DNA of 64,000 bases, taken from the NCBI GenBank assembly GCA_035610835.1, contig CM069449.1, forward strand, positions 45,218,768 to 45,282,767, written 5' to 3'. Numbering within the stretch: the first letter of the stretch is position 1; each line of letters opens with the position of its first letter. The notes beneath the pieces were generated by a model. That model was not told the origin of the DNA. It worked only from the letters and a program-made list of their open reading frames with translations, and did no database searches. A program made the position numbers and the translations under genes. The stretch comes from Ophiura sarsii (lineage: Eukaryota; Echinodermata; Ophiuroidea; Amphilepidida; Ophiuridae). Positions 1-64,000 of this stretch are shown piece by piece.

Positions 1-520
1 GCTAATTTTCATATTTAATGAGCTTATGAAACTAAATTATAGTTTAAAAAATTGGGTATCATACAGTTAGCCAGTATACCAAGTTTGATTGCAATACACC
101 ATACATATCTGGATTTATAACATTTACGCATATTAATTAGCTGGATTGATTGCGGTCAGTGAAACTGGTCACAATGACCAATTTCACTATGTTATTTTAG
201 CTTAATGCAATATAATTTTACCATATTTTTTAATTTAACATGGTATAGATATTCAATTGTTAAGAAATATGTGTAAATGGTGTTTTGAATGTTAAATTAT
301 TAAACAAATTGAGCTCTCTAATTCCTATAAACAATTCTTTTCTTGGGCATTGCGTTACTGTTTTTGGCAGGTTTTCGGCCATTTTCGGAGTATTTCAAAA
401 CACCGTAATACAAGAACGCATTGTCCTTATTCTTTTTGGTAAATAAATCTTTCATTGCAATCTTTCACTTGACACCAATTTTGTACATGTCTTAATTATT
501 TGAATTTGATGTGTGCTACA
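1..520. other. AT-rich non-coding sequence
   Basis: I see no open frame, terminal repeat or tandem structure here. It is AT-rich anonymous sequence ending where the minisatellite begins. Confidence 0.5.
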
Positions 521-1243
521 TGCCTACTGATACGGGCGGTGGCTAAGTACTACAGAAAATACCTGGTTATTCTCAGGTGGGATGTCACTCACGTGGGTTG
601 GTTAAAGATTTAACACCAGATTGGCACGGAATAGTTTAGCGGGAAATGAAGTGGATAACGCTATCCACTTTGTTAGGCATGACTGATACGGCATTTGCTA
701 TTATAGGTGGTATCTACTGGAGATAGCAACAAACACATTGTGCCTTTAGATGACTGATACGGCGGTTGTTATCTAAGTGAAGATAGCACCAAACACATTT
801 TGCATTTAGATACGAATTATGTGGCGGTCACTATATATTGAAGGTAGCTCCAAAATTAATACATTTTGCATTTACATATGACTGATACGATGGTCATGGT
901 TGTTGCTATCTACTGAAGATAGCTCCAAACACATTTAGCATTTAGATATGACAAATACGAAGGTTTGCTATCTACTGAAGATAGCCCCAAACACATTGCA
1001 TTTTGATAAGATTGATACGGTGGTATAGCTCCAAACACATTTTGCATTTTGATATGACTTTTCGGCGGTTGCTATCTACAGAAGATGGCACCAAACATAT
1101 TTTGCTAGATATGACTGGTACGGCGGTTACTATCTACTAAATATAACTCCAAACACATTTTATAATTTTTGTATGACTTTTCTGTGATTGCTATCTACTG
1201 AAGACAGCACCAAACATGTGCTACATTTAGATACGAGGGGCAT
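521..1243. repeat. Degenerate ~60-bp minisatellite, cluster 1
   Basis: About eleven degenerate units carry the core words CTGATACGGCGGTTGCTATC, CTGAAGATAGCACCAAACAC and ATTTTGCATTTAGATATGA. Spacing drifts between roughly 50 and 70 bp. The same family recurs at 11.5-13.3 and 14.4-14.9 kb. The segment from about 886 to 1235 matches 14385-14735 unit for unit, including rare variants, so these clusters share a block-level duplication. No coding potential is seen. Confidence 0.85.
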
Positions 1244-1639
1244 TCAATAAATACCTGCAACCATTGAAAATCTCTGAACCGTGACACGTGTCAGTAAAAT
1301 AAACTTATGATACTTCAACTACATGTAGTAAGTCTTACTCTTTGCTCACAGAAAATTTCAAACTCGTAGGTCATTTTTATCACTACATTTCAGCACTGTG
1401 AATACCGTGATCTCAGGGCACTGGTTAGGGAATTAAATGTTACAATGGCGGGAAATTTGAAAGACAAATTTATGGCATGCATTAAGATACGTGCGTTATA
1501 ACAGTGTTAATATTGGCGCTTGATTTATAATGCTGATTCTTGTCAGTTTTCAGTGCCCAGAGACCATGTTGTTTATAGTACTGAAATTGCATGATAAAAA
1601 TGACCCACGTGTTGTGAAATTTTCCGTGAGAAAGGGGTA
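1244..1639. other. Non-coding spacer with a possible mariner-like end
   Basis: The minisatellite is cut off at GAGGGGCATTCAATAAATAC (1239-1258), which resembles the ends of mariner-like elements. No matching opposite end was found nearby. Nothing else is recognised in this stretch. Confidence 0.35.
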
Positions 1640-2458
1640 AGACAGTGAATCCATTGATGGCTTGTCTTATCACTCCATCGAGAGATATACCACTTATCTA
1701 AGAATGAACATTGATATGGTTTTTCTTTTGTATGAATCCTTTCATGTGTGGTATACCTGGACACAGAGAAACTCTTATCACAGTACGAACATTGGTATGG
1801 TGTCTCTTTTATATGAATCCATAGATGGCTGGTCTTATTACTCCATCGAGAGAACCACTTATCTAAGAATGAACATTGGTATGGTGTCTCTTTTGTACGA
1901 ATCCTTTCATGTGTGGTCTTATATTATCTTATTCCTCGACAGAGAGAAACTCTTATCACAGTACGAACCTTAGTAGGGTATCTCTTTTATATGAATCCTT
2001 TCATGACTGGTCTTATTATTCCACCAAGAGGCCACTTATTTCAGAATGAACATTTGGTTAATGGTAAGGTCTACTTTGGTATGAATCTTTACGCGTGTTT
2101 ATGGTCTTATCACCCGACCGGGACAATCTCTGATTTGTTATGAACATTTGCATGGTTTCTCTATGGAAGAAGTCTTTTATGACTGGTCTTATGACTTGAA
2201 TTAGAGAAACTTGTGGATCGTTTCATGACTAGTCTTAGAATCCGACTGAGAGAAACTCTTATCACAGAATGAACATTGGTAAAGGATTCATACCAATATG
2301 AATCCTTTCATGTATGGTCTTATCACTGAACTGAGAGAAACTCTTATCACATAATATGCATTGGTATGGTTTCTCTTTCTTTGGTATAGGCCTAGATCCT
2401 TTCATGTATGGCTTAATTTACCACTTGACCGAGAGACACGCTTAATATCACAGAATGC
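1640..2458 (-). pseudogene. Decayed C2H2 zinc-finger array
   Basis: On the minus strand an ~84-bp periodicity encodes broken C2H2 fingers. Pieces such as [13 protein letters not shown] followed by degraded finger bodies can be read between about 1573 and 1764. Frame shifts, missing cysteines and irregular spacing occur throughout, and I count roughly eight to ten finger relics. They are the continuation of the intact array at 3575-5072: both sides of the transposon at 2463-3481 are finger-repeat sequence, and the junction shares a 4-bp duplication. Once cut off from translation the fingers would be free to decay, which fits their worse condition. Identity as a finger relic is clear; the finger count is approximate. 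Confidence 0.8.
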
Positions 2459-3485
2459 ACATGGCCATGTGTTTTAAACTGACCACCCAAAAAGGGTGGC
2501 GGCGTTGCATTTTTGGTGACGAATCATCCATCTCTCTCTATTAACTCAACACTATGTGGTAGAGCGATGGTTTAGGTGTCATTTGAAAGCTTATTTATCT
2601 AGCTACAATGTGTGAATAAATCAGGTATTTCTATAACTGTTTGGCTGAGATATGATTGATTACATTTCGAAAGTCAGGAGTGGCGGCGGTGGCGGTGGCG
2701 TTGTGTACAATCTCTAAGGGGAATATAGAAAATGTTCCCAATTCTACGTTCAAATGACAATAACTCCTCATCTCTGTATGGTACAAACATGATTTTGCTC
2801 TCATTTTATAGATTGTTTTATATTCTATAAGTTTCTGTTTTAACAAACGTGTCAACTATTACGTAACAATTGTAATCTCGAATAAATTGCTTTGTCCTTG
2901 GCTTTTTCCCTATTCACTACACAGTGAACTTGCTCTAATTCATCGGTTTTACATACATGACTATAACAACAAAATTATTCAACCGATTACAGCAAAATTA
3001 TACATTTTTGGAAAGCTCTCAAATAGGGGAATTCAAAAATCTTGCTTAAAATTGGATAGGGTGAATAGCCAAAAAAATATATGTGTAAACTCTAATAAAT
3101 TTGAAATGTAAACGTTTGTGCTCATTTACTTCCCGATATAGTATATTTAAACAAGTTACCCTTGACAACCATTATGTTCTGATGGGTAAATTGCATGAGG
3201 AACTAATATGCACAGTAAAATGATGATTGGGATAGGAATAAAACAAATATTGAGCTTTAATCAAAATATGAAGAAGAAAAAAAATCGATATTCTTTGAAC
3301 ATTCTTAATCACAACATGTTACCATTAGGTCCTATGCAAATTCCAATCGCATATTTAAATTCCTTGTGTTTACAGTTAGAACAAGTATTTATTGCGATAT
3401 GCTAATTCGAATCTCAGATGGTGTAAAATGTAAAAATCTGGACATGCAACGGGAAGGGTGGCGAGTTCAAAACACATGGCCACAT
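2459..3485. mobile_element. TIR transposon, GGCCATGTG family, copy 1 (with ACAT target duplication)
   Basis: The element occupies 2463-3481. Its terminal inverted repeats read GGCCATGTGTTTTAAAC at the left end and, in reverse complement, GGCCATGTGTTTTGAAC at the right, followed by ACCACCC and GCCACCC. ACAT is duplicated at 2459-2462 and 3482-3485. The interrupted finger repeat elsewhere reads CAGAATGCACATTGGAATGG without duplication, so the empty site is known. The interior is non-coding and includes a short GGCGGTGGC run near 2680. Two further copies lie at 15117-18029 and 20569-21821. A 4-bp duplication fits superfamilies such as Chapaev, Sola or Ginger; the sequence alone does not decide. 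Confidence 0.85.
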
Positions 3486-3574
3486 TGGAATGGTTTCTCT
3501 TTGGTATGAATTCTGTCATGCTTGGTCTTATCACTTGATTGTGCGAAACTTTTGTCACAGAATGAACATTGGAA
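3482..3574 (-). pseudogene. Stranded zinc finger beyond the premature stop
   Basis: Directly after the TAA at 3577-3575 and in the same frame, one more complete C2H2 finger is encoded ([19 protein letters not shown] and its linker). The next finger starts (FQC) but runs into the transposon end and stops after a few codons. This shows that the array once continued in frame and was truncated twice, first by the transposon and then, or independently, by the stop codon. Confidence 0.8.
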
Positions 3575-5072
3575 TTATGGTTTCTCATTGGTATGAATTC
3601 TTTCATGCTTCGTCTTATGACTTGATCGGGCGAAACTCTTTTCGCAGAATGCACATTGGAATGGTTTCTCTTTGGTATGAATTCTTTCATGCTGGGTCTT
3701 ATCACTTGATCGGACGAAACTCTTTTCGCAAAATGAACATTGGTATGGTTTCACTTTGGTATGAATTCTTTCATGCTTCGTATTATGACTTGATCGGGCG
3801 AAACTCTTTTCGCAGAATGCACATTGGAATGGTTTCTCTTTGGTATGAATTCTTTCATGCTGGGTCTTATCACTTGATCGGACGAAACTCTTTTCGCAAA
3901 ATGAACATTGGTATGGTTTCACTTTGGTATGAATTCTTTCATGCTTCGTCTTATGACTTGATCGGGCGAAACTCTTTTCGCAGAATGCACATTGGAATGG
4001 TTTCTCTTTGGTATGAATTCTTTCATGCTGGGTCTTATCACTTGATCGGACGAAACTCTTTTCGCAAAATGAACATTGGTATGGTTTCTCTTTGGTATGA
4101 ATTCTTTCATGCTGGGTCGTATGACTTGATCGGACGAAACTCTTTTCGCAGAATGCACATTGGAATGGTTTCTCTTTGGTATGAATTCTTTCATGCTGGG
4201 TCTTATCACTTGATCGGACGAAACTCTTTTCGCAAAATGAACATTGGTATGGTTTCACTTTGGTATGAATTCTTTCATGCTTTGTCTTATGACTTGATCG
4301 GGCGAAACTCTTTTCGCAGAATGAACATTGGTATGGTTTCACTTTGGTATGGTTAATCCTTTCATGCGTGATCTTATCACCCGATTGAGAAAAACACTTA
4401 TCACAGAATGAGCATTGGTATGGTCTCTCTTTGGTATGAATCCTTTCATGTCTGGTCTTATTACTTGAATTAGAGAAACTTTTATCACAATACGCACATT
4501 GGTATGGTTTCTCTTTGGTATGATGAATCCTTTCATGTATGGTCTTTACACCCGACTTCGAGAATCGCTTATCGCAGTATGCACATTGGTGTGGTTTCTC
4601 TTTGGTATGAATCCTTTCATGTATGGTCTTATCACTTGAATTAGAGAAACTTTTATCACAATACGCACATTGGTATGGTTTCTCTCTGGTGTGGATCCTT
4701 TCATGACTTGTCCTATTACCCGACTTGGAGAATCGCTTATCGCAGTATGCACATTGGTATGGTTTCTCTTTCTCTTTGGTATGATGTCTTGTATGACTGA
4801 TTATATACGGACATGAATCATGGAAACTTGTGTCACAAATGGATCCTTGATCTGGAAACTCTTCCGTATGAATTATATCATGCCCGATCTTTTCATCTGA
4901 CTGAACGAAAGTTGATTGCCATCTGATGGATGAATGAAACCAATGTATTTGCCTTGTGTGACGTCTTTGATGTATCTTATATCTGTCAAAGTTACTGAAG
5001 AGTCGATGATTGTGATGTATGCAGGCAAATGGCTTCAGTTGTTTTTCAATAGGGTCTACCATTGTACCATTG
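3575..5072 (-). CDS. C2H2 zinc-finger protein, 3' coding exon with 14 tandem fingers
   Basis: Probable nuclear DNA- or RNA-binding protein. The open frame reaches 505 codons if read from an ATG at 5092, but that ATG lies inside TTGTTTTACTTACTTCCCAG, a good splice acceptor, so the exon more likely begins at 5072 and upstream exons are missing or unidentified. The N-terminal ~100 residues hold degenerate finger-like segments with lost cysteines. Fourteen regular CX2CX12HX3H fingers follow, joined by TKEKP or TKVKP linkers in place of the usual TGEKP. The last eight or so alternate between two near-identical types (ARSSHKTKH and VRSSDKTQH), giving a 168-bp higher-order repeat. In every finger the normally conserved hydrophobic core Leu (F-x5-L-x2-H) is Lys or Arg. 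The frame ends at a TAA that is a 3-bp insertion between KP and FQC. It may be a young pseudogene or a functional divergent family. Confidence 0.75.
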
Positions 5073-5092
5073 CTGGGAAGTAAGTAAAACAA

Positions 5093-5726
5093 TAAGAATT
5101 AATCATGTACAAATGCAATGCTTTCTCCTCTGTAAAAAGGCAAATACATTTTTCTTTTCCATACCAAGATGTTATGTTTAAAATCGTTCAAATTTTCAAA
5201 ATGACGCTTATTTCTTTCTATTAATATAGGCCTATGAGGCCACATAAAAAAATCGATTCCCGTCGCACAGGTCTTCAAAAAGTGAGGGGGAGTGAGGCGC
5301 TTTTTTGTTCCTGTTCGAAATGAGCCACGCCCTTTTAAATGGTAGCCAACTGCTTTAATAGATGATCATATTGAAGGTTCAGTTGCCAACATACCCATTC
5401 CTTCATGTAAACTTGCAATATGTATCCAAATAAGCAAATGGCTAGAGTTAATAAATACTACAAATATCTGAATGAGTGACATAGGCCTATGTGTACAATG
5501 TACAACAAAATAAAGACTAGGCTAGAGCATCTTACAGGTTCGGCTTTTTGACCTCTTGCATGGATTTATAGGTTATAGCCCGACCCCAACACCCCAGGAT
5601 TAATATTGGCGTTAGATATACCCCTATACAGTCATGTATGCAATGAAAACGCATGAAAATCGATCAACCAATCCGGTTTTTACAATACATTTTCAGCCGA
5701 CGTGACGACACAAGCGGTTGGTGACA
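5093..5726. other. Non-coding sequence upstream of the zinc-finger exon
   Basis: This is probably intron of the zinc-finger gene. TAGGCCTAT words occur at about 5227 and 5484. I see no coding sequence or paired terminal repeats. Confidence 0.4.
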
Positions 5727-6512
5727 GCCCGACCTTTGCCTGTTTACTCCAGCAGATTAGAGATTATATCCACTTGTAGAAGCTTATAGATTAAGCCCAG
5801 AGTTAATTCATCTTTAGAGCAATTAATCTGCATACAGCGGTCATGCTCATCATGCTGTGCTGCATCATACTGGAAGTGATTATCTTGTAAACATGACCCC
5901 AGTTATACTGATTATTGATTGGCTGAAGTCTTCATTCATGCAGTTGTCGGCTTATATTATATTCAAGGCTTTACTTATATATTTTAAACATTGAAAGGCT
6001 TTACTTAAAATTGATTACTGTAAAACCGTGGAAATTGCCATGATACATTCAACTTTTCGTGCTAAAATCAGTAAGAGCAAATTAATATAAAAATGCGCGA
6101 ATATATTCATTTTGTATGTTCTATGTATAAAGGAACCTGTTGCACAAATAAAAACATGAAAATATGGATTAAACAAACCATCGAGTCTAGACAAAATAAA
6201 AGATCATAGCAGATATGACAATATTATTATAACACCTACATAAATCAAAATATAATATGAATATAAAGAAGTTTACCAATCCACGGTATTTACAATTAAA
6301 ATTAGACAATAACAAATACCTAAATATAAGCCGACAACTGCATGAATGAAGTATACTTCGGCTAATCAATGCATGGTGAGCGTGACTTCTGTATGCAAAT
6401 TAATTGCTCTAAAGCTGATTCACCAGAATTAACTCTGGGCTAAATCTATAAGCTTCTACAAGTCAATACAATCTCTAATCTGCTGGAGTAAATAGGCAAA
6501 GGTCGGACAGTG
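5727..6512. repeat. Foldback element with ~200-bp inverted arms
   Basis: The left arm (about 5727-5957) and right arm (about 6323-6512) are imperfect reverse complements. They share ACCTTTGCC, TACTCCAGCAGATTAGAGAT, AGAAGCTTATAGATT, AGAGTTAATTC and TTCATTCATGCAGTTGTCGG. The ~365-bp loop is AT-rich and non-coding. The left arm has ~55 bp extra (the GTCATGCTCATCATGC stretch). No clear target duplication is seen. This is a foldback-type non-autonomous DNA transposon. Confidence 0.75.
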
Positions 6513-6919
6513 CTGAGACTAGTATACTACATTGTAGTCTCAGGGACAGTGTACGTGTGTTGTCAATGTCATGCATGTAGAATTCTGCATCCATTTTACG
6601 TGCGTAATAAAAAAAAAATTCTTTTGCCAACTTTTCCCGCCACGAAATAAAATCTAATAATGTTCACGAACGCATTTATATTTTAATGAATTCAAAAATT
6701 CAAGAGGGAAATATTAAAATAACTCACCTCCGGCCTCGCGGTACTTTGATAATTTCGCGAAACCACCGCTCCTCTGTCACGATGTCAACAGCATAAGTAT
6801 ACTCTTCCGAGAAGTTCGCATTGGTTTTACGCAGCCGTGTTTTTAAAACTTCGAAGAGGAGGCTCCAGGAATGAGGGCGCTACAAGCTAGACTAGATTTT
6901 CAGGCGGTAGGGGAGGTCG
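6513..6919. other. Non-coding spacer
   Basis: A small palindrome, CTGAGACTA...TAGTCTCAG (6512-6542), sits at the edge of the foldback arm. The remainder is anonymous. Confidence 0.4.
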
Positions 6920-7377
6920 GGGTAAGTTGAGCCATTTTTCACATTTTGCACTATTCTGCAGATACTAAAAGACAGACCCTCAAACTTAGTGTTGCAAGTA
7001 AAACTTTAGAGTGTTGACTTACTAAAGTATAACATAATAATTGAACCAACTGCTATTGTTTATTCATGGGACATGCTTGAAAAACTTTGGCAAAGTGGCT
7101 CAACTTGCCCCGGGCTAGGGGTAAGTTGAGCCACCAGTGTGGGTAAGTTGAGCCACCACAATAATCAATGGGACATTTGAAATCAGAAAATAAGTTTCAG
7201 AAATGTTGGTTTATTCATGGTAAAAGTGAAATATACTCATAATTGTTAATACTTTGATCCAAACTGGAATTTTAAAACACTTCCCCACAATTTTCGTACT
7301 AAATGTTGACAAATTTTATTTTATCATGGCTATTTCCTATGCTCAACTTACCCCGTGAAAAATGGCTCATCTTACCC
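6920..7377. mobile_element. MITE with GGGTAAGTTGAGCC terminal repeats
   Basis: The left terminus GGGTAAGTTGAGCCATTTTT (6920) pairs with the right terminus ending AAAAATGGCTCATCTTACCC (7377), matching over 22 of 23 positions. GGTAAGTTGAGCCACC words recur internally at about 7120-7157. There is no coding capacity. The target duplication is not clear. Confidence 0.8.
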
Positions 7378-7710
7378 ATGTCTAAGGATCATTGAAAGAA
7401 AAGCCTACCCATGGCTAAGGATGTCTCATGAAAAAACGACCCACTGGAGCGGCACGTCCCGTATGCCTTACATACGTGAGTAACCCCCCCCCCCCCCCGG
7501 GCCACCTAAAAGGCACATACACCATGCTTAAAACCCTTGACAGCATGCACACTGCTGAATGGCATTTCACTGTAGCGCGGATTTCAAAACATGGGTCCCT
7601 AAACGTGACCATGTTCTTGAAGATTGCTTCTATTGTTTGCGTGCATGGCTGGACAAATATTAATAGACTTTTGCCAAGTCTGTGCACAGTTGTACGGTTG
7701 TATGAAATAC

Positions 7711-9404
7711 ATTGTTATTGTAAGAACTGTTGCAAAATTAATGTAGGCCTATCTAAAGTTTGGATTAATAAATATTACAGAAAAATACAAATGAAATTGA
7801 GAAATGTGGCTTGAACATTTTATTAAGCATAATTTAAAGATCAATTTGAAACCTTACATAACTTAATACGATCGCTTAGGACCGAAGGGGCCAAAACCCC
7901 GATTTTGACCATGACCCTAAGGCCAAAATTACCGTCTACACAACATGATTTTGTAGTCTGGTGCCGAAACCACGATTTTGACCATAACCCAAAATTATCG
8001 TCCACAATCCAAGATGGCCGCCGACTATCCAAAATGGTCGCCTTGGCCTTTAATTTTAATTTTAATCAGGTATAGCGCATTTAGATGGCGGGATGGTGGT
8101 TTTTAGGATCGAGATGGGTGTGATGAGATATGAAAGTCAATTTGACATTCAGCAAAGTAGGAATTATTGTAGGATTATGATTATATTATACTTTATGTCT
8201 ATTTTTGTGGTCTTTTTTTTTTTTTTTAAAGAAAAGATTCGTATATAGGCTGCCCAAAGAAGTTAATCTCAAAAATAATCATTTTGATTAATGATTTTCT
8301 TTTCAAGATATCAACGATTATGTAAATTAATCTCCATAGAGCTCTGTATAAAAGCTCATTTTCTTCACCCCACTGTCTTTTAATGCAAGACCCTGCGACA
8401 TTAAAACTTTTCAGACACGTGCCATAGACGTAAATGATTACTCTAAACGATTTAAAGTTTAACATGTATATCTATCGAAATGGCAGAAATATGAGGGTTT
8501 AATTTTCACTAGTAGGAACAAAATATTGAGTAAATTTTATTTTAATAAATAACAAAATATAATTTCAAGCAATTCAAGGTGTTTTTTTTTAAATCAAGTT
8601 CTGCCTACTTCCACTCCCCCCCCCCCCCCCCCCCCCCCCTACGGCGCGGGGTTTAAAACGATCTAAACTGTAATTGAAAAGTCATCTCCGATTCTAAGAC
8701 ACATGGAATTGACACTAACGATCTTTACCATATATTTAAGGTTGAATTACATCTGTATACCTCCACCCCCCCCCCCCCCCGCCACCCCCACTCTCCGTAT
8801 GGCACGTGGTCTAAAATGTTCTAAAATGTAATTCAAAATACATCTCCGATTCTAAGACTCGTCCCCCGCCCCTTGTCACAACCCTGGCACGGAAATCTAA
8901 GTCTAAAGTGCAGCCATTTTGTTCATATGGCAGCCCTTTTGGAATATTTATTATCCTTGATTCTTGATATGGGCAAATAGTGACTAAAACAATTGTTTTA
9001 ACCATGTAGGAAGCTTTTTAATAGCATTATAAGTGTTATACCTGAATTAATTAATCGCCATGGCAGCCATTTTAAATAGTTGGCGGCCATCTTGGATTTT
9101 TTTAAATGCTCAATGTTTCAGAGATGGCATCACGCAGTTTCTGAATCTGCAGGTCTCAAAGATATAGAAACCACAAAAACATTTTGTGTGGACGGTAATT
9201 TTGGGTTTTCGACTCAGGCCCCAGACTAGCATACAAAAAGTGGTTCAAAATTATTCCATTTAACGCCTAATTAATTGATTAATTACACGCGTAAATTAAT
9301 TACACAGCAGACATGTTAACGAATGGCTCGACAGATTTGTGTGGCTAACCATAAATATCTTTCTCTGTGATTAAAGTGTTTATTACATGTTTAATTCATG
9401 AGAA
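7711..9404. mobile_element. Insertion inside the left foldback arm
   Basis: This block is absent from the otherwise colinear right arm. It has internal inverted words (GGCCAAAATTACCGTCTACA near 7920 against TGTGGACGGTAATTTTGGG near 9186) and repeated NAAATGGCCGCC-type motifs. Two long poly-C runs (8617-8639 and 8766-8780) are followed by similar sequence, so those portions may be duplicates of each other. No terminal repeats or target duplication could be fixed, and no coding region is seen. Confidence 0.5.
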
Positions 9405-9807
9405 AAATACAAAAACACCATTTGTGGTTTTTAAAAATATATCAAATGTTTGGAGGAAAATATTTCAAATACTAAAGGGATATTGAATTATCTGCTCAGA
9501 CCATTGTTTTAAGCACATTATTTACCTTTAATTAGATACCTTGCAAGTCTAGTTTATTATACAGTTACTACTTAATAATTTCAACGAGTTTGGTCATTAA
9601 TTAAACTTTCTCCAACTCGGTTTGTTGTGGTGTCTTGGCGATATCAGGCCCTGCTACTGAGATTCTCGGCGGCTGCCAGCTACTCTGATTCAACGTGCAA
9701 ATCTGATGGAAACGTTTTTTAACACAGACGGTACCGGCTAAATGCCGATAACTATGGGCGGCCATAAGGGTCAAAATGGTATAAAAGACTACGAGAAACG
9801 TGTATAT

Positions 9808-10193
9808 TTAAAGGGGCATTGAGAGATGTATCGATATACTTAAATGAGCAAATAACGTAAAGATTATCATCAACATAGCCCAAATCCAAAATGTCATACA
9901 ATTCCGACATCGCCTTCATGCCAAAATAAGCAAATAACGGCACTTCCGGGTTGAGATTTGCCGCGAAAGTCTGTGAGTAAAACGATGCATAACTTCCGAA
10001 TTCAGCACCTGAGTTTCGATATAATCATATCGAAACTAAGAAAATCATGAAATTTTATATGATAAATGGCGAATGTTAATAAACTGTTTCAGATGGTAGT
10101 TAGTATATGCCTAAGTATTACTTTGATGCAAAAAACCTGATTTCCAGAAAAATTGAGGGCGCACTCCCATACGTATCTCGCAATGCCCCTTTA
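9808..10193. mobile_element. MITE with TTAAAGGGGCATTG terminal repeats
   Basis: TTTAAAGGGGCATTGAGAGA at the left pairs with TCTCGCAATGCCCCTTTAA at the right. It is about 385 bp and non-coding. It lies within the loop of the larger foldback. Confidence 0.75.
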
Positions 10194-10254
10194 AGAGATA
10201 TATAAACTGGAGAAATGTTTAGAATTAAAGGCATGCGGAAAGGCCCTTTAAAAA

Positions 10255-10380
10255 CAAGAGAAAGCAGTCTAGAATTGAGAAAGGTGTATAACTTAGAGAA
10301 AGGGGTCTAAAGATAGAGAAAGGTCTGTAATTTAGAGTATGTAAAGCAGAGAACGGTAGAGAAAGGTGTCTAGAATGGAA
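10255..10380. repeat. Degenerate GAGAAAGGTGT short tandem repeat
   Basis: Five or more imperfect copies of TAGAGAAAGG(G/T)GTCTA occur in purine-rich sequence with a spacing of about 20-30 bp. Confidence 0.5.
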
Positions 10381-11150
10381 ATTTTACAACAACTTTATAA
10401 TTTAATATGTTTACATAGGAGTTTTACTTTAAGAGTTATCATCACATTTATTACCTGGTCAGTTACTCTTTGTGTTGACTGTACTTCGTAGGCACTAGAG
10501 AACTTCGTAGACTCGTTTACAGTGATTTATTGGTATAACTTTTGTACATATTATAAAGAAATACATTAAAAAATTGCTTTTTGGAATTTCCAGCAAAAAC
10601 TATAAATGCTATTAACACCAAAGTTACAGGAAATGAAGTTCCCATCATTGCCAACAATACTGTCTGAGAAAAAGTGCACATTTATCTTTACTTTAAAAAA
10701 AACCCCAAAATCTGTCTTAATTAAGCTTAATTAATGACCAAACTCGTTGAAATTATTAAGTAATAGGCCTACTGTGAATCCAAACCAGACTTGCATGGTA
10801 TCAAATTAAAGGTAAAGATGTGCTTAAAAGAATGGTCTGAGCAGATAATTCAATATCCTTTTAGTATTTAAAATATCGTCTTCCAAACATTTAGTATATA
10901 TATTTAAAAAGAGAAAAAACCACATGTAAACACTATTTTATACAACTGTACACAGACTTGGCAAAAGTCTATTAATACTTGTGCAGCCATGCACGCAAAC
11001 CAATGGAAGGAATATTCAAGGACATGCCCATGCTAAGGGACCAGTGGTTTGTAATTCGCGCTGAAAGAAATTTGAAATGCAATTCGCCAGTGTGCAGTCA
11101 TAATGGTGTATGTTACTTAAGGTGGGGTGTGCTGACATGCAGGGGTGTAC

Positions 11151-11467
11151 AAACAGGTATCGTGTTAAAGGCCTGCACTAAGTCTAAATAAAAAAGAAAT
11201 GTTTAAATAGCCAAGGCCATGAAAGGAAGTAGGCAGTAGCTGGTTGGATTAGCGTGTATGGATAATCAAGTATTGGCCAATCCGAAATCAGGTTTAATAA
11301 GAATTGTAACAATGCTGATAATCATATACAAGGACAAGAAATAGTACTTTAAAACAAAGCTGTTTTAATTATATATGATACACATACTTAGGATTGTAAT
11401 GTTCATTGTTGTACAACAATCAGGAGGCACTATATTTATAATTCAATATTGGGAAATTTATGCTCTG
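11151..11467. other. Non-coding spacer
   Basis: Nothing recognisable lies between the foldback and the second minisatellite cluster. Confidence 0.4.
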
Positions 11468-11781
11468 TTGCACTGTAGCACCGAACACATTTTGCGTTTA
11501 GATATGACTGATACGGCAGTTGCTATGCTGAAGATAGCATCAAACAAATTTTGCATTTAGATATGACTGATACGGTGGTGCTATCTACAGAAGATAGTAC
11601 CAAACACATTTTGCATTTTGATATGACTGATATACGGGGGTTGCTATTACTGAAGATAGCATCGAACACATTTTGCACTTAAATATAACTGATACGGGGG
11701 TTTGCTATTTACTGAAGATAGCACAAAATACAATTCGCATTTATATATGACTGATACGGCGGTCGCTAACTACTGAAGATA

Positions 11782-11997
11782 CACTCTAAGAAAAAAGGGT
11801 GCTTCCGGGGTTCTTGGCTGTCCCATATAATGGAACCTTTTCACTTAAAAGGTTCCAAAAAGTTCCAAAAAGAACCTTTAAAGGTGAGGTTCTCTACAGT
11901 AGTTTTGGGGGTTCTTTAAATTAAAAGAACCTTTAAAGCGGAGGGTTCCATATACGGGACAGCCAAGAACCCATGAAGCCCCTTTTTTCCAAGAGTG
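11782..11997. mobile_element. MITE with CACTCTAAGAAAA ends in a TA target, copy 1
   Basis: Terminal repeats CACTCTAAGAAAAAAGGG...GTTCTTGGCTGTCCC pair with GGGACAGCCAAGAACCC...CCAAGAGTG. The minisatellite word GAAGATAGCTCC is split at its TA, and TA flanks both sides (11780-11781 and 11998-11999). This fits a Tc1/mariner-type MITE. Near its centre it holds a run of AAAAGGTTCCAAAAAG words. Confidence 0.85.
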
Positions 11998-12373
11998 TAG
12001 CTCCAAACACATATTGCATTTTGATAATGACTAATACGGTGGTTGCTATCTACTGAAGATAGCACCAAACACGTTTTGCATTTAAAGGTTTTGACTGATA
12101 CGGTGTTCGCTAATGGTTGTAATCTACTGAAGATAGCACCGAACACATTTTGCATTTAGATATGACTGATACGGTGGTTACTATCTACAGAAGATAGTAC
12201 AAAACACATTTTGCATTTTGATAAGACTGATACGGGGGTTGCTATATACGGAAGATAGCACCGAACACATTTTGCACTTAAATATAACTGATACGGGGGT
12301 TACTGAAGATAGCACCAAACACATTTCGCATTTAATAAATGACTGATACTGTGGTCGCTAACTACTGAAGATA

Positions 12374-12621
12374 CACTCTAAGAAAAAGGTGCTTCAGGGA
12401 TTCTTGGCTGTCCCGTATATGGCACCCTTTATAGAACTTAAAATGTTCCAAAAAGAACATTTAAAAGGTTCCAAAAGAACAAAAAAATGCGTCTTTAGAA
12501 CCTTTAAAGGATCTCTACAGTAGTGTTTTGGGTTCTTTAAATTAAAAGAACCTTTAAACTGGAGGGTTCCATATACGGGACATCCAAGAACCCATCATGC
12601 AGCACCCCTTTTCCAAGAGTG
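12374..12621. mobile_element. MITE with CACTCTAAGAAAA ends in a TA target, copy 2
   Basis: This is the same element in the same position of the minisatellite unit as copy 1, 592 bp downstream. It has some internal length change. Flanking TA is at 12372-12373 and 12622-12623. It most likely arose by duplication of the array block and not by a second insertion. Confidence 0.85.
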
Positions 12622-13292
12622 TAGCTCCAAACAAATTTTGCATTTTGATAATGACTAATACGGTGGTTGCTATCTACAGAAGATAGCTCCAAACACATTT
12701 TACATTTTGATATGATTTTTAGGCGGTTGCTCTCTACAAAAGATAGCACCAAGCACATTTTGCATTTATATATAATTGATACGGTGGTCGCTATCTACTA
12801 AAGATAGCACCAAGCACATTTTGCATTTTGATATGATTGATATGGTGGTTGCTGCTATCTTCTGAAGATAGCACCAAATACATTTTGAATTTTGATATGA
12901 ATTATACGGCGGTCGCTATCTATTGAAGGTAGCTCCAAATACATTTATATATGACTGATACGATGGTCATGTTGCTATCTACTGAAAATAGCTCCAAACA
13001 CATTTAGCATTTTGATATGCCTAATACAGTGGTTGCTATCTACAGAAGATAGCACCAATCACATTTTGCATTTTGATATGATTGATATGGTGGTCTACTG
13101 AAAACAGCTCCAAACACATTTAGCATTTAGATATGACTGATACGGCGGCTGGTATCTACTGAATATAGCTCCAAACACATTTAGCATTTTGATAAGATTG
13201 ATACGGTGGTTGCTATCTACCGGAGATAGCATGCACCAAATACATTTTGTAATTAGATACGACTGATACGGCGGTTGCTATAGTAGGCCTAC

Positions 13293-14380
13293 TGTTAAGT
13301 AAATATGACTATTTTTGTACAGGAGCTGGTTTTTTTTTAATTTCAAGCTTAACGAGCTTAATAATGTTTACTAGGATTATGATGTAAATCATTACACATC
13401 TTGTTTATTAAAAGAATTAAGTAGACAATAGACTTGTTCAAAATTGTCTCCTAATAGATTAAAACATGAAATATGGATTAAATCGTATCACCACTGTCAG
13501 TTAATAAATAATAATTGCAAGGATTAAATAGTCCGCAAGGGATATTCATAAACATGATAAAACTAGATGAGGATATTGAATAAAAATTGTCACCAGTGAC
13601 TATCTGATAATGTGAATAATAAACGATATAGTATTTTGATAAAATCAATAAACATAATTTTGCACTTATTTTTCGAAAATATGTCCGATTAAAGTAAACA
13701 TTATCCTTGAACCAATCAAAAATTGTCAATGTCCACAGTAAGACTAGTAAGTAATAGTCTATCCCTCTCTTTCTCTCTTTACATGTAAAATAAATTTATT
13801 CCTGTTAATGAATAGAAACCCACTTGATAATCCAGCATCTTGTTTGGTCTTTCTCCTGATCTTTGAGAGTGTGCTTAGGATGGTTGCACTGAGGGACAAT
13901 AGACAGCTTTAAGGCCTATTTATGACACAATTACCACACTTTAATCATTTCATAACAAAGGAATTGATCCTTTCGCTGTCGGCATTGTAATTTGTTATTG
14001 GTCGTATCTTATGAAATATAATGGTCAAGATCTGGAAGCGTGTTCGGACGTTAAATTGGTCACTTTTATTCAAAACAGCGTAAAATAAGTTCCCTCAACC
14101 AATCTAAACCAGATAAAATTCATATTAAAGCTAATTGATCGGTCTTTATCCTGTAGTAAATTGTTTGGAAAACAAACGAATATTTTTCTTTAAAAAAATC
14201 GCTGAAGTTGAGTACATTTTTTTTGACTCACCCTGTATGTCTATGTACCCCCCCCCCCTTTTGATTATGTTCGTGAAGGTGTTTTTAGTTTTGTTGCAAA
14301 ACAGGCCATGTCCAGCAGGTATGTCCAAAAAGTCAAAATGGACATAGTCAGTTCTACCTCTAAGCCCTCGAATATCTGAT
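13293..14380. other. AT-rich non-coding sequence
   Basis: No gene is recognised. TTTGACTCACCCTGTA at about 14223-14238 looks like an isolated end of the CAGGGTG-type transposon family; its partner was not found. A poly-C run follows at about 14250. Confidence 0.4.
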
Positions 14381-14890
14381 GGTCATGGTGGTTGCTATCT
14401 ACTGAAGATAGCTCCAAACACATTTAGCATTTTGATATGACAAATACGATGGTTTGCTATATACTGAAGATAGCACCAAACACATTTTGCATTTTGATAA
14501 GATTGATACGGTGGTTACTAGTCTATATAGCTCCAAACACATTTTGATATGACTTTTCGGCGGTTGCTATCTACAGAAGATGGCACCAGACATATTTTGC
14601 TAGATATGACTGGTACGGCGGTAACTATCTACTGAATATTGCTCCAAACACATTTTACATTTTTATATGACTTTTCGGTGGTTGCTATCTACTGAAGACA
14701 GCACCAAACACGTGCTACATTTAGATATGACTGATACGGCGGTTGGTATCTACTGAAGATAGCATCAAACACATTTTGCTATTCGATATGTCTGCTATAG
14801 CGGTTACTATCTACTGAAGATTGCTCCAAACACCTTTTGTATTTTGATATGACTCTTCAGTGGTTGCTATCAACTGGAGACAGTTTTTGT
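14381..14890. repeat. Minisatellite cluster 3
   Basis: About eight units of the ~60-bp family are present. The order and rare variants (GACAAATACGATGGTTTGCT, GACTTTTCGGCGGTTGCTAT, CACGTGCTACATTTAGATA) match cluster 1 at 886-1235, so this is a copy of that block and not an independent expansion. Confidence 0.85.
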
Positions 14891-15116
14891 TTCAGTCATT
14901 TTTTCAACATATTCTTAAATTCTATTGTGTTTTTGACTTGATTAATACACAGTTCAACAAAAATAAGTTTCCCTTTAGATTATGCCTGATATTTTTAAAA
15001 TGAGTTACTACATAATGTATGTGTGCATAGCAATAGCTACGCAGGTGGGGTAATGCTTGAATGAGCACACATTGAATGGAGGAATACCCCAATTCAAAAG
15101 TTGCCAAATGATCTAT

Positions 15117-18029
15117 GGCCAGGTGTTTTAAACTCGCCACCCTTCCCGTTGCATGTCCAGATTTTAACATTTTACACCATCTGAGATTCGAATTAGCATA
15201 TCGCAATAACTACTTGTTCTACCCCATAAAATACAAAGGTAATCTCACAAGGAATCCAAATATGGTATTGGAATTTGCATAGGACCTAATGGTAACATGT
15301 TGTGATTAAGAATGTTCACAGAATATAGATTTTTTTCATATTTTGATTAAAGCTCAATTTTGTTTTTTATTCCTATCCCAATCATCATTTTCCGGGCATA
15401 TTAGTTCCTCATGCAATTTACCCATCAGAACATAATGGTTGTCAGGGGTAACTTGTTGAAATCGGGAAGTGAATGAGCACAAACGTTTACATTTCATATT
15501 TATTAGTTTACACATGTATTTGTTTAGCTATTCACCCTATCCTGATTTAAACGGCATATTTGAATTCCCCTATTTGAGAGCTTTCCAAAAATGTATAATT
15601 TTGCTATCATCGGTTGTATACTTTTTTTGTTTTGTTATAGTCATGTATGTAAAACCGATGAATTAGGGCAAGTTCACTGTGTACCGACTACCGAATAGGG
15701 AAAAAGCCAAGGACAATGCAATCAATTCGTTATTACAATTGTTACGTAATAGTTGACACGTTTCATTGGCGTAGCCAGGGGGGGCCTGGGGGGCACGTGC
15801 CCCCCCCCCCCCCCCCCGGGTCTCTGGCACCAAAAAAAAAAAGGAGAAGAAAAAGAAAGAAAAAGGAGAAGAAAAAGAAAGAAAAAGGAGAAAAAGGAAG
15901 AAAGAAAAAAGAAATAGTAGAGGGTATAGAGTTCTTTATTTGTTACATAGTAAGTTTCCATGCCCCCACCCCTTATTTTGTACGTTCCCGGCACAGATCC
16001 CGGCATATCAAGGCAATGATGGCGTAGCCAGAGGGTTTTAACCCTCTTAAAAGAAGGGGTCGACCGCTCCTTCTCCCCTGTCACCCAATTTTGCCATTGT
16101 CGCCTCAATTTTGATAAGAGAAATCATAGTTAAATTATGACGTTCAAATACAAACATAGCATTTTTCGTTGTATGTGCCCCTTCCCCAAAAAATAAATTC
16201 ATTGCAAATTAAGAAGATAGTTTGAAGCCAAAATGTACCTCAATCCTAGCAAAACCGGGTAAAACAGCAAAACATTTAACAATAAAAGCAGTATCATAAG
16301 GCCAAAATATATCTCAAATGTGGCAAATAAGTATAAAGAAGCCAGGGGTTTTCGTAAAAAAATAAAAATAAAATGAGACATTTTAATAGAAGCAACAATG
16401 TATCTCAATCTTGGCAAAATTAATGTAAAGAAGTCAATTTTGCGTGGTTGGTATCTCAATCGCGGCACAATTTATGTAAAATAGCCCAAAAAATTCGAGC
16501 GCTACGCGCGCACGTGACATAAACGTTAACTTTAATTTCGAAATCTAATTTTAAGACAAAATGTATCTCGATCATAACAAAATTAGTTAGTGTTGAGAAG
16601 CCAATATTTCGCGCGTTTTCCTCATGTGCCTCGAAATATTTGCTTTAGTTTTTAAGCTTGTATCAGCGAAAATTGGCAAAATATGTAGAATAGCAAACAA
16701 AATTGCGCGCTACGCACGCACATGCCCCAAACGATAAGACTTGGGACCATGACCAGTCCTTGTGTGACTTCATTTCTTGTTGTCCGTTTCAGGAGAGCCG
16801 TCGAGGGCCGAGCAGGTGGGTGAAGGGTGGGTGCAGACTGGTGGGTGGATGTTTTAGAACCTCAAAATATTTCTTTTTAGAAGCTTGTTATCAGCAAAAA
16901 AAAGTCGCTCAATTATGACAAAATGAGTGTAAAATATGCAATTTTGCGCGCTTAGCTCGCATGAACCTTCAAACATTACATTTAGCTTTATTAACAAATT
17001 AGTATCAAATGTTGTGCGCTACGCGCTAATGTGACTTCAAACATCTTTATGAAACTTTTATGAAGGCAAGCCTCAATCATTGCAAACTGTAAAATAGCAC
17101 ATTTTCCGCGCGCTATAGCGCGCCTGTTAAGGTATCAGGTCACTTTTTGTCTTTACTTCGTCAATTTATAGGTATCTGATTAATAATAATTTCAAAAATA
17201 TATGATTTTGATTTGCAGCTTTAATTTTCTTTTAAATTAAGATTTTGATATTCATAAAACGTACAAAAAAGAAGATAGAATTACCCGAAAGAAAATGTTT
17301 TTATTGCCAGTTATGTAGCAAATATATAGAATATATTAGTATAATTATGCTCAACTTCTTTCGTGCATTGATAAAAAACAAAATATTTATTAGAAATGAA
17401 GAGGTGGCTTTTCGATAAAATTTTGGTCAAAAGTATACACCAGATCGCACCAAATGAGTTCCAAAATTGAAATTTTTTCTACTTATGAGGGGGGGCACAT
17501 CCCCCCTCAGACACCCCCCTGTCCGAGCATAGCTTGGATGGTACCTTACCAAATTCAGTTTTTTGGGCCTTCCATTAACTTTTCTGGATCCGGGTCTGAG
17601 TGCCCCCCGGATAAAATAATCCTGGCTACGCCTATGCGTTTGTTGAAACAGAAACTTATAGAATATAAAACAATCTATAAAATGAGAACAAAATCATGTT
17701 TGTGCCATATATACAGAGATGAGGAGTTATTGTAAATTGAACGTAGAATTGGGAACATTTTCTATATTCCCCATAGAGATTGTACACAGCGCCACCGCCA
17801 ACCGCCACCGCCCCTGACTTTCGAAATATAATCAATCATATCTCAGCCAAACAGTTATAGAAATACCTGATTTATTCACACAATGTAGCTAGATAAATAG
17901 GCTATCAAATGACACCTAAACCACAGCTCTACCACATTAGTTGTTGAGTCTATAGAGAGAGATGAATGATCCGTCACCAAAAATGCAACAACACCACCAT
18001 TTTTGGATGGTCAGTTCAAAACACATGGC
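15117..18029. mobile_element. GGCCATGTG-family transposon, copy 2 (interrupted, inverted)
   Basis: The left end GGCCAGGTGTTTTAAACTCG and right end AAACACATGGC match the family at 2463-3481, here in the opposite orientation. Long colinear identity continues through 15130-15763 and 17642-18029. No convincing 4-bp target duplication survives. It is itself split by the 1.9-kb element at 15764-17636. Confidence 0.8.
15759..17641. mobile_element. Transposon with CATTGGCGTAGCCAGG ends and CGTTT target duplication
   Basis: The element spans 15764-17636. Left CATTGGCGTAGCCAGG pairs with right CCTGGCTACGCCTATG (15 of 16 positions). CGTTT is duplicated at 15759-15763 and 17637-17641. The uninterrupted sibling sequence in copy 1 has a single AAACG (minus-strand CGTTT) at 2845-2849, which proves the insertion site. 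The left subterminal part has a poly-C run and a GAAAAAGAAAG purine microsatellite. From about 16180 to 17120 degenerate ~150-180-bp units carry GCGCGCTACGCGCGCA-like words. I see no transposase. Confidence 0.85.
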
Positions 18030-18203
18030 TATTGAAGGAGGATGGTTAAGCAACTTGAACCAGGCCTTTGCTTGAACACGGCTCAGTTGTTATGCTGCTT
18101 AAATGAGCACACATTGACTGGAGGAATACATCATTTCAAAAGGTGAAAATGCGGTGTTCAAGCAAAAAACATGGTTCAAGCTGCTTAGCCACCTCCTTCA
18201 ATA
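18030..18203. mobile_element. 170-bp MITE with TTGAAGGAGG ends in a TA target
   Basis: TTGAAGGAGGATGGTTAAGC (18032) pairs with GCTTAGCCACCTCCTTCAA (18201). The inner words TTGAACCA...GCTTGAACAC are also inverted. TA lies on both sides. It sits right at the edge of the GGCCATGTG element. Confidence 0.8.
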
Positions 18204-18609
18204 CATAATTTAGCAACTTTTGAATTGAGGTATTCTTCCATTCAATGTGTGCTCATTCAAGCATTACAACACCTGCATAGTTATAGCCTCGTTCTAGTGT
18301 TGCTGTGCACACGTACATTATGTGTGCCAAAACTTGTTTTGATGGAGTAACTCATTTTAAAAATATCAGGCATAATCTAAAGGGGAACTTATTTTTGTTG
18401 AACTGTGTATATAGACAGCAAAGAGTAATAAAGTATTTGACAACTATGAAGTAACATACAGTGCAAATAAATATCATTGTGAGTACAATAATAATTTGTC
18501 AGCATCTTTATTCCATATCATACAGGTTTTTTTTGCTAGACCTCACTGGTAGGTAGTCTTATGTTCAAAATATCTGGATAATACATGTTCACATGAAATT
18601 ATATGACTC

Positions 18610-19656
18610 TACAGGGTGTCTCAAACAAAATTACAACGCACCATTAGGCGATCATAACTTCCTTATTACGTATCTGGATTTTACAATTCAAACGGTAAAA
18701 GGAGGCCAAATTAGTTTTCTACAATTGGAAGAAAACAGCGTTTAATTTTGTTAAGTAATTAAGGAGATATCTGTGATTACGTAAGAGTAGTCACGGAACA
18801 CTTCCATCCAAGTTTGCATATTTTGACAGATTATCACTTGCGCGGCTGGTTACTTACTCATTAATGTTTAATTAGCCTGCATTGTTTAATACTATGATAA
18901 AAAAGTTCAATTTGGGATCTAAGAATATTGAATAATCGATCATATCACTCATAACACCCAAAAAACCTAAAACAATACAACTCATTGTAAGGAGGGAGAT
19001 ATTACCATACTCTTTTAATGTAAACAAAACATTTATTTTGTTTTCAATTGCGATACTAATAATTTGACCATCATGCGCAAAATTTGCGATAATAATATAC
19101 ATGATTTCAGCCTTCAAGTTGGAAATGTGAACACTAGAAGCTTGAAAAACTTGTATGCGCGATGTTATTAGATCTTGAACTTGGTTTAATAACGACAATG
19201 TTCATATTTACTCAAATTACTATAATTTTGTTTCCAATTGTTATAAAAAGATTTTAAATTTTACTGTTAATAAAATGTGATGAAAATAATCTAGACAACT
19301 TTTATTTTATATTTTGTGTTAAACTTTGGCCTCATCTGGCATATTATTTGGTGTAAAATAAAATCTAGAACCATAAAAACACGTTAATCCATGCATTTTT
19401 AGAGAAGTATTGATATCATGTATGTGCCGTCTGAATCACTTAATATGAGCAAACTTGGATGGAAGTGTTCCCAGACTAATGTTACGTAATTGCTAATTTC
19501 TCTGGAATTACTGAACCGAATCACATCCGGTTTTCTTTAAAGTATAGCAAACTATTTTGCCTTTATTTTGTTGTTTGCGTTGTTCTATTCAGACACTTAT
19601 TCAGAAAGTTACAATCCTCTAAAGGTGCGTTGTAATTTTTTCTGAGACACCCTGTA
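18610..19656. mobile_element. TA-target transposon with CAGGGTGTCTCA ends
   Basis: The left end CAGGGTGTCTCAAACAAAAT (18612) pairs with the right end finishing TCTGAGACACCCTG (19654), and both share ACAACGCACC or its complement further in. TA flanks both sides. Subterminal inverted words (GGAACACTTCCATCCAAGTT against AACTTGGATGGAAGTGTTCC) extend the symmetry to about 230 bp. The core is AT-rich. A 108-codon frame in it has no recognisable domain. It is a Tc1/mariner-like non-autonomous element. Confidence 0.85.
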
Positions 19657-19995
19657 TGACTAATATCCATACCTTTAAGATATGCCACTGAAGAAAGTGG
19701 GAAGTTTCTGTGAATTCTATTGTTAGGTATGTAGCATTGGAAGCAAGAATTTGTTTGTGTGTGAAGCAAAAAGAGCTACACAATAAATAGTCATTTTGTG
19801 CAGCAACCCAAATTTTGTTCAGCATTTTTTTAAGTAATGCACATGTACAATGTACAGGATCAATAAAATATAGACATTCTCACCCAATCACAATGAATGT
19901 ACAATGCCCTGCACCAACGCCCACATAATGTACACTGCCTGACTGCCAAATTAAGTTGTCAATTTTGTCCAAGAATGATTTTAATATTACGCAGG
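19657..19995. other. Non-coding spacer
   Basis: I see no gene or paired repeat in this stretch. Confidence 0.4.
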
Positions 19996-20215
19996 TTAAA
20001 GGCATATTTTATGCGATCTTTTTAATGGGACGCCCTCTATCTGTGATTTTTCCTAGAAATGCATTTTTTCGTGTCAAATTATACATTTATACCCATTCAA
20101 CTCAAATATCTTATAAGTTACAGAGCCGTACGATTCTTAATTACTTCAAAATCATGGTTTGAATACGTTGAAATAAACTGTCCGAGTCTGCTCTACAACT
20201 TATTTTCTGAGTGAT
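19996..20215. repeat. Dispersed repeat, TTAAAGGCATATTATGTGATC family, copy 1
   Basis: It begins TTAAAGGCATATTTTATGCG and holds GACGCCCTCTAT, AAGTTACAGAGCCGTACGAT and CTTCAAAATCATGGTTT in the same order as copies at 45047, 45282 and 49364. It is non-coding and probably a MITE half-arm; the copy at 49364-49729 shows the full hairpin. Confidence 0.7.
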
Positions 20216-20564
20216 TTTTCCAGTGTTTTCGTTCGTATCTAGAATTCCATGGTTTGACACTGCTTTACAGTGTTTCCTGCTATGATCGCAACTGTACACG
20301 AGTGAACAGAATACTAAAGAATACTTAATGATGAAAATGAAAGCAAATATGTTGAGAAATTCCTTAAATTGGAATCAGATTACCATTATGAGATAGTAAA
20401 GTTCTGAGATGGCATTTTCACAGAAAATACAGCCAAGACAGATTTATTATTAGTCCTGGAAAATCTTTACTGATAAGTCAAACTTCGTTATAGAGAGAAA
20501 AAAGATATGTGTAAAAGTATAAAAAATATCACTTAATATTATAACTTTAATGTCCTCAAGATGA
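20216..20564. other. Non-coding spacer
   Basis: Nothing is recognised in this stretch. Confidence 0.4.
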
Positions 20565-21337
20565 AACTGGTCATGTGTTTTAAGCTCGCCTCCTTTCGTG
20601 TTACACACGGATTTTGGCTTTCGCGACATGATTTTAACTTTACACATTTATATTAGCTTGTATACCCCCCTGAGGTAGTAAAAATATACATTTTCTGAAG
20701 GGAAATTGCATGAGGAAACCAAATATGCTATTAAGATTATAGTACGACCAAGAACTAAAATGGTATGATCGGAAATGTTCGGAACAAATTCAGAGTTTTT
20801 TAACTTTTAATTTGAGATCCATATATTTTTTATACCTATCCCCATCATTATTTACTTTACATATTTGAATTCCTCGTGAAATTACCCATTAGATGATATA
20901 TAGTTGTCAAAGTTACTACGTCGGTATGGTAATTATACCGGCTAGTGAATGGGAAGAAAGCTGATGATCATGGTCTTATCCATATTTAATTAGTTGTTAC
21001 AAATAGTTGACAAGTCTGTTGAACCACATACTTAAAGACTACTAAATATCCTTTAAAATGGGACCAAAATGGTGTTTGTAACATTAGGAGATGACTAGTT
21101 ATTGTAAAAAGAACAAAGCATGGGATTATCCCCATTGAGTTTGTACAGGCGGCACCCCTTCCAGCGGCAACCTTCCAGCACCACCCCTGGTCCCCAAACA
21201 TCAAACAGCTGTATCTCCATTTTTGTATTAGCTACCTACCAATGCCATTTTGCAGGCAGATAGCTTGTTATTAGGGCTTTAAAATGATACCAAATTTGTT
21301 GAGATAGCTTTTGTGGTTTTAAAAATATTTGAGGAAA

Positions 21338-21766
21338 ATGACAGCATGAACACCGACCAACACCATGTTAGAGAAACTTGCAGTGGCACAGCACAAGATG
21401 GAGCGCATAATGCTGGGCATCACTCTTCGCGACCAAAAGCGTAACACCTGGATTCGACAACAAACAGGTGTCAGCGACATCATCGATAACATCAGGATGG
21501 CAAAACACAGATGGGCAGGACACATTGCACGGCTAACAGATAACCGGTGGACAGTTAGAGCAACAGAGTGGACTCCAAGAAATTGGACCTGTAAACGTGG
21601 ACGCCCCAAAACACGCTGGAGAGACGAACTTACCCGACAGCTGGGCACTACATGGTCAAGACTAGCCAGAAACAGAAGTCTGTGGAGGCATTCTAGGGAG
21701 GGGTTCCTCTCAAGCGAGCGAATTACACCCTGATGATGATGATGATGATGATGATGACAGCATGAA
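21338..21766 (+). mobile_element. 5'-truncated RTE-type LINE insertion
   Basis: The inserted segment is 21351-21753. It ends in a TGATGATGATGAT microsatellite, as RTE elements often do. The flanking 13-bp direct repeat ATGACAGCATGAA (21338-21350 and 21754-21766) is a target-site duplication. The split host sequence belongs to the GGCCATGTG-family transposon. Confidence 0.85.
21365..21733 (+). pseudogene. C-terminal fragment of RTE endonuclease-reverse transcriptase
   Basis: About 122 codons encode only the region downstream of the reverse transcriptase fingers and palm. The text QHKMERIMLGITLRDQKRNT, HRWAGHIARLTDNRWT, ATEWTPRNW and GRPKTRWRDE is typical of the end of RTE-clade polyproteins, often annotated as craniofacial development protein 2-like. 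The frame is open and ends at the natural position just before the 3' microsatellite. The endonuclease and catalytic palm are missing through 5' truncation at integration, so it cannot be active. The intact frame and recognisable target duplication suggest a fairly young insertion. Confidence 0.85.
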
Positions 21767-21825
21767 ACTGAAAAATGTAACAGCACCACCCTTTTGGGAG
21801 GCGAGTTCATAACGTGTGACCAACT

Positions 21826-22414
21826 ACATGTATGAAATCATCCTCCATGTAATAAACGGTTAGGGATCCTCAGAATATTACATTTCATGTTGTTCTGTCA
21901 AAATCTGATAATGTAAAAGTAGTATTTTTTTTAGCGATTACATTTTCGAGCGAATACATTTTTCGCTCTTTGCTGATTTTCAGCCATTTTTCTTGTTTAT
22001 AAATTCGCTATTTAAAAGTCCATTACATAGACTTATACACAAAATAAATATATTCGACGAAAAAACACACTTTGTGCCCCTGCCCCATTGTTCCCCCACC
22101 CATTCTCAGGATGTAAATGTAGTGTGTACAGGCATTATGATAACTTACATGGACCATTTTCTGAGCGTGTTTTGTGTAAAACTAATAGCCACTTGGAAAG
22201 GGTAAAAATGTTATATCTACTAATACTAGTTCTTGCATTACAAACACATGAATGAACAATGATAGAAAAGGCTTCTAGAATAATTTAGTATTCAACGTAT
22301 CTCCATATGAGGCATTTAATGTTACCATTACACAGTTCCAATGATTTCTTTCTACTTCTATTTCTCTTCTTCTGGACAAGGAAGCAATCTTGCAGAGCGA
22401 AATATAGAAGTTAT
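21826..22414. other. Non-coding spacer
   Basis: No coding sequence or paired repeat is recognised. Confidence 0.4.
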
Positions 22415-22549
22415 TAAAGACCTTTTGGAACGGTAGTTGCTACTCCTGAGTTTCACGCTTGCGATATCATCAGACAACTGTGATGTCTGATGATTGCACA
22501 AGAGTTAAACTCGGGAGTAGCAACTACTGTACCATTTCAAAAGGTCTAA
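22415..22549. repeat. Short hairpin MITE
   Basis: TAAAGACCTTTTGGAACGGT and GTAGTTGCTACTCC pair with GGAGTAGCAACTAC and ACCATTTCAAAAGGTCTAA, and inner words ATCATCAGAC and GTCTGATGAT pair as well. The whole 135 bp folds on itself. Confidence 0.75.
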
Positions 22550-23204
22550 CTCGGGGGTTCTCGACATTATTAAACGGAGTGCCACAATCATGAGATCAAA
22601 TGTATAATGCACCCATTTTCTTATGTATTTTCTATATATTTTTGAGGAGTCCAAGCACCAACCGCCATTGCTCCAAGTGCCACAATTGGCATGTGTGCCA
22701 CCAGTTGAGAAGCCCTGGTCTAACTTCTATATATCTGTGTTTCGCAAGTCTATATTGATTAAAATACTCATAAGTTACAGCCAGTATCACAAGGCCTCAT
22801 CTAGCTATCTCCCCAATGTGTTTAAAAATCTTCAAAAGGCTTTTTCTCAAAATGGTCAAAATGGAGATAAGTCCTTTTGTTTCTGAGCCCTCGACTTGTA
22901 AGTGCTCATATCTGCTTGAGAACATGGGGAGTTTGCAATCTGTATGTACCAAAATCACCACTATTTTGCACTCAATGTCATGAAGTGTTACACCGACAAC
23001 TACAGTGTAAAATGATGCTTAACTGATGTTTCAGCACACAATAGTGATCATTTTGGCATGTATACAGATTGAAACCTCCCTATATTCTCAAGCAAGTGGC
23101 TGAGCACTGAAGAATGTGATTGCTACAAATGTGTATCATTGAAAAGTTGAACACATCAGCTTTCCATTGAAAATTCACAATATGATTATTTATGACAATA
23201 TACC
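22550..23204. other. Non-coding spacer
   Basis: I see no gene. The stretch 22555-22720 resembles the head of an unclassified dispersed repeat, with GGGTTCTCGACATTATTAAA at its start and CCAGTTGAGAAGCCCTGGTC at its end. Confidence 0.4.
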
Positions 23205-23432
23205 AAATAGGGTATCGCCAGTTTTTGGTCAGTGCCTATTTTCGGTCACTTTCGCCCAAATCGTGTAGTGAAAATGACCTTGTCATTATAAACTGAAGGC
23301 TAAAAAACCCGCCGCATAGTGGAAGCCCGGTATTGGTTTAAAATGGCGACGACCGATGCAAGTACACGATTTGGGTGAAGTGACCGAAAATAGGTGCTGA
23401 CCGAAAACTGGCGACTTTACCCTATAGGCTAG
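23205..23432. repeat. Hairpin MITE with ATAGGGTA ends
   Basis: ATAGGGTATCGCCAGTTTTT, TATTTTCGGTCACTT and CCCAAATCGTGTA pair with TACACGATTTGGG, AAGTGACCGAAAATA and AACTGGCGACTTTACCCTAT. The loop is about 75 bp. There is no coding potential. Confidence 0.8.
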
Positions 23433-23444
23433 TGAAAAAATTCA

Positions 23445-24360
23445 GAACTTTTTGGAGGGGTTAAGCTTTTTCCTACACACAGGAGCACACTGCAGTAAGG
23501 GTTCCCATGTTCACCATAGGGCTCCGGTCTACAACTACAGTGTAGATGCATCACTGTGATGATCTGACATTCTCGGTTTCTCTGCGTGCCTATTCCTACA
23601 TGCAGGAACACTGCAGTAAAGGGTTCACATGTTCACCATAGGGCTTCGGTCTACAACTACAGTGTAGATGCATTACTGTGATGATCTGATATTTTCTGTT
23701 TCTCTGCGTGCCTATTCCTACTGGCAGGAGCGGGTTCCCATGTTCACCATAGGGCTCCGGTCTAAAACTACAGTGTAGATGCATCACTGTAATGATCTGA
23801 CATTCTCGGTTTCTCTGCGTGCCTATTCCTACATGCAGGAGCACTGCAGTAAGGGTTCCAATGTTCACCATAGGGCTAGCTTTGGTCTACAACTACAGTG
23901 TACACGCGTCACTGTGATGATCTGACGTATTCTGTTTCTCTGCGTGCCTTTTCCTACATGCAGGAGTACTGCAGTCAGGGTTCCCATGTTCACCATAGGG
24001 CTCAGGTCTAAAACTACAGTGTAGATGCATCACTGTGATGATACTGACGTTTTCCGTTTCTCTGCGTGCCTATTCCTACATGCAGGAGCACTGCTGTAAA
24101 GGGTTTCCATGTTCACCATAGGGCTCCGGTCTACAACTACAGTGTAGATGCATGTGATGATCTGACATTTTCTGTTTCTCTGCGTGCCTATTCCTACATG
24201 CAGGAACACTGCAGTAAAGGGTTCCCATGTTCAAATAAGGCTTCGGTCTACAACTACAGTGTACACGCGTCACTGTGATGATACTGACGTTTTCTGTTTC
24301 TCTGCGTGCCTATTCCTACATGCAGGAGCACTGCAGTAAGGGTTTCCATGTTCCCCACAT
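23445..24360. repeat. ~113-bp tandem array abutting the SNAPC2 3' end
   Basis: About eight units contain GGGTTCCCATGTTCACCAT, AGGGCTCCGGTCTACAAC, TACAGTGTAGATGCATCAC, TCTGCGTGCCTATTCCTAC and ATGCAGGAGCACTGCAGT. The unit at 23660-23755 lacks the ATGCAGGAGCACTGCAGTAA part. On the minus strand the last unit (24270-24360) is in frame with SNAPC2 exon 5 and provides its final ~35 codons and stop. The array may have grown from the gene's own terminal exon. Confidence 0.85.
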
Positions 24361-24649
24361 GGTTCAGGTCTTATCAGATTCACTTTATCAACTGGTATAT
24401 TGAATGGATTAAGCGTTCCTAGTCCTGATACATCACTCGAAGTTTCAACATCTTGTGATGAGGAAGTCTTGCTGGAACCGGGTACCTTGGACGCAGACGA
24501 AGAAGATGATTTCTCCAGGGAAGACGGTGAATAGAGTTTGTAGTACAGATGCGTGTAGCGCTCTCTTAAGAAATCTACATGCTCGTGTACGTCGGTGTGC
24601 TGTAGAAACTCTATTGTGTTATTGAGGCACTCCAGGACTACCATTGCAT
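24270..24649 (-). CDS. SNAPC2: SNAPC2 coding exon 5 and stop
   Basis: The acceptor is TTTTTTTGTACAG. It encodes DAMVVLECLNNTIEFL, a Ser-rich stretch, then GLGTLNPFNIPVDKV. From about 24362 onward the frame is tandem-array sequence, ending TSVSSQ and TGA at 24272-24270. Confidence 0.85.
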
Positions 24650-27600
24650 CTGTACAAAAAAAGGAAAAGTTTAAAAGCATTCTTGTAAGTTTTTAAGCAG
24701 GATTATCTGATCCCCTGGATAATTTGGGGGTTTGTCCTCCTTCTCATATCGTCACATGGCACTGCATATCATCGCGATGTGTAGAATTTCAGCGCTGAAC
24801 TTGGCCTGACTTTGACGTCCCTTTTGTTAAAAAATGCTTAAATTGCCCCAAAATCATCTTAAGAAACGTCTGTTTAGTTTCCAAAAAAGAAAATCAATTT
24901 TAGTAAAAAATGATCATTTTTATGTCAAAACTAAGACTAGACTAGTGTCTTTAGATGATTTTGGTGCAATTTCAGCATTTTTTACCAAAAGCGGATTTTG
25001 CTACGGTTGATTTTTTTGTCAAAATTTTAAACAAATTAGCATTTTTAGTGTAATTAGATACCAAAAAAATGGATTCTCTGACTCATTTCCTTTCTAAAAA
25101 ATGTATACTTTTATATGGATTAAATGAATGATGAAGAAGTTATATGGGCATTTCCAAGCAAATGTCAACCAAATAGCCAACATTTCAAAGGTGCATCCAA
25201 AGTTTAATTCTATGCCTATAATGTAGGCAAGAGTCCAAAGTTCAGGAATTTTTAGTTTGTTTAGCGATACTATGTTTTTTGATGTATAAACTTATTAGCA
25301 TAAATTTGCATATTTGCAGCTTACAAAATCAGTGAAAAGGCTTGTTTTTATTTATTCCATATCTTTTAGGTATGATGTTTAAATAAATGTCAGACACAAT
25401 AGTAGTACTGATGGGAAAAGTTTTGATATCAATTTAATTTTGATCAACGGCCGGGCCGATTAGTCTCGTTAATCCAGGTAATTAGTATGCATAATCTTAT
25501 GTCATTCCGCAACGCAAAAGTACAATTTTTTAGGATAGCAAGAAAAAAAATGTACCCTATTTTCATTTAACTATTTTTTCTCTGCACACAATTGACATGC
25601 TTCACAATGATCAAAAAAAAATTGGAAAATTCTGTTAATTAATAGCCCTAACGAGCATTGTGGAATGACGTGTTGCGGAATGACGGTGCGGAAAGGTATT
25701 TATTCCCTATATTTAGGTAATTTATTGAGCAAATTGTTATATTTTTGTGTACTTGGTATAAGATCATCCTTATTTATGATAATTCATTCAAATATAAACT
25801 TCTAAAAAAGTTTCAAAATTGATGAAAACTCATAATTTGCTGAATTAGGCAACTTTGATGTGCAAGCTGTTGAATTCGGCAACTTTATCACAAAATCATG
25901 GCTACTTTACCTGTAAATGATGATTTCAATGTGAAAATAGTTGGGTTACTTGTATTCACGAATTTGTAATATATGAAATGCCACTGATTACTCTTTCTTT
26001 TATTTTTTATGCATATTAAAGCATAAAAACATGTTTTTTCTTTTCTCTATGGAGTTTTGCACACAAATTCACACTGTCATTCCGCAACGTCATTCCGCAA
26101 CACCTACTTTTATTTTTTGATGACCTACTAGAAATCCTAGCTGAAGATTAAGTTTTGGGCAATTCCGTAGTTGCGGACGTACATTTCAGACACTTTGAGG
26201 GCTGGCAAAATCTAAACTATACCAGTTGCTTGATTTTTAACACCTGGGTTTCAAGTACCTCTAGTAAGAGTACAAAACCTGAAAATTCCTTTGCTGTACC
26301 ATTTTCGGTTTATGAGATATAGTGTGAAAACCCTCCGTTGCGGACGTACGCAGAGAAAGTGATTTTTTCAGTACACCTGTATTCCAATCAAAAAATCTCT
26401 GAAGTGTTCAGGTCTGTAATGAAAACTAATATTGTTTTGTTTGTAAGAGGGACAAACCTAAACAAAACCATCAGAGAAAATTATCAGAACCTTTATCTTG
26501 AAGTTAAAATTGACTGAAGTTTAATCGTTGCGGACGTACATATTAGTGTTGCGGACGTACATCTCTGAAATAATTCACAGATGTACGTCCGACACACTTC
26601 AAGAGCCCATGTATTAAACATGTAAACAGGTACAGAACAAAATAAGTTTTAAACATTAAGTATAAATCATCAGCTTTAGAAAAATACTTACCTCATTGGT
26701 TTCCAACATTGCCAAAGTATTGAACGGAGTGGTTAAAAGTAGCAGCTTTTGGGAGTGTACGTCCGACACAGAAGGTACCAAATTTAATCCAAAAAGTGTA
26801 ATTCCTCTATATTTTGGTCATTTTAAGTAACTATTTTATATGATACATAACACATGTTCATTGTTTTATCACTTAGTAGCTATAAATAGATACAAATGCT
26901 GTAATCTGATTGGTCATGGGCCATTTACCAGCAAGGTGATATAAAGTCGCATTTGCGTCGTAATCAGCTGTTCTGGTAATGTTTACAATCTCAACAACGT
27001 AATATATTTCGTATTGCGTAGTAATCAGCTGTTCCGGCAATGTTTACCTTTACTACCAGGATGATATATTTCGTATTGCGTAGTTGGGATGACTCTTGCA
27101 CGTGTATGTACTCTACGTTTGTTTATAACACTAACTCCATAGGGAAAGTGAAAGTGCAGTATCTGTGTAAGAGGTTAAAAATGAAATCTGTCTAATAGTT
27201 CGATTGTATGATGTCATGTATCAAGCTTGGTTTTAATTGGTCCTTGAAATAACAAACTCATGAATATTTATAAAATATTTGCATATTCATGATATTTTGT
27301 GAATATTCATCGTAATTTTTCCAGTAATGACTTTTTTTGCTACAACAAACGAATTATATGATCGATCGATCGGCTGCAATTAAACAAAATGGAGACGAAA
27401 ACAACTTTTTCCAGCGATGTCACCACTGTAGAAAATGCTCGATTTTGACTGTTTAAACAATATTTGCGCACTAGGAAAGGTATGTTATGAATGTTAAGAG
27501 TTGTTATTTCATGAATACGGCAAAAGAATATTCCAAAACATTCTTCACGTTTAAAAAAGAAGGCTGTAGTAATACGATGACTGTTATCAATAATTCCCAA

Positions 27601-30600
27601 TACGGCGTTACGCCAACTTACGGTAAGTACCTTCGCGCGGGATGTTTGAATAAAAAAAGACACATTTTGCAAGATTTGGTATCCAAGGAAGCTTAATGAG
27701 GTAAGATTTATGCAAGTGGTCGTATCTCGTATCGCGTTACTTTTGCTTGTAAGCTCAGTCGTTTTTTGAAATAAGCTTTTGTAGTCTACAAATCACGATG
27801 GATAAATCAATGAATTCTGCTACCAGCAAGCGATTTGTACTGCACACTCGAGAGGAAATCAATGAAAAGAGGGATAATTTGATACCAATCAACACCAAAC
27901 GAGCGAATGTTAAGGCAGGGAGAGCTTTTAGAGCATTTCTTATGGAGAGAGGTGATGGAACTGGCCCAGTGGATTTTGAGAATTTTGACGCGCCTGTACT
28001 CAACGAATGCTTGTCAGAATTTTATTTCAGCGCCAGAACACTGAAAGGCGAGAAGTACTCTATGGCGTCTTTGATCAACCTGCGGCACAGCCTGTCACGA
28101 TATTTGAAATCGCCACCATTCAATCAAACTGTTGATATAATAAAGGACGCCATATTTCGCGAGTCACAGGAAGCATTCAAAGGAGCAGTTAGGGAATTGA
28201 AGGTAGAAGGAAAAGGGGCGATCAAACATCATCCAGAGATCGAGGATGGAGATCTAAACAAGCTTTACCAACAAATGAAGAGCTTTGATGCAGCCAATCC
28301 AACAGAACTACAAGAGAAAGTACAGTTCGACATCAGGTTATATTTTTTCCGTAGAGGTTCGGAAAATATGCACTCTATGACCAAATCAACATTTGCTGTT
28401 CAACACACCCCAGAAGGCGACCGCTATGTATGCCAAGTGCTTGATGAACTTAACAAAAACCATACACAAAGTTGTGCAGAATCGTACACGGCATTCATGC
28501 CGGAGAGAAAAGGAGATCCCAAGTGCCCGGTCGAATCCTTCCTCAAATATGTAAGCCACCTTCATCCAGAGAGCGACAAGCTATGGACCAGACCAAAGCC
28601 TGCCACATCATCCCAGGTATGGTATTACAATCGTGCCATAGGTTGTGATAAGCTGCGTGGCTTTATGAAGGATATGAGTTTGAAATACAGGCTTTCCAAG
28701 ATATACTCAAACCATTCGATCCGAGTGACGGGAGCAACCATACTCACCCGCGATTCATATGCATCATCGCAAATCAAGGAAGTGACGGGGCACAAATCAG
28801 TATCAAGTTTGGCCATATACCAACGGGTTTCAAATGGAGAAAAGATGCGTATGGGACAGAGCCTCACTGACAAAACCCTAGGTGTTCCACATCAACCTAC
28901 ACCTGTATCAGTGAATATGAGGAATCCGCAAGCGTCACCTGCACCTCCATCAATTAATACACCATCTACAAGTTCTTCTACTACTGAATCTGACATGATA
29001 GAATACCTTGATATGGACGTCGAAAGCTTCTTGGAAAACTTCCAACACAGCTCAGACACGGAGCCTCAGATAAGTCCATCCATGCCACTTCCTTTGATGA
29101 CCACTTCTGCTCCAGTTCATGCACCTGCAACAGAATCTGCTTTTTCAACACCTTCAACTGCACCAGCCCCTCCTTTGATACCATTACCATCCATGACCAC
29201 TACACCGTCAGCTTCATGGACACCTTACAATGGTCCAGCAGTTTCATCTTTAGGAAGACCTGCCACGCCTCCATCATCAGAACTACAGTCTATTGACTTT
29301 AATTTGAGTCCATTCCTCCGTGATCTTTTGGATGACCCAGAATTTGAAACAACACAGCAGCTCTTGGTTCAAACGACTGCCAGAGGTCCAGGTAATCGAG
29401 GTCATCAATCTTCAATGATGCAGCAATTCCACCATGCGTCTCCTAATCCAAGACCAACACGCCCAGTAATTTTTTCTGGATGTAGCAATATCACGATCAA
29501 TAATCTGACAATCAACGTTCAACCTCGCTAAAATCAAAACTAATCAATATGGAGAGACTGTAAATATGTAAATAATTGGATTTTTTGTTGGAATTTTGAA
29601 TATGTTGAGACTTTACTGTTTGTTGTTGAATTTTAAAAACTGGAATTCTTCTTGGAATTGGAATATGTGAAACATTGAATGGATTAGAACATTTGCACGA
29701 ACAATAATTTATTGGATTTTTTAACACTGGATCAAGGCTTTGCTGTTGAAGATTATTCAGGTAAGTTGATATCAAGTAAATCATGTTTTATTTTGTGTAG
29801 GCCTATAATATTAATAGGCCTAAACACTGACCCTTCAATTTACCCCCCCCCCCCCCCAAGATAATGAATCAACCCAAAACTTGTATTCAGGTAACAAAGC
29901 AATACAGGATATATCACCTCTTTTGAAACCCAGACCCCTACATAGACAAAATGGATCAACCCTAAATGGTAGTAAACCAATCAGAAGCTGCCATCAAGCT
30001 TACAACGCAATACAGGATATATCGCGTTGTTCCTAAGTGATAAATTCGTTATCCCCTGTTTGATAACGCAATACGGTCGATACCTATGGTTGGGTGCCAT
30101 ATCACATTCGGCCTCCGGCCTCATGTGATATGGCACCCAACCATAGGTATCTTCCCGTATTGCGTTATCAAACAGTGGATAACTAATAGTATTGATTGTA
30201 TCAATTTGTAATACTTGCCTTAGTTCATTCATGGAAATAATTGCACTTCAATGGTGCGATTTCTACTCAAAAACGGCCTGTACGTCCACAACAACCTCAA
30301 AATCAGCCAAACCGAGAATGATAGGTCAAATTCCAAATTATATCATGTAACTACAACCTATAACCTTTGATATGAGACATAAATTAGGTTATTTCGACGA
30401 TTTTCAATTTTTTCAATTTTTTCAATTTGGGTTACCTAATTACGGAACTGCCCATTTATGAAAATGCTTTTGTCAGTTAGCTAACACTTCAAACCTTCTA
30501 AAAAGTAACTTCAATAATGATACACTCTAAAAAGTTCACAGAGTTTTCACTTTGCGTAAACATGTGAAAAAACCACCAATCGTCTGCGTCATTACGCAAC

Positions 30601-33600
30601 GCAAATTTGCATATATGCAAATTAGGGTACTTGGAAGCGCAGTCTAATTTTTTCCCTAGGTTTATTTTTTGAGTATCAATCGCTATTATCAAATAAAGTT
30701 GTAAAATGGGGAGTACTACAAATCTCTGGGTTTTACACCCAAAAGAAAGTGGATATTTGTGTGTAAATGTCATTCCGCAACGCGTGGAATTACCCATATC
30801 AGTTTTATGGAGCCTATGTCTGAGACTTAACAGCCCCCTCAAGTATAAACTTACCTATAGGTGATAAGTCATTCAACTCATGAGCAGGAACACCCTTCAG
30901 TAGTGTGGCAAGGAACAGGTTGATAGCCTATGTCGGAGACTTAACAGCCCCCTCAAGTATAAACTTACCTATAGGTGATAAGTCATTCAACTCATGAGCA
31001 GGAACACCCTTCAGTAGTGTGGCAAGGAACAGGTTGATAGCCTATGTCGGAGACTTAACAGCCCCCTCAAGTATAAACTTACCTATAGGTGATAAGTCAT
31101 TCAACTCATGAGCAGGAACACCCTTCAGTAGTGTGGCAAGGAACAGGTTGATAGCCTATGTCGGAGACTTAACAGCCCCCTCAAGTATGAACTTACCTAT
31201 ACGGCCGTAATTTGGCAAAACAGCGTAACTCGAAAATGACGTTTTTGAGATATGAGCACTTTAAAGTGTTAGTGTTTGCTTTTTTAAAAATTATTTACAG
31301 AGTAAGTTCATTTAAAAGGAAAACGTGCATGCTGTTACATTTTCTTTATTTTTAAAATCTTAAGTAAAATAAACTGTTTCTACTAAAGATACAGCTGATT
31401 TTAACCAGATACGCGGGTTTGCCAAATCGACATCTAATTATACGCAGAGTTAATCTTGCAAAAACAGCGTAACTCAATTTACGTGTAATTCTTTGGTTAC
31501 TATTTTTCGCCAAACCCGCGTATCTCGTAGCAAAATCGCTGTTTGGCAAAGGCGCGTAACTTAGAGATACGCTGTTTTGCCAAGAAATTACTAGATTTTG
31601 AAACACGTAATACGAGTTACGCTGTTTTACCATATTGAAATGCTAACGGTTGCAAAACAAGGCTGAGATACGCTATGCTATCTTTAAAACGGTACGTCGA
31701 GGGCTTTTGAGACTATCACAAATGAAAAGAGCGCCCTCGATTTCCCCAAAAATACATTTAACTCAAAATGTCAATATTTCGACTTACGCTGTTTTGCCAA
31801 ATTACAGCCGTATAGGTGATAAGTCATTCAACTCATGAGCAGGAACACCCCTCAGTAGTGTGGCAAGGAACAGGTTGATAGCCTATGTCTGAGACTTAAC
31901 AGCCCCCTCAAGTATGAACTTACCTATAGGTGATAAGTCATTCAACTCATGAGCAGGAACACCCCTCAGTAGTGTGGCAAGAAACAGGTTGATAGCCTAT
32001 GTCTGAGACTTAACAGCCCCCTCAAGTATGAACTTACCTATAGGTGATAAGTCATTCAACTCATGAGCAGGAACACCCCTCAGTAGTGTGGCAAGGAACA
32101 GGTTGATAGCCTATGTCTGAGACTTAACAGCCCCCTCAAGTTTGAACTTACCTATAGGTGATAAGTCATTCAACTCATGAGCAGGAACACCCTTCAGTAG
32201 TGTGGCAAGGAACAGGTTGATAGCCTATGTCTGAGACTTAACAGCCACCTCAAGTATGAACTTACCTATAGGTGATAAGTCATTCAACTCATGAGCAGGA
32301 ACACCCCTCAGTAGCGTGGCAAGGAACAGGTTGATAGCCTATGTCTGAGACTTAACAGCCCCCTCAAGTATGAACTTACCTATAGGTGATAAGTCATTCA
32401 ACTCATGAGCAGGAACACCCTTCAGTAGTGTGGCAAGGAACAGGTTGATAGCCTATGTCTGAGACTTAACAGCCCCCTCAAGTATGAACTTACCTATAGG
32501 TGATAAGTCATTCAACTCATGAGCAGGAACACCCCTCAGTAGCGTGGCAAGGAACAGGTTGATAGCCTATGTCTGAGACTTAACAGCCCCCTCAAGTATG
32601 AACTTACCTATAGGTGATAAGTCATTCAACTCATGAGCAGGAACACCCTTCAGTAGTGTGGCAAGGAACAGGTTGATAGCCTATGTCTGAGACTTAACAG
32701 CCCCCTTAAGTATGAACTTACCTATAGGTGATAAGTCATTCAACTCATGAGCAGGAACACCCCTCAGTAGTGTGGCAACGAACAGGTTGATAGCCTATGT
32801 CTGAGACTTAACAGCCCCCTCAAGTATAAACTTACCTATAGGTGATAAGTCATTCAACTCATGAGCAGGAACACCCTTCAGTAGTGTGGCAAGGAACAGG
32901 TTGATAGCCTATGTCTGAGACTTAACAGCCCCCTCAAGTATGAATTTACCTATAGGTGATAAGTCATTCAACTCATGAGCAGGAACACCCCTCAGTAGTG
33001 TGGCAAGGAACAGGTTGATACGGGTATAATTAGGTTGGCTTGGGTCACTTCTATTGGCTTGTGTATCAGTGCTGGCTGAGGGTTCTGAAATAGCTGTCCG
33101 GAACACCTATAATTATGTCATAAATCAAGATTAGAAATACATTAAGTATGTCAATATATAATCATTTCGTTATTTTATCAAAAAATTAAAACATTGGAAG
33201 AAAGTATTTGTAAATGAAGTCAATATTGATTAAGCCAGAAGAGAAAAGAAAAAGAAGTTGACAAGCCCTGTAAGTGCCGACATCTAGGGTTGTCAGTCAA
33301 TTTTTTTTTTTTAGGGAATCAAACAGAAACTATACAAGAACACAGATGTTAACGAATGTTGAACATGCAACTTTCTTCTTTATTAAAACTCTTCTAAGTT
33401 TCAATATTAAACAACTTAGTCAGTAATTGATGATTTATTGACACACAGAACACTTTTTTGCAAAAAACACAATTTGTATAGCCTTACTGTCAACTTCATT
33501 CAGATTTTATTAAAAATGTGTTTTTAATCTGTTTCTTGAAAAAGCTCTTTGATTGACATATGAAGTACCACCTGTCTATCGTACAGGGTGAGTCAAATCA

Positions 33601-36600
33601 ATAATACTTTTATTAGATTTCTGTCACAGTATATCATACCTGTATCTATTCCTTTTAATTGAAAGATTCAAAGATTACTTCTTTGTTTTCCTTCTTTTAA
33701 TTAAAAATGCATGTTACACTCTAAACATTTCAATGAAGCATGCAAGTCAGACACTTGATTTAACCTGGCTTGACTATAAATTAAACCAATGTTTCAGACT
33801 TTATTTATTGACTGAACTATCACAACTTCACATGACTTGACTTGGCCTTAAAGGTAGGTGTTCCGAATGCTGGCCCGATTTTCAACTTGATGTTCTCTAT
33901 TCTACATGAAGGGTCATCCTTAAATTAGTTTGTATTTAAAGTTTGAGTTGCATAACTCCAATGGTTCTTATTATATTACAAGGTGACATGAAATTTTACC
34001 ATTGAGTAGTTCACAAACTGGCTGTGTGGTTAACCACCTTTGGCAGTAATTCACTATATTTTGGCCTATAACGTCTAAATGGAACATATCTGGCGCCATA
34101 TATTTTACAGAAATAATGAGAAAAATATGGGGTTTCTTCTGATATCAAAAAATGTTGATGTGAAAAACCCTAAAGGGATTGGAACATTCAGTTTTAAGTG
34201 ACCTGTTACAATTTTACAAACTTATAAAAATGTGTTTGAACACGGACCCTAATTGATAAGTGGTGTGTCCCAAAACATGCACGCTATTTGGGTGAAAATA
34301 GAAATTTGTTTATGGTTGTCTGAAAAATCCCTTCCTCATACCCCTCCTGCTTCCACACCGATCAATGTTGCGAGGCCATGTGCTGATGGTGGACAGATTG
34401 TGGTATTCAAAATTGATCAGAGGGAGGTAGGGAAACACTGCACATTAGACCTTCAATGTGATGTGATCTGTGATTTTTTAAGATTTAATTTTAGAAAATT
34501 CATTTCCAATACTTTGTGTCATCATCTTTCATGAAATTTCGCCTTCAAAAACTTACTTAAGTCACTTCTCTAATAAACTTTATTATGTTATGCTATTGTA
34601 TTGTACTAAAAAGAACTATGTATCTTTTTTTGCCTGTTTTCATGATTTCTAGTTTTGCAGCTATTTATGACATCACAATCATCATTTACTCATAACTTGT
34701 TTTGTAGTGATTATAGAAAAATGATCGAAACAGTTCTGTGATCAGCACAATTTCAGCTTTCTTATGATATAAATATCTTCAATTTGAAAAGTCCCACCAT
34801 GTGGTGGATCTCATCACCAATATGTGACCTGGCACAACAAAATGAGAGCAAAGTTGCAAAAAAAGAAAAATGATTTATTCACATTTTCAGAAAGTAGATG
34901 TCCCCAGGTTTATATTGACACCAAAGTTGGTATAATAGGACATTCCAAAGTGAAATTATGATTAATTGAAGTTAATCAGTGCTGAATTATTGAATTAGAG
35001 AAAAAGCCCTTCAAAGTCAATGAAACTTATCGTCACTTGGTGTACAAATGCCAATCACAGGTCTTAATCGAAAGATTGTATATGCCAAAGACCTCTTATT
35101 AAACGGCCTCTCATTGGTTCATTTCGGAGTATACAGGTTTCAAACTACTATTAATAGCTTTGGAAAGCCCTAAATTTGCCATAAGGGATACTATTTTAAA
35201 CCCTTGGAAATGACGATGTAAACATGGTAATTTCGAGACATTTCAAAACATTTTTCCTCTCTTTGCGTTCATTCTTGAGATGTAAGAATAAAATGCTCTC
35301 TCTAAAATAGCTTAAAAAACATATCTAGACCCAAAATATTTTCTTAAACTTCAGAATGTGATACATAAATAATTTATCTTTCCGAAAATGATCATATCTC
35401 ACTTTCGACCTCCCCTTGTCAAATCGACTATTTCAGGCCATAACTCAAAATCAGCCCCAGCGACTTTACGCTCATTTTGTTGTGCCAGGTCACATATGTA
35501 GTGATGGCGGATCCAACCCAAGATCGGTACGTCCGATCTCCGATCAGAAAATTTACAGATCGGGCAGATTTAGATCTCCCGTATTATAATATGAAACCAG
35601 CGCGAATCATTAAATAAGCTTACTTTTAGTCTAATTTTCTTCCCTGCATGACAACATATTAAATTCTGCAAGATATTACTGGCAAAGAAGTTTCATAATT
35701 TTCATTATTCCAATTACTTTCTGGCGTATTTTGACTTTTTTCGCCGAAGAAAGATTGTTTTTATTCATCGCTGTGCGTCGCCATTTTAATTCATCATAAG
35801 TGTACATCCACCAGTCTTTCAAGATTACCATACATTCCCTGGCACTGTACTATTAATAGAGTGATGTATGAGGGCGGCACAGTTTTAGTCTAGTAAATGT
35901 GCAATACCATGTGCGATAATTGGGTGGTACCAAAATTGTAATTTACTACAATAGAGTAACATAACATACCGGGAATCACGATTTACTTTCTAGAAACGTT
36001 GGCTATTTTTTTTCCTTCCGAGGGGATCAATAATTGCTAGATCGGTAGGGTGGATCGCTAACTTCCATTTTTTCCCCGATCCCGATCCAATGCCGATTCA
36101 ATGTAGATCGGCACTGATTCCGATTTCCCGATAAGGATCGGCCATCACTACACGTCCAAACAATATTTTCTAACATTGTCATTTTATCCACCCACTCACC
36201 TTGCTAATTTCCCTGTGACTTTCATCATTCATTGTACGGTTGATATCATGTGCTAAATTCTCCCAACACTACAGGTAAAAACAATACAAAGAACATTGTT
36301 TATACAGATCACATACGAGGGGGTATCAAAAAGTTCTTGAAATCACTCAGAAGTGAAGGAGTCAGAAACTTGTTTTCGTTATGTGACCCTTCAGACATCT
36401 TAAAAAAGTCACTGTGCAAAGTCACACATTTCTCCTACTATTTATGACCTGTCCACAGACCGCCATTTTAGGGCTCCTCAGATTGACCGCCATTGATTGA
36501 TCGTCAGATTGCCTCAGATTGCGTTATTCCCAAAATGACAGCAATAAATAGTTTAAAGTGATGACAGAAAGGGGTCAACGGTCATTCATTACAAACAAGC

Positions 36601-39600
36601 TTGGTGACAATAATCTTGTGGGTAACATGGGGTGTACACAGGTTGACCTCTAATGACCCTACATGACCTTTGACCCCTTTCTGTCAACACTTTGAACTAT
36701 TTATTGCTGTTTTGGGAATAACGCAATCTGAGGCAATCGGAGGATCAATCAATGTCGGTCAATTTGAGGAGCTCTACAATGGTGGTCTGTGGACAGGTAA
36801 TAACCCGGGGGGCCAGTCAAACATAATGGTGTACACAGGCGTGACCAATTTTTTTCCAGACACCCCCTAAACAAGTTTTACCCTGCAAGCAAAATCACCC
36901 CCTTAACAAGTTTTTAGCGCGCTTTCCTTGCAAAATTTGACCCCTAAACAAGTTCTTGCCAGAATATGACCCCTAAACAAGAACGGAGATAACATTCTTC
37001 TGGGAACGGGGAACAAAACAAGTTACCCTGAACTTTACACGTTCGACCTGTATTTTAAGCCACCCTTTTTCTTGAAAATCAGCGTTTTTGATACCCTTAA
37101 CGCGTCACGCGCGTGACGCGTCCAACACTTAAAAAACACCCCTTTTTACGCGTTCGACCTGTATTTTAAGCCACCCTTTTTCTTGAAAATCAGCGTTTTT
37201 GATACCCTTAACGCGTCACGCGCGTGACGCGTCCAACACTGAAAAAACACCCCTTTTTACGCGTTTTTTTGGTCACGCCTGTGTACACCATTATGTTTGA
37301 CTGGCCCCCCCGGGGGTAATAAATTATAGTGGGAGAAATGTGTGACTTTGCAGTGACGTTTTAAAGATGTCTGAATGGTCACATAACAAAAACAAGTTTC
37401 TGGCTCCTTCACTTCTGGGTGATTTCAAGAACGTTTTGATACCCCCTCGTATGTATAGTTGTCTTTACTTAGAGAATAAAAGATGGACATTTTGTTTTGG
37501 TTGCCGTACTATGGTGTGACAATGGATGGGTTTGTCCATATTTTCGCTGACATCCACTACATCTTTTATTGTCTTTCTAATGCATTTTAACCTTTAAATA
37601 ATAAATGTGTAAGATAAAAAAACTGGGGAAATTGATCGTAATATTTTAATAAAAAATTGACCACCCCTTTCTGAAAAATTGACGCAACCTGTGCGCCTGA
37701 TGACATCATAGCCATCCATTGGGGCCTGACAGGGGATGTCAGAAATATTGTGGGTCCAATTACATTGACTGAATAAAGTGATTACCTTCAAACCACACAT
37801 AAACTAAGTTAGACCAATCTCATTGTGGTTACAAATAAGGTTACGGTTAAGATGAATTTAAGAATGATAGATACAGGTCTTGAAAAAGCACAAATAGCGG
37901 TTGATTTTTGCATTGGGCGGGTGAAAATACAAAAGCAACCGCCCGACTGGTGGCTAAACATTTCAAACTCACAGTGAAGTGAGTTACAGTTTAGTAGCTT
38001 GAGGAACTACTGTGGAGCAGTTACGGTTGACAAAAATCATATGTTCTAGCCCTGGACAGATTGCTACTCTTGCTGAAGTGTATGCATGGACAAATCTTGT
38101 GGTTGTCTGCAGGGCTCAAAATTCTTTTTTGATTAAGAGTTGATAAAAAGTAGCCCCTGTGTGTACTTTTTGGCATTGATTGATATTTTTCAGGGCGAAT
38201 CACCCTTAGCCACAGTCTATTTTGAGCCCTGCTGTCAGAAGAATGACACAAATTAATACACATTCATCCATCATCATGTTATGTTGAGGTCAAAGGTCAA
38301 CTCACCTGAAGAGGAGGCATTCCGATAGTTTCTTCTAAAGCTTTATCTGCAAAAAAATATATTTTGGAAATCTCATTTAAAGTATGCTTATATCACATAA
38401 AATATTCACTATAGGTACTAATGCTGGGAGTTATCATTAATTTGCTATCCGTTTAAACGAGCAGGATTAAGGACACTAATAGTTTAGACGTTGATCCAAT
38501 TTAAGGCCTACAAAAGAAGTGAACACACTTTTGTTCCACAGCTACACAACTACCAAATTGTGCGCCACCAGTAAATGCAATTCTTGCAGAATAAATCGAA
38601 CGTAACAAATTAATATTTTTTATTTGGTTATGTTTTAATTTCAAGCTAACTAAATCAGTTAAAATCCCAAATGCTCGCAGGATATTGCAAAAATGTGATA
38701 CCGAATTCATTGTAAATCCCTCATTAATACATGTAGGAGCACTACTACATAAACTGCTGACGCCAGACGACGGTAGTCACGAAGTGCAAACGTGTAGTGA
38801 ATTTAGTAACCTTTCCATTCGTTTAAACGCCGAAAGGTGTACACGTCCCAGCACCACTTTACGTCACACAGAGTTGTCAAAAGCTTAGCTGTTCCCTAAC
38901 CCAGCTTTCCTTACATGAAAAAAAAGAACACCCATTTATTTCCAAACGCTTTACTTAAAATCGTGATTAAGGCCCAAGAATGTCTAGCTGAATCTTTGGC
39001 TCAAATATAAAGGGGCGGGTGGCTCAATTACATAGGTCCGGGACTGGCATGCAGGCGACTCGGGTTCAATTCCTGGCACCGGTGGGCTGTTTTTTCCTCC
39101 AACTCCTTTTTTCTCTGTCTTGGATTGTTTTATTCCCAAAACCACACCGCTTGGGTTACAGAGCTTACATCACTCATTACAGTGGATGCAACCTTGTCTA
39201 ATTTTCATATTTGAGTCCCGAGGCATCAAAATCTAGCAAAGTGGCTACATGATTATCTTCGGGGAATGAACATTTCATGCTCGCTTTGCCAACACTTGCC
39301 ACATTTGCAATATCAAAATTACCCAATTAGCCGATAACGCCAATATTTGTGGCATAAAGGTTTTGTGATCTACCATCGTCGCGAAATGTGATTCAGCACA
39401 TACATGTAAGGGGGCTTTGCGGCTGTGTGTTTTTCAGGATATAAATGAAAACAGACAAATAATCACAATAATAAGAACTTGGGAGTCATTTTCACTCGCA
39501 AAATCTGAATTTCTTAATCAATTTTGATAAATTTAGTGTCATTTTAAACCTTAGAAAATGCTCCAAGAGCACACATAATAAACTCAAAATTGACTTCACT

Positions 39601-42241
39601 TGCAAAAGTCCCCCCGTTTTGATGTGCTGCATATGCACATAAGAATGCCATTTCTTACGGTAGTAGGATTAATGACTTGGACTAATGCTTACCTACAGCC
39701 CTCTTCCTGAGGGCATCAATTTTTGCTTCAATCTGTCTAATATTCTTTGTCTTGACATGTCTTTTAACCGAGTGTGCCTTGTCTGGACACTTGTACCTGT
39801 GTGCAATCAAGGGAAATCAACAAAAGGACAACATTATTAAAGGATATCATATGTATTCTACATGAACATGCATCACAAATACAGTCATATAAATAACATG
39901 TGAGTTAAATATTATTGCTCCAGTGGTTTTTATGATAGAACTAAAAATACACTTCAAATTTGCCCATTAAATAGTCTCAGTTTGATCAGCTCCAAATTGG
40001 CGAGCCTCCTTACAGCTGCGAATCAATACATGCAGAAGGGTGTGGGCGCACATGAATGCAGCAAAGCACACTGTGCATCATATGTGTGACACGTGTGTGC
40101 AGCCAAAACTGTGTGGATGCGTATGGCCGGAATCGTGTAGATACATTTTGATTACTTTTGCGTGCCGAGATAAAGACAGCATATACGCTGAATGAAGGGG
40201 TCGTGATGACCTCGAAAGCTACAGAGCTCAAACACCATGGTTCGAAAAAGGTATCTAAATTATTCCTAAAATCATGATCGAACCCAATATCAGTCTACAT
40301 GCTGCTACAGCATATATTGTTTGCCAATTTGGAACTGACTAAATGATAAGAAGTGGTGTACAACTTTTTTCATCTACAGGAAATATCTCTCCGGACAATT
40401 TTTTTTACGTGATGAGGAAAATATGGGTTTTTTTTCTTTTGATACCAACAGTTTGATAAGGAATGATGGGGGTCACCCACCTTAATCACAAATGCAAATT
40501 ATGTTTAGAATCCCATAAAATGTGGGGAAGGAAAGCTATTCAAATCTTATTGAACAGCTACATATAGGAATGTTTAAGCCATTTCATTTGATTTCACAGA
40601 ATTTGTTGACAGTGGTGATGTGAGAGAGGCAGGGCTTGTGGTTGTTGTCATGTTGGTTGTCAGAAGTGAAAAGAAAGTTTCAATATATTACAACTGTGTC
40701 TGTCTGCCCTTCTCTGCATGGTTGTACAATTATCTCAACACATACATGTAGCACAATGATTTACACAGGGTTGAAAATAAATCTGGGGTACAACAGAAAA
40801 AATCCCACCCTGTTGTAGGGGCCCAACTGACACAATTTTTTTAAATTAGCAAAAGAATTCCTTTTTTTAAGAACAATTTTGGGGAGCTTTTTTATATTGA
40901 CAAAAATTGCAATGTGTGGACAATTTTTGAAATTTATTCAAATTCACCAAAAATTCCTGATTTCTTTTTATTATTTGTAAAGGGATTCTTCGGCTTGACT
41001 GATTTCCTTTCTTTGGCCGTAAGAGTGATGTCAAGTTATTTGGAATGCACTGTTGCAGTGGTACACGCCACACCTGACTATAAAGAGATATTGTGATGAA
41101 ATTAATAGAAAACAGGGATGCAAGACTTAAATGTGGCAAAAAAAAGAAATCCACATATTTTTTTTTTTTTGCATTTCCTGAATCGGATGATGCTATTTCA
41201 GTAAAAAGAGGCAAGCATGGCTGTTACCTATTCTCCAGACGAGCCGCCCCCCCCCCCCAATATAAGATCTGCAGTATGTTGCATGTAAACGCTCAGGCCA
41301 TCTGGCCGAGCTCGCGTAAAAAGTTCAGGAAATGGATCAATCAACCCACTTGCATCATTGAGAATAAGTAGGGAACATATCCACACTGCAAGTACCGTAA
41401 AACAACTTAATTTCGCTAATTTCGCTAGGCGATCCAATTCGCCAAATTAAATTGCCCCCAATTATATTATTTATATTGGTTATATTATAGGAAGATGATA
41501 CAAATTAATTAAATTAAATTGCCGCAAAAAAGTTGCCTAAATTCGCTAAATTAAGTTGCCGTGAAATTAAGTTGTTTTACAGGACTAGATTGAGATACAT
41601 TGGGTTTTTTTTAATTTTCATCAAGCACAGTATAAATCATTCTAGGACACCCTCAACTTAACATGCTTTCAAAACAAGCAGGGTTGTAGCTAGGCCAGAT
41701 TGAGTGCCAACTAAATTTACTGACATAAGTGTAGCAAACAAAGTGCAGTGGATCACGGCATGGGGTCCAGAGGCCTGCTTAATGTTTTTTAGGTTTTGTA
41801 ATGCACTTTGAGGGTTCCTGCCACATAATTTCTTATTCTATGAGGCAGTTTCATAATGATTCTATTCATTAGATTTACACCCGACCGACGCAGCTAGCTA
41901 CATGTACAAGTATGGTACATTAAAGAAAAAACAAAAATCTCATACGTTTTGAGACAATCTAAGAGCCTCTCCAGTTCATCTTCTTTCCATGTATCTCTCG
42001 GTTGTCGCGAGCACGAGGGTAAATCAACATCCTCCGAGTATGTCTTTGGAGTGACACGACGGCGGGATGATTTGCGGCTTGCTACTTCTGTAGGTGCGGC
42101 TGTTTCTTTGCGGGCTTTGTAGCTTCGTTTTCTATTAGCAACAGAACGGGAGGCATCCTTCAAAGATGCGTCGCTCGTGTTTTGTACATTATCTGAAAGC
42201 TGAGATGAAGAGGATGCATGCTCGTCTTTTACGGTTGCCAT
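24270..42241 (-). CDS. SNAPC2: SNAPC2, snRNA-activating protein complex subunit 2 (five coding exons)
   Basis: Subunit of SNAPc, the nuclear factor that binds the proximal sequence element of snRNA promoters for RNA polymerases II and III. Coding exons on the minus strand are 42241-41946, 39796-39693, 38346-38306, 33106-32950 and 24649-24270. All introns are GT-AG, phases 2, 1, 0, 1 join without a frame break, and the product is 325 residues (human SNAPC2 is ~334). Residues ~60-70 (RRRVTPKTY) and a SANT/Myb-like segment (TWKEDELERLLDCLKTY) match the vertebrate N-terminus. A basic helix (IRQIEAKIDALRKRAV) follows. The C-terminal half has LSPIDAMVVLECLNN, like LSAAESAVVLDLL in the human protein, and a LNPFNIPVD motif near the end, like LNPFLVPLE. 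The ATG context is GAAACCATGG. The final ~35 residues come from the adjacent tandem array. Identification is by remembered family motifs; no alignment was run. Confidence 0.85.
24650..25480. other. SNAPC2 intron 4, anonymous part
   Basis: AT-rich intronic sequence with no gene or recognisable element. Confidence 0.5.
25490..26110. repeat. Repeat with CATTCCGCAACG motifs
   Basis: GTCATTCCGCAACG occurs at about 25501 and 26073-26101 (twice), and inverted as GTTGCGGAATGAC at about 25670. Related words appear at 30570 and 30770. It is probably one or two non-autonomous transposons whose ends use this word; exact borders are unresolved. Confidence 0.5.
26157..26780. repeat. Repeat with TTGCGGACGTAC motifs
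   Basis: TTGCGGACGTAC occurs four times directly (about 26173, 26338, 26529, 26549), and the inverted form GTACGTCCGACAC occurs at 26584 and 26758. The head GGGCAATTCCGTAGTTGCGG suggests a transposon end. It is non-coding. Confidence 0.55.
26960..27083. repeat. Two-copy tandem duplication, ~61 bp
   Basis: GTAATCAGCTGTTC(T/C)GG(T/C)AATGTTTAC and ATATATTTCGTATTGCGTA are each repeated once. Confidence 0.8.
27084..27797. other. Sequence upstream of the Crypton ORF
   Basis: No gene is certain. A 69-codon plus-strand frame at 27487-27696 and a 110-codon minus frame overlap each other here. Neither has a recognised domain. The stretch may contain the 5' untranslated region or promoter of the recombinase gene. 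Confidence 0.35.
27798..29531 (+). CDS. Crypton-type tyrosine recombinase (DUF3504-like)
   Basis: A 577-codon uninterrupted frame, in antisense orientation within SNAPC2 intron 4. The N-terminal ~130 residues look like the core-binding region. The catalytic part keeps the tyrosine recombinase set: Arg at 185/186 (FFRRGSENM), His306 and Arg309 (HSIRVTGATILTR), His332 (TGHKSVSSLAIYQR) and Tyr341. This arrangement is that of Crypton transposons and of the host proteins derived from them (ZMYM2, QRICH1, KCTD1 families). From ~365 the protein is rich in Pro, Ser and Thr, and it ends with GCSNITINNLTINV. Cryptons act through circular DNA intermediates and lack terminal inverted repeats, which fits the absence of any pair of ends here. 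It could be an active Crypton or a domesticated single-exon gene. Confidence 0.8.
   Translation: MDKSMNSATSKRFVLHTREEINEKRDNLIPINTKRANVKAGRAFRAFLMERGDGTGPVDFENFDAPVLNECLSEFYFSARTLKGEKYSMASLINLRHSLSRYLKSPPFNQTVDIIKDAIFRESQEAFKGAVRELKVEGKGAIKHHPEIEDGDLNKLYQQMKSFDAANPTELQEKVQFDIRLYFFRRGSENMHSMTKSTFAVQHTPEGDRYVCQVLDELNKNHTQSCAESYTAFMPERKGDPKCPVESFLKYVSHLHPESDKLWTRPKPATSSQVWYYNRAIGCDKLRGFMKDMSLKYRLSKIYSNHSIRVTGATILTRDSYASSQIKEVTGHKSVSSLAIYQRVSNGEKMRMGQSLTDKTLGVPHQPTPVSVNMRNPQASPAPPSINTPSTSSSTTESDMIEYLDMDVESFLENFQHSSDTEPQISPSMPLPLMTTSAPVHAPATESAFSTPSTAPAPPLIPLPSMTTTPSASWTPYNGPAVSSLGRPATPPSSELQSIDFNLSPFLRDLLDDPEFETTQQLLVQTTARGPGNRGHQSSMMQQFHHASPNPRPTRPVIFSGCSNITINNLTINVQPR
29532..30047. other. Spacer with poly-C run and GCAATACAGGATATATC direct repeats
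   Basis: Poly-C at about 29842-29858. The word AGCAATACAGGATATATC(A/G)C occurs at 29897 and 30007, and it is related to the hairpin that follows. No gene is recognised. Confidence 0.5.
30048..30183. repeat. Near-perfect 136-bp hairpin
   Basis: GTTATCCCCTGTTTGATAAC, GCAATACGG and GATACCTATGGTTGGGTGCC pair with GGCACCCAACCATAGGTATC, CCGTATTGC and GTTATCAAACAGTGGATAAC. The loop is only a few bases. It would form a cruciform in DNA or a long stem in RNA. Confidence 0.85.
30184..30807. repeat. Mosaic of diverged repeat pieces
   Basis: Holds GTACGTCCACAAC (30288), AATTACGGAACTGCCCA (30431) and GTCATTCCGCAACG (30770), relatives of the two families at 25.5-26.8 kb. Gene content is nil. Confidence 0.45.
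30808..33022 (-). repeat. 14-copy, 114-bp tandem array derived from SNAPC2 exon 4 and its splice donor
   Basis: Each unit contains, on the minus strand, 73 bp of exon 4 (GCTATCAACCTGTTCCTTGC through TTATCACCTATAG), the donor, and ~41 bp of intron with CTTGAGGGGGCTGTTAAGTC. Donor copies sit at about 30853, 30967, 31081, 31195, then 31922 and every 114 bp to 32949. Most have GTAAGT, the exon-4 copy GTAAAT. Copies lack the upstream half of exon 4 and its acceptor. One unit is interrupted by the transposon at 31202-31810. Units differ by very few substitutions, so expansion is recent. Confidence 0.9.
31198..31814. mobile_element. 609-bp TIR element with TATA target duplication
   Basis: The element occupies 31202-31810. 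CGGCCGTAATTTGGCAAAAC pairs with GTTTTGCCAAATTACAGCCG. TATA flanks both sides (31198-31201, 31811-31814). All sibling tandem units read CCTATAGGTG with a single TATA. The word TTGGCAAAACAGCGTAACTC and its complement recur internally. It is non-coding. A TA duplication with TA included in the TIR is an alternative reading. Confidence 0.85.
32950..33106 (-). CDS. SNAPC2: SNAPC2 coding exon 4
   Basis: 157 bp, acceptor ATAATTATAG, donor GTAAAT. The first half is unique (VFRTAISEPSAS...). The second half (INLFLATLL to LSPI) together with the donor is the template of the 14-copy, 114-bp tandem array that fills 30808-33022. Only this copy carries the unique upstream part and acceptor. Confidence 0.85.
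33107..34820. other. SNAPC2 intron 3, left part
   Basis: GTACAGGGTGAGTCAAATC at 33584 is an isolated transposon end of the CAGGGTG type. The stretch of about 33853-34030 (TTAAAGGTAGGTGTTCCG..., ATTCTACATGAAGGGTCATC) is an inverted, diverged relic of the TTAA element at 43020-43377. No gene is seen. Confidence 0.5.
34821..35496. mobile_element. 672-bp TA-target element with TGTGACCTGGCACAAC ends
   Basis: The element spans 34823-35494. TGTGACCTGGCACAACAAAA pairs perfectly with TTTTGTTGTGCCAGGTCACA, and TA lies on both sides. The interior is AT-rich and non-coding. It is a Tc1/mariner-like MITE. Confidence 0.85.
35499..36150. mobile_element. 652-bp element with TAGTGATGGC ends
   Basis: TAGTGATGGCGGATCC at the left pairs with GGATCGGCCATCACTA at the right. 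GATCGG words recur near both ends. No clear duplication was found, perhaps because another element lies only 2 bp from its left end. hAT affinity is possible but not shown. Confidence 0.7.
36314..37451. mobile_element. Mariner-like long-palindrome element (interrupted)
   Basis: The element spans 36316-37449 with TA on both sides. CGAGGGGGTATCAAAAAGTT pairs with AACGTTTTGATACCCCCTCG. Inverted complementarity runs about 265 bp inward (GTCACACATTTCTCC, CCTGTCCACAGACC, CAATAAATAGTT and their complements). Without the 511-bp insertion in its right arm it would be about 615 bp and almost entirely hairpin. Confidence 0.85.
36796..37322. mobile_element. 511-bp TIR element with 8-bp GGTAATAA duplication
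   Basis: The element spans 36804-37314. CCCGGGGGGCCAGTCAAACA pairs with TGTTTGACTGGCC plus CCCCCCGGG. GGTAATAA is duplicated at 36796-36803 and 37315-37322, a length typical of hAT. Inside are two direct copies (~108 bp) of a block with CGTTCGACCTGTATTTTAAG and the palindrome ACGCGTCACGCGCGTGACGC. It is non-coding. Confidence 0.85.
37452..38305. other. SNAPC2 intron 3, right part
   Basis: Anonymous intronic sequence containing the short MITE listed separately at 38110-38231. Confidence 0.5.
38110..38231. mobile_element. 122-bp hAT-like MITE with CAGGGCTCAAAAT ends
   Basis: CAGGGCTCAAAAT pairs with ATTTTGAGCCCTG. CAGGGCTC-type termini are common among hAT elements. No intact 8-bp duplication was seen. 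Confidence 0.65.
38306..38346 (-). CDS. SNAPC2: SNAPC2 coding exon 3 (41 bp)
   Basis: Acceptor TTTTTTTGCAG, donor GTGAGT. It encodes DKALEETIGMPPLQ once joined to the last base of exon 2. It was identified only because both phases fit. Confidence 0.8.
38347..39011. other. SNAPC2 intron 2, anonymous part
   Basis: No gene or paired repeat is seen between exon 3 and the SINE-like head. Confidence 0.45.
39012..39160 (+). repeat. tRNA-derived SINE head
   Basis: GGGTGGCTCAATTACATAGG resembles a polymerase III A box and GGGTTCAATTCCTGG (39062-39076) a B box, about 45 bp apart. The following CCGGTGGGCTGTTTTTTCCT departs from a tRNA, so this is a tRNA-derived SINE and not a tRNA gene. The 3' end is uncertain. 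Confidence 0.6.
39161..39692. other. SNAPC2 intron 2, distal part
   Basis: Anonymous sequence; nothing is recognised. Confidence 0.45.
39693..39796 (-). CDS. SNAPC2: SNAPC2 coding exon 2
   Basis: 104 bp, acceptor TTGCACACAG, donor GTAAGC. It encodes YKCPDKAHSVKRHVKTKNIR and IEAKIDALRKRAV, completing the SANT-like domain and a basic helix. Confidence 0.85.
39797..41394. other. SNAPC2 intron 1, anonymous part
   Basis: Contains a poly-T/A stretch near 41157-41171 and a poly-C run near 41247-41257. Coding features are absent. Confidence 0.45.
41395..41582. mobile_element. MITE with CCGTAAAACAACTTAATTTC ends
   Basis: CGTAAAACAACTTAATTTCG pairs with GTGAAATTAAGTTGTTTTAC, with inner AATTCGCCAAATTAA and TTCGCTAAATTAAG repeats. 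It is about 190 bp and AT-rich. Confidence 0.7.
41679..41860. mobile_element. Truncated copy of the CAGGGTTCTAG hAT element
   Basis: CAGGGTTGTAGCTAGGCC followed by ACAAAGTGCAGTGGATCACG and GCACTTTGAGGGTTCCTGCC matches 61380-61780 in order. The right terminus is missing. Confidence 0.75.
41946..42241 (-). CDS. SNAPC2: SNAPC2 coding exon 1
   Basis: It starts at ATG 42241 and encodes 98 codons plus two bases, ending at donor GTATGA. It is rich in Ser and basic residues, then enters the SANT-like region. An acceptor-like TTATTTCAG lies 18 bases upstream of the ATG, so an extra 5' untranslated exon is possible. Confidence 0.85.
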
Positions 42242-42535
42242 GGTTTCTTCACAATCTGAAATAACAATACATTTTACATTAAAATTAAGAATGCTGCATA
42301 ATACTAATGTACAGTCAATGATGCATCTGTATCCGTCGGGTACTGCACAACAAACTCCAAAAATGGGATATAAACATTGCAGGCGAATGTGACTGTAGGC
42401 CTAAATTATGTAAATTAAATGGCTCTTAATTCAAAAAGTGAATTTCATATTTCTCTATTATTTTATATGTATTCTATCATTACCATCATAAGTTACTAAC
42501 CGGAAGTGTAGTAGTAGCCTAGTAGGGTGCGAATT
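42242..42535 (-). promoter_or_regulatory. Candidate SNAPC2 5' region with ETS-like site
   Basis: ACCGGAAGTG at 42499-42508 matches the ETS core and lies ~260 bp upstream of the SNAPC2 ATG. No TATA box is obvious. The assignment as promoter is by position only. Confidence 0.3.
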
Positions 42536-42539
42536 GTCC

Positions 42540-42965
42540 AGCCCTGGCAAATTTGCCAGTGCACTGGCAAATATGCCCGCTAAGTGGGCATATTTGCCAG
42601 TATTTACAGTAGCGATTTACAAGTAGCGCTTCCTCACAAAAAATGGCATTTACCCTTCATAAAGGCCTATCAATTGTTTAACTCAATACCTAAATATTTT
42701 GTGTCGCTTCAGAAAAATTCTTGGTTATTGCGTTTTGCCAGAAAAATGATGAAATTTCAGTCATTTTGTGGCAAGTGGACATTTTGCCAGTATTTACAGT
42801 TAATCCAAAAGTAGTACTTCCACACACAAAATGGCATCTTCTATCCTTTATATATTGATAGCTGACATGATACCAACATATTTTGTGTCGCTTCAAAACA
42901 ATTCATGGTTACGTTTTACTAGAAAAAAGATGTAATTTCAGTCATTTTTTGGCAAAAATTAATTT
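42540..42965. repeat. Two-copy ~192-bp tandem duplication with TTTGCCAG palindromes
   Basis: TTTGCCAGTATTTACAGT occurs at 42592 and 42784, followed in both by AAATGGCAT, ATATTTTGTGTCGCTTCA and TTTCAGTCATTTT in order. CTGGCAAATTTGCCAG at about 42545 is a perfect palindrome. Confidence 0.75.
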
Positions 42966-43015
42966 TGAAAAATGAAAATTTCATTTTCAAGCTTTCATTG
43001 AAAGTTGACTGTACA

Positions 43016-43381
43016 TTAAAGGTAGATGACCCGATCACATTTTCGTAACACAGAATTATTTCAAACATACGGAGATTTTCATATCATATGAAAGCTCGTA
43101 TTTTTCTCATCATCATACTGAAATTTGATGGCCTAAATCGGTATAATTACGGAGAAATCGATGAAATAACGTCGAATTACCGCGAATGGTGGTATACCAC
43201 CGATATAGTTTGTGTACAACTCAATGGGTACAGTTCACAGCATCTTGTGCGTCTAAAATAAGAACCATTAGAGCTATGCAACTCAAACTTTGGAACACGA
43301 CATTTTTAAGGATGACCTTTCATGTAGAATAGAAAACTTCAAGTTGAAAATTGGAAATGTGATCGGGTCATCTACCTTTAA
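43016..43381. mobile_element. 358-bp element with TTAA target and AGGTAGATGACCC ends
   Basis: The element spans 43020-43377. AGGTAGATGACCCGATCACA pairs with TGTGATCGGGTCATCTACCT, and TTAA lies on both sides (43016-43019, 43378-43381). TTAA duplication points to piggyBac or Kolobok. A relic copy is in SNAPC2 intron 3. It is non-coding. Confidence 0.85.
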
Positions 43382-43429
43382 CAAACAGGGAATCCTCTAT
43401 GCTTATTGTGTACTTATTGGTGTACACAC

Positions 43430-44275
43430 ACCAATCCCCTCCCCCACCACAAACCCCTCTCACCCCCATCTCACATGCACAACTCAACCCCAACCCTACT
43501 CCACCTTCCCACAATGGCCCCTCCACATCTAAACCACCCCTACAACCTCCCCTCCCCACCACAAATCTCCACCCCACCAACCACAATTTCCACAAACCCC
43601 CTCCCCTTCCCATCCCCACCATAAACCCCCTCCCCTTCCCTTTCATTCACAAAACCCCTCCCCCGACACAAACCCCCTCCCCTTACCATCCCCACCATAA
43701 ACCCCTCCCCTTCCCCTCCACAAACCCCTTCCCATCCCCACCACAAACCCCCTCCCTTTCCCATCCCCACCACAAACCCCTCCCCTTTCATTCACAAACC
43801 CCCTCCCCCAACACAAAACCCCTCTCCCACCACAAACACCCTATCCCACTGCCTACCCTCCCCACCCCACCTCAAGACATACCCTCCCCACCCCCACAAC
43901 TACTTCCCCATCACAATCCCCCACCCTAAACCGCCTCCCCTTCCCAACCGCACCACAAACCCATCCCCACCACAAAACACCTCACCCACCACAAATCCCC
44001 TCCCCCACCACCACCCTACCCACCCCATCCCTACCCTTCCCACCCCACCATCCCCTTCACCACCACAAACCCTCTCCAGGGCCATCCCTTTGCCACCACA
44101 AACCCCTGCCCTCAACCACAACCCCTCCCCACCACTAACCCCCTCCCCAACCACAAACACTCTCCCCAGCACTAACCCCCTCCCAACCACAATCCCCCAT
44201 CACTAAACCCCTTCCATTTCACAAACACTCTCCCTATACCCCCTCCTCACACCAAACCCCCCTATTACAAAAAAA
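43430..44275. repeat. Strand-asymmetric C-rich array (CCCCTCCCCACCACAAAC)n
   Basis: About 845 bp are built from irregular units such as CCCCTCCCCACCACAAAC and CCCCTTCCCATCCCCACCAC. G is almost absent from the plus strand, so the complement has many GGGG and GGG runs at short spacing. Long frames on both strands here are by-products of the composition and are not genes. Confidence 0.9.
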
Positions 44276-44744
44276 ACCAGGGTATCGATGATCGTTGCGC
44301 CACCCATCAGTATCACTACAAAAACTTTTTTACAACAGACAAAACTTTTGCTTGATGCTGAATGGATGTTTCTGACACATTTCATTGTCCACAAGTACTC
44401 ATAGGCTAGTGGATCCATCCAGATATAGTGCTGGGAGATATCAAGCCTCTCAGTCTCAAACCCAAAATGGCCATGCGTTTTGAGTTGGGCCCGCAAATAG
44501 GTGGTGTTGTAACATTTGTGCGACCAACACAAAATATTAATTATAGGCCTACTGTCATAGTACCAATTTGAAGGGAATATTCATACCAATCAATAACTCT
44601 AAAGTCAAAAACATGCTTTTTGAACTCCGATTAGCCATTTTCGCACGGTGGTGGAAGAGGGGAGCATAAGGAGGGGAGCATAAATTTTGGGCAATTTCCA
44701 AAGAAAGCTCAAAATAGGTCATAATACCTTACAGTCAATGTTTA
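44276..44744. other. Spacer with GGCCATGTG-family relic
   Basis: AATGGCCATGCGTTTTGAGT at about 44467 resembles an end of the GGCCATGTG transposon family. The rest is anonymous. Confidence 0.4.
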
Positions 44745-45037
44745 CAGTGGCGGATACAGGGGGGGGCGGAGGTGGCGGGCGCCCCCGTAAATGTTTACAA
44801 TATACCTTTTTTGTGTACCACTTTACCTTTTTCAGAGACATAGGTAGGTTCCGTCGGTACATTTGGCACTTGTACCCTGCGATTTTTTTTTGCCGGTTTT
44901 GGGACAAGAACATCGCTACCCCCCTCCCCCCACCCCCACTTTTACGAGCTGACGGCCAAAAACAATTGGGGACCTTTTACGAATTTTTTTGGTGTCAGCC
45001 CCCCTTAAATTTTAATCCTGGATCCGCTACTTGTTTA
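44739..45037. mobile_element. 287-bp hAT-like MITE with CAGTGGCGGATACAGG ends
   Basis: The element spans 44745-45031. AGTGGCGGATACAGG pairs with CCTGGATCCGCTACT (13 of 15). TGTTTA flanks both sides. The related uninterrupted text at 45551-45591 (TTACAGTCAATTGCTTAATT) is the empty site. G/C homopolymers lie just inside both ends. Confidence 0.75.
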
Positions 45038-45046
45038 ATTCAGTTA

Positions 45047-45560
45047 TTAAAGGTATTATATTATGTTATCTATTCCATGGGGCGCCCTCAATCATCGAGA
45101 AAAAAATTGGAAGCAGATTTTCTTGCAGATTTACTTTTCTGATCTTAAATCATATTACAGAGCGATACGATTCCTAATAACCTCAAAATCATAGTTTTAG
45201 AGTGAATTTAGAGTAAAATTAGTTAAATTGAGATAATCAATTAGTAACCTGTTTATTACCTTATAATAAGTAAGTAATAACTTAAAGGCATATTATGTGA
45301 TCTTTTCCAAGTAGCGCCCTGTATCATTGATTTTTACTATGAAAGCAGATTTTCATTTTTTATCATAAATCATAAAGATCTTCTAAGTTACAGAGCAATT
45401 CCTGAGACAATATTTCCTTTCCAAAAATATATACTTTTATGGGGGTTGGATATCAAACAAAAAAAATATACCGAATTGAAGAAAAAAATGGCTCGATTTC
45501 TGGAAAATCACACGATGTTACGGAAATGGGTCCACCTTAAAACGCTTGGCCATAATACCT
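45047..45560. repeat. TTAAAGG...GCGCCCT family, copies 2 and 3, and a shared block
   Basis: Copies start at 45047 and 45282. The following block, 45400-45545 (ATACTTTTATGGGGGTTGGA, GCTCGATTTCTGGAAAATCA, TTACGGAAATGGGTCCACCT), recurs at 49155-49295 next to copy 4. This indicates a composite repeat present on both sides of the LINE region. Confidence 0.7.
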
Positions 45561-46089
45561 TACAGTCAATTGCTTAATTCAGTATTAGGCTACTTACTTA
45601 TTATAATAAGGTAATAAACAGGTTACTAAACAGGTTACTAATTAATTATCTCAATTTAACTAGTTAACTAACTACTTATTCTAACTAAATTATTAAGATA
45701 ATGCTGCAATTAAAATTTGTGACACATATTTTACGGTGAAAAGATGATCGCACAAATTTTACTATACTAAACATTACCCCTGCCAAATTATATATCACTG
45801 GAAAGCTCTAAACTGTGAGAGTTGAAATATGCACACTTTTCTGGCATAGGGTACCGAGTATACCACTCTCTTTAGGCCCCTTGCAATTAAATGTGAGTTT
45901 ACTGTTGCCCGCGCGCGTCCAAAAGTCACTCGCGTGATATATGTAATATTTTTAAAATATTTAATTATTTCATTGTTTAAAGCTTTTTCATAAGCTTTTT
46001 AACACTTTTCCGGCGATGAAATTAGCCGATGAGCCGCATTTCAATACTTCCGGGTTGGGAAAACATTTCTGTGAAGTAAAAAACTCTGC

Positions 46090-48580
46090 ACGAAACTTGC
46101 AATTGTCGCTCTGTATTGAAATGTGTGCATTAGAAGCATATTCGTAGGCACGGCAATTGATTACTGCGCAATCGCTTCTGAGGACAATCTTATCTCTAAC
46201 TGCACCGTTGACTTAAGACTCTCGGATCATCATGTTGTGTATTGCTCAATAATGCTACCAAAACCCAGGTATCAGCAAATTAAATTTAGTATGCGCAAGA
46301 TGAGGAACATTGATACCAAATCTTTCAACGACGATCTTGCACCTCTACTTGAATCACATAGTGATAATGCCAATGATCTTGTTGAACTCTATAACCGCAC
46401 CATAAAGCAAACTCTTGATAAACATGCTCCCATCACCACAAGATCTCGTACCAATAGACCCCATCACCGTTGGTACAATAGTGAGATTCATGCTGCCCGC
46501 CGCCTTCGCCGCAAGTATGAACGGATGTGGAGGAAGAGTAGACTTGAAGTCCATCATGAGCTATATGTAGCCCAAAGGATAGTGGTCAATGACTTACTTG
46601 ACAATGCAAAGAAAGATCACTACAGGTCTGAGCTTGAGCATGCAGATACTAAGACCATTTTTAAGAAGGTTAAAACCCTTCTTAATCAAGGTGCCAAAAT
46701 ACTACCGGATGACAAATCTGATCAAGATCTTAGTAACGACTTTTCCACATTCTTCACAGATAAGGTTGACAAGATATACAAGAGCATTGAACTAGAGCTT
46801 AATGAAGGCAACTATACTGACCCAGTCCCTCAACACGCAGTTGATTGCGAATTTCGCGAATTTGATCTTGTCAGTGAAGAGGACATTCTGCAGTATATCA
46901 ACAAAGCGCCTTCAAAGTCATGTCTTCTCGACCCGTTGCCGACTTGGTTCTTAAAGCAAAACACTCAGACATTTGTTCCGGTCATCACACGGATTGTCAA
47001 CACATCGCTCAGGACGGGTGTTTTTCCTACACCACTCAAGCATGCCGTGATTACCCCCATCATTAAGAAACAATCTCTGGATCGCAATCTGCTGAAAAAC
47101 TACAGACCCGTGTCTAACATCCCCTTTGTATCTAAAGTTATCGAAAAGCAAGCTATCAAAAGCATCACTGACTACATGATCCGCGAAGATCTTGCAGAAC
47201 CTTTACAATCAGCATACAGGGCTTTGCATAGCACTGAGTCAGCGCTTCTTAAAGTTAAAGATGACATAATGCAGAACTTATCTCAACGGAAAGGTGTTTT
47301 CCTCGTCCTTCTAGACCTGAGCGCAGCATTTGATACTGTGAATCACTCTATCTTGCTCAACCGACTTTCCCATGACGTAGGGATTAAAGGAGTTGCATTC
47401 AAGTGGATAGAGTCATACCTTACCGGCAGAACAACTAGTGTTTGCATCAATGGAGTCTCCTCTGATACCAACAGATTAAGATATGGGTTACCACAGGGAT
47501 CTATAGTTGGTCCCCAGTCATTCGCCATTTACTCCATTCCAATTGGCCGCATCATTAGGAAGCATAACCTGCAATATCACCTGTACGCAGATGACATCCA
47601 ACTGTATGTACCTTTTGATATACATGACCAGGAATCCATATCTACCGCCCTGTCTCGGCTTTCTTCATGCATATCCGACATCAAATCATGGATGACTCTC
47701 AACATGTTGAAGCTCAATGAACAGAAAACAGAGTTCTTTATCGCTGTGCCAGACCATCTCAAAAGCAAGGTACCTTCTGTTTCTCTTCAGGTCGGCGACA
47801 AAGTTATCAAGCCATCTGACAGCGTCCGCAACCTCGGTGTTGTGTTTGACAGCTCTATGTCCATGCATTCTCACATTAAAACCTTATGTTCTAGCCTGAC
47901 TTATCAACTCAGAAACATAACCCGGATCCGTAAATTTATGGACTACGATACTTGTCACCTAATTGTGCGTGCGTTGATCTTATCACGTTTAGATTACGGA
48001 AATGGGTTGCTCCTCGGTTCAAACGCCTGTGACATTCAACGTCTACAAAGAACCCAAAACTGGGCGGCTAAGCTCATTTGTATGGCTAAGAAATTTGATC
48101 ATGCAACGCCTTGTCTCCAGGAGCTGCATTGGTTGCCGGTCAGAGAACGTGTGACTTTTAAAATCTTAGTTACTGTGTTTAAGTGCCTCTCAGGCGTAGC
48201 ACCGGGCTACCTATCATCTTGCCTTTCTCTGAACAAACCACGACGTGGCAACCTGCGATCGGCTTTGGATACTACACAACTAACTCAGCATTCAACCATC
48301 AAAACTCTTACATCAGCCAGTAATCGGACTTTCACCTATGTCGCTCCAGCAATATGGAATCACCTTCCCGCTCTCATAAGAAATCAGGACTCTTTACACA
48401 TGTTCAAGAAATCTGTCAAAACATATTTGTATCCAAATGTCGTGTAACTTGTATCATATTGTACTTTATATGATGTTTGTTTGTTCATTATCCTTTTGTT
48501 CCATTGGGTTTGCTTTTCTCACGCGCTTTGATCTTGATGAAAAGGCGCTTTATAAATGCTCATTTGTATTGTATTGTATT
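46090..48580 (+). mobile_element. 5'-truncated L2/CR1-like LINE
   Basis: The 3' tail reads GGCGCTTTATAAATGCTCAT followed by TTGTATTGTATTGTATT, the kind of short terminal microsatellite used by CR1/L2 elements. The 5' border is approximate; most of the endonuclease domain is gone. No target duplication is evident. Confidence 0.8.
46123..48447 (+). CDS. LINE endonuclease remnant and reverse transcriptase (L2/CR1 group)
   Basis: 774 open codons. The first ~45 residues are the end of an APE-type endonuclease, with the late catalytic SDH motif (RLSDHHVVYC). A linker follows, then the reverse transcriptase: LLDLSAAFDTVNHSIL (Asp398), GLPQGSIVGP and YADDIQLYV (catalytic Asp490-Asp491), then a thumb and C-terminal region with LSRLDYGNGLLLG and LQELHWLPVRERVTFKI. 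These blocks are typical of L2/CR1-lineage non-LTR elements, which copy themselves by target-primed reverse transcription in the nucleus. The chosen ATG is only the first Met left after 5' truncation; the natural start is lost, as is the front of the endonuclease. No internal stop codons are present, so the copy is young but probably not autonomous. Confidence 0.88.
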   Translation: MCIRSIFVGTAIDYCAIASEDNLISNCTVDLRLSDHHVVYCSIMLPKPRYQQIKFSMRKMRNIDTKSFNDDLAPLLESHSDNANDLVELYNRTIKQTLDKHAPITTRSRTNRPHHRWYNSEIHAARRLRRKYERMWRKSRLEVHHELYVAQRIVVNDLLDNAKKDHYRSELEHADTKTIFKKVKTLLNQGAKILPDDKSDQDLSNDFSTFFTDKVDKIYKSIELELNEGNYTDPVPQHAVDCEFREFDLVSEEDILQYINKAPSKSCLLDPLPTWFLKQNTQTFVPVITRIVNTSLRTGVFPTPLKHAVITPIIKKQSLDRNLLKNYRPVSNIPFVSKVIEKQAIKSITDYMIREDLAEPLQSAYRALHSTESALLKVKDDIMQNLSQRKGVFLVLLDLSAAFDTVNHSILLNRLSHDVGIKGVAFKWIESYLTGRTTSVCINGVSSDTNRLRYGLPQGSIVGPQSFAIYSIPIGRIIRKHNLQYHLYADDIQLYVPFDIHDQESISTALSRLSSCISDIKSWMTLNMLKLNEQKTEFFIAVPDHLKSKVPSVSLQVGDKVIKPSDSVRNLGVVFDSSMSMHSHIKTLCSSLTYQLRNITRIRKFMDYDTCHLIVRALILSRLDYGNGLLLGSNACDIQRLQRTQNWAAKLICMAKKFDHATPCLQELHWLPVRERVTFKILVTVFKCLSGVAPGYLSSCLSLNKPRRGNLRSALDTTQLTQHSTIKTLTSASNRTFTYVAPAIWNHLPALIRNQDSLHMFKKSVKTYLYPNVV

Positions 48581-49363
48581 CTGCGCATGACGTCACACCA
48601 AAACATTGCCGAGTTATTTTTAGTTTTTGGACTAGCGTCCGCAAAGCCGAACCGCCGAACTTCTTTGGAGTTTCATAGTGCATTCTGGGTAATATTTCAG
48701 GTTTATTTACGATTGCCATCTTTAAAATTCTTCGAGCTAGCGTAACGAATTTTGTTTTACAAACATCGAATATCTCATTAATATTCATATTCAAAATAGG
48801 GATGCAAATATGAATAGATTCCTTTATAAAAGAAACAAAATGCAAAGCCAATGCAGTAGGTGGTGGTAGGACATAATTAACAGCATTTGAATTGTATTCG
48901 TACCTTGGATAATAGTTAACAACGCCGACAATATTAAATCAGGTGACTTCATCCCAAAATATTACAATATTAATATTAAATAGTCACCTCGTCCTGGTTT
49001 TCAAAAACGCAGCAGTAAACTCACATTTAATTGCAAGGGGCCTTAAATCAAAATTTCAAAATGCCCTTTTAAAAATTAAAAAATCCAAACATTTTCAACT
49101 CAAGCCTTTTATGACTTCACCCTACACCTTTTTTGACAAGTATTTTTGGATTCCTGAGACAATTTCCTTTCCAAAATTGTAATACTTTTATGGGGGTTGG
49201 ATGTCAAACAACAAAAATATACCAAATTGAAAAAAAAATTGCTCGATTTCTGGAAAATCACATGTTATTACGGAAATGGGTCCACCTCAAAACGTGTGGC
49301 CAAATCACAAAATGTTCTTCATCTCTTCAACAAGTGTCAGAATTTGCTTAAATTAATTCAAAC

Positions 49364-49729
49364 TTAAAGGTTTATTATGTGATCTTTCCATGGAACGCCC
49401 TCAACATCGAAAAAAAAATTGAAAGCAGATTTTCTTGGAGATTTACATTTCTGATCATAAATCGTACATACATTCCAAGTTACAGGGCGATACAATTCTT
49501 AATTACTTCAAAATCATGGTTTTAGAGTGAAAATAAACTGTCGGATATCCGACAACTTATTTTATTCTAGTCTAAATTCACTCTAAAACCATGATTTTGA
49601 GGTAATTACTAATTAGGAATCGTATCGCTCTGTAACTTGGAAAATCTACTTACTTTCTAAAAAAAAATCATGAATAGAGGGGCTAAGAGGGCGCTCTCTG
49701 GAAAAGATCACATTTTTTTATGCATTTAA
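49364..49729. mobile_element. TTAAAGG...CGCCCTC family, full hairpin copy
   Basis: The left arm (TTAAAGGTTTATTATGTGAT, AAGTTACAGGGCGATACAAT, AAAATCATGGTTTTAGAGTG) pairs with the right arm (CACTCTAAAACCATGATTTT, ATCGTATCGCTCTGTAACTT, GATCACATTTTTTTATGCAT). The centre is TGTCGGATATCCGACA. Copies at 19996, 45047 and 45282 are half-arms of the same family. Confidence 0.8.
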
Positions 49730-50319
49730 TTTAAAAGTTAAACCTTTCCCCAGCAGATTTTGACTCCATTGGAACAAATATTTTGGTTTTAAAACATGAA
49801 AAATAGTGAATTTATTACGCATTTTGTCTTGGTGGCCATATTTGCCCACTTAATCGGTGGGACAAGTTGGCCACCTGCTAGGACTAGTTTTATTTAGTTA
49901 GTACTAATAGTAGTAAAGCAGTGCAGGTAAATTTTGTTACAATGTAAGGAGCTGTAAGGACGATATAAAGAAGCAATCATAAACACCATACTCTCATCTT
50001 TCAAATGATAAATAGGAGAAAACAAACCATTTATCGGGTTTTTTTAAAGAACCAAAAAGCCGGCCGCTCTCTTTTTTGACTGACAGACTAATAAAGGTCA
50101 AATAACAGGTCAAAGTTTATGAAATGGGGTCAATTTATTCTTGACGCTTTCCTCTGAAATATTAATTAACAAAAGCCTAAAAATAGTAAATATCCATTCA
50201 ATTATAAAAATATACCTTTATAAATAGATCAGTTCAAATATTTAATCTTTTGTTGCTGAAATTTATAAAAAACTTGGAAAGATAACCAAAAGGGCACTGA
50301 AAATGAGCACATTTACTAT
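49730..50319. other. AT-rich intergenic sequence upstream of GSK3
   Basis: No features are recognised between the hairpin repeat and the GC-richer GSK3 5' region. Confidence 0.5.
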
Positions 50320-50812
50320 TGACGTCAGAGATTTGTGATCAGAGCCCACTTCCTGACAAATCATCTGTCGTATTTCGGAGATTTCCGTCCGGTGTTTTCT
50401 TGCGTCGTGATTGGTTACGACGTGACGATTGCGTGCCGGAAATTACCGACAACAGCTTTCGCGACCGTATTGTGCCCTGTCACACATAATATTGGCAACC
50501 AAAAAGAAGGCGTACAGAACCGTCAACATAACGAACACAGAAATTGCATGAAAATATATAACAACACGACCCGATCGCCGCTAGGCGGTGATTAACGATA
50601 TCTTGAAAGTATTTTCCTTCCATACATGTCATAAAAACGTCATTTAAGGTCGCAGACATCAAGAAACTCGCTCTTTTTTAGTGGAAGACGGTGATCGAAA
50701 ATTGCAAGACTTGGTCGATTCACCGATTCTGCGACCCTGCCTACGATGCAACTCTCCGTTTGTCGGTCAAGAAACAACGATATATTTCACGAAATTTAAC
50801 TAGGTATATAGC
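50320..50812 (+). promoter_or_regulatory. GSK3 5' region: probable promoter and 5' UTR
   Basis: This stretch is richer in CpG than its surroundings. It has GTGATTGGTTACGACGTGACG at about 50407, combining an inverted CCAAT box and a TGACG half-site, and it leads without an obvious intron to the GSK3 ATG. The start of transcription cannot be fixed. An 86-codon frame at 50335-50595 may simply be a chance upstream frame. Confidence 0.5.
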
Positions 50813-50894
50813 ATGAGTGGAAGACCAAGGACAACTTCGTTTGCTGACGCCAACAAAGGCAGTAATCCATCTTTTCAGGGTTTTAAAATATCAC
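50813..50894 (+). CDS. GSK3: GSK3, glycogen synthase kinase 3, first coding exon
   Basis: Ser/Thr kinase of Wnt, insulin/Akt and Hedgehog signalling, acting in cytoplasm and nucleus. Only the first 27 codons plus one base lie here. They begin MSGRPRTTSFA, identical to the start of vertebrate GSK-3 beta, and end in GFKIS before donor GTAAGT (50895). The next vertebrate residue after this exon is Arg, which fits the split codon C|GN. Ser9 in the RPRTTSF motif is the site that Akt, S6K and related kinases phosphorylate to inhibit GSK-3 through pseudosubstrate binding, so that control is conserved. The kinase domain exons are not in the window; I found none to position 64000, so intron 1 exceeds 13 kb. 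It is divergent to SNAPC2. Confidence 0.85.
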
Positions 50895-51078
50895 GTAAGT
50901 ACACGCCTCCATTTTTGATTCCAGGCGAATGAATGGAAGTCGCCATGTTGGAAAGTTCCATTAAAAAAAAGAAGATAAAATGGAGACTAAATAAGCCAGG
51001 GACGGTCAACAAACATAGGCAGTGTATTATACACATACAATTAGCATGACTCTTGAACTCTGGGAATATGTTCTTGGG
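50895..51078. other. Start of GSK3 intron 1
   Basis: Donor GTAAGT at 50895, followed by anonymous intronic sequence. Confidence 0.6.
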
Positions 51079-51735
51079 GCAATCCTGTATTTTAGGGGGG
51101 TGAATTGATTTTTGATGGATCATCTGGAATGATGATGATCATTGAATTTCATTCTCTGCTTCATTCAGATGGATTTGACATTCATGATGATTCGTTCATG
51201 TGTTGATTTTACATACACTTATACAGTCACATTAATAATGATTTGGCTATATCTTGCTAGACGTCCCGTACGGAATAAACCGTGTACTACGACAGCACAT
51301 TTTAATTGGTATGAGCATGCGCACATCAGTTCCGGGACGTCTAGCAAGACATTGCCAATGATTTTTAGTCAATTTTATAAAACTTGAAGTAGCCTAGACC
51401 TTCATATGCATATAGCCTAGCCCTGGCAATATCCTCAAATAGGTCTTACAATTTTACATACAGAATAAAGCACAAGGCAGCAATTGATTTGCCTTTGAAT
51501 TACATTGTAAATATGATAGCTGCCGTGTGCTTTATTCCGTATGTAAGACCTATTTGAGGATATTGCCATAGGCCCTAGGCTATATTATACGGTTTATTCT
51601 GTCCACATCAATACAATTTCCTATCCCCTAAATAAAATACAGGATTGTCGGCCTACTGACGAAATGTACAGACGGTTTATTCCGTCAAATCAATTTAGAC
51701 CTAGGCTATCCCCCTAAAATACAGGATTGCCGGAT
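51079..51735. repeat. Inverted-repeat element with nested hairpins
   Basis: GCAATCCTGTATTTTAGGGG (51079) pairs with CCCCTAAAATACAGGATTGC (to 51735). CGGTTTATTC(T/C)GTC words recur at about 51590 and 51673. Two inner hairpins are 51252-51349 (TCTTGCTAGACGTCCCG and its complement) and 51424-51568 (TGGCAATATCCTCAAATAGG and its complement). Confidence 0.7.
51424..51568. repeat. Near-perfect 145-bp hairpin
   Basis: TGGCAATATCCTCAAATAGG and TCTTACATACAG-like words pair with CTGTATGTAAGA-like words and CCTATTTGAGGATATTGCCA. Arms of about 50 bp enclose a ~40-bp loop. Confidence 0.8.
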
Positions 51736-51847
51736 TGCTTGTTCTTGATATGATTAAAACTGAAAAGCTTATGAAATGTCAATTCAAGCTGCCAAGTGCT
51801 GTGTCCTTGAATTTACTTAGAACTCTTAGTCTTAGGTTGAATAAGCC

Positions 51848-51987
51848 TTATCGCGAATAGGTAAAAATCAATTGATTATTGTTTTCTGATGCATTGTGGG
51901 AGAAAAAATGGGGCAAATTTGGTCCCTTTTCTCTCCCACAATGCATCAGAAAAGGAAAATCAATTGATTTTTACCTATTCGCAATAA
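51848..51987. repeat. Near-perfect 140-bp hairpin MITE
   Basis: TTATCGCGAATAGGTAAAAA, TCAATTGATT and CTGATGCATTGTGGGAGA pair with TCTCCCACAATGCATCAG, AATCAATTGA and TTTTTACCTATTCGCAATAA. The loop is about 25 bp. Confidence 0.8.
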
Positions 51988-52230
51988 ACCTAATTGAATT
52001 GACTTTTACCTGCCTGCTGCTTCAGAAAAGTACTCATTACATTTTTAGCCTATTTAATAATTGAATGAACAATTGTGGAAATGCCTAGTGCATGTAAACA
52101 AGTACAAGCAGATTGTGCTGCATCAATATACAACAATAATTACAAGCTGCGTAACACCTCACCGCATAATAATCATGCGTTTGTGTAGGAGGGTTTATTT
52201 TGTGAAGTCCTCTCCTACGACATGTACTAA

Positions 52231-52406
52231 TCAAAACAATTATTTGTTGATCACAGCGTAATGATTCCTAGCGTCACATGCACCGACAGCACGGCGCGAC
52301 TGTTTTAGAACGCACTGCATGCAATTAGACACGCTGTCAGAGTCAACCTTTGTTATATTGCAAGTGCGCGGATCATGACGCTGTGATCGACAAATTATTG
52401 TTTTGA
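52231..52406. repeat. 176-bp inverted repeat
   Basis: TCAAAACAATTATTTGTTGA and TCACAGCGTAATGAT pair with ATCATGACGCTGTGA and TCGACAAATTATTGTTTTGA. Confidence 0.75.
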
Positions 52407-53088
52407 CTATACGTAGTAGATAAGTAAATCCGAGAGTGAATAACTGAAAATTACATAAAACCCTGATGCACAGATCATGGACTGTTAGAAACCTACAGTA
52501 GCTTAATTTACTGCATCTTATTAGCTTCCTAACATTCTACAGTCCATGCACAGATGTGCAATACAAGTTTCACACACACGCTGCATGCTGTGTCAAAGCG
52601 CTTGAGCTCAAACATTCACACAAGTATGCGTGTAGTGCTTCATCAATCACATATTATAGAGATCGTAGCTGCGTATAATGCTACAGGAAGACTTGTTCGT
52701 TCAATATTTAATCAGATAATTCATTTGCATGTTTGTGAGTTTTGATCAATTATCCAATTTTGGGCAAGATGTGATAACATGACACAGCACTCATTCATGT
52801 CCACTCAAAAAAATGTGATTGTTACTGTTAGTATTTAGTAGTGCCTGTGAAAGTGAATGACCAATACAAATATGGACTGCTGATGAGGGGAATGGGGTGA
52901 ACTATTTGCCCAGAGATGATCTGGAGATCTTGAATATAGCCGGTAAAACAATAATATGTGCGGTATTCTATGCAGACGCATGTTTAAATTTTAAGCGATT
53001 CCTCTTTTCCCGTTGTGCACTGAGTGGACAGCCGAATGTCGTACTTGTACACAGACAGTGGTGGAATCAATTCATTATTTATACCTGG
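52407..53088. other. GSK3 intron 1 sequence
   Basis: A small inverted repeat (CATGGACTGTTAGAA at 52476, TTCTACAGTCCATG at 52535) is the only structure noted. No exon is recognised. Confidence 0.45.
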
Positions 53089-53308
53089 TAGGGCCTAGGG
53101 TTGTAATCGATACACTTCTGCGTATCGACATGTCGGAAGTCATAAAGTCCGACATATCGATAAAAGTATCGACAATAACACATTTTTAATATGCACGGCT
53201 GCTTTGTGAGTTTCGTTTTTATTTAACACTGACAAAAGTATACACGACTGCGACTACATAGCTAGCGACAATACATGACTAGTACAAGCAGAAAGAGTAC
53301 AAACCTGT

Positions 53309-53452
53309 TATCAACGGAAACAGACAACATGGCGTCCCAGCTACGAAGTGTTTTATTACTGTCGTGTTTCTATACTTAACAATCATCAGTGTTTATAATC
53401 ATGAATTAAGGATTAGGTCCTTTTAGGGAAACATCAATCAACATACATTACA
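53309..53452 (-). repeat. 3' LTR of the Gypsy element
   Basis: 144 bp, minus-strand start TGTAATGTATG, end CCGTTGATA. It is identical to the partner at 57867-58010. Confidence 0.92.
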
Positions 53453-53717
53453 TCTCCCCTTTTCTAATAAAGTTTTTTTTTTAAAAGCAAAACTTTATAC
53501 TCTACACTATACATAATTCTTATGCATTCAATTTCAATTTATCCAAAACACTCATTCCTTTAGTCCTTTTTAAAATACTACCAAACTGTCCTTCCATTTA
53601 AATTTTGTAAAATCAAATCATTTTAAATGAACTTCTTTTACATGAAAGTTCACAATCACACATGTTAATTGGTTTCTGAATCACTATCAGTCTTTGTAAA
53701 TAAACTTTCTGAAATGT

Positions 53718-56700
53718 CTACATGTGATAGTCTTTGAATCTACCAGGAAGTTTCTTTTCTCTTGCACTTCTTCTTGGTTCAGACTGATTTTGTTCTCTGA
53801 CTGGTTCATTTGTACCTGGTTGAGTTGTATTTTGTTCAGAATAGTCAGTTTGGTTCTGTTCAGAATAGTATTCACTCTGACTTTGGTCAATAACCTGATC
53901 TGGATTAAAACTCAGTTCATCAGATTTCAAAATATCTTGTCTATTCCTTCTCAGTTTAGAACCTTCATAAGTGACTACTATGTATGACCTGGGTTTGTTT
54001 GTCAAACTTTCCACAATTGCTGGTTTCCATTTATTTTCCACTGGATTCCAGACTCTCACATTATCACCTGGCTTTAGGCGACTCAGACTTTTTGTGCCTC
54101 TGTCATAATATTTCTTCTGAATAGCTTGTTTTGCATTCAGCTTTTGTTTGACAGTTTCAGAATTCACAGTCTGAGGTTTCAGTAATTCCGCATGAGTGGG
54201 AATTTTGGTATTTAATCTCCTACCCATCAATAACTGTGCAGGTGACAAACCAAGATCATCTATAGGAGTTGTTCTGTACTCTAATAAAGCTAAATATGGA
54301 TCATCAGCTTTCTTCAAGAGATTTTTAATTGTGCCAACACATCGTTCTGCCATACCGTTTGACCTGGGATATTTTGGAGATGAGGTCACATGTTCAAACT
54401 CCCAGTCTTTGACAAACTGTTTAAACTCTCTTGATGAATAGCATGGTCCATTATCAGTAATCAACATTCTTGGGATTCCATGTCTACTGAATATGGATTT
54501 CAAAGCTCTAATCACAGCTTGTGATGTTGATTCTCTACCAAGTCTCATCATTTCTGGAAACTTAGAATAGTAATCTACTACTAGGCAATATTGTGCACCT
54601 TGATATTCAAACAAATCACTCCCAACTTTTACCCACGGTTGGTCTGGAATATCATGGTTGATAAGTGGTTGCCTCTGTTGGTATTTTGCATTTAGTTTAC
54701 ATGTACTACACTGAGATACCAAATTGTAAATCTGGGTCATCATACCAGGCCAATAGAGACATTCTCTTGCTCTTTGTTTACTTCGCACTATTCCCTGGTG
54801 ACTTTCATGAATTTTAGCAAGCATTTCTTTCCTCAAATTTGATGGAACCACAATTTTGTTATCCTTAAAAATAACACCATCCACAACTGTCAACTCATCA
54901 CGTATGGTAAAGTATGGCTTAGCTTCATTCGGACACTCTTTTATGTTATCAGGCCAACCTTCCTTCACAATCTGAGACACAATTGACAAATCTGGATCAT
55001 TCATTGTTTCTGTTTTGAACACCTCAAATTTCTCAGCACTAATTGGTGCTTGCTCTTTGACCAAATCAACTTCCAAGGGACCCGGTACCTTCATCATATC
55101 AGTTTCAGGTAAGTATGCCCTACTCAGTGTATCAGCAATGTACAATTCCTTGCCCTTTTTGTATTTCACTTCTAGGTCATATTGTTGCATACTCATGAGC
55201 ATCTTTTGCAATCGCAATGGAGCTTTGTACAATGGCTTTTTCATGATACTTTCCAAAGGTTTGTGATCTGATTCAACTTTGACCTTTCTAAATGCTACAT
55301 AATCATGAAACTTCTGACATCCCCACGCAATAGCCAGTAATTCTTTTTCAATTTGACTATAGTTGCATTCTGCTTCTGTTAATGCCCTTGACCCATATGC
55401 AATAGGTCTCCCTTCTTGCAACAACGCTGCACCTAGACCTGTGGAACTAGCATCTACAGACAAGACTAGTTCATTCTTTACATCATAGTAGGCTAAAATT
55501 GGCGCCTGACACAATACATTTTTTAGTTTCTCAAAACTGTTGTTGTGCTCTGCTGTCCATTCCCACACTACTTCTTTTGAGAGTAAGGGTCTCAATGGTT
55601 CTGCAATATCTGACAATTTTGGCAAAAATTTGGCCACATACTGTAACATACCAAAAAATCTGCGTAACCCCTCCAAGTTGGTTGGAGCAGGCATGTCTAT
55701 AATTGCTCTAATTTTCTCAGGATCACATTTTAGGCCTCCATTTGTCAGAATATGCCCAAGATATCTGACTTCTTGCAATTTGTATTTGCATTTGTCTTTA
55801 TTCAGAGTGACTTTTGCTTGTTTAAGTATATCCAAAACCTTAATCACTCTTTCATCATGTTCTGCCTCATTTGATCCAAAAATCAAAATATCATCCATTA
55901 CTACCTGGACACCTTCAACACCCTCAAACAGTGTTTCCATTCTTCTTTGGAAAATTTCCGGAGCTACATTTAGTCCAAAAGGTAATCTCAAAAACCTGTA
56001 TCTCCCATAACAAGTATTGAAAGTGCACAGCTTTGAGCTTTCATGGTCTAGTTTTAACTGCCAATATCCTGAATTTGCATCCAATACAGTGAAATATTGT
56101 GCTCCTTCCAAATATGTTACAACATTTTCAATGTTATTCATGGGATAATGCTCTCTCTGTAAGGCATTATTTAAATCTTTTGGGTCTATGCACACCCTAA
56201 GGGACCCATTACTCTTTATAGGAGTAACTAAACTGTTTACCCATTCAGTTGGTTCAGTTTGCTTCACTATTACATCAAGATCCTCCATTCGTTTCAATTC
56301 AGCCTTGAGTTTTACACGCTGAGATATGGGGTATTTTCTTGGTGGGTGTACTTTTGGAATTGCATCTTTCTTTAGGTTTATTTTTACTTCACCTTCCATG
56401 CAACCAATCCCAGTGAACAGTTTTCTTTGTTTACACTGTTGACTGAATTCTACATTAGTCATTCCTGACCTACAATCATACCACTGTTGTGGATTATCTT
56501 TGTTAGATTTCTCTTCTTGTTTTGACATTTTGTCATTTGTTTCTTGTTTTACCACATTACTTTGTTTTGTAACTTTTTCTTTGGTATCACTAACAGTATT
56601 GACTCGTTTGATCACTTTTAATTCTTTTTCACACGTTTGTGACCCAATAACTGTGGTACCCTGGACGCCTGCAATATGGAATTTAATGGGATGGAATACA

Positions 56701-57230
56701 CCTTTGTACTCGCACAACATGATGGTCTGGCCTATGACATTCAATTTATGACCAGAATATGAAGTCAAACTTGATTTTGACTGTTTAAGCTCTTTAAGGT
56801 TACCTCCTAACTTATGGAAAACCTCTTTTGGCATCACATTGCAGTCGGCTCCAGAATCAATTCTACAGTTTACCTTTTTCTTGTTTACTGTTAAATCAAT
56901 TGACCAAGAGTCACTGTTTTTATTGTCTTTAGGATTGTCTTTGGTAGCACCAACAAGACCCACGAAGAAATGTTCATCTTCAGACGACACGGCTTCCCCA
57001 TCAGCAACTGTGTGTACATTCGATGACTTGAACTTTCGATTACCACGTCGACCTTGACCTTGTTTCGGCTTTGCACCACCTTGACCTTGACTTTGACTGC
57101 TACTTGACGTTGACTGCACTGGACCAGTTTGCCTTGATCTGCACACTTTCGCAAAATGTCCTACTCGAGAACATTGATTGCATTTCTGTCCGTAAGCAGG
57201 GCACTGCTTCGGTTTGTGACCATTCCACAC
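53718..57230 (-). CDS. pol: Gypsy Pol polyprotein
   Basis: 1,170 codons without a stop. The frame opens inside the nucleocapsid region. It holds the second half of a first zinc knuckle and a complete second one (CNQCSRVGHFAKVC, residues ~17-30), then a Ser/Gln/Gly-rich linker. The aspartic protease has DSGAD at 125-129. The reverse transcriptase has LDANSGYWQL, the FLRLPFGL block and catalytic VMDD (Asp446-Asp447). RNase H has SVDASSTGLGAAL. The integrase has an HHCC zinc-binding part (LYWPGMM, CSTCK) and the D,D,E core (SDLFEYQG, TDNGPCYSS, SNGMAER). The C-terminus is rich in Gln, Ser and Asn. It replicates the element through reverse transcription and integration. The likely start is by frameshift from gag; the nearest in-frame start-like codon, GTG at 57230, is not credible as an initiator. 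Domain make-up resembles the Mag lineage. Confidence 0.9.
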   Translation of the reverse strand: MWNGHKPKQCPAYGQKCNQCSRVGHFAKVCRSRQTGPVQSTSSSSQSQGQGGAKPKQGQGRRGNRKFKSSNVHTVADGEAVSSEDEHFFVGLVGATKDNPKDNKNSDSWSIDLTVNKKKVNCRIDSGADCNVMPKEVFHKLGGNLKELKQSKSSLTSYSGHKLNVIGQTIMLCEYKGVFHPIKFHIAGVQGTTVIGSQTCEKELKVIKRVNTVSDTKEKVTKQSNVVKQETNDKMSKQEEKSNKDNPQQWYDCRSGMTNVEFSQQCKQRKLFTGIGCMEGEVKINLKKDAIPKVHPPRKYPISQRVKLKAELKRMEDLDVIVKQTEPTEWVNSLVTPIKSNGSLRVCIDPKDLNNALQREHYPMNNIENVVTYLEGAQYFTVLDANSGYWQLKLDHESSKLCTFNTCYGRYRFLRLPFGLNVAPEIFQRRMETLFEGVEGVQVVMDDILIFGSNEAEHDERVIKVLDILKQAKVTLNKDKCKYKLQEVRYLGHILTNGGLKCDPEKIRAIIDMPAPTNLEGLRRFFGMLQYVAKFLPKLSDIAEPLRPLLSKEVVWEWTAEHNNSFEKLKNVLCQAPILAYYDVKNELVLSVDASSTGLGAALLQEGRPIAYGSRALTEAECNYSQIEKELLAIAWGCQKFHDYVAFRKVKVESDHKPLESIMKKPLYKAPLRLQKMLMSMQQYDLEVKYKKGKELYIADTLSRAYLPETDMMKVPGPLEVDLVKEQAPISAEKFEVFKTETMNDPDLSIVSQIVKEGWPDNIKECPNEAKPYFTIRDELTVVDGVIFKDNKIVVPSNLRKEMLAKIHESHQGIVRSKQRARECLYWPGMMTQIYNLVSQCSTCKLNAKYQQRQPLINHDIPDQPWVKVGSDLFEYQGAQYCLVVDYYSKFPEMMRLGRESTSQAVIRALKSIFSRHGIPRMLITDNGPCYSSREFKQFVKDWEFEHVTSSPKYPRSNGMAERCVGTIKNLLKKADDPYLALLEYRTTPIDDLGLSPAQLLMGRRLNTKIPTHAELLKPQTVNSETVKQKLNAKQAIQKKYYDRGTKSLSRLKPGDNVRVWNPVENKWKPAIVESLTNKPRSYIVVTYEGSKLRRNRQDILKSDELSFNPDQVIDQSQSEYYSEQNQTDYSEQNTTQPGTNEPVREQNQSEPRRSAREKKLPGRFKDYHM

Positions 57231-57832
57231 CTTTTACAGTGAAACGAGTTATCTCGGCCTACAGCATTTACTGACTCTGACATGGACTTGCTGTCTTGAT
57301 TTAGTGCCTGCATTTGTGTTGCAGCCACTTCACTGGCTCTGCAAATGTCCACAGCCCTGTCAAGCTTGAGATCATCTACTCTAAGTAGCCTATTTCTGAC
57401 CGTATTATTGTTTACCCCAACTATCAAGATGTCTTTTGTAAGCTCTTCTTCAAGCTGGGCAAATTCACAACTTTTTGCTAAGTTTTTCAGGTCGGTCACA
57501 TATTGATCTATCAATTCTCCTTCACTTTGCTTTCTAATGAAGAATTTATGCCTTATGTACGTTATGTTCTTACGTGGCTCACAGTGGTTCTGAAACTTCT
57601 CAATGACTTTGTCATATGTTTTTTCCTCTGCTTCGGCCCACTTAAACGTGTTGTACACTGCGATCATTTGTTCGCCGCCGATGTGTAAACAAGAAGCAAT
57701 TCTGACTTCGTTGGACTTTGCTGCGATTCCGCTGGCTGTAAAGTAAATTTCCAGAGCTTGGAGCCATCTCTTCCAATTCTCCGACACATTACCTTCCCAA
57801 CACATCTCTTTTGGAGTTCTAAAACTATCCAT
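57161..57832 (-). CDS. gag: Gypsy Gag protein
   Basis: 223 codons from an ATG just downstream of the primer-binding-site-like sequence. It encodes a retrotransposon Gag of the type with NWKRWLQALEIYFTASG near the start, FIRKQSEGELIDQYVTDLK in the middle and DICRASEVAATQM before the nucleocapsid. It would form the cytoplasmic particle that packages the RNA. The first zinc knuckle starts (FHCKRCG), and then the frame departs into ~24 unrelated codons before a stop. The knuckle continues in the -1 frame that opens pol. Gag and pol overlap by 70 bases. Whether this is programmed -1 frameshifting or a one-base deletion cannot be told from one copy. Confidence 0.88.
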   Translation of the reverse strand: MDSFRTPKEMCWEGNVSENWKRWLQALEIYFTASGIAAKSNEVRIASCLHIGGEQMIAVYNTFKWAEAEEKTYDKVIEKFQNHCEPRKNITYIRHKFFIRKQSEGELIDQYVTDLKNLAKSCEFAQLEEELTKDILIVGVNNNTVRNRLLRVDDLKLDRAVDICRASEVAATQMQALNQDSKSMSESVNAVGRDNSFHCKRCGMVTNRSSALLTDRNAINVLE

Positions 57833-57866
57833 TTTTAGTTCAAAAATCTGCTAACATCTGACACCA

Positions 57867-58010
57867 TATCAACGGAAACAGACAACATGGCGTCCCAGCT
57901 ACGAAGTGTTTTATTACTGTCGTGTTTCTATACTTAACAATCATCAGTGTTTATAATCATGAATTAAGGATTAGGTCCTTTTAGGGAAACATCAATCAAC
58001 ATACATTACA
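57867..58010 (-). repeat. 5' LTR of the Gypsy element
   Basis: 144 bp, identical to the 3' LTR. It would carry the promoter of the element. It is very short for a Gypsy LTR, and no polyadenylation signal was confirmed. Confidence 0.92.
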
Positions 58011-58549
58011 CCTGTTACCCGTGGTGGTATGGCTATCAAAGCTAACTGTTTCAAACTATTTTAAACTTTTATTCTCCCGTTTTTGAACCCCCATGATGAT
58101 TTGTGGATGAGTAAAAATAAATACTGCACACACGGCCGCTATCCATCATGGCCGATGGCGATCACGTGGAACGCTGTGCAATGAAAACTTTCTCGGAAGT
58201 ATTATTGACTTGTCCTGTTCATTCATTACGCGTTACTCCCTCTGAAACAACATGTTTTAGACCAATATAATTCGACACATGTGACTACATAAGCGGGAGT
58301 GACGATCGTAAACATAATATGAAGTGGGGTATATCGAATTGTTCAATTGCGATACCCCTACAATCTGATCAATTATACTTTTTCGCGGGTGGGAGACAGG
58401 CTACATACTTTTTCTTGTTATTTCAAGCTTACACCTTTGTTGTCGTTCTGTGTCGATACACGATCGTGTGTATTGACATGTCGGAAGTTTTAGAATTTAA
58501 TTCGACAATCGATACATTCGACAATCGATTACACCACTAGTAGGGCCTA

Positions 58550-58785
58550 CATAGATTTGTAGAAATCTATGTACAGAAAGCGATGGAGGAATGGTGTAGG
58601 TAAATACTGCTTTCATGTCAACGATCAGATCGGATGGTGATGACAACCAAGGGAAAATGTGCTACCACAACCTAGTACATGTACTACATGTATTGCCCGC
58701 TAATGACGTCAAGAGCGGGCAATAGTACGTTTTGGTAGCACTTTTTGGACCGCGCATGAATATTCAGGGGAAATGGTAGAAATAT
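58550..58785. other. GSK3 intron 1 sequence
   Basis: A small inverted repeat with GCCCGCTAATGACG and CGTCAAGAGCGGGC lies near 58694. No gene is seen. Confidence 0.4.
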
Positions 58786-58993
58786 CCAAGGGTCAGAATT
58801 TCGTCAGAGGTTGCAAGAATCCATTTAGATTCCTGCAAAGGATTTTGCGAGAATCTATGGATTCTCCTCCATTCAAACTAGACAGTTCTCCGTCTGCACG
58901 AAAATCAACTTGGATTCTCGCAACTTTACCAGCGGGATCTTTGCGAGAATGGATTCTCCTCAAAATTCTGACCCTCGCAAATTCTGACCCTAT
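58786..58993. mobile_element. MITE with GGGTCAGAATTT ends
   Basis: GGGTCAGAATTT pairs with AAATTCTGACCC, and a second AAAATTCTGACCC lies just inside. Repeated GCGAGAATC(T/C)ATGGATTCTCCTC-like words fill the interior. Confidence 0.65.
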
Positions 58994-59026
58994 CCAATGT
59001 CCCGTCTCGCGATACTCATGTGACAT

Positions 59027-59860
59027 GGTATCAATAAGCCCCGGAAAAAAACGCACGAACTTTTGGTAAAAAACGCACGAACTTTTAAGCAAAAGCGAGA
59101 TATACCGAGATTTCATCAGATTCACTAAAAACCCGAGAAAAACGCACCAAAATTGTTGAAAGCGAGAGAAAAACGAGAAATCGGATAGTGATACAATCAT
59201 GTACATAAAAAAAAATCGCCATCAAAATGTATCATTTGAATCGCAAATCCCGGGCGCAAATCATTCTTATTTTATTCTGCAATCGTTTCATCATTCATAT
59301 CGCCATCAAAATGTATCATTTGAATCGCAAATCCCAGGCGCAAATCATTCTTATTTTATTCTGCAAGTGCAATCGTTACATCATATCGGGATCGCACATG
59401 CATGATCACAGAACCATTTTTCGGAAGCTCAGGGATACTCAGGGAGTTTAATAGCACCGCACTGCATCTTGGGAACCACGTGTTACGGCATGATTCACAG
59501 GTCATCGCCTCCACGTATGCGTAGTATTAAGTTGACCTTTTGAACCGTGCCTCTAATTACGAGCTTCATTTATTATTACGCCAGCGTGGGAATTGCGGCC
59601 ATTTTAATAGCCTCGTGTGAGAACTTCGCTTGCCTATTACAAATACGTATTTGGAACTGTGTTTTTTGAAACGGATACAGATTTATCGCAGAGCACTTTT
59701 TTGTTGTTTTTCGTTGTTTCAACATTTCTTCATAAAACACGCGATTCCGAGCGAAAAACACACAATTCACGGGCGATTTTTCTGAAAGCGAGAATTGATA
59801 TAAATAGCGAGAATCACGCCGTAAATACCGAGATTGCGTTATCTTCCGGGCCTTAGGTAT
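59027..59860. mobile_element. Probable TIR element with AAGCCCCGGAA ends
   Basis: GTATCAATAAGCCCCGGAA at the left resembles the reverse complement of TTCCGGGCCTTAGGTATCAA at the right. The interior has AAAACGCACGAACTTTT twice and several GCGAGA(A)AA words. It contains the tandem duplication at 59214-59390. Boundaries are approximate. Confidence 0.5.
59214..59390. repeat. Two-copy ~88-bp tandem duplication
   Basis: ATCGCCATCAAAATGTATCA, TTTGAATCGCAAATCCC and AAATCATTCTTATTTTATTC appear twice in the same order with very few differences. Confidence 0.85.
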
Positions 59861-61059
59861 CAACCAATGAAAGCTAATGAAATTATGCCAATATTTTCAT
59901 GCGTTATATAAAACGTTCTATACCCTCCTGCAGGTACATGTAGGATTAATAGTTTAATGCCTTGCCCAATTGTGACGGTTTCGGTAGAACACATCATAAT
60001 TATTGTCAAGCTAATTTGACTCGTAACAATGCATAATAAGTTCAACGGGTTCCCAGTGTTTTCGCTCAATTTGTAGCATGCAAATCTCCCAGACCCTGCT
60101 TAATTCGAGGCTTGCTCACCCTGTAGTTTGAAAGACCTCATCCCAGCCTTCACTTGCAACCTTACGATTCAGCGAAATTTCATGTTTATTCAGTTGTGAA
60201 TTTCCTGGTTTCGGAGTCTGTTGTCTTTGACCCCTTTTTTATTAAAAATAATTGGTGGCATTCTGCCCCACAATTTCCCTAACTGATATAATTCCATAAT
60301 TTTCAGGACAATTTAAAACCCACTATTAGCATCTCATAATGTTTTTTGTTAGGTTTTTTAACGTGCATAGTACATGTGTAGAGCATTCTTTTACACACAA
60401 ACAACCTCTTTAATTATGTTGAAAATGAAATTTGTTGAACAAATCCAAGATCTTTAATTGTTCAAGATTCAAGAACATATACCAAATCAATTAACATGTA
60501 CTTTTTTGTGAAGCCCATACCACTACCAGACAATGTACATGTACCAGTGCCATACAAGAAATTGATTGGGATTGGAATGATTGTGGGTGTGCTGCCCTCA
60601 ATAGTCTGATATTGTTTAGCAAGGTCTGTCTTGTTAAGTTGTTGCTTCCCAATCATCACTTCCATCAGTTGAACAAGGAATAAAGGAATTTTAAACATAC
60701 AATGTCACAGGGTATGTCAATGTGTTTCAATCATGGTTCCTTGAGGAAAAACCATGCGATCTGCATACAATCTTATATTTAGTTGTGTTTCATTTCATAT
60801 TGCATCTTTGAAATCCATTCAGTTTATCAATAAGTTTTCGGTACCATAAAACTCAAAATCTTTGCGGACTCCCCCCTCCCCCTACCTCCCTTTAACCAGG
60901 CTTAACATTATGTATACAACATTCCTCAAGCCACAAATTGCTACAACCGCTGGCTGCTGGTACCCCATGCTTGACAGGTCTATCTCGTTCTCATGGCAAT
61001 GGCACAATCCAGCAGCCCATCAAAGGTGAATTTTGTGGGTGGGGGGGGGGGGAGAATGC
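59861..61059. other. GSK3 intron 1 sequence
   Basis: No recognisable exon or element. A poly-G run (about 61037-61052) precedes a SINE head. Confidence 0.45.
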
Positions 61060-61170
61060 CCCCATTAGTGCAATCAGTTAGATGTCGGAACTTCCACAGT
61101 TGCGGCCCGGGTTCGATCTATTGTGCCGGCGATTGACCTGTTTTTTCTCTCCTGATAGTGATAGTTTAAT
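61060..61170 (+). repeat. tRNA-derived SINE head
   Basis: TTAGTGCAATCAGTTAGATG resembles an A box, and GGGTTCGATCT (61109-61119) resembles a B box. The sequence then departs from tRNA structure (GATTGACCTGTTTTTTCTCT), much as the head at 39012 does. The two may belong to related SINE families. Confidence 0.6.
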
Positions 61171-61371
61171 TGTCAAAAATATGCCTAGTAGGGAGAATTT
61201 ACGGTGTATCCAGCATTTCAATATTTGTTCATGAAATGAAGTTTTTTGACTTTGGAAAAATCTGCTACTTGTGAGCACTTGAGCAGACCAATATAACAAA
61301 GGTTGCACATGCAAAGTTGAACCGGCATTGAAGTATATAATGTTCAAATATAATTGTTGAGTGAATAATAA

Positions 61372-61788
61372 CCCTTGGCCAGGGTTCTAGTAGCCAGGAC
61401 CATTTTAGTGCCGGGTAAATTTACTGACGGCGAACGGAGAAAGTGTAGCGAACAAAGTGCAGTGGATCATGGCATGGGATCCAGAGGCCTTCTTAATGTC
61501 TTTTTAGGGCTTTTTAATGCACTTTGAGGGTTCCTGCCACATAATTTCTTGTTTTATGAGGCAGTTTAATGATTTTTATTTTTAGGGCTTTTTAATGCAC
61601 TTTGAGGGTTCCTGCCACATAATTTCTTGTTTTATGAGGCAGTTTAATGATTTTATCCACAAATTGTTAAAAAATAAACCAAAAAACAAACAAAACAAAA
61701 CTTTTTTTTTTAGAGTGCTGGCAGATATTGTCAGTGCCGGGCGGCCCCGCCCAGTGCCGCCCACCGTAGCTAGAACCCTGCCCTTGGC
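61372..61788. mobile_element. 401-bp hAT element with perfect CCCTTGGC duplication
   Basis: The element spans 61380-61780. CAGGGTTCTAGTAGC pairs with GCTAGAACCCTG. CCCTTGGC is duplicated exactly (61372-61379, 61781-61788). Internally a ~72-bp block (GGGCTTTTTAATGCACTTTG through GAGGCAGTTTAATGATTTT) is present twice in tandem. It is non-coding. A truncated relative is at 41679. Confidence 0.9.
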
Positions 61789-62192
61789 CTACCGGTAGCT
61801 AAAAATGAGTTTATTCTGACAGTGCTGGTTGCATGATAACCTAAGTAGGAAACTGGTTCATTTGAACGAGCTATAGTGTGAACCACCACTCCTACTGGGT
61901 TAAGTTTAGTTGAACAAGCTTTAGGTGAACCATGATTGAACTAAATTGATGGTTGGTTTATTGACGTCAAGCAGCGGGCTATATGACATGTCAGCGTCTA
62001 CGTCTGACGATATCATCATTGCCCAAGGCCGCATCCTCATCAATTGATTCAATGACTTGATGAGTAGTCGTGGGGGAATTCACAAATGAAAATGTTCACA
62101 TCTCTTCTCCAGAGTGTTGTATTGGTAACCAAGTTGCCTGATCCTCCTTCCTCCAATAACTCCTATGGCATTGTGTTGAAGTGAAAAGTGAA
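61789..62192. other. GSK3 intron 1 sequence
   Basis: No feature is recognised in this stretch. Confidence 0.45.
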
Positions 62193-62402
62193 TACTGTAA
62201 AAGCCAATATATTCGCGTACAGATATTTTTGCGGATTTTGAAATCACACAGACATTTGGCGAAATGGTTTTTTTTGCGGGCCTTCTGGATTCACTGCATA
62301 TATGTTGAAAACAATATTTTCGCGGATTATAATTTTCACGGAAAAGATTTTGCGCGAAAAGTGCGAAAATAAAACCACCGCAATTATTTCAGCTTTTAGT
62401 CC
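62193..62402. mobile_element. Probable MITE with ACTGTAAAAGC ends
   Basis: ACTGTAAAAGCCAATATATT at the left is an imperfect inverse of AATTATTTCAGCTTTTAGT at the right. Inner TTCGCGGA and GCGAAAAT words are typical of this kind of short element. Confidence 0.5.
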
Positions 62403-63039
62403 ACTGGGGCTTAGTTTGTGATACACATTTGTTACTCTACAGATGACTGGTAATGGATCCATGTAATTAGGTTTTGTGCTCTGCAGGAAAACTGTGTGCC
62501 TTCATGATGTCTTATGGCATGATATCCATGAAAGATGTCAGCCCTTGCATCATACTTAAGCTTCGGGATTTCCCGTGATTTTTTAAGGTGAAAACCGTGG
62601 GCAGTTTTTGTGAAAAGCGTGATTTACCGTGATTAATGAGATTCCAAGTAAAAACCGCGAAAAATCGCGAAATTCGCGCGAAATTCCGTGATTTACGAAG
62701 CGGTCGAATTTTTAGGCATTTAATAAGCTTAATAAAATATAAAAAGGCAACTAGAAAAAAGCGATAAAATACAACTTTCGTGAAGTTCGAAAAAGCCACT
62801 GTAACCACTGACCAATTCCCTAGCTTTCCTTTCTTGCCTTGGTTGGTGGCCCGTCTGTCAAGCTTCCAAAATAATCGATCGCTTCGCTTGAATATTTTAT
62901 TATCGTCGCCTTTGTTTACATTAGATCGTTAAATTTGTTTTCTTTGAAAGGCCCCGATTTTCAATGGGATTTTCCAAACGCACGTGGCCAGGAGAGTAAT
63001 TGTTAACATACGCATGCGCACCATATTATAATCAAATAA
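62403..63039. other. Spacer with GTGATTTACCGTG words
   Basis: 62565-62705 has a run of imperfect CCGTGATTT and CGCGAAATT motifs. Nothing else is recognised. Confidence 0.4.
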
Positions 63040-64000
63040 ACAATGAATATTCATAAACAATTACGTATTTCATAATCAATAAATATACTGATGATGATGA
63101 CATTTATAATAAAAGAATTAAAATTGGAATACAATAAAATAATATTAAAACACTTTTAAATAATAAAAAATAAATATTTTTAAAAAAACCTTAGTTTGTA
63201 TAAATACTAAAGAGTGTAAATAAACTTCCGTTTTATAATAAAATAATGAATTACATACTTTCATATTATTAATAAATGATACTGATGGACGATGACACTG
63301 GTAAAGAATTACAAAATAAAATTGGAATAAAATAATATTTACACATTTTAGAAAATAATAAATTTTAAATTACATACTTTCATAATAATAAATGATACTG
63401 ATCACGATGACATTTATAATAAATACAATAAAATAATATTTACACATTTTACATTCTTAGAAAATAATATAATTACATACTTTCATATTACATACTTTCA
63501 TCTTAATATTAATAAATGATATGATGATGACATTTATAATAAAAGAATTACAAATTAAAATTGGAATACAATAAAATAATATTTACACATTTTACATTCT
63601 TAGAAAATAATAGATTACATACTTTCATATTAATATTAATAAATGATACTGATCACGATGACATTTATAATAATACAATAAAATAATATTTACACATTTT
63701 ACATTCTTAGAAAATTATAAATTACATACTTTCATATTAATATTAATAAATGATACTGATCACGATGACATTTATAATAATACAATAAAATAATATTTAC
63801 ACATTTTACATTCTTAGAAAATTATAAATTATAAATACATACTTTCATATTACATACTTTCATATTAATATTAATAAATGATACTGATCACGATGACATT
63901 TACAATAAAAGAATTACAAATTAAAATACAATACAATAATATTTACACATTTTACATTCTTAGAAAATTATAAATTACAAATTTGCATATTAATATTAAT
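63040..64000. repeat. AT-rich ~110-bp satellite, running off the window
   Basis: About nine units contain AATAAAATAATATTTACACA, TTTTACATTCTTAGAAAAT, ATTACATACTTTCATATTA, TTAATAAATGATACTGATCA and CGATGACATTTATAATAA. Unit length varies by small insertions and deletions. The array continues past position 64000. Confidence 0.85.

Follow-up and report, generated by a model that had tools for sequence, protein, structure and literature searches.

Fourteen tandem copies of an exon end and its splice donor at the start of intron 5 of the probable SNAPC2 gene of Ophiura sarsii

The probable SNAPC2 gene of Ophiura sarsii carries, from the end of its fifth coding exon into the following intron, 14 head-to-tail units of 114 bp, each of which repeats the end of the exon together with its splice donor (Array 1, positions 30812 to 33020, minus strand, one copy being split by an insert). 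Positions refer to the window, i.e. the whole stretch of 64,000 nucleotides that was analysed. The anatomy of the array, taken alone, can be held with high confidence. With a probability of roughly 0.5, we read it as a recent and probably length-variable expansion, neutral or mildly costly, that would be accompanied by minor unproductive splicing and by the re-removal of retained units, rather than as an evolved dosage device.

Gene model and identity

The gene is intact and runs on the minus strand from 42241 to 24270. Its six coding exons of 296, 104, 41, 69, 157 and 380 nt (the last one counted to the stop) form a coding sequence of 1047 nt. Coding exon 1 (41946 to 42241, minus strand) begins with the start codon at 42241 and was placed by homology to protein P0001; a 5' UTR exon may lie upstream of it. 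Exons 2 (39693 to 39796), 3 (38306 to 38346, 41 nt), 4 (36200 to 36268) and 6 (24270 to 24649, to the stop codon), all on the minus strand, follow from the alignment with P0001. Exon 5 (32950 to 33106, minus strand) ends with the 71 bp that constitute the exon part of repeat copy 1, and the intron behind it, intron 5, measures 8.3 kb. The reading frame is open through all exons with GT...AG junctions and is collinear with P0001. A reading as a pseudogene was dropped, the coding sequence being open over 348 codons.

Against Pfam, the protein matched the family SNAPC2 (PF11035) with an E-value of 3.3e-9 and 37.8 bits, above the gathering score of 25.5, and the gene is probably SNAPC2. Protein P0001, which comes from another source, a contig of 1126 bases, covers 97% of the query at 57% identity and can be aligned over every exon joint. 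At the exon 5/6 boundary it reads ...HELNELTPL-DAMVVLECLNN... without interruption and, because it joins the same residues, it supports the pairing of the copy 1 donor (32949) with the acceptor at 24649; the downstream exon that an earlier sequence-only reading had placed at 24649 is present, and its junction has the backing of this homologous protein. P0001 was the one relative among 2071 candidates in a homology search and the only one among 16 candidates in a further search. In a profile search at least two relatives were found among the 7990 candidates scored, namely P0001 and P0002, the latter from the brittle star Amphiura filiformis. No Rfam family reached its gathering score within the 64-kb window. 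SNAPC2 is described as part of a complex that activates snRNA genes; SNAPC1, 3 and 4 form its core, and SNAPC2 and SNAPC5 add stability and activity (PMC9758055).

Anatomy, variation and history of Array 1

The repeat finder TRF reported a period of 114 in two segments, with 3.4 copies at 30811-31201 (99% matches) and 10.6 copies at 31811-33020 (97% matches), and 14 unit starts were located (33020, 32906 ... 30925). These results bear out the sequence-only reading in its claim of a tandem array of 14 copies directly downstream of the real exon. The array starts inside exon 5 (33020) and ends in intron 5 (30812). The unit length of 114 bp had been given correctly; its division had been put at 73 bp of exon and 41 bp of intron and is in fact 71 bp from the end of exon 5 and 43 bp from the start of intron 5. 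The repeated exon had been taken for exon 4 and is the fifth coding exon, the 41-nt exon at 38346-38306 being easily overlooked. It had also been stated that the copies lack the upstream half of the exon and its acceptor. This holds, as the upstream 86 of the 157 exon 5 bases and the exon 5 acceptor are absent from the units, yet each copy has an AG before its GT.

Variation was counted after excising the insert from copy 11. The copies differ pairwise by a mean of 2.46 of 114 positions (2.2%), 10 of the 114 columns are variable, and the copy pairs 2/14, 4/6 and 12/13 show no difference at all. The low divergence suggests that the array is young. Unit column 30 alternates between G and A in copies 1-9; by this alternation a dimer history is suggested, not shown, and a permutation test that set lag-2 against lag-1 similarity in the full series of 14 copies reached no significance (p 0.14). 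At the unit-to-unit join one base is common to both outer edges (1-bp microhomology), as a simple tandem duplication with subsequent amplification would leave. That the splice region is the same in all copies cannot be counted as a sign of selection, since only 10 columns vary at all. A coding role for Array 1 was set aside, as no stop-free stretch of at least 45 aa on the minus strand or of at least 80 aa on the plus strand lies within 31880-32911.

The insert in copy 11 is an inverted-repeat, MITE-like element (31203 to 31808, listed without strand; CCTA/TAGG, with a TA or TATA duplication) of about 606-610 bp, whose terminal inverted repeats of ~44 bp are 86% alike. The element carries internal copies of its own terminal motif, and a blastn search at E 1e-3 found no second copy of it within the 64-kb window. 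The insertion indicates that a repeat unit already stood at copy 11 before the element arrived, and it speaks against a purely computational array.

Donor sites

The authentic donor in copy 1 (32944 to 32949, minus strand), whose junction P0001 supports, reads TAG/GTAAAT (the slash marks the splice point). The 13 further donors, one in each of copies 2-14 (30849 to 32835, minus strand), all read TAG/GTAAGT and have their first bases at 32835, 32721, 32607, 32493, 32379, 32265, 32151, 32037, 31923, 31196, 31082, 30968 and 30854. They follow one another in steps of 114 nt, except for one step of 727 nt across copy 11. All splice-site scores given here come from matrices with approximate values, and the duplex energies were computed with the 5' end of U1. 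The copy 1 donor scored 1.73, the lowest of the 14, versus 6.25 in each of the 13 others, and its U1 duplex was computed at -7.0 versus -10.8 kcal/mol for the GTAAGT copies. The other SNAPC2 donors scored -1.08 (exon 1, a weak site), 5.68, 9.16 and 8.29. The low score of the authentic donor is in favour of some leakage to later donors. A ladder of equivalent 5' splice sites, as proposed by the sequence-only reading, is found in the sense of near-equivalent sites; strict equality fails at copy 1, the lowest-scoring one. At donor position +5, P0002 has a lysine (AAA or AAG) and is compatible with either base as the ancestral one.

The same reading had correctly noted GTAAAT at the first donor and a TAG soon after it, as well as the entry of transcripts from a later donor into a stop. 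The in-frame TAG (32909 to 32911, minus strand) is met from any donor after the first, and donors 2-14 each give a 235-aa product that stops at 32911-32909. Exon 5 measures 157 nt with donor 1, 271 nt with donor 2 and more with those that follow. With donors 2-10 the added length is a multiple of three; donors 11-14 keep the insert as well and shift the frame only past the stop. For donor 2 the stop lies 73 nt ahead of the exon 5/6 junction, and this distance grows to 2054 nt for donor 14. By the usual rule of about 50 nt, the transcripts from donors 2-14 would be NMD candidates.

Possible acceptors within the units

Each of the 14 array donors is directly preceded by AG, including copy 11, where the element lies just upstream of the unit's own AG/GT. 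This AG/GT at every unit was overlooked by the sequence-only reading. Preceded by GAATGACTTATCACCTAT, the unit AG has an acceptor score of 1.71 in 13 of the 14 units; in copy 11, with the inserted element upstream, the score is -2.77. The five real SNAPC2 acceptors score 4.94, 0.97, 0.39, -2.61 and 7.74, and with the AT-rich background the unit AG surpasses three of these five. With a flat background it reaches 2.13 and surpasses one only (exon 5, -0.08). As judged from these scores, the unit AG is inside the range of the real acceptors and not outstanding.

The gene contains 1030 AGs, and 61 of them attain the unit score; 13 of these are the units' own and one lies in the insert. Outside the array, the two strands together hold 389 AGGT sites, 2 of which reach the donor score as well as the acceptor score. 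One is the real donor of exon 3, and the other is located on the plus strand at 55109. The high donor score at the unit AG/GT is not independent evidence, because the site was chosen for being a donor. Once a unit is joined to exon 6, the acceptor score of its AG drops to 0.0 (1.13 with a flat background). By their sites, the units could be excisable as an intron, which would restore the normal mRNA in the manner of a dual-specific splice site array.

Proposed course of splicing

In the explanation that we favour, the pre-mRNA would present the authentic GTAAAT followed at 114-nt steps by 13 better-scoring GTAAGT sites, each placed after an AG. Productive mRNA would arise by joining donor 1 to exon 6 at 24649, and a minor share of transcripts would take donor 2 or a later one, keep units, run into the stop and become an NMD candidate. 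Since every site is AG/GT, the retained units might be removed again in the form of an intron measuring n x 114 nt, with 613 nt more if it includes copy 11; this could precede or follow the joining of exon 6. In one order, donor 1 would be spliced to the AG of copy k, and donor k would be regenerated; in the other, donor k would be spliced to exon 6, and donor 1 would then be spliced to the AG of copy k, now adjoining exon 6. Every order of cutting would lead to the same mRNA, in which exon 5 directly meets exon 6. Such re-removal would make a ladder of strong decoys easier to tolerate and would thereby help to explain its presence. The unproductive leak would be small, though perhaps greater than in the human ABCA7 gene, given the weakness of the first donor.

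Comparison with known systems

Among the titles and abstract openings listed in literature searches, none described an array of an exon end plus donor like that of SNAPC2; ABCA7 and UBC came nearest. In human ABCA7, the VNTR of intron 18 is described as a series of 25-bp units at the intron start, the first GT of which is the donor of the exon, with a copy number that is highly variable in people (PMC5954066). A cryptic intronic donor leads to the retention of one unit, with a frameshift, at a level of 2 +/- 1% that was similar among the tissues tested, and cycloheximide raised the stop-bearing transcripts (PMC5954066). According to the same description, this retention was independent of repeat length, and it was the skipping of the next exon that depended on length (PMC5954066). 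Both arrays abut an exon and hold a copy of the donor in each unit (GTAAGT or GTAAAT in 14 of the 14 units here). In contrast, the ABCA7 units start at GT and, as described, hold no exon sequence (PMC5954066), whereas the 114-bp units of SNAPC2 include 71 bp of exon, have AG before GT and, although their length is a multiple of three, contain a stop. As an analogy, the ABCA7 precedent speaks against an effect of array length through donor choice.

In the human genes UBC and VCX3A, tandem AG/GT sites are reported to let whole units serve as exon or intron, and RT-PCR of UBC gave a ladder with steps of one monomer, i.e. 228 nt (PMC10809524). The SNAPC2 array resembles these dual-specific splice site arrays in having AG/GT at a fixed place in each unit (14 of 14), with steps of 114 nt versus 228 nt in UBC. 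It differs in that the UBC units are described as coding and are kept in variable number (PMC10809524), whereas the units here hold a stop and lie downstream of the ordinary donor of an 8.3-kb intron. The use of the sites has been shown in UBC RNA (PMC10809524); in SNAPC2 it is putative. In its anatomy, the locus combines two known kinds, the donor-bearing VNTR and the dual-specific site array.

Two further systems share the AGGT motif. In the Rogers model, the tandem duplication of an AGGT-containing segment leads to intron gain, for which ATP2A1 and SPOG_01682 are given as examples, the latter a fission yeast gene with an intron across four 24-bp duplicates (PMC4974935). There, too, the duplicated AGGT segment supplies both donor and acceptor; however, an exon gains an intron in that model, whereas here an existing exon/intron boundary has been multiplied. 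Recursive splicing in flies likewise uses AG/GT within long introns and would allow stepwise removal. As reported, the fly segments are nearly all longer than 1 kb, the sites show stronger conservation than control AGGT, and no AGGT-to-AGGT junction was found among segments of at least 1 kb, the only ones to which that statement applies (PMC6110457). The SNAPC2 steps fall below 1 kb (114 nt, or 727 nt across copy 11) and the acceptor score is moderate; because fly segments are nearly all longer than 1 kb, the fly data lend no support to steps of 114 nt.

The array amounts to a natural test of proximity versus strength in donor choice, as a single pre-mRNA would offer one weak authentic donor together with 13 stronger, near-identical donors, which mostly follow at equal steps of 114 nt and each have a possible acceptor. 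It would equally test the rescue of overextended exons by re-splicing and the tolerance of tandem expansions at exon edges.

Alternative explanations

The array might be an inert passenger, with exon definition always picking donor 1, the whole array leaving in the lariat in one step, and the later donors and AGs practically unused. This is possible, if somewhat doubtful: the exon of 157 nt made with donor 1 is shorter than the 271 nt and more obtained with the later donors, and in ABCA7, where each unit likewise has a donor, the retention of one unit was reported at that low percentage only (PMC5954066), but the first donor is the weakest of the 14 in both matrix score and U1 duplex, which favours some downstream use, and P0002 of Amphiura filiformis is annotated as a read-through at apparently the same site. 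The sequence-only reading had instead regarded the number of decoy donors as setting the stop-containing share of transcripts and hence the SNAPC2 level. All 13 later donors do outscore donor 1, and transcripts from any of them would end at one common stop, which lies between 73 and 2054 nt ahead of the last junction. Against such a dosage function stand the reported constancy of one-unit retention over repeat lengths in ABCA7 (PMC5954066), the failure to observe tissue-specific or feedback regulation in UBC (PMC10809524) and the divergence of only 2.2% among the copies, which suggests youth. We consider a level-setting role of the array for SNAPC2 improbable. A more speculative version would tie a self-erasing ladder to U1 supply. 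The weak donor 1 would need ample U1 snRNP, the 13 strong copies would capture scarce U1, the ratio of productive to stop-containing mRNA would report U1, and retained units would be rescued by cuts of n x 114 nt from AG/GT to AG/GT. The role of the SNAPC2 complex in activating snRNA genes makes this idea testable, but by our own reasoning it would be a positive feedback, which lowers its odds, and we give it the least credence of all the readings.

It is also very improbable that brittle stars regularly make a truncated SNAPC2 protein that ends in intron 5 and that the array lies beside an old alternative 3' end. P0002 (213 aa) does terminate in LSPIGK; it apparently crosses into the intron and extends by two residues beyond the final complete codon of exon 5, where the read-through of Ophiura sarsii likewise has GK. 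However, P0002 is a chromosomal gene model and may be an annotation failure, and the read-through here continues for 11 codons more (FILEGAVKSQT). Moreover, the 114-bp units contain no AATAAA or ATTAAA, the sole AATAAA within the array span (31350) belongs to the copy 11 insert, and the 17 such words in the whole of intron 5 may be there by chance, as can happen in an AT-rich intron. The end of P0002 represents either a short form in Amphiura that ends at the intron or a failed gene model; if a similar array lies behind the failure, the expansion would be old in position and young in sequence. An error of assembly in the copy number, to which near-identical units with three fully identical pairs lend some colour, is about equally improbable. 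Ten columns vary in a patterned way (the G/A alternation of copies 1-9), and an element of ~610 bp with a target-site duplication sits within copy 11; a mis-assembly from one copy would hardly yield such patterned variation and an insert, although the exact count could be wrong.

A second array and other features of the window

Besides the young, tolerated expansion that we favour for Array 1, a second array lies at the 3' end of the gene. Array 2 (23470 to 24371, minus strand) starts inside the last exon and comprises about 7.5 units of ~122 bp, each corresponding to codons of the C-terminus, the region of the stop and some 20 bp of 3' sequence. Its seven anchors are spaced at 122, 118, 122, 125, 111 and 122 bp, mostly not multiples of three, and copy 2 lacks four bases around the stop. 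The C-terminus of P0001 (RPEPCEEHGDSYC...) supports copy 1 as the true coding sequence. With 85% matches, the units are more diverged than those of Array 1, and for this reason Array 2 is probably the older one. That a single gene should hold two separate expansions, each begun at a coding-segment edge, seems unusual.

Intron 5 also contains, at 27753-29528 on the plus strand and antisense to the gene, a stop-to-stop frame of 592 codons with weak matches to Phage_integrase and DUF3504, both below the Pfam cut-off; it is perhaps a tyrosine-recombinase element. About 640 bp past the distal end of Array 1 lies a long palindrome (30064-30170) whose arms, GATACCTATGGTTGGGTGCCATATCACAT and its complement, measure at least 29 bp each. 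Elsewhere in the window, a C2H2 zinc-finger frame at 3481-5098 (minus strand) consists of about 15 tandem 84-bp units with 14 zf-C2H2 stretches in Pfam, and clusters at 711-1216, 11476-13281 and 14539-14883 apparently belong to one minisatellite family of ~61 bp (TAGCACCAAACACATTTTGCATTTAGATATGACTGATACGG...). Two retroelement frames were recognized, one of 775 codons with a reverse transcriptase match (46120-48444, plus strand) and one of 1171 codons with matches to RT, RNase H and integrase (53721-57233, minus strand). An AT-rich tandem array with periods of 107 bp and 360 bp occupies 63326-64000 and reaches the end of the window.
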